64,000 nucleotides of DNA from Proteinivorax hydrogeniformans (lineage in GTDB: Bacteria; Bacillota; Proteinivoracia; Proteinivoracales; Proteinivoracaceae): positions 1,860,001 through 1,924,000 of the forward strand of contig NZ_CP159485.1 of assembly GCF_040515995.1 (NCBI RefSeq), read 5' to 3'. The notes under the pieces are model-generated. The model saw only the letters and a list, made by a program, of their open reading frames with translations. It did not search any database and had not been told where the DNA came from. Below are positions 1 through 64,000 of the stretch, piece after piece (positions within the stretch are counted from its first letter, which is position 1; each line of letters opens with the position of its first letter). A program made the translations under genes and the position numbers.

Positions 1-81
1 CATAAAAAGTAAGGAGGTTAGGTATTAAATGGTTCAACGTCTGTGTCGTACAACAACCTCTATCCTTAGGTTCCTTTACAG

Positions 82-120
82 ACAAAAGCAGCTCTGTTCA
101 AAGTCAGGGCTGCTTTTGTT
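82..120 (-). terminator. Terminator of the yhf-nagB operon
   Basis: An 11-bp inverted repeat (ACAAAAGCAGC / GCTGCTTTTGT, 82-92 and 109-119) lies just after the nagB stop on the minus strand. The arms are A-rich on one side and T-rich on the other, typical of a two-way intrinsic terminator. Nothing else convincing was seen in bases 1-81. Confidence 0.75.
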
Positions 121-133
121 ATTTAAGAAGTTT

Positions 134-889
134 CTAAATAGCTGAAAGCTCTACATTTTGCTTTTTTAAATACTCTATAAAAGCTTTGTCAACCACTATT
201 GTTACTGATGGATGTAAATTTAAAATTGAAGCAGGAACATAAGTGCTTAGTTGACCCTTTAATAATTCCATTATAATAGGTGCTTTTTCTGGACCCGATG
301 CTAAAAGTAGTATCTCCTTTGCCCTAAAAATACTTTTTATACCCATAGTTATAGCTCTAGTTGGAACATCCTCTTTTTTTTCAAAAAATCTGCTATTAGC
401 ATTTATGGTTTCTTCTTTAAGCTTAACAAGGTGAGTTTTTGTCTTAAGATAAGCATTAGGCTCGTTAAAACCAATATGACCGTTAGTACCAATACCAAGC
501 AACTGTAAGTCTATCCCGCCCGCTTCTAAAATCGCTTCTTCATATCTTTTACATTCCTTTTTTATATCATCTACATCCCCTTGAGGAATATTTGTATTAT
601 TAATATCAATATTTATATGCTTAAATAATTTATCATACATATATTTTGCATAACTTTGTGGATGCCTGCCATTTAAGCCATAGTACTCATCCAAGTTAAA
701 CGTAGTTACAGAAGAAAAATCTAGACTACCTTGTTTATATTTATCTATAAGTCGTTGGTAAGTTCCTTCCGGTGTTCCTCCGGTAGCTAGCCCCAAAACA
801 CACTTCGGGTTAGCAGTTATTTTATCTTCAATAATATTTGAAGCCACCTCGCTTAAATGCTCATAATTTTCACAAATAAGAATTTTCAT
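134..889 (-). CDS. nagB: Glucosamine-6-phosphate deaminase (NagB)
   Basis: This cytoplasmic enzyme converts glucosamine-6-phosphate to fructose-6-phosphate and ammonia. The 251 residues match the usual family length. Visible motifs are the phosphate/sugar loop LATGGTPEG (34-42), FNLDEYYGL with the catalytic Asp67, and GIGTNGHIGFNEP with the ring-opening His138. The Asn in GTNGH is the form found in Bacillus NagB rather than the Asp of E. coli. The gene is last in the yhf-type operon, and its start lies 20 bp inside the end of the phosphopentomutase-like gene, so the two are probably translationally coupled. No nagA lies beside it. Its place in this operon is the best clue that the pathway yields an amino-sugar phosphate. 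That link is inference; the family call is firm. Confidence 0.95.
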   Translation of the reverse strand: MKILICENYEHLSEVASNIIEDKITANPKCVLGLATGGTPEGTYQRLIDKYKQGSLDFSSVTTFNLDEYYGLNGRHPQSYAKYMYDKLFKHINIDINNTNIPQGDVDDIKKECKRYEEAILEAGGIDLQLLGIGTNGHIGFNEPNAYLKTKTHLVKLKEETINANSRFFEKKEDVPTRAITMGIKSIFRAKEILLLASGPEKAPIIMELLKGQLSTYVPASILNLHPSVTIVVDKAFIEYLKKQNVELSAI

Positions 890-2105
890 GCCCTCTCCTC
901 CTCAAATCTGATAAAAAACTTTGTCCATTTTCTGGGTTAGTAACATTAAAATAATCTGCTATAGTTGCTGCAATATCAGATAATGTTCTTCTACACTCCA
1001 ACTTTTTTGGTATAAAAGACTTTCCGTAAACTAAAATCGGTACTTGTTCTCTTGTATGTTGACTATGTCCAACGGTAGGGTCATTGCCATGATCAGCTGT
1101 TATTATTAATAAATCTTCGTTGTCCATTACTTGAATAATTTTTTGTAAATACCTATCAACTACTATCAGCTTTTCAGCGTACTTTTCTACATCCTGAGCA
1201 TGTCCAGCTAAATCCGTCTCCTGCACTGTTGCTGCAATCAAACCAGAGTTAATAGTGGTTATCTGCTTAACTATTTTCTCCATAACTTCTTGTGTTTTTA
1301 CTGCCGGCTCTTTAATAGCTTTACTACAAGAAATTACATCCTGCATCTTACCTATTAAGGATACCTGATAATTATTTTCGGCTAAAATTGTTGAGATTTG
1401 ACTTTTAGGATTAACACCATATCCCATATGACGAACCTGATAACCCTTGTTGTAAACACCTGACTTAGGGGAGTTAACCCCAACAAGACCGTCCTCCCTA
1501 ATTTCTATACTTGATAGAATATGGTTTACAGAAACTCCTTCTCCTCCTAATGCTATTACTCTATTAACTCTAACTGTATCCCTAACTATTTTACCAATTT
1601 TTAGCACCTCTTCAAAACTAATACTGTCTAAGGGAGCAGTTACGTTATATATTTGGCCATAGTCTGTTTCTATGTTGTCTGCTACCACAACCAAGTCATT
1701 TACCAACAAAAAAGGCTTTTTACAATCAGGCGTGTTCACTTTGTATCCTTTGCTTTTTAGTTTACTTTTAACGTTATCAATCACATCGACAAACGGACTC
1801 ATAACAGGTTTAAGTGGACGGGTTCCCATTATTTCTTGATGCCCGGCATAACTGTCTGCTCCATAGTGCATTAAGTTGCTTTTTCCAAAGCTGGCTAAAT
1901 GGTTTTGACTTGTATATTTATTTTTTCCCAGTATATGATTTATGCCTAATTTCTCTAAGTTGGGCAACTTTATAGTCTGCGACTCATTTAGTATATGCTG
2001 CAAAGTATTAGCATTTACATCTTGCGGCCGTACCTTACAGACGTCAGCCATAGCACCCACACCCAAACTATCCACCACCACTAAAATGACCTTTTTTAAG
2101 TTCAT
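870..2105 (-). CDS. yhfW: YhfW-type phosphopentomutase-family protein
   Basis: This 411-residue member of the alkaline phosphatase/phosphopentomutase superfamily probably moves a phosphate within a sugar phosphate. The metal site near the N-terminus (VVDSLGVGAMAD, Asp12), the ADSYAGHQEIMGT segment (83-95) that parallels the phospho-acceptor loop of phosphopentomutase, and the C-terminal TADHGNDPTVGHSQHTREQVP metal site are all present. Length and order match DeoB-like enzymes, and the neighbours make it the YhfW orthologue rather than a nucleoside-catabolic DeoB. The start follows the yhfX stop by 13 bp. It overlaps nagB by 20 bp. The substrate is unknown; with nagB next door an amino-sugar phosphate is possible, but that is inference. 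Confidence 0.88.
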   Translation of the reverse strand: MNLKKVILVVVDSLGVGAMADVCKVRPQDVNANTLQHILNESQTIKLPNLEKLGINHILGKNKYTSQNHLASFGKSNLMHYGADSYAGHQEIMGTRPLKPVMSPFVDVIDNVKSKLKSKGYKVNTPDCKKPFLLVNDLVVVADNIETDYGQIYNVTAPLDSISFEEVLKIGKIVRDTVRVNRVIALGGEGVSVNHILSSIEIREDGLVGVNSPKSGVYNKGYQVRHMGYGVNPKSQISTILAENNYQVSLIGKMQDVISCSKAIKEPAVKTQEVMEKIVKQITTINSGLIAATVQETDLAGHAQDVEKYAEKLIVVDRYLQKIIQVMDNEDLLIITADHGNDPTVGHSQHTREQVPILVYGKSFIPKKLECRRTLSDIAATIADYFNVTNPENGQSFLSDLRRRGHENSYL

Positions 2106-2118
2106 TTTTACACAACCT

Positions 2119-3300
2119 TTATCTTATTTTTTTCCCAAAACTGTCATAAACCCCTATAATTCTAGGATTTTGTTGACTGATACCTTCAACTAAAACAACT
2201 TCGCTTCGTGTAACAAATATCTGTGTCCTAAAAGCATAAACCACTGTATCCCCTATACACACATTCTGGTTAGGTTGGATTTCCAACGCGCCATAATAAT
2301 CTATACTTTCAGGGTTAATATCTTCAGCAGGTAGTTTTTGGTTTGACAAGCTTTTGAAATCTTTTCCCACTAAGGCTTTTTGTACTTTTGATCTCCTATA
2401 GTAGCCACCACCATACACATAGGCTTTATTGTCAAAGGTATGTGATATTTCACTAACATACACCATAGCTGGTATTTCCACTGCCTGGTCGGATTGCCCA
2501 TTTAATGGGGTGGTCCCAGTTAAGGCATGCCCCGGCTCACCATGCGTAGCACCTAACTTTTGTAGCATCGGTATTGTATGGCAGCTAGTTGCACTAGGAG
2601 CATTTATCTGCTTTATTTTAATTTTCAACTGATTTTCTAGCTTTTCATAAGCCCTCAGCAATGTCTTACTATTCTCAGTTGCAGTTATCTTCTTTTTTTC
2701 ATAATCATAAATAAAACACGGAAAAGCTGTTACCCCCGCAATATTTACATTAGGTAGGTTGTTAACTTTTCTAGCTTCTTCAATTAGACCTTCTTCTTTA
2801 AAACCACCTAACTGCCCTTCATAAACTATATCCTTCCGCCCCACAACCTTTAACAGTACATCTTGAACTATATCCATTTTTTGTGCTTCTTCAGATATAG
2901 CCTCAGCCATCTCATAAGAAAATACCGTTATTACCTCTGGTCTATAAGATAATATCTTACTTATCATTGAGTTAGGAATTTGTACTAGGTGGCCTACGTT
3001 ACCTAGTTTTATTTTAGCCTCAGCCAAAGCTATTGCTTCCCATGGGTCAACCGCCACAGCTTTTTCAATTCCACATTTTGCTATTCTCCTAGCTAGCTCT
3101 GGGTTACGACCAACTTGCTTAGTCATCATATATAAGTCTATATTATGCTCTTGGGCTTTTTTCTTAATTTCCCTTGCATTAAATTCTACAGCATCCACAT
3201 CTATAACATAAGAATTAGGGGAAATATCACCTTGCTGATGTAAACCGGTGGCGTATTTAATTAAATTAGGATTTCTTCTTAAGGTAGCATCTAAAAACAT
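2119..3300 (-). CDS. yhfX: YhfX-type alanine-racemase-fold PLP enzyme
   Basis: A fold-type III PLP enzyme (alanine racemase N-terminal barrel) of about 393 residues. Lys61 in DLYMMTKQVGRNP is the likely PLP Schiff-base lysine, and the YVIDVDAVEFNAREI segment is the standard first strand. The start is placed at ATG 3300 because a GGGGGAAAG ribosome site lies just before it; an upstream in-frame ATG at 3342 would run 40 bp into yhfS. In E. coli the orthologue sits beside yhfW and yhfS and has no settled function. Racemisation or decarboxylation of an amino acid or amino-sugar acid is what the fold permits; the sequence does not say which. Confidence 0.87.
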   Translation of the reverse strand: MFLDATLRRNPNLIKYATGLHQQGDISPNSYVIDVDAVEFNAREIKKKAQEHNIDLYMMTKQVGRNPELARRIAKCGIEKAVAVDPWEAIALAEAKIKLGNVGHLVQIPNSMISKILSYRPEVITVFSYEMAEAISEEAQKMDIVQDVLLKVVGRKDIVYEGQLGGFKEEGLIEEARKVNNLPNVNIAGVTAFPCFIYDYEKKKITATENSKTLLRAYEKLENQLKIKIKQINAPSATSCHTIPMLQKLGATHGEPGHALTGTTPLNGQSDQAVEIPAMVYVSEISHTFDNKAYVYGGGYYRRSKVQKALVGKDFKSLSNQKLPAEDINPESIDYYGALEIQPNQNVCIGDTVVYAFRTQIFVTRSEVVLVEGISQQNPRIIGVYDSFGKKIR

Positions 3301-3301
3301 A

Positions 3302-4405
3302 TTACTTTCCCCCTTTATTTGAGATTTGTAGCATTGTTTCATTTAATATATTTATAACCGTATCTGCCCCAGCTCGCATAGGATTGATTCGAATCATATA
3401 CTCTTCCAACTTTGGATCGGCTTTTCTAAACGTTCCTGATAACCTATAAAACATAGCGGACACTTCATATTTAGATTCAGCACCTACAGGATATGGAGCT
3501 GCACCAAAGTTAGGAGCATTTTTTAAAACTTCCTTAGCTATCGGCTTATCAAACTCTACTAAAATAACCCTTGATTGGGCGTTAGCGATAAAAGCTGATT
3601 TTACTCCCGAAACTTCCTTTTTGTTTATCCTTTTTACTATCTCATCGCCTACTTCTCCTTGAATAGCCAAAGACACCGGCGCATATACTAAACCTCTTAA
3701 AGCATCCATCGCTTCAAACCCCTGTACTTGACTTCCCCCTGAATAGTTCTTTTTTCTTAACCTAGCTATAATATTTTTTTTACCAACGATACAACCTATC
3801 CCTTCAGGACCTAGCAACTTAAAAAGCGAAAAGGCGCTTACATCAGCACCACACTGGACTCCAATTTTATCTGCTTTCATAACCACATAATTATCGTCAG
3901 TTAATATTTTAATTTTTTTGTTTAGCGTTTTTAACTTGGTAATAACCTCAGCTAAGTCATAACTATCTTCAACCTTCTGCCGAGAATGTTGCACTATTGC
4001 AAAATCAATTTCATCATCGATACGTATAATATCATTTAAGTTATTAAAGTCTACGCACACTGGCTCTAAGCCCATTGACTCTATTATTACATTTGTAGTG
4101 GGATATATAGGTGCATCATGAACTAGCACCTTCTGACCTGGCTTTAACACTTCATTCATCACACTTCTAATAGCTCCAGTGCCTGCTCCTCTAACTAGCA
4201 TAGCATCTTCAGCGCCAAAAAAGTCTGCCAGCACTTTCTCTACTTTACTTGTATAAAGTGGCCTGCCTAAATCTGGCACTACACCTAAATCTCCGTTTTG
4301 TAAAATTTCATCCCCTTTAAAGTATTTATGAATTTTATCCACTAATCTAAACTGCATCTTTTTAGCTTGTTCTAGCGTTACCGTTTTAACCGGATAAGTT
4401 TTCAT
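3302..4405 (-). CDS. yhfS: YhfS-type PLP-dependent aminotransferase/lyase
   Basis: A fold-type I PLP enzyme of 367 residues, matching E. coli YhfS in context. The phosphate-binding turn RGAGTGAIR (72-80), an Asp pair (170-171, in LTDDNYVV) for the PLP ring nitrogen, and SLFKLLGPEGIG with Lys196 as the probable Schiff-base lysine are visible. Such enzymes are soluble aminotransferases or C-S/C-C lyases. Its stop almost touches the yhfX start (1 bp between) and it starts 12 bp after the php gene, so it is co-transcribed. The substrate is unknown. The last residues overlap the RBS of yhfX. Confidence 0.87.
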   Translation of the reverse strand: MKTYPVKTVTLEQAKKMQFRLVDKIHKYFKGDEILQNGDLGVVPDLGRPLYTSKVEKVLADFFGAEDAMLVRGAGTGAIRSVMNEVLKPGQKVLVHDAPIYPTTNVIIESMGLEPVCVDFNNLNDIIRIDDEIDFAIVQHSRQKVEDSYDLAEVITKLKTLNKKIKILTDDNYVVMKADKIGVQCGADVSAFSLFKLLGPEGIGCIVGKKNIIARLRKKNYSGGSQVQGFEAMDALRGLVYAPVSLAIQGEVGDEIVKRINKKEVSGVKSAFIANAQSRVILVEFDKPIAKEVLKNAPNFGAAPYPVGAESKYEVSAMFYRLSGTFRKADPKLEEYMIRINPMRAGADTVINILNETMLQISNKGGK

Positions 4406-4417
4406 ATACTCTCCCCC

Positions 4418-5326
4418 TTATATAGCTAAAAATCTTTTTGGATTATCTATTAACATTTGATCTATTTCAGTTTCCCTTACTCCCACTTCTCTAAGCATTG
4501 GAACAAAAGTGTCCATAAGGTAGTTATAACCGATTCCCCCTCTAGACTGCAAGTGAGATTTTCTGGTTATATCCTGCGATAACATTATCTGGTTTACATG
4601 TCCTCGATCAATCAATATTTTTATATGTTCTGCCCTTTTACCATCTAATTGGTAACTGGTTTTCCCTATTGTATCAAAAGCCATGTAACAACCACTATCT
4701 GCAACCCTTAGATGATAGTCTTTGTCACAATTAAGGTCTAAATGCCCTATAACAACTTTTTGTAAATCAACCTGGCTATCAGATAGAATCTTTAGCTGTT
4801 GTAGTGCTAAATTTCCTAAAGTTGTGTGAGTTGAAATCGGTCTTCCTGTTTCTAGGTGAGCAGCTATAGCAATACCAAATATTTTTGCTTCTTCGTCAGA
4901 AATATTTTCTTTTCCGGTGCCGACCTCGCCAATTACATGTGCCTTGACCCCTGTTTTATCAATTCCTTCTAAGATGTCTTTTACTAAAAGTTTTGCCAAC
5001 TCTTTTTCAGTCATTGTATAAAAATAATCTGGTAAATATGGTTCTTTATAAAACCCAGTTGATGCAATAATATTTAGCTGACATTGTCGACTAACTTTTT
5101 GCATAGCAGCTATATCTTGTCCCATGCCACGATTAGTCACTTCTACTATAGAGTTAACCCCCTTGCTTTTTAGCGTTTTCATCTCTTCTATTACGGCCTC
5201 TAAATCATTAAAATTAGTGTCATCACTACCTTTATGCTTAGATAAATCAATCTTTAAGTGCTCATGGATATAAGTTTTCCCTAACCTATCCTCACAAATA
5301 GCTCCATCTACAGTTTGTATAACCAT
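4418..5326 (-). CDS. php: Phosphotriesterase homology protein (Php/YhfV)
   Basis: A metal-dependent amidohydrolase-superfamily enzyme of 302 residues. The metal ligands appear in order: HxH (YIHEHL, His21 and His23), Glu134 in VIGEVGTGK at the bridging position, His167 (STHTTLG), His195 (VIGHLDLN) and Asp252 (LSQDITRKS). Glu in place of the usual carboxylated Lys is a known trait of E. coli PHP, which supports orthology to yhfV rather than to organophosphate hydrolases. The start is set at ATG 5326, preceded by AAGGAGAGG; the longer reading frame from 5380 would run into the preceding gene. It lies between the amidase-like gene and yhfS. Substrate unknown; the fold suggests hydrolysis of a lactone, phosphoester or amide. 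Confidence 0.9.
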   Translation of the reverse strand: MVIQTVDGAICEDRLGKTYIHEHLKIDLSKHKGSDDTNFNDLEAVIEEMKTLKSKGVNSIVEVTNRGMGQDIAAMQKVSRQCQLNIIASTGFYKEPYLPDYFYTMTEKELAKLLVKDILEGIDKTGVKAHVIGEVGTGKENISDEEAKIFGIAIAAHLETGRPISTHTTLGNLALQQLKILSDSQVDLQKVVIGHLDLNCDKDYHLRVADSGCYMAFDTIGKTSYQLDGKRAEHIKILIDRGHVNQIMLSQDITRKSHLQSRGGIGYNYLMDTFVPMLREVGVRETEIDQMLIDNPKRFLAI

Positions 5327-5339
5327 CTTATCCTCTCCT

Positions 5340-6452
5340 TTATCTAATAAATCCCATATCATTATGACAGTAATTATCAAAAAAATACCTACTAAATAAC
5401 GGCGGCCTTTCTACTATCTTATCAATTAGATCACCTAATGCTATACCTACTAACCCTTGTTTTACACCTTCTGGAACAGTAATTACAAACCCCGTTGAAA
5501 GGTTTTCTGCAGGAATAGAAATTGCCGTTGCATTTAACATGTTTGCAACCTTTACCATATACTTACCCCCATTATTTTGAAGAGCGTATCCTAAGCTCCC
5601 CCACTGGCCAACTATTGAATCCCCTAAACCATAAAGGTCAACGGGGCCTTCCGCCGTTAAAATACCGTCAAACCCATTTTTAAATAACCTCTTTGCAGCC
5701 TTAATTGCATTTTTTCTCTCATCTATAGTTGTTAAATCCACTTCTTTGAAAGTTACCCAACTATCAAGAAGTTTTCTTATAGTTGTAAGAGCTTCAGCCA
5801 TATCCCTCCCATCGGGCAAGGTATGATCTCCTTTACGAGGAATAGCTATCTTGACATCTTTTTTCTCTAGCTTTTTAGCATCTATTAAAGAAACGTCCAA
5901 AAGATGGGCAACTACCTCTGTGCAAACGTTGAAATGAGACGCTATAATTCCCACACCAGGTACAAAAGGTATATTATCTGTAGAGACTTTTTTCTCTATC
6001 CCTTTAAGACCCATACCTTTGGCCATAATGCTGTATAGCCCTGTAGAGATTGCAGGTGCCAATACTGAGCCACCACCATCTGTCCCTATAGCTAAATCGT
6101 TAATTCCTCTTAAAATATTAGCACAGCTAGCACTAGATGAACCAGTCATTACTCTAGATGTTAAGGGATTAACGGTATCAGTATCAATTGCTCTACCACC
6201 AGCAGACATTTGATCTACAGTATGAAAAAGAAATCCTTCCTTTTGCTGCAATTTTTTAACTAATGTATCTTCTATCTGGTTTGTGTCTTTAACACCGAAT
6301 AACCGTAATTTGCAGCTTCCGTTTTGTTCTAGAGTATTCACCCCTTCATCTAATACATCATGTCGATGATATACTATATTATCTTTCCAATAATTACCAT
6401 ATAACATTGCTTTACTAAGTTTGTTCATCTGCTTTAATATATTGCTTTTCAT
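5340..6452 (-). CDS. Amidase-signature-family protein inserted in the yhf operon
   Basis: A 370-residue protein with a recognisable amidase signature: MTGSSSASCANILRG followed by AIGTDGGGSVLAPA, giving candidate catalytic serines at 105-107 and Ser129. The canonical lysine may be Lys55 in LFGVKDTNQ, where family members carry a VKD motif. The enzyme would hydrolyse a C-N amide bond in the cytoplasm. It is shorter than most amidases (about 450-500 residues), and the signature deviates from the standard GGSSGGS, so activity is not assured. It sits between yhfT and php, a position with no gene in the E. coli cluster. In this context it could remove an acyl or amide group from an imported compound; that is inference. 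A GAAGGTG ribosome site precedes ATG 6452. Confidence 0.8.
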   Translation of the reverse strand: MKSNILKQMNKLSKAMLYGNYWKDNIVYHRHDVLDEGVNTLEQNGSCKLRLFGVKDTNQIEDTLVKKLQQKEGFLFHTVDQMSAGGRAIDTDTVNPLTSRVMTGSSSASCANILRGINDLAIGTDGGGSVLAPAISTGLYSIMAKGMGLKGIEKKVSTDNIPFVPGVGIIASHFNVCTEVVAHLLDVSLIDAKKLEKKDVKIAIPRKGDHTLPDGRDMAEALTTIRKLLDSWVTFKEVDLTTIDERKNAIKAAKRLFKNGFDGILTAEGPVDLYGLGDSIVGQWGSLGYALQNNGGKYMVKVANMLNATAISIPAENLSTGFVITVPEGVKQGLVGIALGDLIDKIVERPPLFSRYFFDNYCHNDMGFIR

Positions 6453-6473
6453 CTTTGCACCTTCTTTTTATTT

Positions 6474-6503
6474 CATAAAGCCAAGGTAACCCTTGGCTTT
6501 ATG
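6474..6503 (-). promoter_or_regulatory. Intra-operon hairpin between yhfT and the amidase gene
   Basis: A perfect 13-bp stem (CATAAAGCCAAGG, loop TAAC, CCTTGGCTTTATG) fills the 67-bp space between yhfT and the amidase-like gene. No U-run follows it on the minus strand, so it looks more like an RNA-processing or 3'-end-protecting hairpin than a full terminator. It may set different expression of upstream regulator/transporter genes and downstream enzymes. Confidence 0.6.
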
Positions 6504-6519
6504 ATTGTTATTTTGATTT

Positions 6520-7794
6520 TTAAAACAAACCTACGATGGACAAGATATTAGCTAAAATACCAACACCAATTGCAGCTATCGGCCCCACTGCCATACGGAC
6601 AACAGGTTTTCCAGCTATATCATTTAATATAAACAAACCAGCAACTGCGAAAAATCCGATTCCTGGTGCAATTGCATTTGCTGCATTCATTCCTCCTACT
6701 AGTAGAGCAACCTCTAGTAACTTGGACATAGCGCTTCTGATGTTATCACCAGAGTTTCTTATACCGGGGAACCTATCCAAAAACTTTGCTGTTTTATCTA
6801 AAAATAGCACTTCCACTGCAATCACCAAAGCTCCAAGGATACCAGCTAAAAGTGGATTTCCAACAAAGATACCGACAACAAAAACAAATGTCATACCAGC
6901 TGGGCCATATACTCCTGTGGCTATAGCTGTTGATGCTATCAATGGAATAAACCCGATAGATCTTGCTAATGCAGCCAGTCCAGCATCTGTCATTTGGCCT
7001 TCTGACATTAAATTCAATGAAATTGGATCTCCTGCAAGTAATGTGTAAGATGTTGCAGCTGATAAAAGTCCGCCCATAACCATAAGTACAGGCATATTTT
7101 TCTTTATTCGCTTAACTCTCTCACTGAAGATAGCGGCTAAATCAACGCTTTCTTCTTCCGTTGGTTTTTCTTTAATAGCAAAAAACAACAAAATTGCCAT
7201 ACCTACTATAAGTCCTGCACCCTCTGGGTTTATGTTGATCTCGGCCCCTTCAGCTATACTTATCGGACTAACCACAACAGCTATTTGTCTTGCTAGCAAG
7301 GATAAAATCAGTGTAAACAACCCTTTTTTTGCGCCAAACTGATAACCAACAGCCAAAGCTGGAAATGCAGCAAAGGCCACCACAACTGGAGCTCCTACAG
7401 CTCCTAGGTCATCTAAGAAGTTAACAGGCATTTTCTCAAAAGCATTTACCACCGCCTCAAGGCCCAGGTAAAGTCCTACACCATATAAAGCACCTATTAC
7501 AGCTGAAGCTACTACACCTTTATTTCCTTCAGGCGTAGCGGTACCAATTATATCTGTTCCTAGCAAAATACTGTGAATCAAAATTATGCTAGCACCTAGT
7601 GATACTGGAATACCAAAACCTACCACAAGCCCAAAACTCATGGCAAAAGAGGTGGCGGCTAGCTCTTTTCTTGACATTCTCCCTTCAAGGTTTTCGGGCA
7701 TGATAGGCCTTAAACCATCATTAAAAATAGCAATACCTTTATTTGCTAAAACTGCCGCTAAAGCACCAACTAAAGCTAATACAACTAAATCCAT
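6520..7794 (-). CDS. yhfT: YhfT-type integral membrane transporter
   Basis: A 424-residue, strongly hydrophobic protein with about ten to twelve predicted membrane spans and a polar break near residues 205-235 (KEKPTEEESVDL…FSERVKRIKKN). It matches E. coli YhfT in context: directly downstream of the YhfU-like gene and upstream of php. As the only membrane protein of the operon it is the obvious candidate for substrate uptake, though YhfT has no proven substrate. A strong AGGGGGAA ribosome site precedes ATG 7794. A 170-codon open frame on the opposite strand is only a shadow of this biased coding sequence. Confidence 0.86.
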   Translation of the reverse strand: MDLVVLALVGALAAVLANKGIAIFNDGLRPIMPENLEGRMSRKELAATSFAMSFGLVVGFGIPVSLGASIILIHSILLGTDIIGTATPEGNKGVVASAVIGALYGVGLYLGLEAVVNAFEKMPVNFLDDLGAVGAPVVVAFAAFPALAVGYQFGAKKGLFTLILSLLARQIAVVVSPISIAEGAEININPEGAGLIVGMAILLFFAIKEKPTEEESVDLAAIFSERVKRIKKNMPVLMVMGGLLSAATSYTLLAGDPISLNLMSEGQMTDAGLAALARSIGFIPLIASTAIATGVYGPAGMTFVFVVGIFVGNPLLAGILGALVIAVEVLFLDKTAKFLDRFPGIRNSGDNIRSAMSKLLEVALLVGGMNAANAIAPGIGFFAVAGLFILNDIAGKPVVRMAVGPIAAIGVGILANILSIVGLF

Positions 7795-7821
7795 TTTTAA
7801 TTCCCCCTGTTTTTGTTTTTA

Positions 7822-8190
7822 TTAACTTTGCCTATTTAAAATTTCTCTCACAATTAGAGGCACAGCCACCTCATAGTGGTCACCGGTAAACCCAAAAGCT
7901 ACCTTACCTTCTTCAACTGCATTTACAATTGCTTCCTCTTTAGGGGCGCTTCCTGGCATTGAAACTGTGGCACATTTATCCCTTGTCAAAAGAGCCATTG
8001 CCATACTTAATGCACCGCCACCTCCAGTGTGACAAGCTCCTAAATAGTAATCTGCTTTTTTGCTTTTAACTGAATTAGCAGCCTGGATGTCGGATTTTAC
8101 CTCTACTTCTACCTTGTCACCTCCTACCTTTTTAATAAGATCAGCTATGCTTTGCTTTTCAACTTGTCCTCCCACAACAAACTTAATCAT
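7822..8190 (-). CDS. yhfU: YhfU-type DUF2620 protein
   Basis: A 122-residue protein of the DUF2620/YhfU type. A Gly-rich segment YYLGACHTGGGGALSMAMAL near the middle resembles a phosphate or nucleotide binding turn but matches no motif I can name. It lies between the PRD protein and the YhfT transporter. The small size, the invariant pairing with YhfT and the spacing (27 bp to yhfT) suggest the two work together, perhaps as an accessory to transport or substrate sensing; that is inference. The start at ATG 8190 is supported by AAAGGAGG six bases upstream. Confidence 0.83.
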   Translation of the reverse strand: MIKFVVGGQVEKQSIADLIKKVGGDKVEVEVKSDIQAANSVKSKKADYYLGACHTGGGGALSMAMALLTRDKCATVSMPGSAPKEEAIVNAVEEGKVAFGFTGDHYEVAVPLIVREILNRQS

Positions 8191-8204
8191 TTAAATACCT
8201 CCTT

Positions 8205-8567
8205 TTATTTATTTTCAATTAAACTAGCTGCATGAAGCGCTATAAAGCCTTTTTCAGATTCAGGAATTTCTATTAATAGTCTATCCTCAATCATCTTATA
8301 GAATTTAGGCATTTCCTTGTAAATAGGGTGACTTTTCACTTCCTCTAATGCTATCTGGTCCATACTACTAACTTTTTCCCCTTTTTTAATCCTAGCTAAA
8401 GCCATTGCCATATGAGTAATAAGCATGCTAGCATTAGCTTCTGTCATAATAACCTCGTATTTTTTCTCAAAAGATTCTGCAAAAGATATAATGACCTCCA
8501 TTATATCCCCGTCTATCTCACCCGCTTCCTTTAAAATGTTTAATCTTTCCTTTAAACTCGCATCCAT
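8205..8567 (-). CDS. yhfY: YhfY-type stand-alone PRD domain protein
   Basis: A single PTS-regulation domain of 120 residues. The core LITHMAMALARIKKGE contains the conserved phosphorylatable His52 and Arg59 typical of PRDs. It has no DNA- or RNA-binding domain of its own, so it probably relays PTS phosphorylation to a partner, most simply the YhfZ regulator encoded just upstream. It is followed after 14 bp by the yhfU-like gene. Stand-alone PRDs of this type are known mainly from yhf clusters; the signal sensed is unknown. Confidence 0.82.
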   Translation of the reverse strand: MDASLKERLNILKEAGEIDGDIMEVIISFAESFEKKYEVIMTEANASMLITHMAMALARIKKGEKVSSMDQIALEEVKSHPIYKEMPKFYKMIEDRLLIEIPESEKGFIALHAASLIENK

Positions 8568-8623
8568 TTCACTTCGCCCCTTTCAGCGTACCATTTTTTG
8601 TATATTAAGAGTAAAAATAGTTT

Positions 8624-9562
8624 CTAATACATAGGTATAATTTCTTTGCTCATTACCTGTTGTTGCAAGTCTTCAATATTTTGCATATCAAGGAACTGCT
8701 TAATGAAATCTTTAAATTCATTATACTTTTTGTTAGTTAAAATGACGGCTATAGTGTCGTCTTTGCTTGCTTCTTGAGTTTTGCTATTGGTAAGAGCTCT
8801 GATGTTTAGTCCTAACTTATGTTCGTCAATTTCATCACCATTCCAGATAGCTGCATCAATTTCATCATTTGCTAACTTATCTAATATTTGACTGTAAGAA
8901 ACTTCTACATACTCAACTTCTTTTTGACTACACTCATAGTTTGTTAGAATCATTTGATCAGTTGAGGCCGGATCCAAAGCAACCCTCATACCATCTTCGA
9001 TTTCACTTTTGTCTTTATCTTTAAGAATTAGAACATGGTTACCAACATAGCTATTTTCACCAAACTCATAAGCTATCTCAATATCATTGTTTTTTCTTAT
9101 CTCTAGCTTAGCTGCTAACTTTGATACAATAACAAAGTTATATTTCCCCATATTAAGAGCCTCTATTCTTTTTGTAGCACCTCTCATAAAAGCTAGGCTA
9201 AAAGGAATGTTAGCCTCATCGAAAGTCTTATACAATCCAGTAGCTAAACCTTCGTATCTTTTTGAGTAAGGAAGTGGCATTACTGCCATAATTGTTCCAA
9301 TATCTGCTATCCCCCACAACTTTTTATAGTCAATGCTGGTTATAAAAGTCCCCAAATGCCCTCTAGATTCTAAGCTAATAGCTTTTTCGTCTTTTAAAAA
9401 GCCTATAGCTGTTTGAACAGTGCCTCTTCCAGTTTCAAATTGATCGGCATAGGCACCTACAGTCAGTATCCGATCTCCTATCTTTTTACTTAGCATTTCT
9501 TTAGCTAGCGCGACAATTGTTCTTCCATTTTTGGACATTAACTTTTTTCTATAATCACCCAT
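8624..9562 (-). CDS. yhfZ: YhfZ-type transcriptional regulator
   Basis: A regulator of about 312 residues: an N-terminal winged helix-turn-helix (about residues 10-75, with YADQFETGRGTVQTAIGFLKDE as recognition region) and a C-terminal periplasmic-binding-protein-like ligand domain (about 95-310). This is the YhfZ architecture. The start is set at ATG 9562, preceded by AAGGGG at good spacing; the frame is open to 9622 but has no ribosome site there. It is the first gene of the operon, as a local regulator often is, and probably binds the perfect palindrome upstream (9587-9600). The ligand is presumably the pathway substrate. Confidence 0.85.
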   Translation of the reverse strand: MGDYRKKLMSKNGRTIVALAKEMLSKKIGDRILTVGAYADQFETGRGTVQTAIGFLKDEKAISLESRGHLGTFITSIDYKKLWGIADIGTIMAVMPLPYSKRYEGLATGLYKTFDEANIPFSLAFMRGATKRIEALNMGKYNFVIVSKLAAKLEIRKNNDIEIAYEFGENSYVGNHVLILKDKDKSEIEDGMRVALDPASTDQMILTNYECSQKEVEYVEVSYSQILDKLANDEIDAAIWNGDEIDEHKLGLNIRALTNSKTQEASKDDTIAVILTNKKYNEFKDFIKQFLDMQNIEDLQQQVMSKEIIPMY

Positions 9563-9586
9563 TATTTCAACCCCTTCAAATCTACG

Positions 9587-9600
9587 TACAATAAATTGTA
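9587..9600 (-). promoter_or_regulatory. Candidate operator of the yhf operon
   Basis: The palindrome TACAAT-AA-ATTGTA is perfect over 6+6 bases and lies 25 bp upstream of the yhfZ start. Just upstream on the minus strand, TAGACA and TACAAT are spaced 18 bp, a plausible promoter. The site would overlap the transcription start region, fitting autoregulation by YhfZ. Operator identity is inferred. Confidence 0.45.
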
Positions 9601-9813
9601 TATTGTATTTTAAGAATATCATAATTGTCTAAAAATATCAAGGCGAAATTTTATTTTGTCTCGCAAAAAAAAATGTTAAATAAGTGGTTTTCCGTTATTC
9701 CATATAAAACGTCATTAATAATATCAGCATGAACATGCATTACACTCAGTTTGAACATTTTTCAAATTGGGCAACCAATAATGTATAAAAGAATGTGCAG
9801 TTACCCTTTTTGA

Positions 9814-11338
9814 TCATGTTGCTAAAGCAAGGCCTAAAAAAGTGCTAGTACCATACCACGGTGGCGAAGTGTAAGTAGCAATACCTGTACTAAGAAAGTA
9901 ACCGTCCCCATCACTTTCTTTTTCAAAAACCATTGATGATATTAACTGATCTTCTTCTGTATTTATATTGCGATAAAAACCAGGCTCTACCTCATAGAAT
10001 TTATAGTTTTCTCCATGAAAGCTTGCTGTTAAATATCCTTTATCATCTACTCCTATATTTATTGAGTCCCCTAAAACCACTAGCGCCTTTTCTTTTGTGG
10101 TGTAACTTCCTCTTGTAGTTCGGTATTGTCCAACATAGTTTTTGCCCCGTTGTTTAGCCCCTTCAGTAAGTTGGTAGATTGGTTGCATATCTTTGGGAAA
10201 GTACCTATCCATAAACCCATTAATAATATTGTTTTTTGCTTTATAACTGCCACCGTTTAAAGAAACAAACATTCCTATGTTATGCTCCGGCAATAAAATC
10301 ATGCCGGTATGAAAAAGCATGGTGGTGCCGTCATGACCTATTATCCGTTGACCGTTGATTTCATAATCTATAAAGCCATAGGTAAATCCTGAAAGCTTAG
10401 GGTGATGACAAAACTGGCGGCTTTGCATCTTTTCGATGGTGTCAGGTTGTAAAATTGTCTCATTTTCAAATCTACCCTTTTGGAGGTTAGCAATCATAAA
10501 TTTAGCCATATCATGGGATGTACTACTCATTCCCCCTGCAGGTGCGGAGATAAACTCAAAGCTTCCTTTATGAAACTTGCCATCAGCATAATTGTATCCC
10601 TCTGACATGTTTGCAACCAAGCTTTTTGGCAATGGTTGTGAAAAGGTGCTGCTTTCCATACCTAATCTACTTAAAATATTTCCCTCTATATACTCTTCAA
10701 AGGACTGCCCCGATACCCTTTCTACTATATACCCTGCTAAAGAGGTTCCATAGTTTGAGTAAACTATTTTTTCCCCTGGTGGAAAAACTCGAGCAGGCAT
10801 GTGGCTCTTTAGACCTTCTTCTAGAGAGGGCATATCATCCTCTGAAAGAGCTAATAATCCTTCTGTAATATCTTCAAACCCTGGTGTGTGTCATTAGATG
10901 CCATAGGGTAACCGGCTGAGCTTTGCTACCGCACAAAAGAGTATTTGGTAAGTTAAAATCTAAATAAGTGTTTACATCAGTATGTAAATCTAGCTCCCCC
11001 TGCTCCACAAGTTGCATCACTGCAGTCCAGGTAAACAACTTAGAAACAGAGCCCGGTCTAAATAGTGTTGTCTCAGCTTCTACAGGTATCCTTTCTTCTA
11101 AATCTGAGTATCCGTATCCCTCGGCCAATAAAATCTCAGTTCCCTCTACTACAGACACCGTTGCCCCAGCAAAGTTATGCTCTTCCATTTGTTTAGTTAC
11201 TAATTCATCGAAAAAATCTTCTAGATCATCTAATTTAACCTCTGCATCTAAACCATAAGCTGGTGTATGTGCAATAGTACTTAAAATTATAAAAGCAACT
11301 ACCAGTCCAACCAAAAAACTACTAAAATATCGTTTCAT
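9814..11338 (-). pseudogene. Frameshifted and 3'-truncated beta-lactamase-family serine hydrolase
   Basis: Two frames make up one class C beta-lactamase/PBP-like hydrolase. The first (about 10874-11338) has a signal peptide and the nucleophile motif SVSK (Ser97, Lys100), then stops after LMTHT. The second (9814-10900) continues with GFEDITEGLL, YSNYG (Tyr motif) and GHDG (third motif). The break is near 10887, where about two bases seem to be missing from a THTAG-type sequence. The second part ends at WYGTSTFLGLALAT, where relatives continue into membrane helices, so the 3' end is lost too. The start ATG 11338 follows AAGGAGTG. Sequencing error could explain the frameshift, but the missing tail supports a true pseudogene. 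Confidence 0.8.
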
Positions 11339-11350
11339 GAGACTATCCAC

Positions 11351-11804
11351 TCCTTAGTTCTTATAAAGGTGAAACTTCAATCAATGGGGCTTGCTTCTCC
11401 CCCAATGATTGTTAGTTAAACCAATTAACCGGTAATAAATATAATAGTACTCTTACAGACAGTTATTTTCAATAGCTCGGTCAAAATTACCTTTAAGTTA
11501 ACTTTTATTTAATAAATTTAGCTACTATAAAATATTGGCTCAAGAAATTAGTACACAATCAGCCTATACCTTTACTGTAAATCTTAAAGATGAAAAAGGA
11601 GATATATTGTCATATTATGATAAAGAAGAGGGACATTTATCCTGTCGGTAAAATGAATAAAAAGTTAGTATCACCGTAATATGGCGATACTAACTTTTTT
11701 AAACATTTTTTTATGATGAGAGCCCCAGCACCGTCATTCTGAACAAAGTGAAGGATCTATGATTTTCCCGACCGTGATTACACAAGCTTAAGTCTTTTCT
11801 AATC
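11351..11804. other. Gene-poor gap with a coding remnant, a hairpin and a repeat
   Basis: No full gene was seen. On the plus strand an open frame without a good start (11502-11651, 49 codons) encodes a protein-like segment containing AYTFTVNLKDEKGDILSYY, perhaps a decayed gene. A terminator follows at 11659-11700. A degenerate copy of the genome's dispersed GTCATTCTGAAC…GAAGGATCT repeat lies at about 11733-11760. Confidence 0.4.
11659..11700. terminator. Strong bidirectional hairpin
   Basis: AAAAAGTTAGTATC and GATACTAACTTTTT form a long stem with one mismatch around a short loop, flanked by A and T runs. It would end transcripts from either side, including that of the 116-codon gene (11805-12155, minus). 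Confidence 0.7.
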
Positions 11805-12155
11805 TTACTCACAAGACTCATCTTTTATATCTAGCATCTCCCACATAAAATCCATTCTTTCTTTGTCCTCTATCCCAGTTAAGTTAAAGGCATTTTCTAT
11901 ATTTGCCTTTCCATCTTCATCTATTACCACAAAAAGATCTCCAAACTTATTGATATAAGATTTCTGATTTATATTTTCTTCACCTCTGGAATCAACACTA
12001 ACCCAGGGCATAATAATTTCTGTAGGTTCTTCTATATCTTTATGGTAAATATCAATAGCTGTTATATCTGGATACTGTAATATTCTTTCAAATTGATTAT
12101 TTTCTCCTTTTGTACATCCTACAGTAGTTTCTATTTTATCTCTCATTGCAGCCAT
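11805..12155 (-). CDS. Hypothetical protein, 116 residues
   Basis: A small acidic soluble protein that I do not recognise. No signal peptide, membrane span or known motif is visible; the sequence alternates charged and hydrophobic residues as a real folded protein would. It starts 49 bp upstream of any other gene on this strand after a CCCCCC-complement (GGGGGG-rich) ribosome site. The small membrane protein gene at 12225-12503 is 69 bp upstream on the same strand and the two may be co-transcribed from the shared-architecture promoter at 12537-12572. Confidence 0.6.
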   Translation of the reverse strand: MAAMRDKIETTVGCTKGENNQFERILQYPDITAIDIYHKDIEEPTEIIMPWVSVDSRGEENINQKSYINKFGDLFVVIDEDGKANIENAFNLTGIEDKERMDFMWEMLDIKDESCE

Positions 12156-12224
12156 ACCACCCCCCTTTTGAATTTATATGTAAAATTTAAAGATAGCTTT
12201 AGGCTCTAGGTTAATATTTTTATC

Positions 12225-12503
12225 TTAAAACTCCTCAAATCTTATTACCTTGCTTTTTTCCTTTTTGTCAATACATACAGAAAGATAGTGAGCCATCACA
12301 AAAGTAGCCCCTATAACTGCACAAAGAATCGCTAAAGTAAAGTAACCAGTTGCATAGTTTGAATTAATTATATAGTTGTACGCATCTCCGCCAACATACG
12401 CATTTACTGCATTATACCCACTATCATAAACATACATCTTATAAAAACCTCGCCCCACAAAAATAGCAGCTAAGCCATAACTAATAAGCGCAGCTAAAAT
12501 CAT
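12225..12503 (-). CDS. Small membrane protein, 92 residues
   Basis: An unrecognised protein with two predicted membrane segments (about residues 1-20 and 46-70), a polar Tyr/Asn-rich loop between them, and a charged tail ending in KEKSKVIRFEEF. The N-terminal helix has no lipobox. An AAGGGGGAA ribosome site precedes ATG 12503. The promoter upstream carries a weaker copy of the palindrome seen before the BREX operon at the same spacing to the -10, which hints at co-regulation with the defence island. Function unknown. Confidence 0.65.
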   Translation of the reverse strand: MILAALISYGLAAIFVGRGFYKMYVYDSGYNAVNAYVGGDAYNYIINSNYATGYFTLAILCAVIGATFVMAHYLSVCIDKKEKSKVIRFEEF

Positions 12504-12536
12504 ACAAAAATTCCCCCTTAAATTTATACTAAATCA

Positions 12537-12572
12537 ATAATACCAAAATGTTTTGACAGCATTATGTCATTA
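12537..12572 (-). promoter_or_regulatory. Promoter with shared palindrome (third, weaker copy)
   Basis: On the minus strand, TAATGACA-N6-TGTCAAAA (12551-12572) is followed after 8 nt (CATTTTGG) by TATTAT (12537-12542) as -10. The right half-site and the spacing are identical to the promoters at 17404-17440 and 36386-36422; the left half-site matches at 6 of 8 positions. Confidence 0.6.
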
Positions 12573-12578
12573 AGGGAT

Positions 12579-12620
12579 AAGAAAATCTGTATCGACTCTA
12601 AACGATACAGATTTTCTTGT
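12579..12620. terminator. Bidirectional terminator
   Basis: A perfect 16-bp stem, AAGAAAATCTGTATCG and its complement CGATACAGATTTTCTT, around an 8-nt loop (12595-12602). It lies between the 89-codon gene (ending 12670) and the promoter of the membrane protein gene, and would end the former's transcript. Confidence 0.75.
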
Positions 12621-12669
12621 TATGGTCACGTTCTCCCCCTAGCTATAAGGCTTTATAAGGGGTTAGTTA

Positions 12670-12939
12670 TTACCAATAACGCTTCTCCAAATATGACAAG
12701 AACGATTTACTATCTAAAACTTTATAGCATGGGCTGACTAATTCGTTAGGGGATATGCTTAAGTATTTGTTGGGATCTTTTAAGGTATTCTTCCAGGCAT
12801 CAGTTATGGTCTTACCGTTTAAACTAGGTGACGTAATATTTTTTAGCAAGTCTTCATTTTCCTTTGGTATAACATGAATGTGCTGATAGTCTGAGTAACT
12901 ATTATTGCTATCTAACCTCAATTGCCTTTTTTCGTTCAC
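12670..12939 (-). CDS. Hypothetical protein, 89 residues
   Basis: A short unrecognised reading frame with a normal-looking amino-acid mix, an IHVIPKENEDLL segment near residue 22 and an aromatic C-terminus (YLEKRYW). GGAGGTTATC lies about 20 bp upstream, farther than ideal, so the start is uncertain. It sits at the edge of the defence island next to the nuclease-like gene at 13068-13922, with a strong terminator behind it. It could be a remnant of a longer gene or a small accessory protein; there is no evidence to decide. Confidence 0.5.
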   Translation of the reverse strand: MNEKRQLRLDSNNSYSDYQHIHVIPKENEDLLKNITSPSLNGKTITDAWKNTLKDPNKYLSISPNELVSPCYKVLDSKSFLSYLEKRYW

Positions 12940-13067
12940 GCTCTCGATAAATAATATTGATAACCTCCTTCCATAATATGCTTATATAAATTAATATTTT
13001 TTTCTTTAAAATCTATGCCCTTATAGAAAGATTAGTATATAGGCTATCCCCTACATTTTACTTTCCA

Positions 13068-13922
13068 CTAAAGCTTTAAAATATAATTGCTATGCTTTTT
13101 AGCCTTAAGGTTATCGATTGACGTTATTTCTTTTCTTGGGTCGGGAAAAATACATTCTACTATGTGGAAGCTATAGCTTCCTTTATGTTTTACAATTCTT
13201 AGGTACACTGGGACTATAGGAATATCACTAGGCACTTTCTGAGCTACTGCTAGTATGGGGTAGACCAACTTATGTTTGGCAAGGGATTTGTGAGAGTTAC
13301 TTTTTGCTTCAATTACAAATAACGTATCTTTTCCTTGTCTTTTTTCTACAAACAGGGCATCTATTTCAACCTGCCCTTTATTATGACTTAATACCTCTGT
13401 TGTTTTTGAATGTGCCTTTAATTTAAAACTAAAACCAGCTTTGCCCGTAGTGGGGGCCGCTGGTATGGCATTATTATCAAGACCTAAAGCGTGACTGATA
13501 ATGCCACTTGTTAATGCTAAATTCACCAAAGATGTTTCAGACAAAAACGGCATAATACTGTAGCCTAATAATTCTTTTGTTCTAGAAACTGCAGTAAAAG
13601 GTTGACCTTTATCCGAAAGCACCTCATCGTCCATTATAAAGAAATCCTTCAAACTATCCCTGACTTTTACTAAAACAAACCTAGTACCTGTTCCTTTTTC
13701 AGAAGCACCAAGCCTAAGGACCATAGCATTATTAACTTTTAATTCTTTTCTAAGTAGTTCAAAAGAATCTATTGATATTTCCGGGGCAGTATTAACTTTA
13801 GGTAAATCATTGGATAAAAGATATTCTCGAAATGATTGCGGCCCATAAATTGCAACATCCTGATTAGAGATTTGCTTTAAGGCCGCATCCCAAATTTTCA
13901 TTTTTTCCACCACTTTTATCAT
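13068..13922 (-). CDS. Putative PD-(D/E)XK-type nuclease, 284 residues
   Basis: The C-terminal half has a convincing nuclease core: QVEIDALFVE (Glu186, Asp188) followed by LFVIEAKSN (Glu205, Lys207), the E-x-D…E-x-K arrangement of restriction-endonuclease-like folds. It is followed by a long helix and strands with basic residues (KHKLVYPILAVAQK). The N-terminal 120 residues are not recognised and may be a DNA-recognition part. It is divergent from an HNH nuclease gene (14076) with about 150 bp between, so the two probably share a regulatory region. A role in restriction or other phage defence is likely from context; no methyltransferase adjoins this pair. Confidence 0.65.
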   Translation of the reverse strand: MIKVVEKMKIWDAALKQISNQDVAIYGPQSFREYLLSNDLPKVNTAPEISIDSFELLRKELKVNNAMVLRLGASEKGTGTRFVLVKVRDSLKDFFIMDDEVLSDKGQPFTAVSRTKELLGYSIMPFLSETSLVNLALTSGIISHALGLDNNAIPAAPTTGKAGFSFKLKAHSKTTEVLSHNKGQVEIDALFVEKRQGKDTLFVIEAKSNSHKSLAKHKLVYPILAVAQKVPSDIPIVPVYLRIVKHKGSYSFHIVECIFPDPRKEITSIDNLKAKKHSNYILKL

Positions 13923-14075
13923 TCCTTTTAAATCAGTTATACTTTTCTGTATTCTTGTTCATACAAACTTCTCCTGCTTTTCACATAATTTTCTGTTGAT
14001 ACCTTCTCAAATTCTAATCTTATGGTATGATATGGTAAAAGGATAGTCTATTACTATGCAAAGGGGACGGTAACA

Positions 14076-15197
14076 ATGGTAACTTTGCCACAGCACGAAG
14101 GCATTAATGTAGGTATGTTAAATCAAAGTATAGCTTTTAAGCAACTAACTAACAGTTACAAAATCTATTGGCTATATGCAGTTTTTGAAGAAGTTATCCG
14201 GGGAAATAGACAGATTCCATTCGAAACTTTGGTTTGTAGAATGGTCGCTAAAAATTGGTTTTCTTCTATTCAGTATAAGTTAAATTTAGGAGCTCAAGAC
14301 AAGCTTTATAACCTAGTTACTTATATACACCAAAGGTATATTCCAGAAGTTAAAATACAAGAAGAACACCTTCATGAGCAGCTAGTCCACCTGGCAAATA
14401 CAGAATCTGATCGTGATCTTCATAAAAAAATTCGTAGCCTTGAGCAATATGTGCCATACAGATTATTATCGATATTCTTTTCAGATGAGCTTAAAGGCAA
14501 AAAGGACTATAGCAAACAAAAGATAATAGAAGAACTATCAAATAAAGATAAGAAAGTTCTCTATTCCATCAATAGTTCAAAAAGGTATATCGTCGTTAAT
14601 AACCCATGGTTTGAATACATAAGGCAAAATCAGTCTATAATTAAGGGCTGGTTAATGTATCATTTAATTACTTTTCTACAAAAGAGAAACCCAAATGTCC
14701 CCGCAATACCTTTTAAAATCACACCTCCAGCACAACGGAGTTTAAACCAGCAAACAAAATTTTGGAAAGCTCTTTTAGAAGCCCACTCTTTTAAAGATAT
14801 ATATACCGGTGCTTCATTAAATGGCGCTAATTTCTCAACTTACGGCAACTTAAGTCTGGATCATTTTATTCCATGGAGTTTTGTACTTCATGATGAGATG
14901 TGGAACTTAGTTCCCACATTTAAAAACATAAACAGCAAAAAAAGTGATAACCTCCCCAGTCTAGATGCTTACTTTGATAAATTTACAAGCCTACAGTACG
15001 ACTCAATCACTACAGCTATTAAGGTAGGCATAAACTCTAAAATCTTAGAAGATTACTTGACCATAAATAGCTCATACAACCTTAAAAGTTCAAATGTTCT
15101 TTTAGATAAGGAGAGATTTAAAAAAGACTTAAAATCTACTATCGAACCTCTATACCAAATAGCCGAAAATCAAGGGTTTCAGCAGTGGGTGTTTTAA
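14076..15197 (+). CDS. HNH-family endonuclease, 373 residues
   Basis: The C-terminal region has an HNH core: LSLDHFIPWSF (Asp262-His263), then WNLVPTFKNINSKKSDNLP with Asn277 and the lysine/asparagine residues of the third element. The N-terminal 220 residues are helical and unrecognised, perhaps DNA-binding or partner-binding. AAAGGGG lies 9 bp before ATG 14076. It is transcribed away from the PD-(D/E)XK-like gene and toward another nuclease-like gene with a shared terminator between. Such HNH proteins occur in defence islands as restriction enzymes or toxins; the specific system is not identified. Confidence 0.75.
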   Translation: MVTLPQHEGINVGMLNQSIAFKQLTNSYKIYWLYAVFEEVIRGNRQIPFETLVCRMVAKNWFSSIQYKLNLGAQDKLYNLVTYIHQRYIPEVKIQEEHLHEQLVHLANTESDRDLHKKIRSLEQYVPYRLLSIFFSDELKGKKDYSKQKIIEELSNKDKKVLYSINSSKRYIVVNNPWFEYIRQNQSIIKGWLMYHLITFLQKRNPNVPAIPFKITPPAQRSLNQQTKFWKALLEAHSFKDIYTGASLNGANFSTYGNLSLDHFIPWSFVLHDEMWNLVPTFKNINSKKSDNLPSLDAYFDKFTSLQYDSITTAIKVGINSKILEDYLTINSSYNLKSSNVLLDKERFKKDLKSTIEPLYQIAENQGFQQWVF

Positions 15198-15240
15198 ATA
15201 TAAAAAACTTCAGCCAATTTTACTGAAGTTTTTTATATTT
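15196..15240. terminator. Shared terminator between convergent nuclease genes
   Basis: A perfect 18-bp stem (15196-15213 and 15223-15240) with A-rich and T-rich ends around the loop CCAATTTTA. It lies between the stops of the HNH gene and the convergent gene at 15260-16531 and can serve both. Confidence 0.85.
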
Positions 15241-15259
15241 TAGAACTTGTGAACGAAGT

Positions 15260-16531
15260 TTACCATGTGGATAAGACTTCTTTAATTCTTCTAAGCAACT
15301 CACTTTTAAAAGCCCCAGGACTCTTATTATCTATTCCAATCGCTTCTTCTTTACTCCAAGTGTATTTAAATGCAACTCCGGGGCATATATTAAGCTTTTG
15401 CATTTTTGTTTTAATTATCTTTTCATTTATAGCAGTTAGATCATTGTCATTTAACATTTTATTTTTCTCTAGGAGATTAAAATACTCTCCCCAATCAGTT
15501 CGATTTCTTTGTTTAAGATTATTATTTAATACTTCATTTTTCCAAAATGTTAAATAGCTGTATAGTGAAGCGGAAACACTAGTCCATAAAAGATTAGATG
15601 ATCTAAAAGCAAAGTGAAAGTTAGGAAGTACCTCCCATTTATTTGCTAAATCTAGCACTTTATCTACACTTAGCGTCGAATAAAAGTCACGGGACTGAGA
15701 CATAGTATCTCCGGGATATATTAGAAGATTTATAGACCATCCATTGTTCTCCAGTACACTTGCATGTACTGCTACTTCCTTAACTCCTGGTTTGTTATCA
15801 AGATGAATGTAGTGATGCCAACCTCTGTGATAATCTACCACACCTAGCTCTGTTTCTTTCATTATTTCAATACAACGCCGGTCTAACAAGTACTTATTAT
15901 CTTTGCACAACTCAAATCGATCGTAGGGGTTTAGCTCAGGGAAAAATTCTGAAACATAATCAAGAAAGTCACTTACGATACTTAAGTCTGCATTGTTAAT
16001 TAAGTTATTTTCAATTAATAAACTCAGTTTAGTAATAATTTCTTTCCAAGTTAGTACAATAGGTTTTTCTTCTATTTCATAATTTTCATTAAATCTAGAG
16101 TTAAGTTGTTCTAGCCAAATATTTTTATGGTCAGGTTTGTTTTCAATAACAAAAACCCAGTCTGGCTTATATTTTATAAACCCATCATAAACGCCCTCTC
16201 TATCAGTTCTTTCTACTTTATGTTCCCTGTCCAACCTCTCGTCAGTGATTACAATCGAAACCAATCTTCCTTTTTCTCCTTCCAGACGTCCCTTGGTAGT
16301 TGACCTAACTTGAGTTTCAATTGTATCCAATCCACCAGATTGATGCATCAAGCCTTTTGGAATAAGATTAGTTTGGTTTTTTTGCATTTCATCTATGACT
16401 ACTTCTAAAAATAAAACCTCAACTAACTTAACTGTTTTTATTAAAATTAGAAAAGCTCTTGTAAGCTGATCTTCATGATGTAAAGGCTTGTTCTTATAAG
16501 GAATAAATATGTTTAAATAATCCATAACCAT
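15260..16531 (-). CDS. Putative PD-(D/E)XK-superfamily defence protein, 423 residues
   Basis: The N-terminal part begins with a helix containing HHEDQLTRAFL, then the strand-turn-strand VYDGFIKYKPDWVFVIENKP, which gives candidate catalytic residues Asp124 (or Asp116), Glu130 and Lys132. This order (E in the first helix, D, then ExK) is that of PD-(D/E)XK nucleases. The remaining 290 residues are not recognised. The gene stands alone on its strand, convergent with the HNH gene. Being in the same block as BREX suggests a defence role. Substrate and trigger are unknown. Confidence 0.6.
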   Translation of the reverse strand: MVMDYLNIFIPYKNKPLHHEDQLTRAFLILIKTVKLVEVLFLEVVIDEMQKNQTNLIPKGLMHQSGGLDTIETQVRSTTKGRLEGEKGRLVSIVITDERLDREHKVERTDREGVYDGFIKYKPDWVFVIENKPDHKNIWLEQLNSRFNENYEIEEKPIVLTWKEIITKLSLLIENNLINNADLSIVSDFLDYVSEFFPELNPYDRFELCKDNKYLLDRRCIEIMKETELGVVDYHRGWHHYIHLDNKPGVKEVAVHASVLENNGWSINLLIYPGDTMSQSRDFYSTLSVDKVLDLANKWEVLPNFHFAFRSSNLLWTSVSASLYSYLTFWKNEVLNNNLKQRNRTDWGEYFNLLEKNKMLNDNDLTAINEKIIKTKMQKLNICPGVAFKYTWSKEEAIGIDNKSPGAFKSELLRRIKEVLSTW

Positions 16532-16834
16532 CTCCCCCTTTCCTATTCTTTATTTTGTATTACCATTGGTGAAAAGGCCTCAAAGAGCAGCTTTTTTCAT
16601 ACGTAGAAAGCTTATATCAATTTTTATATACATTTACATGGCCTATCTACAGACGACATAGCTCATTAACTTCGTGCTTTAACTGGTTTAATCTTTTTAA
16701 ATTTATACAGCAACTATAGCAACACTATCAAGTTCATAATTATAATTACAATCCAGAACCTATCTTTTCCTTAAGCACACAAAATATCTTAAAGCAGGCT
16801 CCATTAATAATTCTTGAATGAGCTGACAGTTACA
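16532..16834. other. AT-rich gap without recognisable features
   Basis: About 300 bp between two minus-strand genes. I see no open frame, repeat or strong hairpin here beyond general AT richness. Confidence 0.5.
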
Positions 16835-17200
16835 CTATCTTAATACAACCAAAATCAAGTTTGTCAAAACAGTTATATAGCCTATTCCCCCTAACAAACC
16901 CGTTATCAATCTGCGGCTGTTGGTTGACTTTTTTAGTTTAGTTGCTTGAGTTAGCCAGTCTATAAACATTACAGCTAAAAAGACTATACCCCAGGTAATT
17001 GACCCTATATACCTAAAAAAAATCATCGCAAGAACAGCCATAGCCTGCCCTAATAATACACCTGAGCAGCGGGCACAAACTGGTAATTGGTAGTTATTGA
17101 TAAAAAAGCTGCGGCTGGCCTTTTGGTGACACCCAACTGCGTGCCCAAGTTTCATAAATTTTACCCAACTTTTATTTGAATTTTGTACCACAACTTCCAC
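16835..17200 (-). CDS. DUF2085 membrane protein
   Basis: About 121 residues with the DUF2085 signature: LGHAVGCHQ…RSFF near the N-terminus, LPVCARCSGVLLG (CxxC pair) at about 40-52, a FIDWLTQ segment and STNSRRLITGLLGG near the C-terminus, with three predicted membrane spans. The family's function is not known; the conserved Cys and His residues suggest a metal or cofactor site at the membrane. The start is a GTG at 17200 or 17191, inside the 3' end of the zinc-ribbon gene; an ATG at 17155 would leave out family residues. The overlap indicates co-transcription with the zinc-ribbon gene and thus control by the palindromic promoter at 17404-17440. Confidence 0.8.
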   Translation of the reverse strand: MEVVVQNSNKSWVKFMKLGHAVGCHQKASRSFFINNYQLPVCARCSGVLLGQAMAVLAMIFFRYIGSITWGIVFLAVMFIDWLTQATKLKKSTNSRRLITGLLGGIGYITVLTNLILVVLR

Positions 17201-17369
17201 AAACCCTTAATATATTATTTTTTGTTTTTCCCATTCCACACAGGCCACACAAAAACCCAAAAGGTCCAAAAATAAGATAACCTAAGCATCCTTTGCCAGC
17301 TCCATATCCTTTTGAATCAACTTCGTTAATCACCTGTATGTTTTCACTTTTACAATTCGGGCATCCCAT
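17172..17369 (-). CDS. Small zinc-ribbon protein with hydrophobic centre
   Basis: A 65-residue protein with CPNC near the N-terminus and CGSC near the C-terminus, forming a four-cysteine zinc ribbon split by a Gly-rich hydrophobic stretch (GCLGYLIFGPFGFLCGLCG) that could touch the membrane. The start is ATG 17369, with GGGGAGG eight bases upstream; the open frame to 17432 includes the promoter itself. It overlaps the DUF2085 gene by 29 bp. The promoter shares its palindrome and geometry with the BREX promoter. Function unknown. Confidence 0.72.
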   Translation of the reverse strand: MGCPNCKSENIQVINEVDSKGYGAGKGCLGYLIFGPFGFLCGLCGMGKTKNNILRVCGSCGTKFK

Positions 17370-17403
17370 CCTAACTTCCTCCCCTATAATTATATTTTTT
17401 ATC

Positions 17404-17440
17404 ATTATACAACATTCTTTTGACAGGGGCATGTCAAAAG
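17404..17440 (-). promoter_or_regulatory. Promoter with TTTTGACA-N6-TGTCAAAA palindrome
   Basis: On the minus strand CTTTTGACA-N6-TGTCAAAAG (perfect 9-bp arms, 17417-17440) is followed by TATAAT at 17404-17409, exactly 8 nt after TGTCAAAA. There is no good -35 at 17 bp; the palindrome covers that position. It matches the BREX promoter in arms, spacer length and distance to -10. Confidence 0.75.
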
Positions 17441-17497
17441 CTATAAACTTTTTTGTCAGTACCAGTAGTTAAAAAATTCAATAGCGAGTGGAAAAAT

Positions 17498-19267
17498 TTA
17501 TATTCTTAAACGGGAAAATAGCCTCATGAAATTATCAACTGTCTCAGGCATTGGGTCTATATTACTCTTTATCCTTTCATAAAAACCATTTGCAGCTAAT
17601 CTTTTAGATGTATTTTCTATAGTCCCCTCTTTAACTTCTGCTACTAAACTTTCAATTGTTTTAGGATCTTTTTTCATCTCTTCAATATCATCTTCTTCAC
17701 AGTTTACGAAAACGATATTTTCTTTTAAAGAACTATCTAATTTGTCAACTAATACAATGTATTCATCATGACCGGCTTTGTCATAATCAAGAACTATCTT
17801 GAAATCGCATCCCCAGCCAATTAAAATAGAGGCTATTCTGTTTACATTCCCCACGCCAGCAGAGGGGATGACATTAATTTTTCTATCCACCTTCAGGTAC
17901 TCCAACATAGCTTTTATATACATATAGTCAGTAATCCCTTCAGTAACAATGTTTAGATTTTGCGAAGGCCCAAAATTAAACTTTAAATCTGCTCCTAATG
18001 CGTTAATCACTGGAGACAGAGTCTCCATTTTTGTATCTTTTGATAATTCTTGGTCATACGCATTTTTGTATATTAAGGTATTACCATCTATACCTTTTTC
18101 AGTAGCTCTTACGTTTAATATATTCGAACCATCAATCATATAAGGAGAGTGTGTTGTATATACAACTTGATTTTGTTTGTCTGCCAAGTGAGAAAAAAAA
18201 TTCAAAAGTTCTTTTTGTGCATTTACATGTAAGTGTACACCAGGTTCATCTAATAAAAAAAGTATTGGTCTATCGTTATAATAATTAGAAAAAATATCAA
18301 TGAAAATAGTTAAATACCACTGCAGGCCATTACTACGTTCTGTTAAGTCCATAGCAACATCACCTGTTTTTACGTAAATTTTAAATAATTGACCCTCAAG
18401 CTCAACTTGAATTTCTATATTCTCCTGATTATAAAACTCTTTAAATTCAGTTTCAATATTCTTCTTAGTAGCTCCTTCAATTTTATTCTTTGCGGTTCTT
18501 TTCTCACCACTACTCTTACTTTCAAACCCCCTAATTATATCTTCTTTTTTGATACCTGCAGCTATGAAAAATCTACTAAGAATATGGGTTTCATCTTCAA
18601 GAATATTTTTAATATCATCATATTTGTATGATGACTGTAATTGAACGTCCTTGCTTCTATAATATATTTGTGGTAGAAGATTATAAAATCCTTCTATGCG
18701 GTCTCGAATAACTCCTATAGTCTGAATTAATCCATCTTTCCCCTCATAATCTCGAGAAATACCCTTTTTAAGATTATTAAGTTTCGTTTCATAATTTGAG
18801 ATTTGGTTAGTGCAAAGATTCTCTAGCTCATTTACTGTTTTTACTGAATTATCCGATTTCCATATGTTTTTGGAGCTCTTAAGATTACCCAGTTCTTGCA
18901 GAGCTTTCTGTAACTGCTCGTCTCCTTTTATTAAGTCAATCAGCCCCCCTTCCACAATGGTTTCTGAAGGACCTGAAAATATTATCTTTGTTTTTTCTTG
19001 TTCTATTTCATATTTTTCCAATTCCTTTTCAGTAAATTCGAAATCAACATGTATAGAAACATCCTCTAAACTCATTCTATTTTTATTATCAAAATATGAA
19101 GACCTTAGATTTTTTTCAAAAGAAAGTTGGCCGATTGCCTCAAGAACATTACTTTTACCCGATTCATTCTTACCTATTAACGCAGTGACTTTCGGGTCTA
19201 ATTTTAAGTAATTTTTCATTTCTCCAATGGACTTATAATTATTAATATAAACACCAACAACCCGCAT
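17498..19267 (-). CDS. OLD-family ATP-dependent nuclease (ATPase + TOPRIM)
   Basis: A 589-residue SMC/ABC-like ATPase with Walker A GKNESGKS (32-39), a helical insertion (about 130-300), the late ATPase motifs LFLLDEPGVHLHVNAQ and YTTHSPYMID, and a C-terminal TOPRIM domain starting with NIVTEGITDYMYIKAML and continuing to VLDYDKAGHDEY. This is the Old family of DNA nucleases, many of which act in phage defence. It follows brxHI by 24 bp on the same strand, so it is very likely the last gene of the BREX transcript and may be an added effector. Its own antiphage role here is inferred. Confidence 0.88.
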   Translation of the reverse strand: MRVVGVYINNYKSIGEMKNYLKLDPKVTALIGKNESGKSNVLEAIGQLSFEKNLRSSYFDNKNRMSLEDVSIHVDFEFTEKELEKYEIEQEKTKIIFSGPSETIVEGGLIDLIKGDEQLQKALQELGNLKSSKNIWKSDNSVKTVNELENLCTNQISNYETKLNNLKKGISRDYEGKDGLIQTIGVIRDRIEGFYNLLPQIYYRSKDVQLQSSYKYDDIKNILEDETHILSRFFIAAGIKKEDIIRGFESKSSGEKRTAKNKIEGATKKNIETEFKEFYNQENIEIQVELEGQLFKIYVKTGDVAMDLTERSNGLQWYLTIFIDIFSNYYNDRPILFLLDEPGVHLHVNAQKELLNFFSHLADKQNQVVYTTHSPYMIDGSNILNVRATEKGIDGNTLIYKNAYDQELSKDTKMETLSPVINALGADLKFNFGPSQNLNIVTEGITDYMYIKAMLEYLKVDRKINVIPSAGVGNVNRIASILIGWGCDFKIVLDYDKAGHDEYIVLVDKLDSSLKENIVFVNCEEDDIEEMKKDPKTIESLVAEVKEGTIENTSKRLAANGFYERIKSNIDPMPETVDNFMRLFSRLRI

Positions 19268-19291
19268 AGATAACAGCTCCCTTCTTCTCCC

Positions 19292-21433
19292 CTAACCATA
19301 AACCTTCAACACTTCCACCTCAGCATCTCGAATAAAGTCAGCTGCTTTGTTCAAGTCATATACATAGTCAGCTATCATTTTCTTCCTTAAGTCTTCCGGT
19401 AGATACTTTTGATATTTTGATAAAGATATATCCGGAACCCGATCAATTAGCTTGTCCTTTATACTATCAAGATAATTTTGGTTTTCTTTTATTCCATTAA
19501 TAACTTCTAATAACTCCTCACTTGTTGGTTTAAAGTCTTTATCCTCAGCTGCTACTTTAAAACCTTTCCATGAGATACTCTTAGTCGCTACCATTTCATT
19601 TATAAGGCTAAACGCTATCGCTAGAGTGTAGTTTACTTTATTTCCCGAGTAAGTATAAAATGCATATCCTTCTTTTATTTCTTCTATAATAATTTTCCCC
19701 ACCTTAAGACCAAACGCCCTCTGTTCATATCTTACATCTTTTAATATTGCTTTTTCGTTATTATTTAAAAAACCATATTCCTCATCTTCTGTCATTACTT
19801 TGAGTATTTCTTGAGATAGTTCATATGTATAGAAGCCCTCTCCACTTAACCAACGAGGAGGTTTTGCTTCCTTTGCTTCTACAACATGTATTATAGATTT
19901 TATATAATCTATTTTATCAGTTTGCCAGTACTTTCCTGCCAGTACAAATTGAAAGTCTTCTCCTAATGCATTTACAAACCATCTTTCAAGGGTTCCTATG
20001 GGTTTGGTTCTATACTTTACCGTAAACTCTTTTGTGGTTTCAAAAGCAGAGTAAAGAGTCATATAGTTCTGCCTTCCAAATTCTTTCTCAGATTTACTAT
20101 CCAGGTAAATATTATTTCTATCTACTTGTATATAGTTTTGCTTTTCCATAAAATTAACAAGATTATCATACTCTTCCTTTGTAATATTAGAATAGGAATA
20201 AACTTCCTTCAAAACATCAAAAACTTCTTCTTTTCTGACTCCAAATCCAGCAAGCGACATTGTCAGTACTTGGTGAAATAAAATATCGTAGGACACCCTG
20301 CTTACATATACATTCTCAACCCATTTTTTCATTGCTAGTTTTAAAACTGCTACAGCCAAGACAAGTTTGTCCTTTTTAGTGGGAAAGAACACAAAATGCG
20401 CAATACTACCTTTTCTTCTACCTGTCCTCCCTAACCTTTGTAAAAATGAAGAAACAGTATTAGGAGAGTCTAGCTGCAAGACCACATCTAAATTACCTAT
20501 ATCTATTCCCAGCTCCAACGTACTGGTTGCAATAATGCATGTGTTACTACCAAGCTTAAATCGCTCTTCAGCTATTTCCCTAAATCTTTTATCAATAGAA
20601 GAATGATGTACAAAAGTGTCTATCCCACTTTCTTCTACTTGATTCTTTATATTCTCAGCAGCACTCCTGCTATTTGAAAAAAACAGCGCCTTCTTACCAA
20701 AAATCCTTTTACAAACTTCCTTGCCAAAATCCTCTCCCTTGTCAACAACCTTTATTTCTATCCTCTTTTTGCCTTGAGTCTTCGGTGGATCTACTGTTGT
20801 CAGTTTTCTTTTACTACTTCCCTGCATCCACCTTCCAATTTTATCAGGGTTCCCTACTGTTGCTGAGAGTCCTATCCGTTGAATATCATGATCAGAATAT
20901 TTTTGAATTCTCTCTAGAACCGACATTAAATGAACTCCTCTTTCACTCCCCGCAAAAGAATGTACCTCATCAATCACCATAAACCTAATATTTTTAAAAA
21001 ACTCATCATTGTTAATTCGCTTGTTCATTAACATAACTTCTAATGATTCTGGAGTTATCATCAATATATTAGGAGGGTTTTTAAACGATTTGATTTTTTC
21101 ATATGAAGATACATCACCATGCCACTTAAAAACATTTCCATATACAAAAGAAGAAAGCCCCCTCAGTCTTTCTTCTTGATTATTTAGCAACGCCTTAATC
21201 GGCGATACATAGATTACAGATGTGCTTGTGATCTCTTCATTATAGATAGTATGCAATATAGGAAAAAAGGCAGCTTCTGTTTTGCCCCCAGCTGTTGGAG
21301 CTAAAACTATAGCATTTTTTCCGTTAATTATTTCTGGTATTGTCATTTCTTGTACTGCCGTTAATTCTTTCCACCCAAGCTTGTTGATAATTTTATCCTT
21401 TAACGGCTGGCAAAGCATATGAAAATTTGACAT
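19292..21433 (-). CDS. brxHI: BREX Lhr-like DEAD/DEAH helicase (BrxHI)
   Basis: A 713-residue superfamily 2 helicase of the Lhr type. Motif I is APTAGGKT (45-52), motif II DEVH (155-158), motif III SATVGNP, and motif VI QRLGRTGRRKG. The C-terminal 330 residues are a family-specific extension. It lies 34 bp downstream of brxD and 24 bp upstream of the OLD nuclease gene. Lhr-like helicases with BrxD, PglZ and BrxC are characteristic of BREX types 2 and 6, which is why I name it BrxHI rather than a housekeeping Lhr. Confidence 0.88.
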   Translation of the reverse strand: MSNFHMLCQPLKDKIINKLGWKELTAVQEMTIPEIINGKNAIVLAPTAGGKTEAAFFPILHTIYNEEITSTSVIYVSPIKALLNNQEERLRGLSSFVYGNVFKWHGDVSSYEKIKSFKNPPNILMITPESLEVMLMNKRINNDEFFKNIRFMVIDEVHSFAGSERGVHLMSVLERIQKYSDHDIQRIGLSATVGNPDKIGRWMQGSSKRKLTTVDPPKTQGKKRIEIKVVDKGEDFGKEVCKRIFGKKALFFSNSRSAAENIKNQVEESGIDTFVHHSSIDKRFREIAEERFKLGSNTCIIATSTLELGIDIGNLDVVLQLDSPNTVSSFLQRLGRTGRRKGSIAHFVFFPTKKDKLVLAVAVLKLAMKKWVENVYVSRVSYDILFHQVLTMSLAGFGVRKEEVFDVLKEVYSYSNITKEEYDNLVNFMEKQNYIQVDRNNIYLDSKSEKEFGRQNYMTLYSAFETTKEFTVKYRTKPIGTLERWFVNALGEDFQFVLAGKYWQTDKIDYIKSIIHVVEAKEAKPPRWLSGEGFYTYELSQEILKVMTEDEEYGFLNNNEKAILKDVRYEQRAFGLKVGKIIIEEIKEGYAFYTYSGNKVNYTLAIAFSLINEMVATKSISWKGFKVAAEDKDFKPTSEELLEVINGIKENQNYLDSIKDKLIDRVPDISLSKYQKYLPEDLRKKMIADYVYDLNKAADFIRDAEVEVLKVYG

Positions 21434-21467
21434 AAAATCACCTACAATAACATGATATCAACCTTTG

Positions 21468-22748
21468 CTAAAAATTCACAATATGTGCTGTGCTTTTCTC
21501 TGTATCTTCCACCATGTTCCTTACCTCGTCGTCAAATACGAATTTTTCCTCAGGTACATAGTCCTCATACATTTCACTTTTATCCAGTATGTCCACCAGC
21601 TTTCTTAAAAAACTTCTAGGACTTATGTTGATTTCACCACCAAATCCCTGGGACATATCGGTAATGAACCTCTCTAAAAATTCATTACTAACTTTTTCTT
21701 CCGCCGACCAACTGTTAACCTGCCCGTGAATATCCCTAACTTTTTTTGCAACCTCACGTAATTTCTCCCTATTAAAACCGTCTAAAAACATTACAGGTTG
21801 TCTTAAATTCTTAAATTCATTATCTCTTTTAACATCCAGCCGCTGGTCTAAAGGATCTAATGCTTTAAATCCTTTTTCACTCTCCATAAGATCGGTGGTC
21901 CCTGTATAAAGGAAAAAACAGTTATTAAAATTACCTTTGTCAGTTTCATCTATAAACAACCTTAAGTTTTCATAAGCATTATTTCTCATGTTAGCTGTTT
22001 GCAATTTTTGTACAGTTTCAACTTCATCTAAGATTACCACTATCCCCTGATAACCAGCAGATTTTATCATGTGTAGCAGCGCTCTAAAAAATTCAAACGA
22101 GTTCGCTCTACTTACATTTCCTACTACACTAAGCTGTCTTTTAATATCTGCACTTACTTTTTCTCCTTTTAACCATGCTATCGCTCCCTGTGCTAATTTG
22201 GAATCCCCCGCGTATTTAGCCTTATAAAAGGATCTAATAGCATTGGCAAAAGAGTTAGCAATAGAGCCAACAACCTGTAATTCATCATCAATTCTTTTTC
22301 CTATTTCTTGTTGAAATTTTTCTTGATCCTCATCTGGATCTAAGTCAGCTATTTCAATAATTTTTTCTTCTATATTAGATAACCATTCTTCTAATAGTAG
22401 AGAAAAAGCTGGAATCTCTTTATTTGATCCTATTCTCATTCCACCCATTATCTTACTGTATAACTCTTCAAACTTATGAAGGGGTGCCTCTTGTGAAATA
22501 ACAACAGAAGATACTACAAACTGCCTTTGAAACGCCTTCTCCCTTACGCTACTACTAAAAAAGGTTTTACCAGACCCATAATCACCAATGATAAATTTAA
22601 AAGATCCGCCCCCCTCTTCTACCTTATTTAACTGGTTAGAAATTTCATTTAACTCATCGTCTATTCCTACAGCTATCTTATCAGTCCCTTCCGAAGGAAC
22701 CGTTCCATTTCTTAAAGAATCAATTATTGCAACTAGTGAGTTTCCCAT
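21468..22748 (-). CDS. brxD: BREX ATPase BrxD
   Basis: A 426-residue P-loop ATPase (DUF2791 type). Walker A is FIIGDYGSGKTFF (GDYGSGKT at 55-62), Walker B VVILDEVETVQ, followed by the arginine-containing YENLRLFIDETDKG segment. The stop codon region of pglZ abuts its start (1-bp overlap), so the genes are coupled. BrxD is a marker of BREX types 2 and 6; its role in the complex is probably ATP-driven remodelling with the BrxHI helicase, but is not established from sequence. Confidence 0.88.
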   Translation of the reverse strand: MGNSLVAIIDSLRNGTVPSEGTDKIAVGIDDELNEISNQLNKVEEGGGSFKFIIGDYGSGKTFFSSSVREKAFQRQFVVSSVVISQEAPLHKFEELYSKIMGGMRIGSNKEIPAFSLLLEEWLSNIEEKIIEIADLDPDEDQEKFQQEIGKRIDDELQVVGSIANSFANAIRSFYKAKYAGDSKLAQGAIAWLKGEKVSADIKRQLSVVGNVSRANSFEFFRALLHMIKSAGYQGIVVILDEVETVQKLQTANMRNNAYENLRLFIDETDKGNFNNCFFLYTGTTDLMESEKGFKALDPLDQRLDVKRDNEFKNLRQPVMFLDGFNREKLREVAKKVRDIHGQVNSWSAEEKVSNEFLERFITDMSQGFGGEINISPRSFLRKLVDILDKSEMYEDYVPEEKFVFDDEVRNMVEDTEKSTAHIVNF

Positions 22749-25219
22749 TATATCTCCTCCCTTAAACCACTTTCCTTAAATTTATACATAATAACATCTC
22801 CCACTGATTGAACCTCAATAATATCCAGCTTATCTTTTTTCAATTTCTTTACTAACCTCTTAATCTTTGAATCCAAAAGTCCCGCTGATCCCAATTCATT
22901 GACAAGTTTTTGCTCAATATCTGATGTGGAAACAAAGCTGTTTTTCAATGAATATAGTGTTTCTAATATAATCTTTTCTTTTTTTGTTGGTCTGAAACTG
23001 ATATCTAGTCTTAGCCCATTCTTTAGCACCACTGAATCAGTTTTTTTAATCTGAGGTATAGCTGGTTTTGGGCTTTTTGATCTAGCTACTATTAACGGCA
23101 CTATAACTTCTTCAATGCTAGCTCCCCCATGGCTATAAAAATGTTTTTCGCCACCGCCCTTAAAATATCCCTTATTGTCATAAGTCAATAAAAGTTTTTC
23201 TCCACAATCCAAATTATCACCATCGGTTAGTTCTATGCAATTCCCTAAGCTAACACCTTGCTCTGCCCTCAAATATCTATACTTACATTCTTTTATCCCG
23301 TCTACTTCTCTTAAGCTCTCATACTGATCTACCCTCATTAACCCATGATCAGAAGCTACCACTATGTCATCTTCATCTGGTATCTGATTAAGTAGGTTAC
23401 TAATGGTACCTTCAAAAACTTTTCTCTGCTTATCATAAAAGAGATAAAAATCTTCGGTAGCTTTATGTCCGTCTTTATCAAACATGTTGAATACAAATAT
23501 ATTGTATTTTTTATCCTTTAATATGACTTCTTGTATTTCTTTTTGATTTTTAACACTTTCTGATTTCGTCAAAAAAGCAACTTCTTCTCTATGCTGATTT
23601 ATAATTGATGAATAAATAGCATCTCTTGAAATTGAAGTTATCGACGGCAGTAATGAAAAAGAGTTGCCAACTTCGATATTTCTGTTTTTAAATGCTTTCT
23701 CAAAATAGGGCCTTACTATGTAATGCCAAGCATCATACCTCATGCCATCAAAAACCAAAACAAAAATCTTTCCGTCCTCTTTTTTAATAATATCCCCGAT
23801 ATCATTATTTAAGATAGGCCTAGAACTGCCCACTTGCCCCTGGTTCCACTTGGGATAATTCTTTTCTAAAAACTTAGCAAAAACAGCCCTATAACTGTTT
23901 AATACTTTATTAACCCTAACACTAATCTTTTGATACCTGCTTTTATCTATAAGGGCGTGATTATCTAACTGCCATATTTCTGATAAACGATACTGCATAT
24001 CAAAAAGTGTTGTTTTATACAAAGTTTGCCATTTTCTATAATCCTCTTCCTCAATTACCTGTTCAATACCCGTTTCAGCTTTACTAATCTTATCCAGTAA
24101 ACTTAAAATTTTATTGAATAAGCTAAGCAAATTGTTTATGTTAGTAGATCTATACTGTACTGTTTCCTCTAATAAATTTTTTAGCTCCAACAAGTCACTA
24201 TTTTTATATTTATAGACCCTTTTAGCTCCTTCTAAGTTATATCCAGCTAATAAGTCCTTCATGGCTTTCAAAATTGTTATAAAATTGACGTTGCCTTCCC
24301 GGATTTCCACATGAGGATTGTTAATATTGGAAAATTCTATCCCGGAATTTGAAACAATCTTTTCTGCCCAATCTATTTTTTTATAGAAGTAACTTTGATT
24401 TTTTTTACCGATAAGATCAGCAAGCTCAATAAGTTTGCCAAGATCCGGCACTAGCTCATTATTGTATTCACTTTTTAAAACTAACTGCAAGTTAATTTTA
24501 TTAAGCCTTCCATACCTCTGCAACACCTTTGAAATCCACACTACTTTTTCTAATTGATCAAAGGTATCTTTTTTTATAACATCCACAGTAACACTGCCAT
24601 ACTCTCTAAAAAGATTAACAATCAATCCTTTTAGATTACTATTAGCTTTTATATTGTCGGGACTTTGATATAAATCTATTAAAGCTTTATAAAATAGAAA
24701 ACAATCCCCTTCATCTGCTACATTGGTGCCATCGACCCCAGTCAAAGCCGATACTAATATTTTCAATATATCTTTTTTACTTAGCTGACTTTTCTTTAAA
24801 CGCTTACTATAATCAATAATGTCACTAAAATTTCTTTGTATATCTTCTTTATCAAACTCATTAATGTATTCATTCCAGTTAAGTCCTGGTTCCACTTGGT
24901 TCATTACATCTTGTATGGTAATACTATGGACCTTTTTATTTTCTGAACGTCTAACAAAATCTAAAACTTTTTTATGGTTTTCTTGCCCTTTAAATAATAA
25001 GATATAGTTCCTATCATTTTTATGCTTAATGTGTTCATACTTAGCTCTGAATACCACATTATTTTCCATAGGAATAATGCTATGAGGATACAGATGCAAA
25101 TCTATATCCTCATAGCCCTCAAAAAGCCCGCACTCATCCTGTATACAAAGGAGGTGGCTTTCTAAATTATTAAGTCGTTCAAGATATTTTTGTAAACTAT
25201 GCTTAAATATTCCACTCAT
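22748..25219 (-). CDS. pglZ: BREX alkaline-phosphatase-domain protein PglZ
   Basis: An 823-residue PglZ. The core phosphatase fold shows FVLVFDGMRYDAW near residue 495, a SITSISRDAIYSS segment at the nucleophile position, ASDHGLMRV near 623 and SHGGASIEEVIVP near 696, together forming the metal site. The N-terminal 480 residues and the C-terminal winged-helix-like 90 residues are family extensions. It lies 8 bp downstream of brxC and overlaps brxD. PglZ is the defining protein of all BREX systems, so this call fixes the identity of the locus. Confidence 0.93.
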   Translation of the reverse strand: MSGIFKHSLQKYLERLNNLESHLLCIQDECGLFEGYEDIDLHLYPHSIIPMENNVVFRAKYEHIKHKNDRNYILLFKGQENHKKVLDFVRRSENKKVHSITIQDVMNQVEPGLNWNEYINEFDKEDIQRNFSDIIDYSKRLKKSQLSKKDILKILVSALTGVDGTNVADEGDCFLFYKALIDLYQSPDNIKANSNLKGLIVNLFREYGSVTVDVIKKDTFDQLEKVVWISKVLQRYGRLNKINLQLVLKSEYNNELVPDLGKLIELADLIGKKNQSYFYKKIDWAEKIVSNSGIEFSNINNPHVEIREGNVNFITILKAMKDLLAGYNLEGAKRVYKYKNSDLLELKNLLEETVQYRSTNINNLLSLFNKILSLLDKISKAETGIEQVIEEEDYRKWQTLYKTTLFDMQYRLSEIWQLDNHALIDKSRYQKISVRVNKVLNSYRAVFAKFLEKNYPKWNQGQVGSSRPILNNDIGDIIKKEDGKIFVLVFDGMRYDAWHYIVRPYFEKAFKNRNIEVGNSFSLLPSITSISRDAIYSSIINQHREEVAFLTKSESVKNQKEIQEVILKDKKYNIFVFNMFDKDGHKATEDFYLFYDKQRKVFEGTISNLLNQIPDEDDIVVASDHGLMRVDQYESLREVDGIKECKYRYLRAEQGVSLGNCIELTDGDNLDCGEKLLLTYDNKGYFKGGGEKHFYSHGGASIEEVIVPLIVARSKSPKPAIPQIKKTDSVVLKNGLRLDISFRPTKKEKIILETLYSLKNSFVSTSDIEQKLVNELGSAGLLDSKIKRLVKKLKKDKLDIIEVQSVGDVIMYKFKESGLREEI

Positions 25220-25227
25220 ATAATCAC

Positions 25228-28200
25228 CTAGTTTTCATTTTTTAAATCTGTAAACTTAATATAGTGATTTTGGCTTACCTCACCATTGCCCTCCAGCAGT
25301 CTAGTGAATTTCTCAATCATTTCGCGCTTAGAATACGGCTTATCTTTAAATACTTCAACCAATTTGCTAATATCCCTAGGAATGATATTTATATCAACTT
25401 GTAAAGCTTTATCAATAAAGGGAATGACCTCGGCATTACTCATTAAAAAATCTCTATACTTTTCAACTCGATTATTATTTAGCTCAATTTCATACATATT
25501 CTCGACTTTCTCAACCACATACTGCTGTTCACCAATCTCCCTTAAACTATTTATATACTTATTTACTTTGTCCTTGTTAGCTTTAGAGTTTAGTTCATCT
25601 ATATATCCTTGGATTGCTTTGTTAACTGCAGGTTCAAAATAGCCCTTGCCTCTGATCTCATTTTTCTGTCCTAACTTAAAATTACATAAACAACAAACTT
25701 CACCATCATTAAACCTGTTAATAGGTGTTTCTTTACACTCAAACCTCAATTGTCTATTAATATCTTCTTCAATGTTAATATAATCATAATCCATGTTGAT
25801 TTTTGTTATACTGCTTAGGCTGGATAAGAATCGATAGTTATCACTAATCTTTAAATCTTTAAGTTCTTCAAACTCAATTTGATTATTCTGCTCACTATGT
25901 TCTTCAATATATTTTGACTTGTACTTTTCCTCAAACAGCCTAAATTTCTCGTTTATATTAGTTACACTATTACCCCAAATTAACTGATCTCCGTTTTTCA
26001 TTAGTTCTTTTATTTCATCAGTCAACTGAAATAAATCCTGGTATTGCGGTTTTTGGTATATATGCTTTTTATAGTCTTCAATTTTTCTATCTATAGATAT
26101 AATATCAGTTAATATATCTGACTCTACCCAATCCATAAACTGGATACATTTATCATAGTTTTCTTTTACAACGCCATTTAATATGTCCTTTTTATTTTGG
26201 TCTACAAAATACTCTAAGCCATCTTTAGAACCATTACTTTCTTCAATAGTTTCTAAAATATCCTGCATGTATTCCACTAGTCTATAAGTTTGTTCAAAAT
26301 CTTCTTTTTTTAGCCCCAATTCATCTCTTTTTGCTAACAAAATATTTATACTTTCAGTCAGCCTATTTGCTAGTCCTTGCTTATACTCTAATAGCTCTTC
26401 CCAAAACTCTTCTTGAAAAGCCAAATCCTGCTTTTCATACCTTTTATCAAAAAATAATTTGGCTATTCTCATTAACCCCTCATAATAAACATCATCCACA
26501 AACTCCCCCATTTTAAACTTGCTTATAGAACTGCTTAAAGGAGCTTTAATTTCGGAAAGATTAATGGGCTCATCATACTTTAAAGGAATTAAAAACCCTT
26601 TTTTAATCAGCATAGCCATTAGAATCTCTGTAGTGGATTTATCTGGCCCATATTCAGACTTCCTAATTTTTTTGTACAATTCCCCGTATGATATTCCTTC
26701 AACTCTGTCTTCCAATTCTTTAACAACCATTTTTACAAATTGATTATTATTAAAATCAACACTAAATTTAAATGCTTTCTCTTGTTCTTTGACACTACCA
26801 AACTTTTTCACTACATTCTCAACTATACCTTTTTCCAAGCCTGTAAGTTCAACTTTATCTCCAAAGATAAACTCATTTATAAACCTGTTAGTAGAGTTAT
26901 CAGTTAGTCCTAAAAATTCATTTGGCGCTATGAATTGGTTTTTATCAAATACTTGGCTCAAAACCTTATCTAAAACTAGTTTTACAATTCTATTTAAAGA
27001 TTCATTTCCATAAGAAGAAATATCAACATCCAACTTACCTTCTACATTATAGAAGGTACCGCCTAGATATAAACCTTTTAGGACCTCAAAAACTTCATCT
27101 TCTAGATTAAGTTTTTTCTCACCCACCTTATCTAGCATTTCTTTGGCCTCTTTTGAATGGGTCTCTTTATACTGTTTATCTAACTCTTTATAAAGCTCAG
27201 TATACGCATGAAATTCTCTTAATTTATCTTTTCTCTTTTGCTCCTCTTCCCTATCTAACTCATCAGAAGGCAACCAGTAAATAATGGACTTCAACAGCCT
27301 TTTCTCAGTTTCTTTACTTTCTTCTTTCTGAGCAAATAATGATACCTTTTGATTACCACTGTTCAAAGCATTTAACCCTTGGTCTATAAATTCTTTTTGC
27401 TTTTTTTGATCAAAAATAGTCCCTATATAAAGATAGTAGTCAGTTTCTTTATCTTTTAGTCCTCGTAAAGCTGCAGAGAGGTTTTCCTTTGAAGCTATTT
27501 TATTTAACTCATTAAATTGGATAACACCATCTCTGTTCGTATGGTTCCACCTTACTCTCTGACCATAAGGCTCATCAAACATCTGACTAATTGGTATCGG
27601 ATCTTGGTTTAACGTTTTTACAATTTCCGGGACAATAGAAACTATTTTACTACCATCTACATTGGTCATCAGAGGTTTAATTTTTTGCTTAATTTTGTTA
27701 GAGATACTAACATCTTTGTTTACATAATAAACGTTACTCCCAACATCAGCATCACTATTTTCTTCGCCTATCTCAATATACTCACCTTCATCGTACATTT
27801 TCTTTAAAATCTTATTCACTTTAGCTTCTGCAAACTCTTTTTCTAATTTAGGATACTGTATCATATAAGTTAAATCTTTTACCGTATAATTTTTTTCTAA
27901 CTCATTAATTTTTAACAAAGTCAGCAAGTCTATTAACTTAGCTGCCATTTTTCTATCATCATCATTATCCTTAAATAGATCCTTAACCTTACCATTACCA
28001 AGTCCTTCAGGCCCCATATAATAAGAATATATAGAGTCAAAGTATTCTCTCTTATCGCTTAACTCTCTAATTCTTTCCTGGAAATGGCTAAAGATCTTAT
28101 CAGGCGTAACCATCTGTAGATAGTTCTCATCCATAATTCCCTGAGATCTGCCACCGTCGTCGGCGTTACCTTTAACCTCACTTAAAACAAAATCAACTAT

Positions 28201-29358
28201 CGAGCGCTGTCTTGACAAAAACCTTACCGACTTTGACAAAATTTCTAACGTCTCAGGATGTAATGGATATATTTTCTTAAAGGTTTCTTTTTCCACTTGT
28301 TCAAAGGCGTTATATTTGTTTGATAAAAGGTGAAACGCCTCCTCAACTTTATCTGGTCTAGTTTTTATAACTAATCTTTGGTCAATAATTTCTTCTACAT
28401 CGTCGATTTTAAGAAAGAAGTGGTTTTCTGTAGGAAACCTATCTTTCATAAGATCGGTTACATTGGGAACCGTTATATCTTCAAGTGCAGAAAGAAAGGA
28501 CCCCACTATCCAAGCAGGTATAACTCTTCCGTTACGTTCAGTAGAGGAGTTCTCCAAAAATGTTTTTAAAAATAACGCATCGTCTCTTGCATTGCCGCCT
28601 CGATCCATAAGGTACTCTGACAGCTCATCAATCAGCACAAGGATTCCGTCATATTCTTCTTCTGCTAGCCATTTATATAGATAGTCTAATTTATCTTTAC
28701 GGCCCCTGTCTGGATTGAAAAATGTTATTTCTTCTGCTTCTATAAAAGCTTGTATTAGCTTAGTTATAGAACGGTCATCATTCATACTTTGTTTAAAATC
28801 AGCCCAAGTTTTAAATTTATTGTCAGTATAACTACTGACAAACTCATCTACTTTATGCTTGTAATTGACATTTGCCATAATAGCTTCTTCAAACTTTATA
28901 ATAAAATAACTATTATCTGTAAAAGGAAAACCAGTAATCTTTTCAGCGGCTGAAAAAAACATTTGCTCTAGCGAAACTCCTGGTCCACCTTCTTCCGCCA
29001 TCAAAGAAACAACAAATACTTTTTTATCCATAAAATGTGTTTTTGCTTTTTGTAGGGTGTCATTGTCTGTTTTTAACAAATCAAAAGCAGCATTACTCTT
29101 TACTAGAGCACCTAGAACCGTCATAAAGTGTGACTTACCAGCACCAGGAAGGCCAGAAATTAAAAAACCCTGCCCTTTATCTTGAAAATTAGTCACTTTG
29201 TAAAAAAAATTATCCAGATTTTTCTCCACGCTACCTGTCATAACATAACCTTTCAATAAACTTTCAAGCTTATCTTTATCAGCTGTATCCGCCATATTAT
29301 CTGTAAGCCTTACAATTTTATCTATATGAGGAACTTCAACTATATCCCTTACTTTCAT
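25228..29358 (-). CDS. brxC: BREX large ATPase BrxC/PglY
   Basis: A 1376-residue P-loop ATPase. Walker A is SGLPGAGKSHF near residue 72 and Walker B GILVLIDELSEYLMD near 239. The C-terminal half is rich in predicted coiled coil, with a short CCLC segment near residue 1225. The start is set at ATG 29358, five bases after GGGAGGGG; the frame extends to a TTG at 29373 inside the ribosome site. BrxC is present in all BREX types and is the largest subunit. It lies between the BrxF-like and PglZ genes. Confidence 0.92.
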   Translation of the reverse strand: MKVRDIVEVPHIDKIVRLTDNMADTADKDKLESLLKGYVMTGSVEKNLDNFFYKVTNFQDKGQGFLISGLPGAGKSHFMTVLGALVKSNAAFDLLKTDNDTLQKAKTHFMDKKVFVVSLMAEEGGPGVSLEQMFFSAAEKITGFPFTDNSYFIIKFEEAIMANVNYKHKVDEFVSSYTDNKFKTWADFKQSMNDDRSITKLIQAFIEAEEITFFNPDRGRKDKLDYLYKWLAEEEYDGILVLIDELSEYLMDRGGNARDDALFLKTFLENSSTERNGRVIPAWIVGSFLSALEDITVPNVTDLMKDRFPTENHFFLKIDDVEEIIDQRLVIKTRPDKVEEAFHLLSNKYNAFEQVEKETFKKIYPLHPETLEILSKSVRFLSRQRSIVDFVLSEVKGNADDGGRSQGIMDENYLQMVTPDKIFSHFQERIRELSDKREYFDSIYSYYMGPEGLGNGKVKDLFKDNDDDRKMAAKLIDLLTLLKINELEKNYTVKDLTYMIQYPKLEKEFAEAKVNKILKKMYDEGEYIEIGEENSDADVGSNVYYVNKDVSISNKIKQKIKPLMTNVDGSKIVSIVPEIVKTLNQDPIPISQMFDEPYGQRVRWNHTNRDGVIQFNELNKIASKENLSAALRGLKDKETDYYLYIGTIFDQKKQKEFIDQGLNALNSGNQKVSLFAQKEESKETEKRLLKSIIYWLPSDELDREEEQKRKDKLREFHAYTELYKELDKQYKETHSKEAKEMLDKVGEKKLNLEDEVFEVLKGLYLGGTFYNVEGKLDVDISSYGNESLNRIVKLVLDKVLSQVFDKNQFIAPNEFLGLTDNSTNRFINEFIFGDKVELTGLEKGIVENVVKKFGSVKEQEKAFKFSVDFNNNQFVKMVVKELEDRVEGISYGELYKKIRKSEYGPDKSTTEILMAMLIKKGFLIPLKYDEPINLSEIKAPLSSSISKFKMGEFVDDVYYEGLMRIAKLFFDKRYEKQDLAFQEEFWEELLEYKQGLANRLTESINILLAKRDELGLKKEDFEQTYRLVEYMQDILETIEESNGSKDGLEYFVDQNKKDILNGVVKENYDKCIQFMDWVESDILTDIISIDRKIEDYKKHIYQKPQYQDLFQLTDEIKELMKNGDQLIWGNSVTNINEKFRLFEEKYKSKYIEEHSEQNNQIEFEELKDLKISDNYRFLSSLSSITKINMDYDYINIEEDINRQLRFECKETPINRFNDGEVCCLCNFKLGQKNEIRGKGYFEPAVNKAIQGYIDELNSKANKDKVNKYINSLREIGEQQYVVEKVENMYEIELNNNRVEKYRDFLMSNAEVIPFIDKALQVDINIIPRDISKLVEVFKDKPYSKREMIEKFTRLLEGNGEVSQNHYIKFTDLKNEN

Positions 29359-29380
29359 CTTATCCCCTCCCAAAAAATTA

Positions 29381-29827
29381 CTATAATTTTATCTTTTTAT
29401 AAGCCCTTAGTGGCAAGCCTTTTTCATACTCTGTTGGTACAACTACTAATGCCTTCTTTTCACTTAACGTCACCTTATCCAGTATCTTAATCCAACCAAT
29501 ATAATCCTCTGATAACAAAAACTCCATATGATCAAATACTATTAAGTTTTTATTTTTATATTCTCTCTCAACTAAACCGCTAAAGATTTCTTCTGCATCA
29601 GCTCTAAACTCTTCAGAAAACCTCTCATACAATCTTAATTTTTCATCTGCTATCTTTTGTTGTACATACATCCCCACATCTATGTAGTGGTTTTTTGCGT
29701 TAGCACCATAAACTTCGGTTAAGTATTTTTTGACCAATGGTGTTTTGCCACTACCGTGGTCTCCTAAAATAAAAAGCATTTTACGGTGTCCCATACTATC
29801 TAGAGCTTTTTTAATTTTATCCGTCAT
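29381..29827 (-). CDS. brxF: BrxF-like small P-loop protein
   Basis: A 148-residue protein with Walker A ILGDHGSGKTPLVKK at the N-terminus and a Walker B-like strand NLIVFDHMEFLL, followed by ALVVVPTEYEKGLPLRAY. Size and order of motifs fit BrxF, the small ATPase of BREX type 3. The start ATG 29827 lies inside the last codons of the BrxA-like gene after AAGGTGG; the frame is open to 29857 without a ribosome site. Finding BrxF with BrxD and BrxHI is unusual. An alternative is a distinct small ATPase filling the BrxB position. Confidence 0.68.
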   Translation of the reverse strand: MTDKIKKALDSMGHRKMLFILGDHGSGKTPLVKKYLTEVYGANAKNHYIDVGMYVQQKIADEKLRLYERFSEEFRADAEEIFSGLVEREYKNKNLIVFDHMEFLLSEDYIGWIKILDKVTLSEKKALVVVPTEYEKGLPLRAYKKIKL

Positions 29828-30596
29828 CTTCAACCACCTTCTTGCACAGACTTTCAAGACTATCTAATGCAAACTGGTATTTTGCATTGCCCCCCATATC
29901 GTACCGTTCTATAAATCCTTTTTCTGTCATCCATTTTATATATCGCTTTTTGACTAAATCATTAACTAGAAAATACTTAAAAGTATCACAACCTAGCACT
30001 TTTTCTACATCAGGCATTTTATTACCCTTTATATGCAAAAATTCGTAGCAAATACTAAATAGTATCCCCTGATAAGATGGCCTGACATTTTCGTTTAAAT
30101 AAAAAATCTTCATATTCTTATCCCGGTCTTTTTTACACCTAACTATGCCAAAATCTTGGAGCACTGTATTAACTACAGAGAAGGTTTTCTTATAAGAACT
30201 TTCTTTAGCTTTAGGCATAGCTTCCTTAAATACACTTAATAGCCTCTCATCGTCTATTTCTGCAGGTATATCTCCCTTATAAAATCCCTTTACTACCTCT
30301 CCTACAGCGTCGGAGGTGGTGCATACAATAAAGTAGAGAATCTCTTTTTTGGTTTGATAGCTCTCAACACCATTTATATATTGGAGTAATGGGGAATAAA
30401 TCACTGTGTCCCCATCTAACTTCAAAAAACGCTGAATTAACTTGTTTCTATATTTTGCCGTAGCTTTGTCCCCAAAAGGCATAATTTCATCAATGTATCT
30501 TTTAACTTTTTCTATATCTCTTTCCCACTTTACATACTCCATTGTTTTTATCGTTTCTTCTATTGGTATCCTCTCGGATAGCGAGCTTATCTGCAT
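29817..30596 (-). CDS. brxA: BrxA-like (DUF1819) protein
   Basis: A 259-residue helical protein. The pattern of an N-terminal helix bundle with KYRNKLIQRFLKLDG, then a middle helix set ILYFIVCTTSDAVGEVV, and SSYKKTFSVVNTVLQDFGIV near residue 150 resembles the DUF1819/BrxA family, a DNA-binding NusB-like fold. Position upstream of the small ATPase and BrxC also fits. A strong AAGGGGTGA precedes ATG 30596. The assignment is by pattern and context, not by a diagnostic motif. Confidence 0.62.
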   Translation of the reverse strand: MQISSLSERIPIEETIKTMEYVKWERDIEKVKRYIDEIMPFGDKATAKYRNKLIQRFLKLDGDTVIYSPLLQYINGVESYQTKKEILYFIVCTTSDAVGEVVKGFYKGDIPAEIDDERLLSVFKEAMPKAKESSYKKTFSVVNTVLQDFGIVRCKKDRDKNMKIFYLNENVRPSYQGILFSICYEFLHIKGNKMPDVEKVLGCDTFKYFLVNDLVKKRYIKWMTEKGFIERYDMGGNAKYQFALDSLESLCKKVVEDDG

Positions 30597-30607
30597 GATT
30601 TCACCCC

Positions 30608-32398
30608 TTAGTTAAAAGTCCTCTCTATTTTTTCTTCCATAAGCTCAATATAATCTTGCTTATCTTCTATGTCTAGGTCTTTGAACAGCTTCAATAAATC
30701 CTTAGCCTTTTTTTCGTTGGGGTTTGACTCGGTGTATTTTTTAAATGCGTCTAGAAAGTACTTTTTGTGGATTTCGTCCGACCATTCCGCTAAGCCGTAA
30801 TATTGGTTGTCATAGTATTTGATAAATGTTTTGTTTACTTTCCCTTTTTGCTTTGCCTTTCTGTAGGCGTTCCAGGTATATGCCTCAGAGTTTAAAGCTT
30901 TACTTGCAATTTCAACTCCTCTAATTTTATCATCAATAGTACGACATGTAGTAATAATATCCTCAAAATTATTTAACTTGTTTTCAAGTATATGCTTGAT
31001 ATCCCCCAAACTAATGTATTCAGAGTTTTTAACCATAAGGTAAAATACCGTATCATTAACTTTACAATTGATTGACTCAAAAAGTTTAGATGGTTCGTAA
31101 TATTTAACCTTTTCATCAGGCTCCAGCTGTTCGGTATACATTCTTCTCAGTAATGCAACTGTTTCATATTCAAACCCATATTGATTAGCAATTTTTTCTA
31201 TACTTTTCCCTTTAGATACGTGCTCCTCTTTAAATTTTTCTCTAGATAATTGTATCGAGAGTTTTTCTACATAAGACATTCTTACTTCATGGTCTAAAGT
31301 TATAAGCATGTTACTACTATCAAACTCTTTCTTGTAGCCTAGTTCTAAAGATTCTAGCATTTTAATATATTCTTCTTTATTTATTTTATATAATTGACAA
31401 ACAAGCTTATCGATCCTTTCTGCATAAATATTCACATTGTCAATTTTTTCATGATATTTTATTAAATTTTCTAGGGATATATTAAACTTATCAAAAGTAT
31501 TAATACTTTTGATTTTTTCTATATAACCATTTATTTCCTTTATTATTGTATCATTACCATTTTTGATAATTGGGAATTCTTTTAGAAATATTTTTTTATA
31601 ACGAATGCCATTTGTATTTAACGTAGAACCAATTAATTTTATATAAAACATTGAAATTGTTGAATTCAGAATAGCTAGTAATAGTTTATAATTATCGTAA
31701 TTATTTATCATAAATCCAGTAGCTTCTATATAATATTCTTGTTCATCGTAATAGAACTTAGGTCTGTTAGGAGTAGTATTTATTATTTCCGCAAATAAAA
31801 TTTTAGGAGCTTCTAATTCTTCATAGATATTGGAAGATCTGAGATTATACCATTCCTTACCCTGATCGGATCTACTCATTAATCTTTCTTTGTAGGGCAA
31901 TAAATACTCATATATGTCTGGGTATTTGTTTTTAATATCCAAATCATATTTTGTGTTAATCAAATATTTATTTTTATAATCTAACATATACCTCCCAATA
32001 TCTTTCCCTCTCAAAACTGGCTTAATGATTTCTCTATTTCTTATATTTTTTTCAAGCAAAAGATTTTTCTGTCTTTCATTAATTATAAAAGCATCATTAA
32101 GTCCTGTTTTAATGCCCCAAGTAATTTTCAGTCCTTTTAACTGCTTAATCTTTATACCAGCATTTTCAACCTTATTTTTTATTTCAAGTATTTGATTATC
32201 ATTGAAAACCCAGCTGCTACTCCCGAAAAGGTTTTGATCCAAATGTATACTGTTATTATAAAGGACTTGAGTTGGTTGCATCTTTCTATATTGTTGTTTT
32301 TCTAAAATAATTATACAAGCATCGACTGTCGCATCATCAAATACTTGGTTTAGACTTAAATGTTTAAAATTATCTACATAGCGTTTCATAGCCCTATG
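30608..32398 (-). pseudogene. pglX: pglX, 3' part (target-recognition half), cut off by IS
   Basis: The C-terminal half of PglX. It opens with RYVDNFKHLSLNQVFDDATV…CIIILEK, the segment that normally follows the methyltransferase core, then a TaqI-C-like specificity region (GLNDAFIINERQ, LRGKDIGRY, FYDEQEYYIEATGFM) and a helical tail. An internal ATG at 32389 could allow separate translation (593 residues), but no ribosome site is convincing. The IS lies directly upstream. Joined without the IS, both halves are in the same frame and give about 1115 codons. Without the N-terminal half it has no catalytic motifs. Confidence 0.85.
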
Positions 32399-32472
32399 TG
32401 TTAGGATAGTTGTCGTATAAGAAAATTAATGCAATAATGAAGTTACGACACTAAACCTAAGGAGATAAAATT

Positions 32473-32973
32473 ATGTCAAAATCTAAAAGTAAGCACTACT
32501 CTAAAGAGTTTATTGAGTCCGTATTAAAAAGACTTGAGCCCCCTTCAAATGACACCGTTACTGCTATTGCAGCAGAGCTGGGCATTCCCAAAACAACCAT
32601 TTATACATGGGTGAAAAGAAACAATAAAACTCTATCATCTCGCAAACCTCAAAATAGGTGGAACTCAGAAGATAAATTCCAAATAGTATTAGAAACAGCA
32701 GCTTTAAGTGAAGCTGAGCTAGCCGATTACTGCCGACGTAAAGGTATATACCTTGAAGATATAAAGCGTTGGAAAGAGCAATGTTTAAAGGCAAACCAAG
32801 GTGAAACACAGGACTACCAAAAGACTAAAAGTGAGTTAAAGGAAGAAAAGGAAAAAGCAAAAGAATTAAAAAAGCAGCTTAGACAAAAAGAGAAGGCACT
32901 GGCAGAAACGGCTGCATTACTAGTATTAAGAAAAAAAGCAGACGCGATTTGGGGGGACCCCGAGGAAGACTGA
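32473..32973 (+). CDS. IS3-type transposase OrfA (HTH)
   Basis: A 166-residue protein with a helix-turn-helix near the N-terminus (AIAAELGIPKTTIYTWVKR, 33-51), a second HTH-like part (LSEAELADYCRRKGIYLEDIKRW), and a C-terminal Lys/Glu-rich coiled coil. It binds the element's ends. AAGGAG lies about 8 bp before ATG 32473. Its last 25 bp overlap OrfB in the -1 frame. Confidence 0.87.
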   Translation: MSKSKSKHYSKEFIESVLKRLEPPSNDTVTAIAAELGIPKTTIYTWVKRNNKTLSSRKPQNRWNSEDKFQIVLETAALSEAELADYCRRKGIYLEDIKRWKEQCLKANQGETQDYQKTKSELKEEKEKAKELKKQLRQKEKALAETAALLVLRKKADAIWGDPEED

Positions 32974-34034
32974 TCAGTAGCTCAGATCGCGTAAAAGCAG
33001 TAGAACTGATCGATGAAGCAAGAATAAATGGTGCAAGGTTAGCCCCTGCATGTGAAGTATTAAGTATCAGCGTGCGTACCTATCAAAGATGGACTAAGGA
33101 AAAAGGGAAGATCAAAGAAGATAAAAGACCTTCAGCTAAACGCCCCACTCCTAAAAACAAGCTAACAGATGAAGAACGCCAAGAAATAATAAAAACAGCA
33201 AATAATCCTAAGTATGTCGACTTACCTCCATCACAAATAGTTCCTAAGCTGGCAGACGAAGGCAAATATTTGGCATCTGAATCAACAATTTACAGGGTTT
33301 TAAAAGAAGAAAAAATGGATGCTCACCGAGGAAGGGCCAAAAAACCCACAAAAAGGGAGCCTCCTACTCATGTAGCTACTTCCCCTAATAAAATATGGAC
33401 TTGGGATATAACATGGCTAAACTCTGCTGTTAAAGGTAGTTTCTATAAGTTATACCTTATAATAGATATGTTTAGCAGATTAATTGTAGCCTATGAAGTA
33501 TGGGAGTCAGAGAAAGCAGAATATGCTGAAAGACTTATTAAAAAAGCAACATTGTCTCAAAAGATTTCAGGTCGACCTTTAGTACTACACTCCGATAATG
33601 GCAGCCCAATGAAAGCAGCAACATTTCAGGCCACACTTGAAAAACTAGGTATTCAAAGCTCTTTTTCCCGTCCAAGAGTTAGTAATGACAACCCTTACTC
33701 CGAATCGCTCTTTAAGACCATGAAGTATCGCCCAGCATACCCTTATAAAGGTTTTAAAAGCATAGAGGAAGCAAGAAATTGGGTTAAAGAATTTGTTAGA
33801 TGGTATAACTATGAACACTTACATAGTGGCTTAAAATTTGTTACACCTTACCAAAGACACTATGGAATTGATGTTAATATAGTAGAAAAAAGAATCAGGA
33901 TCTATGAGCATGCAAGGAAAAAGCACCCAGAGAGGTGGTCTAAAAATATCAGAGATTGGTCATTACCCGAATATGTTTCTCTAAACCCTATAAAAGACAT
34001 ACAGTTTAAAAATACTATAGATCATGTAGATTAG
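32949..34034 (+). CDS. IS3-type transposase OrfB (DDE integrase)
   Basis: A DDE-family integrase of up to 361 residues. The catalytic acids are in WTWDITWL, VLHSDNGSP and NPYSESLFKTMKY. The N-terminal 90 residues form an HTH_21-like region. There is no ATG; the frame opens at a TTG inside the end of orfA, next to a run of six G (32951-32956). This points to expression as an OrfAB fusion by -1 frameshifting at the G run. It looks intact, so the element may still be active. Confidence 0.88.
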   Translation: MGGPRGRLISSSDRVKAVELIDEARINGARLAPACEVLSISVRTYQRWTKEKGKIKEDKRPSAKRPTPKNKLTDEERQEIIKTANNPKYVDLPPSQIVPKLADEGKYLASESTIYRVLKEEKMDAHRGRAKKPTKREPPTHVATSPNKIWTWDITWLNSAVKGSFYKLYLIIDMFSRLIVAYEVWESEKAEYAERLIKKATLSQKISGRPLVLHSDNGSPMKAATFQATLEKLGIQSSFSRPRVSNDNPYSESLFKTMKYRPAYPYKGFKSIEEARNWVKEFVRWYNYEHLHSGLKFVTPYQRHYGIDVNIVEKRIRIYEHARKKHPERWSKNIRDWSLPEYVSLNPIKDIQFKNTIDHVD

Positions 34035-34097
34035 CTTTACAATCTAACAAGGTAATTCGTAAAACTTTTTAATTTTAATGCGACAACTTTCTTGACA

Positions 34098-35654
34098 AAC
34101 ACCGATAGTAAATTTATTAGATAGGAAGCTACGCAATTCTTTTCCATAATTTGTTCGTGTAAATTTATTAGAAGTAATAAACCCTAGTTTGCCATTTCTA
34201 TTAAGCATCGCCATTCCTCGTTCAAAAAAATAAGTATATATATCCGAAATATTATTAAAAACATCGTAATTTTTACTCAAATAAGTTTTATTTTTTATTT
34301 TCTCATGCCTAATATAAGGAGGGTTCCCAAGCACGTATTCAAATGTTGTGTTAAAGAAACTACATAGTTTTACGACCTCTTTTGCTTTTTCCTTTGTGAT
34401 TACTTCTACTTTGCCTGACTGATGCTTTAAATTAACTTTCTGTTTTTTTTGTGTTACTTTCCTTTTTTCTTCTTCTCCTAGCCAGTTTACTTGCCTAACT
34501 GTTACGGTTTCATGCTTTTTTTGAAGCTCTTTTTTTAATTCATCTAAATCATATTCCTCTTCCCATCTTATTAAACTATCTGCTTCAATTATATTCAACT
34601 CATCAGTAAAGTTATCTAGATCTTTAAGTAATAAATTTATAGTTGCTAGCTGTACCGCAAAACTATCTATATCCGCACCATAAATACAATTCTTAAGAAG
34701 ATGATAATGGATATTTTTTTCTTGCCAGTATTGCTTCCCAGTTATTTCTTGATCTTTACCATTCTTTTTTATTGTATATATTTCATTAGCATATTTAACT
34801 TGTAAGCTTGCAAGATTATCTTTAAATTTTCTTCTTAAAATATCATAAGCCATTGTTAAAAAATGGCCAGATCCACAAGCAATGTCAGCGACTGTAACAA
34901 ACGGATTTTCCAGCACATCCGCTTCTGCTACTGTATTATTTAAGATATATTCGATAACAAATTCTGGTGTATAAAACTGTCCTACTGCTTTACGGGTTTC
35001 CCTGTCCATGAATTTTTCATAAACATCACCAAGAATATTACTATCTATCACTTTGAAATTCCGGTCTTTGCCTAGTTTCTTAATAACAATATCTAATACA
35101 TCATCAAATTTTTTAATAAGTTTCACATTTCTTTTATCGACTTCCAGATCAACATAGTAAAGATCAAACTCTTCCTCTGTGGGGTTTAAGGCATCATATT
35201 TTTCTTGTTTATAAAGTGATATATTATTGTAAGATTTTTTCATGTCCGCAAAAGCAAAATTGACTAATTCTCCAAAAGTCGATTTTGTTATTAGAGTTTT
35301 CCACTTTTCCAATCCTTTTTTAGACAGCTTTTGTCCTGCATGCTCATTTTCTAGCTCACCTACCACATAATCCTCTTCTCTTGTCATGAAGCCTTTATCT
35401 TCGCAAATTCTTATAAATAAAATTTTGTTAAGCAGGGTATATGCTGCACGGTGACAATAATTTTTATTCCAAGCTTCTCTATCTTTTTTGGCTATACCTT
35501 CATCTGTGTACTGGCTTTCGATAAAGTCTATAAATTCTTGATCAGTTGAAAACTTATATTCAAATATTTCGTCATAAACATTTACTAGCTGCTTATGCAA
35601 CTGCTTAAGCTCTTGTATTAGTTTGTCTTTATCTATTTTGATATTGTTTTCCAT
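34098..35654 (-). pseudogene. pglX: pglX, 5' part (methyltransferase half), cut off by IS
   Basis: The N-terminal half (519 codons) of the BREX adenine methyltransferase PglX. It contains the GQFYTPEFVIEYIL segment, SAM motif I ADIACGSGHFL near residue 260, and the catalytic NPPY (VLGNPPYIRHEK) near 444. It runs into the IS after KFTIGV, and translation would add 19 IS-encoded residues before a stop at 34044. The target-recognition half is separated by 1.7 kb, so host methylation is probably lost unless the IS leaves or the halves work together. Confidence 0.87.
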
Positions 35655-35665
35655 AGTAGCACCTC

Positions 35666-36268
35666 CTAAGCCAAACCTAACTGATTCATAAGCTCTGTAG
35701 TAACTTTAGATTCTTCGATAAAATCTTTGATATCTCTCCTACTATCAATCGGATATATTCTTTCAAATAAGGCTATCGCAGTATCAGGATCAAGTGTTGC
35801 AAAATCATACTTTTTTAGTTTTTCTATTGGATTATCCTGGTTTGTGATAAAAAATCCGATTTTTAGCTTTTCCACATACTTGTCAAAAGTATTGCCTGTA
35901 TATAGATTCCGAGTAGATTCTGCCCTGCGGAGATCTTTACAAGCTAACCTATATAACTCATAATAGTCCTCTCGATAGTTTCTACTAAGCTCTCCCCAAA
36001 GTTCTATAGCCTCAATATTAAACTTAGGTGAAATTAGGTCACTAGCTTCAGATGCTAATCTTATATGAATGTACTGGCAAGTTAAATGAATCGCTGTTTT
36101 CGTTACTAAATAACTTTTAAACCTTTCAGCGCTAATTTTACCTTCATAACCTTTCCTAGCCTCTGTTAATTCCGAGGTGCCGATACTTCTATTTAAAACC
36201 TCTTCAGCCTTTTCCTTAAATTGAACCATATCCTCGATAAATTGCGACTTATTTCGACTAATTCCCAC
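35666..36268 (-). CDS. Unrecognised first protein of the BREX operon, 200 residues
   Basis: A soluble, mostly helical protein with many charged residues and an RNYREDYYELYRLACKDLRRAES segment in the middle. It starts with GTG 36268, eight bases after GGGAGG, and ends 12 bp before pglX. Its place as first gene, ahead of the methyltransferase, matches no BREX gene I recognise; the size is near that of BrxE from type 6, but I see no sequence basis for that name. It could be a PglX partner or an operon-specific accessory. Confidence 0.7.
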   Translation of the reverse strand: MGISRNKSQFIEDMVQFKEKAEEVLNRSIGTSELTEARKGYEGKISAERFKSYLVTKTAIHLTCQYIHIRLASEASDLISPKFNIEAIELWGELSRNYREDYYELYRLACKDLRRAESTRNLYTGNTFDKYVEKLKIGFFITNQDNPIEKLKKYDFATLDPDTAIALFERIYPIDSRRDIKDFIEESKVTTELMNQLGLA

Positions 36269-36382
36269 AATTTTCGCCTCCCTTTAAAGCCTTTGTCACG
36301 GGCTTTTTATGTTACTTTATATACTTCTATATACTCTTAAGTTTCTCCTTTTAATTTACTGTCTCCAGGTTTTAGGCCTTTA

Positions 36383-36438
36383 AATAATATACCACTTTCT
36401 TTTGACACCATCATGTCAAAAGAAAGTGGTATATTATT
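36383..36438 (-). promoter_or_regulatory. BREX operon promoter within a perfect 25-bp inverted repeat
   Basis: Two perfect 25-bp arms (36383-36407 and 36414-36438) surround CCATCA. The core is CTTTTGACA-N6-TGTCAAAAG, followed on the minus strand after 8 nt by TATATT (36386-36391) as -10, giving a leader of about 110 nt. The same core and spacing occur at 17404-17440. The whole repeat could also form a hairpin that ends the HEPN-CBS transcript (stop 36568). Confidence 0.72.
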
Positions 36439-36567
36439 AATACTTTTAATTAAATAACTTTAGGAATTCCTCATATTATATTTTTTTTAAAACTTCCCTC
36501 TGTTTCTTTCTACAACCCGAAATGTTTACCGTGTTAGATTTTACTTTGTAAAAGTCAAGCTATTGTA

Positions 36568-37314
36568 TCAATATCTAAAACAAATTCCATCATACCCCGC
36601 AACATCCCAGGGGGTTATAAGACCCAAGATCTTTTCTTCCTTCTTGCCGTTTTCAGTTATAAATATAACTGAAATACGCTTATCATCTTTAAGTCCTTGC
36701 TTAAACATTTCCTCAATGTCCATTACAAGGGTGCTTTTGGGAACAAATTCAAAGTATTCGCTTTTATGTTTTTCTATAGGAAGAAAATCAGCAAACTCTT
36801 CTATTGTGTTGTCTTGATCTGTTTCCAGTATGCGGTGTTCAACAAGATATGAAAATACTGTGTTTTCACTAAATATACCTAGTAGCTTATCATCCTCGTC
36901 AACTACTGGTACATGAGTAAATGTATGTTTATGCATTTTTTCCATGATTTCGAGTGCATTGTCTTTGAGAGTGGCAGTAAAGATGTTTGTGTAGCTTACG
37001 GCAATTTTTTCTAAAGCTTTAGGGGGATTTATTATCGTTTGGGCTATAGCGTAATAGTTCTTTACAGTAATATCATGAGGCTCTGCTATTGGTTTCACAC
37101 CTTCTTTAGACTCATGTACTATAGCATTTCTTAGCTTTGCGTAATCTTTTAATTCTTCGTAGTATGAGTTCACTATAGTATATCTTTGTTTCATTTCTTC
37201 AAGTAACTTGGTATGTCCCTTATAGTCGCCCGCGTTTAACCTTTGACGCATAAATTTGTCTAGCTCATTATACACATCCAAAAATTTATCTGCATTTGAT
37301 AACTGTTTCGCCAC
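36568..37314 (-). CDS. HEPN-like domain + paired CBS domains protein
   Basis: A 248-residue protein. The N-terminal 90 residues are helical and end in KLRNAIVHES, an R-x4-H motif (Arg62, His67) as in HEPN ribonuclease domains. Two CBS domains follow (about 95-150, with HTFTHVPVVDEDDKLLGIFSE, and 185-245, with FITENGKKEEKILGLITPWDV), which usually bind adenine nucleotides. The fusion suggests an RNase gated by a nucleotide, or a non-catalytic HEPN scaffold. It lies directly upstream of the BREX promoter, on the same strand. A defence role is inferred from position only. Confidence 0.68.
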   Translation of the reverse strand: MAKQLSNADKFLDVYNELDKFMRQRLNAGDYKGHTKLLEEMKQRYTIVNSYYEELKDYAKLRNAIVHESKEGVKPIAEPHDITVKNYYAIAQTIINPPKALEKIAVSYTNIFTATLKDNALEIMEKMHKHTFTHVPVVDEDDKLLGIFSENTVFSYLVEHRILETDQDNTIEEFADFLPIEKHKSEYFEFVPKSTLVMDIEEMFKQGLKDDKRISVIFITENGKKEEKILGLITPWDVAGYDGICFRY

Positions 37315-37942
37315 TTCAATCAGCTCCCAATCTATTATTTTAACGCTACATTTCCAATTTTATCTTGGATTTTTTTGTTTTTTATTCTAATACAATTTAT
37401 TCTATTAAAATACATTAAATCCTTTTATTGTAAATGCGCTTTTTAAGTTTAAGCTGTGCTGCGGATTTTTAATTGCCTATGTGATAGTAGTGAGTAGTGG
37501 TAAATTAAAGGGTGGTCAAATGCTCAGTCCTTTTTCTGACTGCTTTGTGGGTCTTTGCGCCCTTGTGGGCTAGATCCTTCGGCAAGCTCAGGATGACTTT
37601 AAAAAATAAGGGCACACTTGCTGCCGGTGTTTAGAATTGAGGCACAAAGAAACCAAGACCCCAGCGTATAAGTAACACGTGGAAGTCTTGGATTTTTTAT
37701 ATCAGTTTTTGCAACCCGCCCAGACTGCTTAGAAGTACTCAGTTCCGCGGCGTAGAACACTCACAATCTGAGGTTATCAGCCTGAGTAGTGTGTGTCCCA
37801 CAACAACGAAGATAGGTGCTTATGACCCACCCAGACTGCTTAGAAGTGCCTAGATTCTAGGCGCCCGACACTCAGAATCCCGGAGCGTATCTTTTAATAC
37901 GTGAGGACATTCTGAGTGTCGGGCAACAACGAAGATAGGTGC
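37315..37942. repeat. Repeat-filled gap between HEPN-CBS and glutaredoxin genes
   Basis: No gene seen. It holds a GCGCCCTTGTGGGCTAGATCCTTCGGC…AGGATGAC repeat (37557-37597), a hairpin CCAAGAC…GTCTTGG followed by T6 (37653-37698) that recurs at about 39858-39901, and two tandem inverted-repeat elements starting CCAGACTGCTTAGAAG (37720 and 37831). Confidence 0.7.
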
Positions 37943-37957
37943 TTATAAGCTGTCTGG
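37831..37957. repeat. 127-bp inverted-repeat element overlapping the glutaredoxin stop
   Basis: Ends CCAGACTGCTTAGAAGTGCCTA and, on the other strand, CCAGACAGCTTATAAGCACCTA (18 of 22 identical). Inside are a perfect 15-bp stem (37864-37878 / 37909-37923) and a nested CGTAT…ATACG stem. A second, less complete unit lies at 37720-37823 and a related one at 40165-40278. The right end supplies the last codons and stop of the glutaredoxin gene. Confidence 0.7.
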
Positions 37958-38161
37958 CCTACCTTTAAACCACTTGATTATCTCCTCCGACTCATATAAC
38001 GCCTTCCCATCTATTAGTAGCATTGGGACTTGTACTTTTCCGCCTTTTTCTATTAGTTCTTCTTTATTCTTAGGGTCTTTTTTTATGTCTGCCAGCGAGA
38101 CGGATATATTATTATCCTCCATGTACCTTTCTACCTTGATGCAATATGGACATGTGCTCAT
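37943..38161 (-). CDS. Glutaredoxin, probable 5' frameshift
   Basis: A 72-residue glutaredoxin-like thiol oxidoreductase with the CPYC active site at residues 4-7, the cis-Pro segment KVQVPMLLIDG and ESEEIIKWF helix. Relatives begin with a beta strand before CPYC. Here the same frame upstream encodes EINDLKLFT but lacks a start codon, while AGAGGTGAT-ATGAAATTAAC lies in the neighbouring frame just before it; one extra A would join them. Either one base was lost (mutation or read error) or translation starts at ATG 38161 and lacks the first strand. The 3' end is formed by a repeat element. Confidence 0.8.
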   Translation of the reverse strand: MSTCPYCIKVERYMEDNNISVSLADIKKDPKNKEELIEKGGKVQVPMLLIDGKALYESEEIIKWFKGRPDSL

Positions 38162-38231
38162 CGTGAAAAGTTTTAAATCGTTAATTTCATATCACCTCTG
38201 TTTATTTTTTCTGTTAGTGATAGATTTAACC

Positions 38232-38690
38232 TTAATATTCTTCTAAATCCCATTCAAATATACACTTTTGCTTTTCTCCTCTTTGATACATCTCATTATG
38301 TGATGGTAGGTCTGCTATTTCTTTTAGTTTGAGACCAGCCTTTTCACATGTTCTTCTAGATGGCCAGTTGTCAGGGTCACACGTTATTATTAGCTTATTC
38401 ATTCCATGAGAAGTGGCTACCTGTTTTATAATTTTGCAGGCTTTTGCAGCATAGCTGTTACCTCTATGGGCTGCATCTATACCATATCCTATGTTGCCTC
38501 CATAATATATATTTTCGTTATAGCCAATGCGGATATCAATGTTGCCTATGGGGGCACTAGAATCATGTAAGGTTATGCTGTATTTATAAGCAGGTACATA
38601 TCCTTTTTCTTCATTGGCCGGTGTTTTTTCCTCTATTTTTAAGTCAATTGTGCCATCTGTTAGCAAATCGAAATCTTTGAATTTAAACAT
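38232..38690 (-). CDS. GNAT-family N-acetyltransferase (RimJ/RimL type)
   Basis: A 152-residue acetyltransferase of the GNAT fold. The acetyl-CoA region is GNIGYGIDAAHRGNSYAAKACKII (beta4, then the R-G-x-S/G-x-A loop), followed by CDPDNWPSRRTCEKAGLKL, the usual alpha4-beta7 end. It would transfer an acetyl group from acetyl-CoA to an amine or protein N-terminus; the substrate cannot be read from sequence. It stands 70 bp upstream of the glutaredoxin gene on the same strand and 43 bp downstream of the lipoprotein gene. Confidence 0.85.
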   Translation of the reverse strand: MFKFKDFDLLTDGTIDLKIEEKTPANEEKGYVPAYKYSITLHDSSAPIGNIDIRIGYNENIYYGGNIGYGIDAAHRGNSYAAKACKIIKQVATSHGMNKLIITCDPDNWPSRRTCEKAGLKLKEIADLPSHNEMYQRGEKQKCIFEWDLEEY

Positions 38691-38733
38691 TTTTATCCCC
38701 CTTGTGCCTGGTGGGTAGTAAAGATTATGAACT

Positions 38734-39594
38734 TTATAGACCTGCTTCTTCGATGTCTATTGTATTTGTCTCGTCAAACTCTGGCAGATTAATATCTATG
38801 TCTTCATTTATATCCCAGTACTCCGTATCTATAGTGTTTTTGACTTTAACTACTTCCCCTGCCATTTTAAGCTCATAGTCTATTTGAACTTTTTGTTTTA
38901 TTATCTGGTATTCATTATTCACATATGTTGTCAAAGAAAAATCAAAAGAATCATCAATTATTAGTTCTAGCATTTCTTCTTCTAACCCTGTTACATATAA
39001 TAGGTCTCCCTCTTGTTCTATTAATGTCATTATCTCATCTAAACCTAATTCTACTGTCAGTTTGGTTGCTAACTGCTGCTGATCGTTTATTTGTACATTT
39101 ACTTCTTGTTCTGCTGAAGAGTTTCTATTTGTTGTAACTTGTGCAAGGTTAACTAAGTCCTCTTGCATTTCATCAACTTCAGATGCCTGTAGCATTTCAT
39201 AAAAGTCTTTGCCTATCTCGTCTTCTACATCGAACTTTAAAAACTTTTCTTCTTCATTTAAATTAAACAGATCAAAACTTTTAAAGTATGCGATGTTCCC
39301 GACTTGGTAGCCTTCCATGAATGTTGGAGTTCCAAACATCTCCATTTTTAGCTCAGTATAAGCAATGTCACCATCAAACTTTCCCTGTATTTCCATCTCT
39401 ATATCTGGATTGAACCCTGCTACTTCTCCGTCTACATATGTCCCCATTTCCATGCTAAATCGGCCACTTTCTATTTGATACTGACTTTCTGATATTTTCT
39501 CTAAGACCTCCGTTGCAGTTAACCCATCAATGCCACAAGCCGTAAATGCAAAGCTTAACACTACTACCAACCCAAAAATCCCCATCCTTTTCAT
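38734..39594 (-). CDS. Secreted lipoprotein, LppX/DUF6612-like
   Basis: A 286-residue lipoprotein. The signal peptide (residues 1-19) ends in a lipobox FTAC-G, so Cys20 is probably lipidated and anchored on the outer face of the membrane. The mature part is rich in beta strands and acidic residues, with the recurrent pattern of LolA/LppX-like proteins (EVLEKISESQYQIESGRFSMEM near the start). These bind lipids or act in cell-envelope trafficking, but the role here is unknown. AAGGGG precedes ATG 39594. Confidence 0.78.
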   Translation of the reverse strand: MKRMGIFGLVVVLSFAFTACGIDGLTATEVLEKISESQYQIESGRFSMEMGTYVDGEVAGFNPDIEMEIQGKFDGDIAYTELKMEMFGTPTFMEGYQVGNIAYFKSFDLFNLNEEEKFLKFDVEDEIGKDFYEMLQASEVDEMQEDLVNLAQVTTNRNSSAEQEVNVQINDQQQLATKLTVELGLDEIMTLIEQEGDLLYVTGLEEEMLELIIDDSFDFSLTTYVNNEYQIIKQKVQIDYELKMAGEVVKVKNTIDTEYWDINEDIDINLPEFDETNTIDIEEAGL

Positions 39595-40264
39595 AATTGC
39601 ACCCCTTTTCTTAATTTTTAAATATGTTATTAGTATATCAGTAATTGGTTAATTTTTCTAGGGTGAGTGTCGGCGAATTAAATACCTCAGAGGTAAGAGG
39701 TTTGTAATTTTGTATGGGCTGGGAGAGCCTGTGTTGTGGGTTTCGTGGGTCTTTGCGCCCTTGTGGGCTAGATCCTTCGGCGTAGCTCAGGATGACTTCA
39801 AAAAATGAGACCACGCTAGTCTACTTAGAATTGTTTAGGATTTATACACAAAAAATCAAGACCCCCAGCGTATTAGCAACTCGTGGATGTCTTGGATTTT
39901 TTATATCAGTTTTTACGACCCGCCCAGACTGCTTAGAAGTGCTTAGGTTCTAGGCGCAGTTGGTGGACCAGGGCGGGAGCGTATAAATAATACGTGGGAT
40001 AATGGTAGTGGGAAGTGAGAAGTTTGAGGTTGGTTGAGTGCTAAGTCCTTTTTCTGCCGTTTCGTGGGTCCTGCGCCCTTATGGGCTAGATCCTTCACTT
40101 TGTTCAGGATGACAGTTCTATAGGCACTCTAGTGGCAGTTCTGTGGACCTTGTGCTCTCAATGGGCAAACTGCTTAGATGTGGCTAGATTCTAGGCGTAG
40201 AACACTCACAATCTGAAGTTATCAGCTTTAGTAGTGTGTGTCCTATAACAACGAAGATAGGTGC
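39595..40264. repeat. Repeat-filled gap before the sirtuin gene
   Basis: No gene seen. Contains two copies of the GCGCCCTTGTGGGCTAGATCCTTC…AGGATGAC repeat (39755-39796 and 40073-40113), the CAAGAC…GTCTTGGATTTTTT hairpin (about 39860-39905), a half element CCAGACTGCTTAGAAG (from 39924), and an inverted-repeat element at 40165-40278. Confidence 0.7.
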
Positions 40265-40278
40265 TTATAAGCAGTCTG
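40165..40278. repeat. Inverted-repeat element overlapping the sirtuin stop
   Basis: A relative of the element at 37831-37957. It ends in AACAACGAAGATAGGTGCTTATAAGC, the same 26-nt sequence as at the glutaredoxin gene (split here to 20-base parts in reading: AACAACGAAGATAGG and TGCTTATAAGC). It provides the last codons (…CysLeu-stop) of the sirtuin gene. Confidence 0.65.
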
Positions 40279-40987
40279 TAAATGCATCTCCTATTCTTCC
40301 TTTGATACTTAGATACGCTTTCCAATCTTGGTGGGTTGGTTGCTTGTTTATTACCACCAGCTTATTTCCTCTGTAGTAGTCTATTAGATGGGCTGCTGGA
40401 TAGACTGTTAGGGATGTTCCTCCTACTATTAGTAGGTCTGCTTTTGATATGTGGGTGATTGCTTTTTGTAGTGTGTCCATATTAAGACTTTCTTCGTATA
40501 GGGTCACGTCTGGTTTGATTATACCTTGGCATTTTTGGCACTTAGGTGTGGTGTTTGATTTTAAGATATAGTCTAGATCGTAGGATTTGTTACACTCTAA
40601 GCAGTAGTTCCTATATATAGAGCCGTGGAGCTCTAGTACGTTTTTGCTTTTTGCCTTTTGGTGGAGTCCGTCTACGTTTTGGGTTATTACTGCTTTAACT
40701 TTACCTTGTTGCTCTAATTTGGCTAAAGCTTTGTGGGCGGCATTTGGTTTGGCCTCTTTATGGATTATTTTTTCTTTGTAGAATTTGTAGAATATGTCCG
40801 GATGTTTCGTGAAAAAAGAATAGCTTAATATTTCTTCAGGGGAGTAGTTAAGTCCTGAATCACTATTGTGAATGCCTTGTGCCGATCTAAAATCAGGGAT
40901 GCCACTTTCGGTGGAAACGCCAGCACCACCGAAGAAGACGATGTTGTTGCTTTCTTTTATGAGTTTTTTTAGTTTTTGTAGTTTCAT
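40265..40987 (-). CDS. Sir2-family NAD-dependent protein deacylase
   Basis: A 240-residue sirtuin of the class III/bacterial type. Motifs are FFGGAGVSTESGIPDFRS (NAD site), ITQNVDGLHQKA, the catalytic His in ELHGSIYRNYC, a four-cysteine zinc site (CLEC…CQKC), and IVGGTSLTVYPAA. It removes acyl groups from protein lysines using NAD. The length is normal. The last residues (TDCL-stop) lie within a repeat element shared with the glutaredoxin gene, so the C-terminus may have been reshaped by that insertion. Confidence 0.93.
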   Translation of the reverse strand: MKLQKLKKLIKESNNIVFFGGAGVSTESGIPDFRSAQGIHNSDSGLNYSPEEILSYSFFTKHPDIFYKFYKEKIIHKEAKPNAAHKALAKLEQQGKVKAVITQNVDGLHQKAKSKNVLELHGSIYRNYCLECNKSYDLDYILKSNTTPKCQKCQGIIKPDVTLYEESLNMDTLQKAITHISKADLLIVGGTSLTVYPAAHLIDYYRGNKLVVINKQPTHQDWKAYLSIKGRIGDAFTDCL

Positions 40988-41778
40988 TGATGTATTCCTC
41001 CCGTGGTCTTAGTTGAATAGCGAGTGAGTGACTTCCGTGCTCGTTTTGAAGGTCTTTGCACCCTTGTGGGCTGGACCCTTCGCTTTACAGTTCTGTAGGT
41101 GCTTACGCCCCGCCCAGACTGCTAGGTTGCGGGTGACTTTGTGTTGAAGGTTATCAGCTATTATCAATGTTTAACCTCCTCTTGGATCAATTAAGTAGAT
41201 ATTGTTGAGTTATAAGCGATCTACCTCTCTTCGTCTACCCCTTCTAATTCTAGGACTTTTTGGACGCATTTGTCTAAAAGGATATTTGGATTTCGCCATG
41301 GTAAACATTACGATATGAGCTACATGATGGGTAGCGAACCCGTATATGTGTGAAAAACTCTGCTTCGGTTTCACCTTTAGGGATATATTATAATATTTTT
41401 AATTTTTTCTCAATATGCGATTTTAGTAGTTAGAGGCGATAAGGAAGTTGGATTGGTCGCGGTGGCCATATTTGGTCTTGGCCGGCACAGAGGCGCGGCC
41501 ACTACCCTCTTTGAGGGAAACATTTCTACTTTCTACTTTCTACTCTTTTTCGTTGAGGGTTTGTCATTTCTGACGGCGTTATTTGCTGAAACCATCTTTG
41601 GTCTTGGCCGGCACAGAGGCGCGGCCACTACCCTCTTTGAGGGAAACATTTCTACTTTCTACTTTAGACCAGTTCAATTTTTTTTTCAAACAAAAGGAAA
41701 TTTTAATTTTATTAGTTTTGCTCAAAACTGCAAACAATATAACAGAGAAAACTTAAAATCAAAAGGAGGTTTTCTTCT
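40988..41778. repeat. Gap with direct repeats before the Mn catalase gene
   Basis: No gene seen. A partial GCACCCTTGTGGGCTGGACCC repeat lies at about 41058-41080 and a fragment of the CCAGACTGC element at about 41113. A single degenerate end of the 50-kb inverted-repeat element (GGTAAACATTACGATATGAGCTACATG) lies at about 41297. Two 74-bp direct copies (41466-41539 and 41592-41665) follow. An open frame through these copies is not considered a gene. Confidence 0.6.
41466..41665. repeat. Two near-identical 74-bp direct repeats
   Basis: 41466-41539 and 41592-41665 differ at about one base and are 52 bp apart. Each contains GCACAGAGGCGCGGCCACTACCCTCTTTGAGGG (in parts), a motif that also occurs in degenerate form near 49910, 57035 and 57200. 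Confidence 0.85.
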
Positions 41779-42711
41779 TTGTTTAAACATGAAAAGCATA
41801 TGCTAGATAACTTTGAGGTTAAGGTTGAAAAGCCAAATCCAACTTATGCTGCTATGATGCTAGAGCAGCTTGGTGGTGGCCAAGGTGAGTTAAAGGCTGC
41901 TATGCAGTATATCAGCCAAAGTTTTAGGATTAAAGACCCTGAAATTAAGGACTTGTTTTTAGACATTGGTGCTGAAGAGTTAAGTCATATGGAAATGGTA
42001 GCACAGACTATAAATCTATTAAATGGTGATGAGCCTGATGTTAACCAGGTAAATGCCGGGTCTATTGAGGCTCATACTATGACAGGCTTAGCTCCTCAAT
42101 TAACTAATGCTTCTGGCTTTCCTTGGACTGCAGGTTATGTAAATGTTACCGGAGACTTACCGGCAGACCTTCTATCTAATATTGCAGCTGAGCAGAGGGC
42201 TAAGGTTGTTTATGAGCTGCTTTATCGTCAAATTGACGACAAGCATGTTAAAAACACCATCGATTTCCTTCTTAACCGCGAGGAAGCTCATAACGCTTTG
42301 TTTAGACAGGCATTCCAGAAGGTTCAAGAAACTGGTTCTAATATGGACTTTGGTGTAGATGAGCAGGCTAGGCTTTACTTTGACTTGTCTACCCCGGGTA
42401 AATATTTTGAAACAGGACATCCTGAACATCCAAGTTTCCAAGAGCCTGCTCATGCCATGGAGCAGCAGGGACAAACTCAACAAGGTGGTCAAATTTTCAA
42501 AGAAGGGCAGCATACCCAGCATGGTAGTTTAATGCAACAACAAGGTCAGCAAGGCCAGCAGGGACAGCAGAGTCAGCAAAGCCACCAGCAGCAGGGACAG
42601 CAACAAAACCAGCAGCAAGGTTCTGGGCAAACTCAAGATCAACAGATGAACAACGTTCAGCAAGATGGTCAGATGAAGAGTAGTCAAGATCAGAAGAATA
42701 AAATGAGCTAG
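41779..42711 (+). CDS. Manganese catalase with long Gln-rich tail
   Basis: A 310-residue dimanganese catalase (ferritin-like, CotJC/Mn-catalase family) that breaks down hydrogen peroxide. Metal-site residues are in GELKAAMQYISQ, GAEELSHMEMVAQ (E-x2-H), AAEQRAKVVYELL and NREEAHNALFRQ (E-x2-H). The core ends near residue 225. The last 85 residues are a low-complexity tail made of Gln, Gly, Ser and His, unusual for the family. The start is TTG 41779, nine bases after AGGAGG (41764-41769); the nearby ATG 41788 is in another frame. Terminator follows at 42712. Confidence 0.9.
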   Translation: MFKHEKHMLDNFEVKVEKPNPTYAAMMLEQLGGGQGELKAAMQYISQSFRIKDPEIKDLFLDIGAEELSHMEMVAQTINLLNGDEPDVNQVNAGSIEAHTMTGLAPQLTNASGFPWTAGYVNVTGDLPADLLSNIAAEQRAKVVYELLYRQIDDKHVKNTIDFLLNREEAHNALFRQAFQKVQETGSNMDFGVDEQARLYFDLSTPGKYFETGHPEHPSFQEPAHAMEQQGQTQQGGQIFKEGQHTQHGSLMQQQGQQGQQGQQSQQSHQQQGQQQNQQQGSGQTQDQQMNNVQQDGQMKSSQDQKNKMS

Positions 42712-42747
42712 AAAAAAAGTCGGCGATTTTGGCCGACTTTTTTTTTT
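42712..42747 (+). terminator. Terminator of the Mn catalase gene
   Basis: A 13-bp stem AAAAAAAGTCGGC / GCCGACTTTTTTT with a 7-nt loop and a T9 run, directly after the stop codon. Confidence 0.92.
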
Positions 42748-42816
42748 AGCTTGACTATAATATGGTTGGATAAAAAGGTCTTGTTTGGATGAGCTTCTAG
42801 GGGAGGCTTAGCTGCC

Positions 42817-43131
42817 TTATCTTAATAAGATAATTATTGGAACTAGGATTGCTAGTAATATAACTATTGTTGCACCTGTTATATATATCTTGTCCTTTGT
42901 TTTAAAATTGAATGATCCAATGTCCGGTTTATTGTCATCATATTTTGAAGATAGTTTAAAAAAGTATAAAGCTAAGATAATTTTTATTATGTTAAGAATA
43001 AGTCCTGCTACATCGTTTTGAGTATAGTTAGCTTGGACAAGTAATAGTAACCCAAACCCGAAGGCACAGTATATATTACTTTTGGTTAAGAGTTTTTTCA
43101 AACTAAGCAATTTATCACCTTCAATCATCAT
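42817..43131 (-). CDS. Small membrane protein, about 100 residues
   Basis: An unrecognised protein with three predicted membrane segments (about residues 20-35, 42-60 and 84-104). The reading frame is open to ATG 43131, but GAAGGTGAT lies inside it, so translation may start at a TTG near 43110 instead. It follows a 52-codon membrane protein gene on the same strand, and the two may form a small operon. Function unknown. Confidence 0.6.
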   Translation of the reverse strand: MMIEGDKLLSLKKLLTKSNIYCAFGFGLLLLVQANYTQNDVAGLILNIIKIILALYFFKLSSKYDDNKPDIGSFNFKTKDKIYITGATIVILLAILVPIIILLR

Positions 43132-43164
43132 GAGTTTGTGACACTCTAAAATTAAATCAAGCTT

Positions 43165-43323
43165 CTAGCTGTTTGAAGCCTTCATTGTACAGTAGATTAG
43201 ACCTGCTAGGCCCGCTATGCCTGGCAGTGTAAGTATTGGGATGGTGTCTGCATAGACCATGCTTGTTGCAAAAATTATTAGGCAGGTAACTGCGCCTAGG
43301 ATAAATAGATGCTTTTTTTCCAT
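43165..43323 (-). CDS. Small membrane protein, 52 residues
   Basis: ATG 43323 follows GAGAGGTG by 10 bp. The product has two predicted membrane helices (HLFILGAVTCLIIFATSMVYA and PILTLPGIAGLAGLIYCTM, each one-helix long) and a short polar tail. It reads like a real small membrane protein rather than chance, and lies just upstream of the 42817-43131 gene. Function unknown. Confidence 0.55.
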   Translation of the reverse strand: MEKKHLFILGAVTCLIIFATSMVYADTIPILTLPGIAGLAGLIYCTMKASNS

Positions 43324-43463
43324 ATTTATGTGCACCTCTCTTCTATTTATTTGCAGGTAATTTTTGATATCTTATGTAAAGGATTATATCATTAAGCCAC
43401 CATAGTAAGATAGCTTTTCACCTCCCACGTTTAGTTAATAGTCTGTTATAAGTCAATATTGAG

Positions 43464-43491
43464 AGGTCCCGAACTTGATTGTTCGGGACCT
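43464..43491 (-). terminator. Terminator of the acetyltransferase gene
   Basis: A perfect 11-bp GC-rich stem AGGTCCCGAAC / GTTCGGGACCT with a 6-nt loop, 6 bp past the stop at 43498. The U-run is poor. Confidence 0.65.
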
Positions 43492-43497
43492 TCTTGA

Positions 43498-44067
43498 TTA
43501 GATTTTTAGGTTGCTTTTTGTTTCTTGCCATTCTTCTTTTAACAAATCCATATACATGACATCGGCGAAGGAGCCTGTTCTAGAGTCGAAGGTTCCCTGC
43601 CTTATTATTCCTATTTCTTTAAAGCCTAGCTTTTTGTATAGGCTGTGGGCTCTTTGGTTGTCTGTTATTGAGGTTAGCTCTATTTTATTTAAGTTTAGGA
43701 ATTTAAACATATAGTCTATAAAATGGTATAGGGCATCTAGACCGTATCCTTGTCCTTGCTGCTCTTTTTCGCAAATTTTTATGCCAAACTCTGCTTTTTG
43801 GTCTCTGGGGCTCCAGCCTCCGTAGTTAATCTCACCGATGGGCTGTTGGTTTTTAGCTTCTAAAACTAAAAATCTTTTGTTTGTAGGGTATAGACTTTGG
43901 TTTTCGTTTTCTTTTTGTATGCTTGCTCTAATTGTGTCTTTAGTTTGCAGGGTTCCATAAGCTAAAGTGGCATGTGCCATCATTTCACCGTCGTTCCACC
44001 ATTTGTGTAAAAATTCTTCATCTCCTAGCTGTAACGGTCTAATAATTACTTTTTTTCCTTTGATCAA
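43498..44067 (-). CDS. GNAT-family N-acetyltransferase
   Basis: A 189-residue acetyltransferase of the spermidine/ribosomal-protein type. It begins with KKVIIRPLQLGDEEFLHKWW, has the acetyl-CoA loop EQQGQGYGLDALYHFIDYMF (Q/R-x-x-G-x-G/A type) and ends with NKIELTSITDNQRAHSLYKKLGF, the standard GNAT C-terminal pattern. The substrate is unknown; polyamines or ribosomal proteins are common for this subgroup. It is alone on its transcript with its own hairpin terminator. Confidence 0.88.
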   Translation of the reverse strand: MIKGKKVIIRPLQLGDEEFLHKWWNDGEMMAHATLAYGTLQTKDTIRASIQKENENQSLYPTNKRFLVLEAKNQQPIGEINYGGWSPRDQKAEFGIKICEKEQQGQGYGLDALYHFIDYMFKFLNLNKIELTSITDNQRAHSLYKKLGFKEIGIIRQGTFDSRTGSFADVMYMDLLKEEWQETKSNLKI

Positions 44068-44271
44068 TTTGTTTCCTCCTGTTTTTTTAGAAGGGTTAAA
44101 CTTTGACCACCCTTCTTAATTTTTTTCTTTTGCTTTCATCTATTGTTTTTAGCATTTTTATCACCCTTTCTGGTTTATTATCATGTTTATGTATATTCTT
44201 ATTAGAACAGTTAATCCCTGCTTGGAGTTCTAAAATTTTTTAAATTATTTTTGGAGTTAAGCATCAACTAT

Positions 44272-44308
44272 AAAACTCCTATAGGACTAGGCCCATAGGA
44301 GTTTTTTA
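44272..44308 (-). terminator. Terminator of the PRD regulator gene
   Basis: An 11-bp stem AAAACTCCTAT / ATAGGAGTTTT flanked by A- and T-runs, 4 bp past the stop at 44313. Confidence 0.85.
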
Positions 44309-44312
44309 GTAT

Positions 44313-45776
44313 TTAGTGATTTTGGCTTAAGGTTTGTAGGATTTCTTTTCTTAGCTTTTTTTCGTTATGCACTGTGGCATTTTGTTTTACTATTTCTATT
44401 ACTTTATCTATATCTAGGGTTACCGGAGCACTTCTTGATAGCTCTTCCATTAATAGCTCTAAATCGTTATCTGTTAACACAGGGTTTACCACTATTACGT
44501 TGTCATGATCTGCTAGTGGAACTGTGGATATTATTCTATCGCTTTGCCTAGCATAAAGGTCCACTTCTTTTGTTGGGACTGCGGCTATAACATCTACAAA
44601 AGGGAAATTATCTTCTACTTGAGATTTTAGCTCCTTTAATATGTCTGCACCTTGATTGCCCACGATTAACATTCTTTGTTTTTTAGGTTTTTTATTTCTA
44701 TCTTGCTTTTTGACATAGTATCCAAAATAAGTACTGATGTAAGCTATTTCTTCCTCTCGAATCCCGCTAAGTTCTGGAAAAATTTTTGAATCAGATATGA
44801 TTGATTGAGTTAAGCTATAGGTTTCTTTGTATTTGTTTTTTATCTCTGATAATAAGGGGTTATGCACAGGGATTTTGTATCGTAGGCGATTATATGAAAA
44901 AAGAAAGTGCCGTGCAAGTATCTGTTCAAATTGCTCTTTTTTCTTTATCTTAATGCCTGCTCTAAATTCAAAGTGAGTAATCAGCTTTTTTACAAGTTTT
45001 TTGATTGTGTTTTCATCAGTATGCGGTTTAAGGCTAGTTAAGGAGCATATGTAAATTGTTAAAAAAGCTTTTTCATATTGGTTAAGGGTTGTGCATGTCA
45101 AATCTTCAGTGTCATTATAATAACTAAAGTTTTTAGCATCCTCAGTAAATTCGTAGCATTCTAGGCTTTGATCTATTGAGGTTCTGTGTTTTACTAGCTT
45201 TACTATAGCAGATAGCTGGTGAAGCGAGGATTCTGTAAGCTCTAGGTCATACTTTTTATCAAACTCTGCTATCTGGCTATCTATTTTTTGCCCTTGGAAA
45301 TCTTCTGAGCTGATTATATGCATAAACATTTCTCTTATTTTGATTTCTGCGCCACGAATTAAGTAATTTCCCTCGTAAACCAAGCTTAATTGATTATGGT
45401 GTAGCTCATTTTTAAGGTCTGTTAGCGTTTGAACAACTAAGTTTTTGCTTACCGCCATACTACTAGCTGTTTTCTCTATGGTGAGGTTTTCACCAAGTAT
45501 AATTTTTTTAAGGATATAGTTTCTTCTAGAATAGTAATCTAAAAAATCTTTTTCTACGCTATTTAAAACGCTTTTCAATTTTTCCAGGTCACCTACAAAG
45601 GCAAATTTACCCTCTACCCTTCTGATTTCACCTGCATCTTTTATGCTTTTGTTAATATTGCTTATGCTGTAGTATAGCGTTCTTCTAGAAATTTCAAATA
45701 GCTTTAGCATTTCATCTAACCCTACACTGCCGTTATCTATAATAAGGTTTAATATGCTTTTGTCCCGTTCTTTCAT
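44313..45776 (-). CDS. BglG/MtlR-like PRD transcription regulator
   Basis: A 487-residue PRD-type regulator. An N-terminal HTH (VGLDEMLKLFEISRRTLYYSI) and a second HTH (about 95-145) are followed by two PRDs (about 165-265 and 275-385) and a C-terminal PTS EIIB-like domain (MLIVGNQGADILKELKSQV). PRD2 keeps LARHFLFSY…NPLL with its first His, but the second conserved His is Tyr (IAYISTYFGYY), and the EIIB-like domain lacks the phosphorylatable Cys. So PTS control may be reduced. It lies 214 bp downstream of cyuA on the same strand, with a terminator between. Its targets are unknown. Confidence 0.8.
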   Translation of the reverse strand: MKERDKSILNLIIDNGSVGLDEMLKLFEISRRTLYYSISNINKSIKDAGEIRRVEGKFAFVGDLEKLKSVLNSVEKDFLDYYSRRNYILKKIILGENLTIEKTASSMAVSKNLVVQTLTDLKNELHHNQLSLVYEGNYLIRGAEIKIREMFMHIISSEDFQGQKIDSQIAEFDKKYDLELTESSLHQLSAIVKLVKHRTSIDQSLECYEFTEDAKNFSYYNDTEDLTCTTLNQYEKAFLTIYICSLTSLKPHTDENTIKKLVKKLITHFEFRAGIKIKKKEQFEQILARHFLFSYNRLRYKIPVHNPLLSEIKNKYKETYSLTQSIISDSKIFPELSGIREEEIAYISTYFGYYVKKQDRNKKPKKQRMLIVGNQGADILKELKSQVEDNFPFVDVIAAVPTKEVDLYARQSDRIISTVPLADHDNVIVVNPVLTDNDLELLMEELSRSAPVTLDIDKVIEIVKQNATVHNEKKLRKEILQTLSQNH

Positions 45777-45943
45777 ACCTTAATCTCCTTTCCTTTGTTT
45801 CCGGTTGGAATACGGCCCTCTAGAGTAGTTTACCCCAGACTGCTTTTTTTCCTCTAATTTTCCTTTATGGCATTATAACACTAAAAGGTTTTTTTGTCTG
45901 TACTTAATGTAGCTATAGTTATATGGAATGTAAAAAAACTAAT

Positions 45944-45980
45944 AAAAAGCAAGGCAACCATAAGCTGCCTTGCTTTTTTT
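45944..45980 (-). terminator. Terminator of cyuA
   Basis: A 13-bp stem AAAAAGCAAGGCA / TGCCTTGCTTTTT with a 9-nt loop and U-run in both directions, 11 bp past the cyuA stop. Confidence 0.92.
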
Positions 45981-45990
45981 GTCATTATAT

Positions 45991-47274
45991 TTAATTATTT
46001 TTTTGCATTGCTGTTATTATAGCTAAGTCAACACCTTGCATTCCTACTGTAGCAAGGTTGCTTAAGTTTTTTATGGTGCGCTCCGGTGTCTTTGCTATAA
46101 TTCCGTTACCCGCTGGTATTATCTGATTATCTAAAGCTAACAAGGCACATTTTACCGCAATTGAAGCCGATGTTGATAACTTTAGAGCACACCCTACTTT
46201 AGCGCCATCGCAGATCATGCCACAAATATCTCCTAGTATATTTTGGATTGCTCCTTCTATTTGCTTTAACGTACCACCCATAAGCCATGTTATCGCCGCT
46301 CCCGCCCCTAGGCCAGCAGCTACACCACAGCCACATAACGGAGACAACCTGCCGATATAATGTTTTACATAGCTGTTTAAAATATGACTAATGGCTAGAG
46401 CTTTAGCCAGTTTTTCCTCCGATACTTCTACTTTTTCTTGATAAGCCACTATAGGAAGAATTGCTGTTAACCCATTGTTTCCGCTCCCATTACTAGTCAT
46501 AACAGGCAGGGTAACTCCAGACATGCGTGCATCAGAGGCGGCTGCTGTAAGCTTTTCTGCGTGAATTATTATATCGTCACTTAGAACTCCTTTTTCTATA
46601 TACTGATTAAGAGTGCGCCCCACTCCCATTCCACATTTATTTTCTAGACCATATCGGGCTATATCCTTATTCATGTGAGCCCCTTCTATAAGAAACTTGA
46701 TGTCCGTTAAGGAGATTTTTTCAATAGTTTCAATCAATGCGCTAATTTTCTCCGAATAAATGCTTTGTTTTTCTGCTTTAGTCTCATTTTGAGATATTTG
46801 GTTTTTGAGGACATTCCCGTCTTGTTCTAAATAAACAAATCTATCATGGCAACCCTGAATAACTACTTTCGATTGATTATTATCTGACTGCAACTCTACC
46901 TTCACATAAACTTTATCGTCGGTGTCTTCTATTCCAATCTGTATTTGATGAGCTTTTAATAGTGACTTTGCTTTTTTAACATCCTCGCAGTTTAGGTATT
47001 TTAAAAGAGCTAACCCCTTCGAACTTTGTGGTGCTACCAGCCCTAACGCCGCAGCTATGTGTAAACCTACCTCACCTGTGTGAGGGACTCCAACTGCCAG
47101 TCCATTTTTATATACATTCGGACTTACGTAAATATTTATGCTTTTTATGTCATCGCTACTTATAAGCTCCCGCGCCTTTGAACATGCTAACGCAACCGCT
47201 ACCGGCTCTGTGCAACCTGTTACCGGTGCTACTTCCTTTTGCAGGGTATCTATAATTATTTTCTCTAAATTCAT
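45991..47274 (-). CDS. cyuA: L-cysteine desulfidase (CyuA, UPF0597)
   Basis: A 427-residue UPF0597/CyuA protein, which splits L-cysteine into pyruvate, ammonia and sulfide using an iron-sulfur cluster. Conserved cysteines occur in PVTGCTEP (Cys21), the SPLCGCGVAAGLGAG segment and GDICGMICDGAKVGC, fitting a 4Fe-4S site. The length is normal. It is transcribed away from a sigma-54 activator gene and has a near-consensus -24/-12 promoter and two palindromic upstream sites (47401-47443). Regulation of a cysteine desulfidase by a sigma-54 activator is known in Clostridioides. The family includes some serine-dehydratase-like proteins, so cysteine is the likely but not proven substrate. Confidence 0.88.
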   Translation of the reverse strand: MNLEKIIIDTLQKEVAPVTGCTEPVAVALACSKARELISSDDIKSINIYVSPNVYKNGLAVGVPHTGEVGLHIAAALGLVAPQSSKGLALLKYLNCEDVKKAKSLLKAHQIQIGIEDTDDKVYVKVELQSDNNQSKVVIQGCHDRFVYLEQDGNVLKNQISQNETKAEKQSIYSEKISALIETIEKISLTDIKFLIEGAHMNKDIARYGLENKCGMGVGRTLNQYIEKGVLSDDIIIHAEKLTAAASDARMSGVTLPVMTSNGSGNNGLTAILPIVAYQEKVEVSEEKLAKALAISHILNSYVKHYIGRLSPLCGCGVAAGLGAGAAITWLMGGTLKQIEGAIQNILGDICGMICDGAKVGCALKLSTSASIAVKCALLALDNQIIPAGNGIIAKTPERTIKNLSNLATVGMQGVDLAIITAMQKNN

Positions 47275-47320
47275 TGTTACCTCCCCTTCCTAGCCTAGTT
47301 GTTGTAATAATCATTTATAT

Positions 47321-47337
47321 AGCAACTTTTAGGCCAA
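47321..47337 (-). promoter_or_regulatory. Sigma-54 (-24/-12) promoter of cyuA
   Basis: On the minus strand TTGGCCTAAAAGTTGCT has GG (-24) and GC (-12) separated by exactly 10 nt, matching TGGCAC-N5-TTGCA. It lies 47 bp upstream of the cyuA start. Confidence 0.82.
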
Positions 47338-47400
47338 CTTGGCAAAACCTTTAAAATCAGGGTTTATAGGGGATTAGTTTAAATAGAAAACAATCAATTG

Positions 47401-47443
47401 TCTCATAATGAGATTTTTGATTCGCCGTCGTCTCAATATGAGA
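47401..47443. promoter_or_regulatory. Paired upstream activator sites
   Basis: Two palindromes, TCTCATAATGAGA (47401-47413) and TCTCAATATGAGA (47431-47443), share TCTCA-N3-TGAGA and are 30 bp apart (three helical turns). They lie about 65-120 bp upstream of the -24/-12 promoter and are the likely binding sites of the divergent sigma-54 activator. Confidence 0.8.
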
Positions 47444-47502
47444 CTTAGAAGCTGTCGTAGCAAACTACAGTTACAAAACTGGATAATATATTAGCAAAAT
47501 TA

Positions 47503-47511
47503 TGCTATAAT
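47503..47511 (+). promoter_or_regulatory. Extended -10 promoter of the sigma-54 activator gene
   Basis: TGC-TATAAT (47503-47511) is a consensus extended -10 about 30 bp before the start codon. No clear -35 is present, as is common with TGn promoters. Confidence 0.6.
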
Positions 47512-47540
47512 TAGGGTATATCGTAGAAAGGGTGTTTTTT

Positions 47541-49280
47541 ATGGACTTAATGAAGATTGCTCCTAATGTTTTAAAAATCTCTCAAGCAATTGCTAGTGTT
47601 ATAGGCGTGGACGTTACAGTAGTCGATAAAAAACTAGTTAGAGTAGCGGGCACTGGCAGTTATGGGAGTCGCTGTGGCGAAAAAGTTTCGGCCCGATCCG
47701 CTTTTGGAGTTGCTATACGAAACAAAGAGAGCTTTATCATCGAAGAGGCGGGCAATCATGAGGTCTGCAAGCAGTGCGAGTCCATAAAAGATTGCCAGGA
47801 GTTTGCAGAGGTTTGTTGTCCGATTAAGATTAACGATGAAGTAATTGGAGTAATTGGTCTTATTGCGTTTGATAAACAGCAGCGAGAAAAGATTTTATAC
47901 AACAAGGATAATCTGATGAATTTTTTAAATAAGATGGCAGAGCTTGTTTCCTCAAAGCTAGCTGAGCAATCAAACCTAGAGGAAATTGAGTTATTAGCTA
48001 AGAAACTAGAAATTGTTCTTAACTCAGTGGACAAAGGAATTATTTTGGCCAATCACAGTGGAGATATTTTGAGCTATAATAAGAGTGCCTTAAAGCTTTT
48101 TGGCCTCTCTGATCCAGATAAAAATAAAATAAACATGAAGCATTTAATTGGCGATAGTGCCTTTGAAAGCTCAATCGTTGAAGATTGCAAAGTTAAAAAC
48201 AAAGAGTTTGTATATAGACATCGCAAAAATTATGTACGGGGAATCTTTGATACAAATCCAATTACTATAGATAATAAAACTTGTGGCATTGTTTTTGTTT
48301 TTACTAAGTTGTCCGATGCTTTAGGTGTGGTCAATGATATCACCACTGGTTCTATTGTTACAAATTTTGCCGATATAATAGGCGACAGCGATACGTTTGT
48401 ACAGACAAAAAATACAGCTAGACAAGCTAGTCAGTCATCATCTAGCATTGTAATTCAAGGCGAAAGCGGTACAGGCAAAGAGCTTTTTGCAAGAGCGATC
48501 CATTTTAACAGCGACCGAAAGGCCGGTCCCTTTATAGCGATAAATTGTTCTGCCATACCCGATCAACTTTTGGAAAGTGAGCTTTTTGGGTATGAAGAGG
48601 GAGCTTTTACAGGTGCTATGAAAGGCGGAAAGGCTGGTAAGTTTTTGTTAGCCAATGGTGGAACTATATTTTTAGATGAGATTGGAGACATGCCACTTCA
48701 CCTTCAAGCTAAACTTTTGCGGGTGCTCCAGGAGCAAATGATAGAAAAAATAGGTGGGAAATCTCTGATACCGATAGATATTAGAGTGATAGCAGCGACA
48801 AATAAAGATTTAGAAAAAAAGGTTTCTCAAAACGAGTTTAGAGATGATTTGTTTTATAGGATTAATGTAATACCTCTTTCTATCCCTCCGCTAAGGGAAA
48901 GAAAGGATGACATATATACTTTAGTGAAGCACCTTCTGTCTAGTTGTAATAAGAGGTTGCATAAAGAGATTGAAAATGTGGATGATGAAGTTTATGATAT
49001 TTTTATAAAATATCGTTGGCCCGGTAATGTAAGGGAGCTAGAAAACACAATAGAGTATGCCGTTAATATGTGTAATGGTAGTGTGATTGAGCGGGAGCAT
49101 CTGCCTTCTAGACTGCTATCTTCGAGTTTAAAAGATAAAGGAAATTATGAAATTGTACCTATTAAGGAACTGGAAAAGCGGGAAATTGAAAAAGCCCTCG
49201 CTAAGTTTAAGTGCGTGGAAAAAGCAGCTAAGGCCTTAGGAATAGGAAGGGCTACCTTGTATCGCAAGATCCGATCGTGA
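47541..49280 (+). CDS. Sigma-54-dependent activator with Cys-rich sensor domain
   Basis: A regulator of about 579 residues. The N-terminal 135 residues form a GAF-like sensor with a cysteine cluster (CKQCESIKDCQEFAEVCC, six Cys), then a PAS-like domain (about 145-245), then an AAA+ core with Walker A GESGTGKE near residue 306, the sigma-54 contact loop GAFTGA near 354 and Walker B TIFLDEIGD, and a Fis-type HTH at the C-terminus. The start is ATG 47541, eight bases after AAGGG; a GTG at 47532 is inside the ribosome site. It is divergent from cyuA and probably activates it. Cysteine, sulfide or an iron-sulfur cluster could be the signal; that is inference. Confidence 0.9.
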   Translation: MDLMKIAPNVLKISQAIASVIGVDVTVVDKKLVRVAGTGSYGSRCGEKVSARSAFGVAIRNKESFIIEEAGNHEVCKQCESIKDCQEFAEVCCPIKINDEVIGVIGLIAFDKQQREKILYNKDNLMNFLNKMAELVSSKLAEQSNLEEIELLAKKLEIVLNSVDKGIILANHSGDILSYNKSALKLFGLSDPDKNKINMKHLIGDSAFESSIVEDCKVKNKEFVYRHRKNYVRGIFDTNPITIDNKTCGIVFVFTKLSDALGVVNDITTGSIVTNFADIIGDSDTFVQTKNTARQASQSSSSIVIQGESGTGKELFARAIHFNSDRKAGPFIAINCSAIPDQLLESELFGYEEGAFTGAMKGGKAGKFLLANGGTIFLDEIGDMPLHLQAKLLRVLQEQMIEKIGGKSLIPIDIRVIAATNKDLEKKVSQNEFRDDLFYRINVIPLSIPPLRERKDDIYTLVKHLLSSCNKRLHKEIENVDDEVYDIFIKYRWPGNVRELENTIEYAVNMCNGSVIEREHLPSRLLSSSLKDKGNYEIVPIKELEKREIEKALAKFKCVEKAAKALGIGRATLYRKIRS

Positions 49281-49290
49281 AATTGGCTAA

Positions 49291-49343
49291 ATTAAAGCCC
49301 CATTGTTGCAGCAAGTTATACGCTGCAACAATGGGGCTTTAAT
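49291..49343 (+). terminator. Terminator of the sigma-54 activator gene
   Basis: A perfect 22-bp stem (49291-49312 / 49322-49343) with a 9-nt loop. The GC-rich core AGCCCCATTG is followed by TTTAAT. Confidence 0.85.
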
Positions 49344-49390
49344 GCATCTACGAATGGCTTTTTAAGGGTGAGTGATGAAATGATTTAACT

Positions 49391-49783
49391 CTATTTACTA
49401 CTTTCTTTAATTTTAACCTTTGACTCCTTTGGTTCTTTTGCCTTGTTGTCTTCTATCTTAAGTAGTTTTATGGTGTGACAAAGTTTGTTGGTTTCATAGC
49501 GCGTTAAGCTAGTTTGGGTGTTTTGTTGCTTTTCTGCTAAAGAGATTGCTACCTGGCAAACGTTTTTAAAGGCCTTTCTTATCTGATGCTGAGAAACACT
49601 TCTATTCTTTGGAAAGTCTACACATAAGTAGTCTTGTAAATCATGTAATATAGTCAGTATTTCATATATATCCCAACTTTTATTGCTTTCTTCATATTTT
49701 TTTATTAGAGATTCCCATCTATCCTCTCTGTTTTTCCTTACTCTCATCACCGATGAATCTTCGCTTTTATCATGATATTTCAT
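49391..49783 (-). CDS. Hypothetical protein, 130 residues
   Basis: A basic, soluble, helical protein that I do not recognise. The middle (WDIYEILTILHDLQDYLCVDF and QIRKAFKNVCQVAISLAEKQ) looks like two amphipathic helices; the C-terminus is a Lys/Glu-rich tail. A GGGGGTGG ribosome site precedes ATG 49783. It stands alone between the sigma-54 activator's terminator and a repeat field. Function unknown. Confidence 0.65.
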   Translation of the reverse strand: MKYHDKSEDSSVMRVRKNREDRWESLIKKYEESNKSWDIYEILTILHDLQDYLCVDFPKNRSVSQHQIRKAFKNVCQVAISLAEKQQNTQTSLTRYETNKLCHTIKLLKIEDNKAKEPKESKVKIKESSK

Positions 49784-50015
49784 ATGTCCACCCCCAAGAT
49801 TAGTCTACATATCAGTATATGATCGAAAGGTAAAGTTTAGAACTGATTTTGAGTGGGTCATAGGGGGGTGGTGGAGTTTATGCCATTTTTGTTAGCCATT
49901 TGGGCTGGGTTGACACGGAGGTCAACCCCTACTCTTCGAGGGGTGGGGGGTGTGCAATGCGGTAAATCCTTCTGCTGACCAACTGGACCCTGAAGGAAAA
50001 CATCTTTAAAAACAG

Positions 50016-50191
50016 TTGGCCGCGAAAACGTATAAATTAGCTACATGCTGGGTCTATAACTCACTCCAAATTTCCTTATTCTGCTTGGTCTACAAATAAA
50101 CGGTTTTACAGGGGCTTTCCTATATGGTCACCTAATATAAATGGGATTGGACCAAGCATGTAGCTTGTTTCGTGATGTTTACCGTGGCCAA
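50016..50191. repeat. Inverted-repeat (MITE-like) element, copy 1
   Basis: Begins TTGGCCGCGAAAAC and ends GTTTACCGTGGCCAA; the ends also share AGCTACATGCTGGGTC and GGACCAAGCATGTAGCT in inverted order, so about 38 bp at each end pair imperfectly. 176 bp, no coding capacity. This copy lacks the internal segment present in copies 2 and 3. Confidence 0.75.
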
Positions 50192-50347
50192 TTAGGGTTT
50201 TAATTAGCGCCCTTGCGGGCTAGATCCTTCGGCTGCGCTCTCAGGATGACGTGCGGGATAGCTCTGCGGGGATTCGCCCCCCTATTTTGTTATGGTGGTT
50301 TTTACTAACATCTGACCTCTTACTACTGATTACCATACCAAAAACAA

Positions 50348-50590
50348 TTGGCCGCGAAAACGTATAAATTAGCTACATGCTGGGTCAAAGGGCAGGCTTT
50401 AAATCTGCTTATTCTGCTGGGTCTGGAAATAAATAGTTTTTGTTAAACTGCAGGAAATTTTGCTAATAACATACACTTTAAAAAAACAGTGTCTTTGCTG
50501 TTTAAAACAGGGTTTTGCCTATATGATTATCTATTATGAATGGGGTTGGACCAAGCATGTAGCTTGTTTCGTTATGTTTACCGTGGCCAA
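50348..50590. repeat. Inverted-repeat (MITE-like) element, copy 2
   Basis: 243 bp with the same ends as copy 1 and an extra internal segment containing GCAGGAAATTTTGCTAATAA. The following 157-bp spacer is nearly identical to that after copy 1. Confidence 0.75.
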
Positions 50591-50748
50591 TTAGGGTTTG
50601 AAATTAGCGCCCTTGTGGGCTAGATCCTTCGGCTGCGCTCTCAGGATGACGTGCGGGATAGCTCTGCGGGGATTCGCCCCCCTATTTTGTTATGGTAGTT
50701 TTTACTAACATCTGACCTCTTACTACTGATTACCATTACAAAAAGCAA

Positions 50749-50992
50749 CTGGCCGCGAAAACGTATAAATTAGCTACATGCTGGGTCAAAGGGCTTGCTA
50801 TAAATTTGCTTATTCTGCTTGGTCTATAAATAAACGGTTTTTGTTAAATTGCAGGAGATTTTGCTAATAATATACACTTTAAAAGTTCTCATTTATGCTG
50901 CATTTAAAACTGGGTCTTGCCTATATGAGTATCTATTATGAATGGGGTTGGACCAAGCATGTAGCTTGTTTCGTTATGTTTACCGTGGCCAA
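50749..50992. repeat. Inverted-repeat (MITE-like) element, copy 3
   Basis: 244 bp, closely matching copy 2 and starting 401 bp after it. Begins CTGGCCGCGAAAAC and ends GTTTACCGTGGCCAA. Confidence 0.75.
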
Positions 50993-51180
50993 TTAGGGTT
51001 TGAAATTAGCGCCCTTGTGGGCTAGATCCTTCGGCTACGCTCAGGATGACGTCAGGAAAAAATACTGGCTGCTTATTTTGGGGAATGCCCCCTCTACCCC
51101 AGAAAACCAGTTAGATAGTAGATGGTTGGAGTGTGAAAAAAGTAGGGGCTTTCCTATATAGTCACCTAATATAAGGCATT

Positions 51181-51214
51181 AAAAAAACTGCTGCTTTTTT
51201 TGCAGCAGTTTTTG
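51181..51214 (-). terminator. Terminator of pepF
   Basis: Stem AAAAAAACTGCTGC / GCAGCAGTTTTTG with a T7 loop, directly past the pepF stop; U-run on both strands. Confidence 0.88.
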
Positions 51215-51217
51215 TTT

Positions 51218-53029
51218 TTATTTTATTTCTTCTGTTAGTTGTTCTATTTGGTCTATTAGACCGCCTATAAATTCAATTGTTCTGTTTAGTGGCTGATCTG
51301 TTGTTATGTCTACATTAGCCATTTTGGCTAACTCTACTGGCGATTTTGTTCCTCCTGCCTTTAGCACTTCTAGCCAATCATTTACTGCTGGCTGGCCTTC
51401 TTTTAAGATTCTTTGACTTACATCTGTTGCAACTGTTAGTCCTGCGCTATAGGTGTAAGGGTAAAGTCCCATATAGTAGTGTGGCTGTCTCATCCAGGTC
51501 AGCTCTGCACCTTTGTTTATCTCTACTGCGTCTCCCCAGAATTTCTCTAACACTTCTCTTTTTATTTCACTAAGCTTGTCGGCATGCACACTTCCACCAG
51601 CATCAATTATTTTATAAACTTCTCTTTGGTAGGCCGCTTCTAATAGATGGGTTACAAAGTTATGGTAGTAGGTATTGCCAACCATTGATGATAGCACCCA
51701 TCTTTTAAACCTTGGGTCATCTTCTTGTTCTATTAAGTGGTTACTAAGAAGCATCTCGTTAATCGTGGATGGGGCTTCTATAAAGTAAAGTGATGGCTCT
51801 TCGCTAAACATGTTATTATGCTTCTGTCCAATATAGAAGTGTCCGGCATGCCCTAGTTCATGAACTAAGGTAAACAGGTCACCCATTTGACCGGTCCATG
51901 ATAGTAAAATATAAGAATGCACACCATAGGGACTTGCGCAAAATCCTCCTGTTGATTTTCCTTTATTTTGAGCAAAGTCTATCCATCTTTCATCAAAGGC
52001 TTTTTTAACTATGTTTAAATACTCCTCTCCCATAATTGCTAAGGACTCTAGAGAGTATTTTTTTGATTCTTCCACCGTAACCTTAGGATCATATTCAGGA
52101 TCGATAGGCACTTTTAAATCAGCAAAGGTTACTTTATCTAGGTTGTAAAGCTTTTTGATAAGCTTAGCATATCTTCTCATATGAGGAGCAAGCTTTTCCA
52201 TAATTACATCTATTTGTCTATCATATAGTTCTCTATCAACGTCTTGGTCAAATAATAGATAGTCAAAAATTGATTTGTGTCCCTTCATATTTGCTAGAGT
52301 CTTTTCTTTTTGGAGCTGGGTTTGGTATGCGCTAGCTATTGTATGCTTGTATTGCTCTAGCTTTTCAGAAAATGCATTGAAGGCTGTTCTTCTAACCTTA
52401 GTATTTGGGTCCATTTCCCACTGATTTTCAAATAAAACAAAGCTTAACGGGTACTCTTTGCCATCAACTGTAAACGGCTTAAAGTCCATATCAACAAGTT
52501 TAGCCTGGTTGTATATTCTACTAGGAGAGTCTAATACCGGCGAAAGAGATGCTAATGCTTTTTCCACTTCAGGGTGTAAAGTGTAAGCCTTACTTTTCTT
52601 TATTTTTTCTAAATAAACCCTATACTCTTTAGTTTTATTAATAGCTTCTTCTAGCACGTCATACTCAGCTTCCTTTAACTCACTTTCAATAAAAGATACA
52701 GAGCTTAAGACTTCTGATGCAGTAACTTCAAACTTCATAGCCCTTGTTTGATTGTCTTGGTTTGTTTCGTCAACGGAAACAGCCAAAGAAGCATATGCTC
52801 CTAACTGATAAGCTTTTATGTATAGCTTTTCAAAATCTTCAATGCAACGTAAAATTGTATCTACATTGTTTAGTTTGCCTTTGTACTTCTCTAAGTCTTT
52901 CCCCATTTGTACAGCTTCACTTAACGCCTTTTGATATTCTTCTTCCCCTTGGTATATATGTGATAAATCCCAGGTAAGATTAACATCCACTTCGTTCCGG
53001 CTTAATAGTTTTTCGCTCAATATATTCAC
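51218..53029 (-). CDS. pepF: Oligoendopeptidase F
   Basis: A 603-residue M3B zinc metallopeptidase that cuts medium-size peptides in the cytoplasm. The catalytic motif is LVHELGHAGHF near residue 390 (HExxH), with the downstream Glu in PSTINEMLLSNHL. The length is normal for PepF. The gene has its own terminator and an AAAAGGGGTG ribosome site before ATG 53029. The dipeptide-epimerase-like gene lies 530 bp upstream on the same strand, with a small hypothetical gene between; a link in peptide use is possible. Confidence 0.94.
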   Translation of the reverse strand: MNILSEKLLSRNEVDVNLTWDLSHIYQGEEEYQKALSEAVQMGKDLEKYKGKLNNVDTILRCIEDFEKLYIKAYQLGAYASLAVSVDETNQDNQTRAMKFEVTASEVLSSVSFIESELKEAEYDVLEEAINKTKEYRVYLEKIKKSKAYTLHPEVEKALASLSPVLDSPSRIYNQAKLVDMDFKPFTVDGKEYPLSFVLFENQWEMDPNTKVRRTAFNAFSEKLEQYKHTIASAYQTQLQKEKTLANMKGHKSIFDYLLFDQDVDRELYDRQIDVIMEKLAPHMRRYAKLIKKLYNLDKVTFADLKVPIDPEYDPKVTVEESKKYSLESLAIMGEEYLNIVKKAFDERWIDFAQNKGKSTGGFCASPYGVHSYILLSWTGQMGDLFTLVHELGHAGHFYIGQKHNNMFSEEPSLYFIEAPSTINEMLLSNHLIEQEDDPRFKRWVLSSMVGNTYYHNFVTHLLEAAYQREVYKIIDAGGSVHADKLSEIKREVLEKFWGDAVEINKGAELTWMRQPHYYMGLYPYTYSAGLTVATDVSQRILKEGQPAVNDWLEVLKAGGTKSPVELAKMANVDITTDQPLNRTIEFIGGLIDQIEQLTEEIK

Positions 53030-53128
53030 CCCTTTTTGATATTATTATAATTATATAAACGATGTCCGATGTTAGCAATGGTTTTAGAGTTATTTTAAAG
53101 AAAAATTAAAAAATAAATACAACTTATG

Positions 53129-53190
53129 TCTCTAAATAAAAAAATCTCAGTTTATTATGTATAAATACGCTGTCAACCTGAGATTTCTTA
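53129..53190 (-). terminator. Possible terminator, long-loop hairpin
   Basis: AAATCTCAG and CTGAGATTT form a 9-bp stem with a loop of about 27 nt, and a T7 run lies on the minus-strand side. It would end the transcript of the 93-codon gene at 53211-53492. Confidence 0.5.
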
Positions 53191-53210
53191 CTACTTCAAA
53201 AAGATTAGGT

Positions 53211-53492
53211 TTATATTCTTTTACGTTTAAGTAAAATATCTTTAGCTCTGTTTTTACCTTGAACTTTCAGCTCATCAATCTTTGCCTCTACCTCTGCAGA
53301 GTGTTTTATAACTTCTAGCAGATTTTCTGTGTACAAATACCTTAAGATTCTTTCTAGCTTTTTTAATTCCTTTTTCTTTGTAATTACTACCTCTTTTTTA
53401 TCATCAAAGTCCTCCACTTTATATGAGGAATAATACTGTATATAAGTGTCTTCTAACTGTTTTATCACTTTTGCAACTTTTTCAGAAATCAC
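53211..53492 (-). CDS. Hypothetical coiled-coil protein, 93 residues
   Basis: A very Lys/Glu-rich protein predicted to be almost all helix, probably a coiled coil, ending in a basic tail (KGKNRAKDILLKRKRI-like). No signal or membrane segment. GGGGTAAAGGTG precedes ATG 53492. I do not recognise the family. It is followed by a long-loop hairpin before pepF. Confidence 0.6.
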   Translation of the reverse strand: MISEKVAKVIKQLEDTYIQYYSSYKVEDFDDKKEVVITKKKELKKLERILRYLYTENLLEVIKHSAEVEAKIDELKVQGKNRAKDILLKRKRI

Positions 53493-53560
53493 CTTTACCC
53501 CTCCTCATTATGGGTTTGTTTATAATGTTTATGAAAGAGGGGATTAGGTTATGTCTACTA

Positions 53561-54655
53561 TTACACTTTCAATTCCTTTAACTTTTGCTGGTCAATGTCT
53601 ACTCCTAGGCCTGGTTTTTCTGATAGGTATAGTTTGTTTTTTTGGTAGTCCATTTGGGCTAAATCATTGCTAATCATTTGGGGTCCACCTAGCTCATTTG
53701 AGATTATGTTGCTTTGTGCAATGGATAGATGTGCTCCTGCTAGCGAGGCTATGCTTGATTCAACCATGGAGCCAATTTGACATTGAATATTTGCCATTTT
53801 TGCTTGATGAACTAGCCTTAGGGCGGGGTATATCCCCCCTGATTTCATTAGCTTTATGTTGATAAAATCAGCAGCTTCTGAATTTATTATTTCCAGCATT
53901 TCTTTTTCTCCATGCAGCCCCTCGTCAATCATTACCGGTATGTTTATTTGGTTTCTAATTCTTTTGTGCCCCTGTATGTCATCTGCCAAGATAGGCTGTT
54001 CAATCCAGTCCATAGCACAGTCTTCTATTTCCTTTAGCACAGTTAACGCTTTGGCAGAGGTTACCCAACCTTGGTTGGCGTCAACTCTAAGTTTTACGTT
54101 TCTTCCAACGATTTGTCGGATGAGAGCTATCCTTTCAATGTCTTTACATAAATCTTTATCCCCAACTTTTATTTTTATGGTTGTATATCCTTTTTTAGTA
54201 GCTTCCTTAGCTTCATATGCCATTTCTTTTGGTTCACCTATACTTAGCACATGGGGGATCTCTAAAAAGTCCCAGTATTTGCCCCCTATAAGGTTATAAA
54301 GCGGCTGATTTGTGGCCTTGCCCATCATGTCATAACAGGCTATGTCTATAGCTGCTTTGGCAGCCGGGGCGTTTTTGACTGTGGCGTTCATTATTTTATG
54401 TATTTTTTCAATATCAAAGGGGTTTTGGCCGATTATTTTAGGAATTATGTTATGCTTTAACAAGGCTATGGTGGAGTAAAAGCTTTCTCCTGTGACATGC
54501 TCATCGGGCACCGATTCTCCGTAGCCAACAAGTCCGTTGTCTGTTTCCACCCTTATTATTATAGATGGCATGTCTAAAAAGGTATCATAGGCTATCACAA
54601 ATGGTTTTATCAGCGGCAGTTTTATGGGGTAGATGTCTATTTTGCTTATTTTCAT
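53561..54655 (-). CDS. Enolase-superfamily dipeptide epimerase-like enzyme
   Basis: A 364-residue enolase-superfamily enzyme of the muconate lactonising subgroup. Catalytic residues are visible in order: TTIKIKVG (K-x-K near residue 160), RVDANQGW (Asp), DWIEQP (Glu), VMIDEG (Asp) and NIKLMKSGG (Lys). The C-terminal GSMVESSIASLAGAH is as in L-Ala-D/L-Glu and related dipeptide epimerases. It could also be an N-acylamino acid racemase or o-succinylbenzoate synthase; no menaquinone genes adjoin, which favours epimerase. It acts in the cytoplasm, perhaps in recycling wall peptides or in peptide use with PepF. Confidence 0.85.
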   Translation of the reverse strand: MKISKIDIYPIKLPLIKPFVIAYDTFLDMPSIIIRVETDNGLVGYGESVPDEHVTGESFYSTIALLKHNIIPKIIGQNPFDIEKIHKIMNATVKNAPAAKAAIDIACYDMMGKATNQPLYNLIGGKYWDFLEIPHVLSIGEPKEMAYEAKEATKKGYTTIKIKVGDKDLCKDIERIALIRQIVGRNVKLRVDANQGWVTSAKALTVLKEIEDCAMDWIEQPILADDIQGHKRIRNQINIPVMIDEGLHGEKEMLEIINSEAADFINIKLMKSGGIYPALRLVHQAKMANIQCQIGSMVESSIASLAGAHLSIAQSNIISNELGGPQMISNDLAQMDYQKNKLYLSEKPGLGVDIDQQKLKELKV

Positions 54656-54775
54656 AACTGGCCTCCTTATTTTTTGAATTTTGTGTATTATGATTTATTA
54701 TACCTTCTTTTGGGCTAAAATTCCAGGGGGAGAGCGGGTATTCTAGTTTCGTCACGCAGGATATAGAAGAATAAA

Positions 54776-54826
54776 AAACGGGCTGTCCAATATTATCAGA
54801 AAGATAATTTGAGACAGCCCGTTCTA
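54776..54826 (-). terminator. Terminator of the ArsR-type regulator gene
   Basis: AACGGGCTGTC and GACAGCCCGTT form an 11-bp GC-rich stem, with an inner stem ATTATC/GATAAT and a following U-run on the minus strand. Confidence 0.85.
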
Positions 54827-54831
54827 GATGC

Positions 54832-55386
54832 TTATGATTTTTTAGGGATACAAAAAATCATAAAATCATATTCTTCACCGTCGGGATTTTGATGGTATTT
54901 TAAGTTCATTGAGCCTTTGGTATTAAAGGATTTGATTTCTTTGTTAAAATTTTGCGCTTCATCCTTACTCATTTTAAGATCCATAATGCTTCCAAAAAGC
55001 AAATTCTCATCATCTGGACTTAAATCCTCGATTCTACGTATTATATTTGCTGCCTTTTGCTCCATGTAAGGCAAAAGATCTTTAACAGCTTTCGCATCTT
55101 TCTTTGCTGACAACTCTAAGCTAAAATCCTTGTCAACATTGAGAGAGTAAAATTTTTCTGTGATACCGTTAATTTCTCTTGTTTTTTCGACTTTTATAAG
55201 TTTCACTTTTTCTAAGGTTTTAAAATGATAATGTAGTTTGCTTGCATCTTCATTAAGCTTATTGGCAATGAATTTAATGGAGACGGGATTATTTTGTTTT
55301 TCAAGTTCTCTTAGTATTGCTACTCTGAGGTCATTCGCCAACGCCTTAACCTGTGCAATTCTTATATCTGTGTTATTGCTAACCAT
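54832..55386 (-). CDS. ArsR-family HTH regulator
   Basis: A 184-residue winged-helix regulator. The HTH spans about residues 10-75 (VKALANDLRVAILREL, then IKFIANKLNEDASKLHYHFKTLEK), as in ArsR/HTH_20 proteins. The C-terminal 100 residues are helical with no metal-binding cysteines, so it probably senses a small organic ligand. AGGAGGAGTGTC precedes ATG 55386. It lies 110 bp downstream of an MFS exporter gene on the same strand, and likely controls it through the 17-bp palindrome at 56823-56868. Confidence 0.84.
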   Translation of the reverse strand: MVSNNTDIRIAQVKALANDLRVAILRELEKQNNPVSIKFIANKLNEDASKLHYHFKTLEKVKLIKVEKTREINGITEKFYSLNVDKDFSLELSAKKDAKAVKDLLPYMEQKAANIIRRIEDLSPDDENLLFGSIMDLKMSKDEAQNFNKEIKSFNTKGSMNLKYHQNPDGEEYDFMIFCIPKKS

Positions 55387-55465
55387 GACACTCCTCCTCT
55401 TTTAAATCGTCCACAACTTATACTTTTATATTTATTTAGAAGTTTAACAATTAAATATATAAAAA

Positions 55466-55491
55466 GCAATCCCTCGCTTTTGAGGGATTGA
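55466..55491 (-). terminator. Terminator between MFS and ArsR-type genes
   Basis: A perfect 9-bp stem CAATCCCTC / GAGGGATTG with a 6-nt loop, 6 bp past the MFS stop; a U-run follows on the minus strand (complement of AAAAAG). Confidence 0.8.
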
Positions 55492-55496
55492 CTTTG

Positions 55497-56807
55497 TTAA
55501 GTTTTATCAAGAGCTCTAAAGCTTTTAACTTTTGATAAGCTGTAGCCTCCCAATGCTATACAAATACCACCGATAATCGGTTGATAAAACAATGGTAAAA
55601 TCAATGCAAAAGCTCCCATTGTACCGTAAGAAATGGGAATAAGACCAGTACTTACAGTATTTAAAAACCCAAATACCCTTCCCCTTTTTTCATCAGGAAC
55701 AACCTTTTGAAAAATAACCGAAACTTGAATATTAGCACAGGTTGCCGAAATACCTATTAGAGCACCTAGCACCAACATAGTATATACTGTAACCATAGGA
55801 TTTATGTTCGTAAAAATGGGTATTGCCATTACAACCCCAGATAAACTAATACTAACTGCCATTAGATAAATGCTTTGAGTAAGTAGCTTGGCATGTTTAT
55901 TAGATTTTAATATTGACAACGCTAAAGCACCTATTAAAAAACCAAAGGCTATAGCAGATTGTATAAACCCTAAAAATGTTTCACTTATTTGAAGAGTTTC
56001 TAACATAATTCCCGGAATTATTACTGGAATAAGGGGAGATATGAAAAAATTCATTATGGCAAATAAAGATACCATTTTTAAAAACAGATTGGACTCCCAT
56101 ATATATTTTAGTCCTTCAATCATATCAACTTTAAGGTTGTAAAATGCATTTTTGCTGCTATCTACTTTCCGTTTAAGCGCAGGGATTTTTAAAAATAGCT
56201 CAGCAAAACCAGATATTATATATGAACTACCATTTATGAAAAAAAGTATTGGTAAAGCTAAGCTGGCTTCAGAGCCTCCGAAGCTTGCAAATAGGATAGC
56301 TGCTAAACTAGGGCCTACTATTCCTGCACCAGATTGAGTAACCTGCCGAAGTGAGTTTGCCTGCTGCAAGTCATCACGCCTTATGATAGTGGGTAATACT
56401 GCACCTATCGATGGGTTAAATAAAGCACTAACTATACCAACTAAAATAAAAATGAAATACATATGAACCCCGGTAAAACTACCGTTATACATTAAGACTG
56501 CCGCTCCTAGCATTAGCAAACCTCGAAAAAAATCACTAACACAAATAATGGCTTTTCTATTTAAGGTGTCGACTAACGTTCCTGCCAATGGACCTAATAT
56601 AACTCCAGGTATCGAAGCAAACATCATGATGCTCGCAAGGGAAGCTGCTCCCATGTTATTGATAATCCATATAATGCAGGCATAGTTAAAAAAGCTATCT
56701 CCCAATTGTGAAACCATCTGACCTGACCAAAGCAGTAGGAAATTACTATTTTTAAATAATGAGTTAGGTTGTGACTCACCTTGCTGTTTGATAACTGCCT
56801 GATTCAT
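55497..56807 (-). CDS. MFS exporter (DHA3/macrolide-efflux type)
   Basis: A 436-residue major facilitator with twelve predicted membrane spans. The motif A-like loop between spans 2 and 3 is GPLAGTLVDTLNRKAI, and FNPSIGAVLPTIIRRDDLQQANSLRQ follows span 4, both typical of the MFS_3/DHA3 group that pumps out macrolides or other drugs. A GGAGGG site precedes ATG 56807. The operator palindrome at 56823-56868 lies right before the ribosome site, so the gene is probably repressed by the ArsR-type protein encoded next to it. The substrate is unknown. Confidence 0.88.
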   Translation of the reverse strand: MNQAVIKQQGESQPNSLFKNSNFLLLWSGQMVSQLGDSFFNYACIIWIINNMGAASLASIMMFASIPGVILGPLAGTLVDTLNRKAIICVSDFFRGLLMLGAAVLMYNGSFTGVHMYFIFILVGIVSALFNPSIGAVLPTIIRRDDLQQANSLRQVTQSGAGIVGPSLAAILFASFGGSEASLALPILFFINGSSYIISGFAELFLKIPALKRKVDSSKNAFYNLKVDMIEGLKYIWESNLFLKMVSLFAIMNFFISPLIPVIIPGIMLETLQISETFLGFIQSAIAFGFLIGALALSILKSNKHAKLLTQSIYLMAVSISLSGVVMAIPIFTNINPMVTVYTMLVLGALIGISATCANIQVSVIFQKVVPDEKRGRVFGFLNTVSTGLIPISYGTMGAFALILPLFYQPIIGGICIALGGYSLSKVKSFRALDKT

Positions 56808-56822
56808 TTGAAACCCTCCTAA

Positions 56823-56868
56823 AAATTATTTCTAACGTTAAAATAATTTTAAACGTTAGAAATAATTT
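56823..56868 (-). promoter_or_regulatory. Operator palindrome of the MFS gene
   Basis: Perfect 17-bp arms (56823-56839 and 56852-56868), core TTTCTAACGTT / AACGTTAGAAA, separated by 12 nt. It lies 16 bp upstream of the MFS start. A long, perfect palindrome at this position is best explained as a repressor site. Confidence 0.75.
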
Positions 56869-57425
56869 AGTCAAGTGCCATGCTGATAGTTAACAATTTC
56901 TTAACAATTTGTTGTCTTAAACAGCGCCATGATACCCATTATACGATTACTTATATTAATTTATCACAGGGATAACCTCTAAAACTTTATCACTGTAAAG
57001 GAGGCAAATGAGTTTTGGGGTTAGCCATGTAGCACGGGGCGAAGGTCGCCCCCTACCCTCTTTGGCGGGTGTATTCGTGTCTTATGTTCATTGTGTGGGT
57101 CCTGCGCCCTTGTGGGCTAGACCCTTCGGCAAGCTCAGGGTGACGTTGGGGATTTTCTGCGAGGCGTTTACCATAGCCAATTACGGGTTTGCACCTACAC
57201 AGAGATCGCCCCCACCCTCTTTGAGAGAACATGTATAATTGTCCACTGGGTTTAAATTGTCAATTGTCCATTGTAAATTGTAAATTGTAAATTCGCTTTT
57301 TTATCCGCTATCCCCTATCTCCTATAAATCTGACCTTAAAGCAGAGCCAGCTTAGTTCAAACATTTGCAAATTTTGTGTATTCGTGTATAGAATATAGTA
57401 ACAAAATTTTACGGTGGTGGTTTTT
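56869..57425. repeat. Repeat-filled gap
   Basis: No convincing gene. It contains copies of the CCCTACCCTCTTTG…GGG repeat (about 57035-57070 and 57200-57232), the GCGCCCTTGTGGGCTAGACCC…AGGGTGAC repeat (57104-57144), a fragment GTTTACCATAGCCAATTACGG of the 50-kb inverted-repeat element (about 57169), and an (ATTGTAA)n-like run (57254-57294). Confidence 0.7.
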
Positions 57426-57611
57426 GTGGAGTGGGTTCTTTTAATCTTTATTGTTGGGGCTTATTTTATGTGGAAGGCTGGTAGATATGGCTCTAAAAAA
57501 AGAAAAGCTCATCCCCCTCAGTCAAAGAAAAAGCAAAACATGACTGAACTTGATGAGCTGCTAGATAATCCGGATACTTTTTTTAAAAATCAAAACAAAA
57601 ATAAGAGATAA
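57426..57611 (+). CDS. Small single-span membrane protein, about 61 residues
   Basis: One N-terminal membrane helix (EWVLLIFIVGAYFMW), then a basic, polar tail (YGSKKRKAHPPQSKKKQ) and an acidic patch, ending NQNKNKR. The start is chosen at GTG 57426 because GGTGGTGG lies five bases upstream; a GTG at 57414 is inside that site. A strong terminator follows. Function unknown. Confidence 0.6.
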   Translation: MEWVLLIFIVGAYFMWKAGRYGSKKRKAHPPQSKKKQNMTELDELLDNPDTFFKNQNKNKR

Positions 57612-57627
57612 GGTAATACTTGTAGTG

Positions 57628-57659
57628 TAAAGCCCAAGCTCCTTTCAGCTTGGGCTTTA
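57628..57659 (+). terminator. Terminator of the small membrane protein gene
   Basis: A perfect 13-bp stem TAAAGCCCAAGCT / AGCTTGGGCTTTA with a 6-nt loop and following T-run. Confidence 0.88.
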
Positions 57660-57752
57660 GATTTTTATTTAATGAAAATTCTCCTGCGGGCTAAATCCTT
57701 ATCTTTGGATCAGGAATAACGTTAAAACCTTTGGACCATTGACTTTCTTTTT

Positions 57753-59057
57753 CTACCCTTCAGAACCTAACAAGTCAGATTTTATAAGTTTTGTAGCGCT
57801 TAGAATTATCATCACTATGGTTAGAGTCAGTGCCAGTAATATTCCTACTACATAGGATGCGTTTACCTGACCTCTAATAACTAGATCTATGTTGGAGTAT
57901 GCAAGGGGCTGAATAAATCTAAAGATAGATGCATTTGATAATGTGGAATCAAAAACAAAGTTTAGCATAAACACCCCTGTTACTAGGCCTAAGGTTGAGG
58001 AGATTGAATTGATAAATATAGAGACTGCTTTGGTTGAAGCAATTGTCATTACCAGCATTGCCACGAACAACAAATATCCCAACGCTAGATATCGTCCGGT
58101 GGACACTATTTGATATTGCCCTAGGTTTTCTCCGTTGCTGCTTAGTGATGTTAGCATTTCTGAAGTAGCTATCGCCTGTGGATAATCTAGGTCTCCTATC
58201 CCATATATCGCTGTTATCACTATAAAAAATGTTAGTATTATAACTCCTAATATCGCCGTTGTAAACATCATTATGCTTATTAGCTTTGACCAATAGATTT
58301 TGGCTCGGGAAAAGGGCTGGGTAAAGTATGTTTTGTAGCTTCCCTCTTCTATTTCTCCTAAATAGATATCCACCGTTAAAATAGCTATCAATGCCAATAA
58401 TATCAGTGGCGTGTACCCTCTTAGGATAAAAAGCAAAAACTGAAAACCATTTATTTGATATGGTGAGTGCTGAGGTTCTATGTTGTTTTTTATCAGATGT
58501 TCATTTATAGCTATGTTTTCTCTAAGCTGCTCCGGAAGCTGATTTCTATATCTTAAGATATCCTCACTCATGTAGTTATTTTCCGCACCAAAGATTAGGT
58601 TGTGATACTTTTCGTTTTCAATCTCTAACGCTCTTTGCCATGACATCATACCAGGACTACGATAATAAGTTCCCAACTGAGTTGATGTGGACGCTTCTGT
58701 TATTAAAAACTCTACTTCTTCAAAATCTATCCCTGCAGGGCTAAGTTCTTCTGAATCTACCTCGATAGATTCTAATTCATCTAGCTCTATTTCCACAGAA
58801 CCTGGTTCTTCAGGATCAACACCTTCAAGGCCCATCTCCTCTAGCATGTCTAGGACCTGTAGCCTTCCCGTTGCTTCACGTGCTTGATCTCCCATATCTC
58901 TTTCTTTATCATACATATAGCTGTCATGTAAGTTTCCGTTATAAATTACTAACCCCAACAGATAAGCTATCATTAATGCAATTATTATTTTGTTTTTATT
59001 GTTTCCTCTAAATTTTGTCCATTCGCTTAGGATTAGCTTAATCATTTTCTTCACCAT
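57753..59057 (-). CDS. ABC-2 type permease
   Basis: A 434-residue membrane protein: one N-terminal span, an extracytoplasmic acidic region (about residues 45-195), then five C-terminal spans. YFTQPFSRAKIYWSKLI after span 2 is the coupling segment of ABC-2 permeases. The start overlaps the ATPase gene by 20 bp. With the ATPase and two further permeases it forms an export operon; such systems export peptides, lipids or antibiotics. The acidic insert (EEPGSVEIELDELESIEVDSEE) is absent from the other two permeases. Confidence 0.82.
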   Translation of the reverse strand: MVKKMIKLILSEWTKFRGNNKNKIIIALMIAYLLGLVIYNGNLHDSYMYDKERDMGDQAREATGRLQVLDMLEEMGLEGVDPEEPGSVEIELDELESIEVDSEELSPAGIDFEEVEFLITEASTSTQLGTYYRSPGMMSWQRALEIENEKYHNLIFGAENNYMSEDILRYRNQLPEQLRENIAINEHLIKNNIEPQHSPYQINGFQFLLFILRGYTPLILLALIAILTVDIYLGEIEEGSYKTYFTQPFSRAKIYWSKLISIMMFTTAILGVIILTFFIVITAIYGIGDLDYPQAIATSEMLTSLSSNGENLGQYQIVSTGRYLALGYLLFVAMLVMTIASTKAVSIFINSISSTLGLVTGVFMLNFVFDSTLSNASIFRFIQPLAYSNIDLVIRGQVNASYVVGILLALTLTIVMIILSATKLIKSDLLGSEG

Positions 59058-59946
59058 ATACCTCTTTATAAACTGACTCTATATCCATTTCTGCTCGGTG
59101 TATGTCTAGCACTAAAATGTCGTTTTTTATTAGTTTACATAGCAGCTCTGATAAAGAATCTTGGTCTTTGAAGGTGATTTTTACGCTGTCTGATATATAC
59201 TCTACCTTTTCAGGGTCAGCTACAGATTCTATAAAGGGTTTGGCTTTTTCCACAGAGGAAAGCTGTAATATATAACTAAACCGCTCTTCAATAGCTTTAG
59301 GGGTTTCTATGATTTTGCCGTTGTTTATACAGATAATTCTATCGGCTAGCTTTTCTACCTCACCTAACTGGTGGGAGGAAAACAGTATCGAGATGTCTTC
59401 TTTTTCTATTAGCTGCTCTAATGTACTTCTTAAGCCGATTATGCCACCTGGATCTAAGCCATTTGTAGGTTCATCCAAAATGAGAAATTTAGGCTTGCTC
59501 AAAAGGGCTATTGCTAATCCTAGCCTTTGCTTCATTCCCATGGAATATTGCGATACCTTAATGTCCAGCTTTTGCCCTAATTGAGTAAATTCTTCAATTT
59601 CTTCCACTCTTGTTTTTGATATATTTCTCATTTTTGCTATTAAATGAATGTTTTGCCTACCAGTCATGTCTTGATAAAGACCGGGGCTTTCAATTAGCGA
59701 TGCTTGTTGTGCCAAGGCCTTTTCTTTCTCCTTTAGTACGTCAACGCCACATATTTCTATATGTCCACTTTCTGGTATTACCAGGTTACAAAGACATTTC
59801 ATGGTTGTGGATTTTCCTGCACCGTTTGGCCCTATAAACCCAACTATTTCATTTTTGTTTACCTCAAAGGACACATCCTTTAAAATATGCCTTTTGCCGT
59901 AGCTTTTGTTTAGCTTTTCCACAACTACCACAGCGTTTTTATTCAT
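59038..59946 (-). CDS. ABC transporter ATP-binding protein
   Basis: A 302-residue ABC ATPase. Walker A is GPNGAGKST, the signature QYSMGMKQRLGLA, Walker B FLILDEPTNGLD, and the His loop FSSHQLGEVEKLADR. The C-terminal 80 residues form the extra domain found in bacitracin/lantibiotic-type exporters (BcrA-like). It serves the ABC-2 permeases on both sides. The gene overlaps the downstream permease and lies 22 bp after the upstream one. Confidence 0.93.
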   Translation of the reverse strand: MNKNAVVVVEKLNKSYGKRHILKDVSFEVNKNEIVGFIGPNGAGKSTTMKCLCNLVIPESGHIEICGVDVLKEKEKALAQQASLIESPGLYQDMTGRQNIHLIAKMRNISKTRVEEIEEFTQLGQKLDIKVSQYSMGMKQRLGLAIALLSKPKFLILDEPTNGLDPGGIIGLRSTLEQLIEKEDISILFSSHQLGEVEKLADRIICINNGKIIETPKAIEERFSYILQLSSVEKAKPFIESVADPEKVEYISDSVKITFKDQDSLSELLCKLIKNDILVLDIHRAEMDIESVYKEVYGEEND

Positions 59947-59968
59947 TTATAACACCACCTTAATGTTT

Positions 59969-61270
59969 TTATAAATCTTTCTTTTTAAAATACCATATGT
60001 TACCTAAAATAAGCAGGGCTGTTGCGGTGACTAGCACTATGATAGCCAGTAGTGGAGTTGTGTTGTAGTTTCCGTTTAAGATGTTTACTGGGTTATTCAT
60101 GGTAAAGGGACTAAGGTTTAGCTTCTCATCAACTATCCACCTTTGGCTTACCGCGATCCCTATAATGCTGATAACGGCGGCAGCACTAAAGCCGATTATT
60201 TTGTTTTTGGTGACAGAGGAGATGAAGATATTTAGGACCACATAAAACACTGTGCACAGCACTAGTAAAGCTAAGGCCAAAAGCAAAAACTGATACAGCG
60301 GCATCAAGGTTAGCTTATCGCTAATGTCACCACGTATTAATGAATATCCACTTATACCCAATGCTTGGTAGTTACCCATTCTCTCAGTATCTCTTTCTAA
60401 ATAATTTGGCATTGGATCGGCAGAAGTAAATCCACCTTCTAGATAGGTCACCGGGTATTTAAAGTTTTCAAATCCATCTGATAACCCCAAAAGCAAAGAG
60501 ATTACTAGAGCTGGTATCAGTATCACAAAAAGTACATGCAAAATACTGATAGTAACTTTAGATAATAGATATTTTTTTCTGGAAAAAGGTTGGGTTAGTA
60601 TCAGTTTTAAATTTCCACTTTTCCACTGGTCATTTATGCTATCAAAAACTAAAATTAGTATGATAAAAGCTAAAAGCATGGGCACAATTTCCCTAAAATA
60701 GTGGTACAAAAAAGTCATGCTGTCCATATGATATCTGCCGATAGGTTCAATGTCATTTATATGCAAATGATGGTATAACTGCCCATTTTTTAGGAAGTAA
60801 TAGATTGGAGAGTTAGTTCTGGGGTTGTAAAACTCAATTTCTTCATATGCTATACCTCCACTTACATCATCCCATACTTTCTTAATTTCCTCGTCCCACC
60901 ATTCAGCCCTAGGATCATCTGCCTGTGGGGGGGTGTATCTGGGATTAAGTAAGTATACAAAAGAATGAAGGCGAGTATATTCATTGTAATCTTCTGCTAA
61001 ATATGCTGCTTGAGCTTGATCGGATGTTTCCATCCATATATGCAAAGAATCAATAGCTGCGTCCGGAACATCCCAACCAAATTGACTATAAGCATCAAGA
61101 ATTAATTCAGGAAAGATTCGATGACAAACATATCGGTAAGGTCTCCTTGCATCATCAGCTCTGTATTCTCCAATCATTTGAAAAGATATGATAAAGATTA
61201 TGGCCATTAAAAACCATGTCTTAGGGTCTTTAAGCTTTCTCTTTAGTTCAAATGTTATATAACTCTTCAT
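59969..61270 (-). CDS. ABC-2 type permease, paralogue B
   Basis: A 433-residue membrane protein with the same plan as the 57753 permease (one span, a large outer loop, five spans). LTQPFSRKKYLLSKVTISIL is the coupling segment. It is a close paralogue of the next gene upstream (61333-62628): the N-terminal 50 and C-terminal 130 residues are almost identical, while the outer loop (about 50-170) differs more. A GGGGAGGTG ribosome site precedes ATG 61270. Confidence 0.82.
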   Translation of the reverse strand: MKSYITFELKRKLKDPKTWFLMAIIFIISFQMIGEYRADDARRPYRYVCHRIFPELILDAYSQFGWDVPDAAIDSLHIWMETSDQAQAAYLAEDYNEYTRLHSFVYLLNPRYTPPQADDPRAEWWDEEIKKVWDDVSGGIAYEEIEFYNPRTNSPIYYFLKNGQLYHHLHINDIEPIGRYHMDSMTFLYHYFREIVPMLLAFIILILVFDSINDQWKSGNLKLILTQPFSRKKYLLSKVTISILHVLFVILIPALVISLLLGLSDGFENFKYPVTYLEGGFTSADPMPNYLERDTERMGNYQALGISGYSLIRGDISDKLTLMPLYQFLLLALALLVLCTVFYVVLNIFISSVTKNKIIGFSAAAVISIIGIAVSQRWIVDEKLNLSPFTMNNPVNILNGNYNTTPLLAIIVLVTATALLILGNIWYFKKKDL

Positions 61271-61332
61271 TTGTTCACCTCCCCTACTGATAATTATGCC
61301 TGTTGCTTCTAGTTACGTTTAGCTAATAACGC

Positions 61333-62628
61333 CTATAAATCTTTCTTTTTAAAATACCATATGTTACCTAAAATAAGCAGGGCTGTTGCGGTGACTAGCA
61401 CTATAATAGCTAACAGTGGAGTTGTGTTGTAGTTTCCGTTTAAGATGTTTACTGGGTTATTCATGGTAAAGGGACTTAGGTTTAGCTTCTCATCAACTAT
61501 CCACCTTTGGCTTACCGCAATCCCTATAATGCTGATAACGGCGGCAGCACTAAAGCCGATTATTTTGTTTTTGGTGACAGAAGATATAAAAATATTTAGG
61601 GCTACATAAAACACTGTGCACAGCACTAGTAAAGCTAAGGCCAAAAGCAAAAACTGATACAGCGGCATCAAGGTTAGCCTTTCGCTTACACCGTGACGTA
61701 TTAATGAATATTCACTTATGCCTAACACTTGAATGCCAAATTGCTCCTTGTTGCTCTCTAAGTAGTTAGGCATTGGGTCGGTAGAGGTAAACCCACCTTC
61801 TAAATAGGTCACAGGGTACTTAAAGTTTTCAAATCCATCTGACAACCCCAAGAGCAAAGTAATAACTAAGGCTGGTATCAGCAAAACAAACAATACATGC
61901 AAGATACTGATAATTATTTTAGATAATAGGTATTTTTTTCTGGAAAAAGGTTGTGTCAGTATCAGTTTTAAGTTTCCACTTTTCCACTGGTCATTTATGC
62001 TATCAAAAACTAAAATAACAATAACAAAGGCTAAAAGCATGGGCACAATTTCTCTAAAATAGTGATACATAAAAGTCATGCTGTCCATATGATATCTGCC
62101 GATAGGTTCAATGTTATTTGCATGCAATTGATGGTATAACTGCCCACTTATTATTGAATAATAGTTTGGTCTTCTTCTTGGATTATAAAACTCGATTTCT
62201 TCATATGCTATGCCTCCGCTTACATCACCCCATATTTCTCTAATTTCTTTATCCCACCATTCAGACCAAGGATGGTCTTCCTGTGGAGTATTGAATATGG
62301 AAAGATGTAGGTTAGCTAAAGAATAAAGGCGGGTATATTCCTTATAATCTTCTGCCAAATATGCTGCTTGAGCTTGATCATAGGTTTCCAACCATATATG
62401 CAGAAAATCAATAGCTGAGTCCGAAACATCCCAGTCAAACTCTCTATAACTATCAAGGTGTATTTCAGGAACACTCCTCAAATTAATGAATCGGTAAGGT
62501 CTCCTTGCATCATCAGCTCTGTAGTCTCCAATCATTTGGAAAGATATGATAAAAATTATGGCCATTAAAAACCATGTCTTAGGGTCTTTAAGCTTTCTCT
62601 TTAGTTCAAATGTTATATAACTTCCCAT
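61333..62628 (-). CDS. ABC-2 type permease, paralogue A
   Basis: A 431-residue permease, first gene of the ABC export operon. The start is ATG 62628, with TTTGGAGGTG just upstream; the frame is open to 62667 but those codons include the ribosome site. It is the tandem duplicate of the next gene downstream (59969-61270). The operon order is permease A, permease B, ATPase, permease C. Two similar permeases could form a heterodimer with one ATPase, or one may be redundant. Confidence 0.82.
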   Translation of the reverse strand: MGSYITFELKRKLKDPKTWFLMAIIFIISFQMIGDYRADDARRPYRFINLRSVPEIHLDSYREFDWDVSDSAIDFLHIWLETYDQAQAAYLAEDYKEYTRLYSLANLHLSIFNTPQEDHPWSEWWDKEIREIWGDVSGGIAYEEIEFYNPRRRPNYYSIISGQLYHQLHANNIEPIGRYHMDSMTFMYHYFREIVPMLLAFVIVILVFDSINDQWKSGNLKLILTQPFSRKKYLLSKIIISILHVLFVLLIPALVITLLLGLSDGFENFKYPVTYLEGGFTSTDPMPNYLESNKEQFGIQVLGISEYSLIRHGVSERLTLMPLYQFLLLALALLVLCTVFYVALNIFISSVTKNKIIGFSAAAVISIIGIAVSQRWIVDEKLNLSPFTMNNPVNILNGNYNTTPLLAIIVLVTATALLILGNIWYFKKKDL

Positions 62629-63719
62629 TTGTTCACCTCCAAAAGTATAAATTGAAAAATAGTACATAAGCGTAAGCCAAATAAAATAAGTTCCGCTTCC
62701 AATGATTTATCTTGTACAACAACTATTTTGTGTGGCTAAATATTAGTTTAAAGATTTAAAATATTCTAATATTATCTTTATCATAACATATCCTAAGCAT
62801 TGATTTATTAAATTTTAGTTAACTAACATTTCTTTTTATTTAATTTTTTTCACACTCGGTTTTCTGACCTCTCGTTTTATTTGACTAAATATTATAACAT
62901 TTAACTAAAAGATAACCCAGTTTAAAATGGGGTTCGTTACGTGGGTCTTGCGCCCTTGTGGGCTAGACCCTTCGGCAAGCTCAGGGTGACAGAATTGCAG
63001 GGCGTTGGCTTAGTTTCGTGGGGTGGATCTGACTTAAGAGGTATTATAAAACTTTTCTATATGATGACTAGAATGGGTAAGTTATCGGCGTTGATGATTT
63101 TGTGCGTGGTCTTTCTTTGGCTCTGTCATTCTGAACGGAGTGAAGAATCTTATGGGTTATGTCTTATGAACTGGGCTATTAGTGGCTGATCAAGTGATAG
63201 GTTCGTTTCTGTCCGTTTCGCCGGTCTTTGCGCCCTTGTGGGCTAGACCCTTCGGCAAGCTCAGGGTGACGTTGTAGGAGCGTTGGCTAGGCGTGATGGG
63301 CTTAGAATGGTTCGTTAATGTTACTTTGTGTTTAGCGGGGAGGGCTGTCGGTTTTGTTTAATTTGGTGTGGTTTTTGAATCTGTCATTCTGAACGTAGTG
63401 AAGAATCTATGGGCTTATGTTTTGTAGAACTGGTTTATCCCCACTAGAAAAATGTTAAAAGAATATGAGTCAAGTTAGCCTAGATTTAGGTCCCTGCTTA
63501 GTATCCGTCTCGGGGTCTTTGCGCCCCTACGGGCAGGCTTGATTATGGGTGAAGTATATGTATCTCTTTGGTAAAAACGCCTTTAAAGGGTTATTCTCTT
63601 TTAAAAACAGTAAACGGGTCAGCAATTTTCGCTTCTCTTCAATCTAAATCATATTCGCCATCAAGGTGAATACATAAGCATATGCAGTAAATAATCCCCT
63701 TATTAAATTCAGTAATTGC
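62629..63719. repeat. 1.1-kb repeat-filled gap
   Basis: No gene seen. It begins with an AT-rich stretch (to about 62930) that probably holds the ABC operon promoter. Then come GCGCCCTTGTGGGCTAGACCC…AGGGTGAC copies (62950-62990, 63230-63270), GTCATTCTGAACG…GTGAAGAATCT copies (about 63126-63150, 63382-63408), and a partial GTCTTTGCGCCCCTACGGGC (about 63516-63535). A short plus-strand open frame across the first copy is not considered a gene. Confidence 0.7.
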
Positions 63720-64000
63720 TTATACAATCATGCCATCTTGAATGTTTACTATACGATGACAGCAAGAGGCTACTTCCTTATCATGGGTTACTATAATAAT
63801 TGTCTTTTTCTCTACAGAATTGAGTTTGGTAAAAATATCTAAAACATCCTGCCCTGTAGCACTGTCTAATGACCCGGTGGGTTCATCTGCTAAAATAATT
63901 TCCGGCTCATTAACTATCGCCCTTGCTATAGCAACCCTTTGCCTTTGCCCTCCTGACAAATTAGCTGCCAAGACATCTCTTTTTTCAGAAATATTTAGCT
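63720..64000 (-). CDS. ABC transporter ATP-binding protein (LolD/MacB type), partial
   Basis: The C-terminal part of an ABC ATPase: NLSGGQRQRVAIARA signature, ILADEPTGSLDS Walker B and D-loop, and IIIVTHDKEVA with the His switch. The frame is open through the window edge (…LNISEKRDVLAA before the signature), so the gene begins outside. DEPTGSLDS and the short C-terminus are typical of the LolD/MacB/FtsE group, which works with FtsX-like permeases. Nothing downstream on its strand in this window is clearly its partner. Confidence 0.9.
   Translation of the reverse strand, partial: LNISEKRDVLAANLSGGQRQRVAIARAIVNEPEIILADEPTGSLDSATGQDVLDIFTKLNSVEKKTIIIVTHDKEVASCCHRIVNIQDGMIV

Follow-up and report, generated by a model that had tools for sequence, protein, structure and literature searches.

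We describe a putative operator, TGACA-N6-TGTCA, held at a fixed distance upstream of a -10 box, through which a WYL activator probably runs a regulon of several defence systems by sigma adaptation. The predicted operator, its fixed promoter geometry and the list of its targets can be read from the DNA itself; we infer that the sites are bound by the WYL protein of the source genome, which would act as an activator and not as a repressor and would respond to single-stranded DNA (ssDNA). The WYL regulators so far known to control defence act locally, as repressors. The rule TGACA-N6-TGTCA, 8 to 9 nt, -10 names a regulon, predicts its regulator and mechanism, links CRISPR-associated WYL proteins to an operator within one phylum, and offers a route to new defence genes through their promoters. 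With it, one can also test whether bacterial immunity and DNA repair answer to one common ssDNA signal.

Results

Each of three sites in the window (the whole stretch of 64 kb that was analysed) reads, in gene direction, TGACA-N6-TGTCAAAA, 8 nt, -10 box. The sites and the genes behind them are as follows.

36383-36438, minus strand: operator-promoter of BREX, an inverted repeat with the core TTTTGACA-N6-TGTCAAAA
36386-36391, minus strand: -10 box TATATT of the BREX site, 8 nt after TGTCAAAA, preceded by TGG (extended -10)
17498-36268, minus strand: BREX operon
17417-17440, minus strand: operator of the zinc-ribbon/DUF2085 pair, CTTTTGACA-TGCCCC-TGTCAAAAG
17404-17409, minus strand: -10 box TATAAT of the zinc-ribbon site, 8 nt after TGTCAAAA
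17172-17369, minus strand: zinc-ribbon protein gene, LITAF-like (sub-threshold), start re-set to the ATG at 17369
16835-17200, minus strand: DUF2085 membrane protein gene
12551-12572, minus strand: operator of the gene for a 92-aa membrane protein, TAATGACATAATGCTGTCAAAA, with two mismatches
12537-12542, minus strand: -10 box TATTAT of this site, 8 nt after TGTCAAAA, preceded by TGG
12225-12503, minus strand: gene for the 92-aa predicted membrane protein

Coordinates, hexamers and the 8-nt spacing agree with a preliminary description of this DNA, which had also stated that a good -35 box is missing and that the palindrome covers its place; indeed, none lies at 16 to 18 bp, where the N6 between the half-sites is found. 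Exact 22-mers occur on the minus strand of the window at 17418-17439 and 36400-36421. At 36383-36438, perfect 25-bp arms enclose a 6-nt centre and 52 of the 56 positions are symmetric, and the BREX site is therefore a mirror-symmetric promoter, with its -10 box mirrored on the plus strand within the repeat. The mirrored box faces the 3′ end of a CBS/DUF6548 gene (36568-37314), and so this promoter could also fire in the plus direction, antisense to that gene.

The BREX operon comprises a 200-aa gene, PglX (two ORFs), a 259-aa gene, BrxF-like and BrxC-like genes, PglZ, BrxD, an Lhr-type helicase and an AAA_15/OLD-like ATPase. The two ORFs of the PglX methyltransferase gene (34044-35654 and 30608-32389) have an element inserted between them, a transposase-like pair at 32473-34034 on the plus strand; terminal repeats were not found. 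As PglX is split in this way, BREX may be inactive or altered. About 58 nt past the end of BREX lies the zinc-ribbon/DUF2085 pair. The zinc-ribbon ORF as listed starts too early; ATGGGATGCCCG starts at 17369, behind the -10 box and a GGAGG-type ribosome site, leaving a leader of about 28 nt. A search for a family match of the 92-aa membrane protein gave none. A role in defence for the pair or for the 92-codon gene is a guess, and we treat them as regulon members only. Elsewhere in the window, at 59969-62667, two near-identical genes for ABC-type membrane proteins stand in tandem (59969-61270 and 61333-62667).

Within the window, four matches with at most 3 mismatches compare with 1.16 in shuffled sequences. 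Such mild enrichment in the window by itself cannot prove significance, and therefore the whole source genome, a single contig of 2.83 Mb, was searched by pattern. Exact TTTTGACA-N6-TGTCAAAA occurs 3 times (0.0036 expected from base composition) and TGACA-N6-TGTCA 8 times, compared to 3 for the reversed control. In each of the eight core palindromes, on one strand or on both, a -10-like TRNNNT follows TGTCANNN at a distance of exactly 8 nt (chance about 1e-8), namely TANNNT in seven and TGTAAT in the eighth. A ninth site, with one mismatch, precedes a type I restriction-modification (R-M) operon. Sites lie in front of the following genes.

Genome 1000711, plus strand: complete type I-C CRISPR-Cas operon
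Genome 655998, plus strand: complete type I-E CRISPR-Cas operon
Genome 1896386, minus strand: BREX
Genome 1877404, minus strand: zinc ribbon/DUF2085
Genome 279995, plus strand: type I R-M operon (HsdS-like, HsdM, HsdS and HsdR-like, the last assigned by eye)
Genome 278916/278933, site on the plus strand before the gene: AbiJ_NTD4/PDC-S32 (AbiJ-like) gene
Genome 275646, minus strand: 225-aa membrane protein
Genome 1801409, minus strand: 180-aa lipoprotein
Genome 1872537, minus strand: 92-aa membrane protein

The CRISPR system at 1.0 Mb is of type I-C, not I-B, according to its Cas8c and Cas3c matches. The genome-wide search that the preliminary description had proposed thus returned few sites, mostly before defence genes (CRISPR-Cas I-C and I-E, BREX, type I R-M, AbiJ-like). 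Since they are few and located in promoters, the pattern is not one that recurs hundreds of times at random places, and the suggestion of a dimeric regulator over BREX and other loci is well supported by this defence-dominated list. On the opposite side of the 275646 site an MkoC-like helicase (Mokosh type II) begins. Two features of the target list count against the model proposed below: the best -10 box at 278916 faces away from the AbiJ-like gene, and three targets have no assignable function. The AbiJ-like gene stands between sites 278916 and 279995, which repeat one sequence in inverted orientation (GGATGGGGTGTAATTAT); in this region (L040, genome 278900-280030) both operator-promoter copies share an extra arm (CACCCCATC/GATGGGGTG) and are directed outwards. 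With 2 mismatches allowed, one-sided TGTCAAAA-N8-TATAAT could not be told from its control (68+81 matches versus 65+67), and this search was uninformative. The -10 box at 155690 was rejected as a regulon promoter; it has an ordinary -35/-10 arrangement and precedes a tRNA-like sequence.

The geometry was examined in 398 genomes of the same phylum by searching for the palindrome only (TGACANACNGTTGTCA, no -10 box required), which gave 33 matches compared to 3 for the reversed control. Among the 32 palindromes readable with full flanks, 27 have TANNNT 8 or 9 nt downstream, that is, at offset 11 (n = 13) or 12 (n = 14) after TGTCA; every other offset has 0 to 6 sites, with a mean of about 3%. The palindrome is therefore locked to a promoter. 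When the motif was searched together with the -10 box, 44 places were found among the matches listed, in 26 of the 398 genomes, versus 3 in the control. The offset-12 sites form a sister class with the -10 box one base further on, mostly beside WYL genes whose neighbours are GyrI-like, DinB-like or zinc-ribbon genes (L190-L193, L197, L198, L205, L212, L216); some WYL genes of this class have one site ahead and another directly behind. Offsets 11 and 12 coincide with a division into two WYL clades only in part.

In distant genomes of the phylum, the motif stands directly 5′ of HTH-WYL regulator genes or their operons, and many sites precede HTH-WYL-WCX genes and CRISPR-Cas operons of types I-B, I-C, I-D and I-G (inner cas gene names were assigned by eye). 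Homologues of the WYL protein in G103, G065, G017, G063 and G101 have TGACA-N6-TGTCA, 8 nt and TANNNT ahead of their gene or operon, with one base of the palindrome changed in G101, and the 6-bp spacing recurs upstream of four other WYL loci, from named Clostridia. In G031 the order is WYL gene, site, cas3-cas5-cas8c-cas7-cas4-cas1-cas2 (I-C), and in G322 it is site, WYL, csc3, csc2, csc1, cas3, cas4, cas1, cas2, cas6. G287 has a site before WYL and a second between cas2 and the csc3 operon, and sites precede cas8b in G068 and cas6 in G192. Both G103 and G065 have sites before WYL-cas6, cas3g and related small membrane proteins, and G103 has a further one before SspB. Four sites surround WYL and AbiEi/AbiEii genes in G342; in G101 the WYL gene adjoins HsdM/HsdS, and a second site lies near an McrC-like gene. 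Judged by sequence, then, the predicted operator is coupled to WYL genes in other genomes. In three genomes (L068, L067, L077), this palindrome precedes a shared set of genes that encode a VanZ-like membrane protein, a WYL regulator and a DUF4352-like lipoprotein.

The WYL protein is absent at E 1e-8 from G001, which belongs to the same genus, and the I-E promoter there is conserved with that of G000 except for a core base of the half-site, which reads TGCC for TGTC. As one case, this coincidence is only suggestive of a link between protein and site. About 7 kb upstream of that promoter, G001 has a duplicate I-E cas promoter (L111, 2559008) with TGTC intact and 9-nt spacing.

The candidate regulator is the only WYL protein of the source genome according to both the WYL and the WCX models.

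Genome 2151754-2152713, minus strand: WYL protein, 320 aa, HTH_11-WYL-WCX

Pfam identifies HTH_11 (1.4e-8), WYL (2.4e-15) and WCX (2.8e-16). The protein matches the PADLOC models of CRISPR-associated WYL proteins PDLC01457 (8e-40) and PDLC01652 (1e-36), as well as the N-terminal (WYL) part of a WYL-Cas3c fusion model (4e-30). In the profile search, PafBC is nearest (7e-50), then PafC, with DriD at 1.5e-25; matches to BrxR/CapW are much weaker, at about 1e-9 to 1e-6. A fold search with the predicted structure ranked DriD and PafBC before BrxR/CapW; the model has a mean pLDDT of 76 and a pTM of 0.39, and its domain placement is therefore unreliable. Unlike the genes of BrxR and CapW, which adjoin the systems they control, the gene is about 255 kb away from BREX and more than 1.1 Mb from both cas operons, is unlinked to every regulon target, and a palindrome site of its own was not found; neither was one near its best homologue, in G028. 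A tree contains a well-supported clade of CRISPR-linked (I-D, cas6) and VanZ/R-M-linked WYL proteins. The source protein is poorly placed in the tree, nearest to the G028 homologue and to the I-C-linked WYL protein of G031. Genome contigs searched with the WYL protein alone yielded no relatives.

Discussion

In our model, the palindrome would be the operator of a homodimeric HTH-WYL-WCX factor, most likely the sole WYL protein, with two GAC/GTC half-sites flanking the place where a -35 hexamer is expected. At promoters that have a -10 box and lack a -35 box, this factor would activate the housekeeping RNA polymerase by replacing the contacts of sigma domain 4, that is, by sigma adaptation as in PafBC and DriD. 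The trigger is probably ssDNA or a similar nucleic-acid signal that arises in phage attack or DNA damage and is bound by the WYL domains. The regulon would unite the unlinked BREX, CRISPR-Cas I-C and I-E, type I R-M and AbiJ-like genes, with the zinc-ribbon/DUF2085 pair, two small membrane proteins and a lipoprotein as further members. We lean, by a little, to the broader view that an orphan WYL protein of the CRISPR family is a master immune regulator that senses ssDNA and reprograms the housekeeping RNA polymerase to turn on several unrelated, unlinked defences together (BREX, two CRISPR-Cas, type I R-M, Abi), which newcomers join by gaining a short mirror-image promoter.

The activator-like geometry, together with the order of profile and fold matches, leads us to favour activation by sigma adaptation. 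The same protein could instead repress from the same sites and release them on a phage signal, and precedents are at hand: the WYL proteins known to control BREX and CBASS repress from promoter palindromes, and Sll7009 regulates a I-D CRISPR system negatively. We nevertheless consider repression unlikely. A roadblock needs no set distance to the -10 box, whereas here this distance is fixed at one or two values in the genome and across the phylum; moreover, the sites lack a usable -35 box, and PafBC and DriD are much closer relatives of the WYL protein than BrxR and CapW are. It is more doubtful still that the sites are read by some other dimeric regulator or by an unusual sigma factor. The source WYL gene, lacking a site and any linkage to the targets, would fit such a reader, but operators of equal spacing repeatedly precede WYL genes and WYL-cas operons elsewhere. 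The sigma factor, an alternative raised in the preliminary description, would not need a palindrome; a WYL activator that acts together with the housekeeping sigma factor is more likely.

Very little speaks for taking TTGACA of the left half-site as an ordinary -35 box with an overlong spacer, possibly realigned in the MerR manner, and the palindromes as incidental. TTGACA does fit the consensus in 4 of 9 sites, but this reading requires a spacer of 22 bp, the first T is variable elsewhere and the conserved part is TGACA, and the right half-site would be left unexplained; the alignment largely refutes an overlong sigma-A spacer or MerR-type site. It is hardly credible at all that the sites are hairpin terminators, or palindromes that stand before a few genes by chance. 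The repeat at BREX is long, and in G002 several TGACA-N6-TGTCA matches resemble intergenic hairpins, but as a general explanation this is refuted by the -10 register, by the controls (33 matches versus 3 in the 398 genomes) and by the defence-dominated target list. The palindrome was also compared with the Spo0A box, TGTCGAA; this reading was rejected, as Spo0A boxes come without an inverted repeat of such spacing.

WYL proteins have been predicted as regulators of CRISPR and other defences (Makarova 2014, PMC4012209), and the source protein fits the model of the CRISPR-associated members; Sll7009 differs in being described as a negative regulator. In the full-text literature, with subscription journals and preprints mostly outside its coverage, we found no such operator or register and no WYL regulon that unites unlinked BREX, CRISPR-Cas and R-M. 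BrxR and CapW, WYL repressors of defence operons (PMC9122601, PMC9122588), also act as dimers on palindromes controlling BREX or CBASS. However, they are distant kin and local repressors encoded beside their targets, and their palindromes overlap or follow the -10 box. SiwR of Mycobacterium smegmatis is a WYL activator with a palindrome 5′ of the -10 box and an essential -26 region, but is known for adjacent DinB-like genes and a genotoxic/oxidative stress response.

The closest parallels are PafBC and DriD. PafBC, which acts at the RecA-NDp promoters of mycobacteria, belongs to the HTH-WYL-WCX family and is the nearest solved relative of the source protein. Its promoters read tTGTCRgtg-8 nt-TannnT (PMC5656591), a TGTC-N4-N8-TANNNT register equal to TGTCAAAA-N8-TATAAT, and need no -35 box; after binding ssDNA it sits on the -26 motif between sigma domain 4 and the DNA (PMC11804915), the mode of sigma adaptation. 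PafBC is, however, a heterodimer on a non-palindromic site that controls DNA repair, whereas the sites described here are palindromic, as expected for a homodimer, and their targets are immune systems. In DriD of Caulobacter, a homodimeric WYL activator, the halves of ATACGAC-N7-GTCGTAT lie around the -35 region at a constant distance from the -10 box (PMC12340889). This GAC...GTC palindrome is of the kind proposed here, but has GAC-N7-GTC with ATAC/GTAT flanks in place of GAC-N8-GTC, and its regulon is a DNA-damage response and not a set of defence systems.
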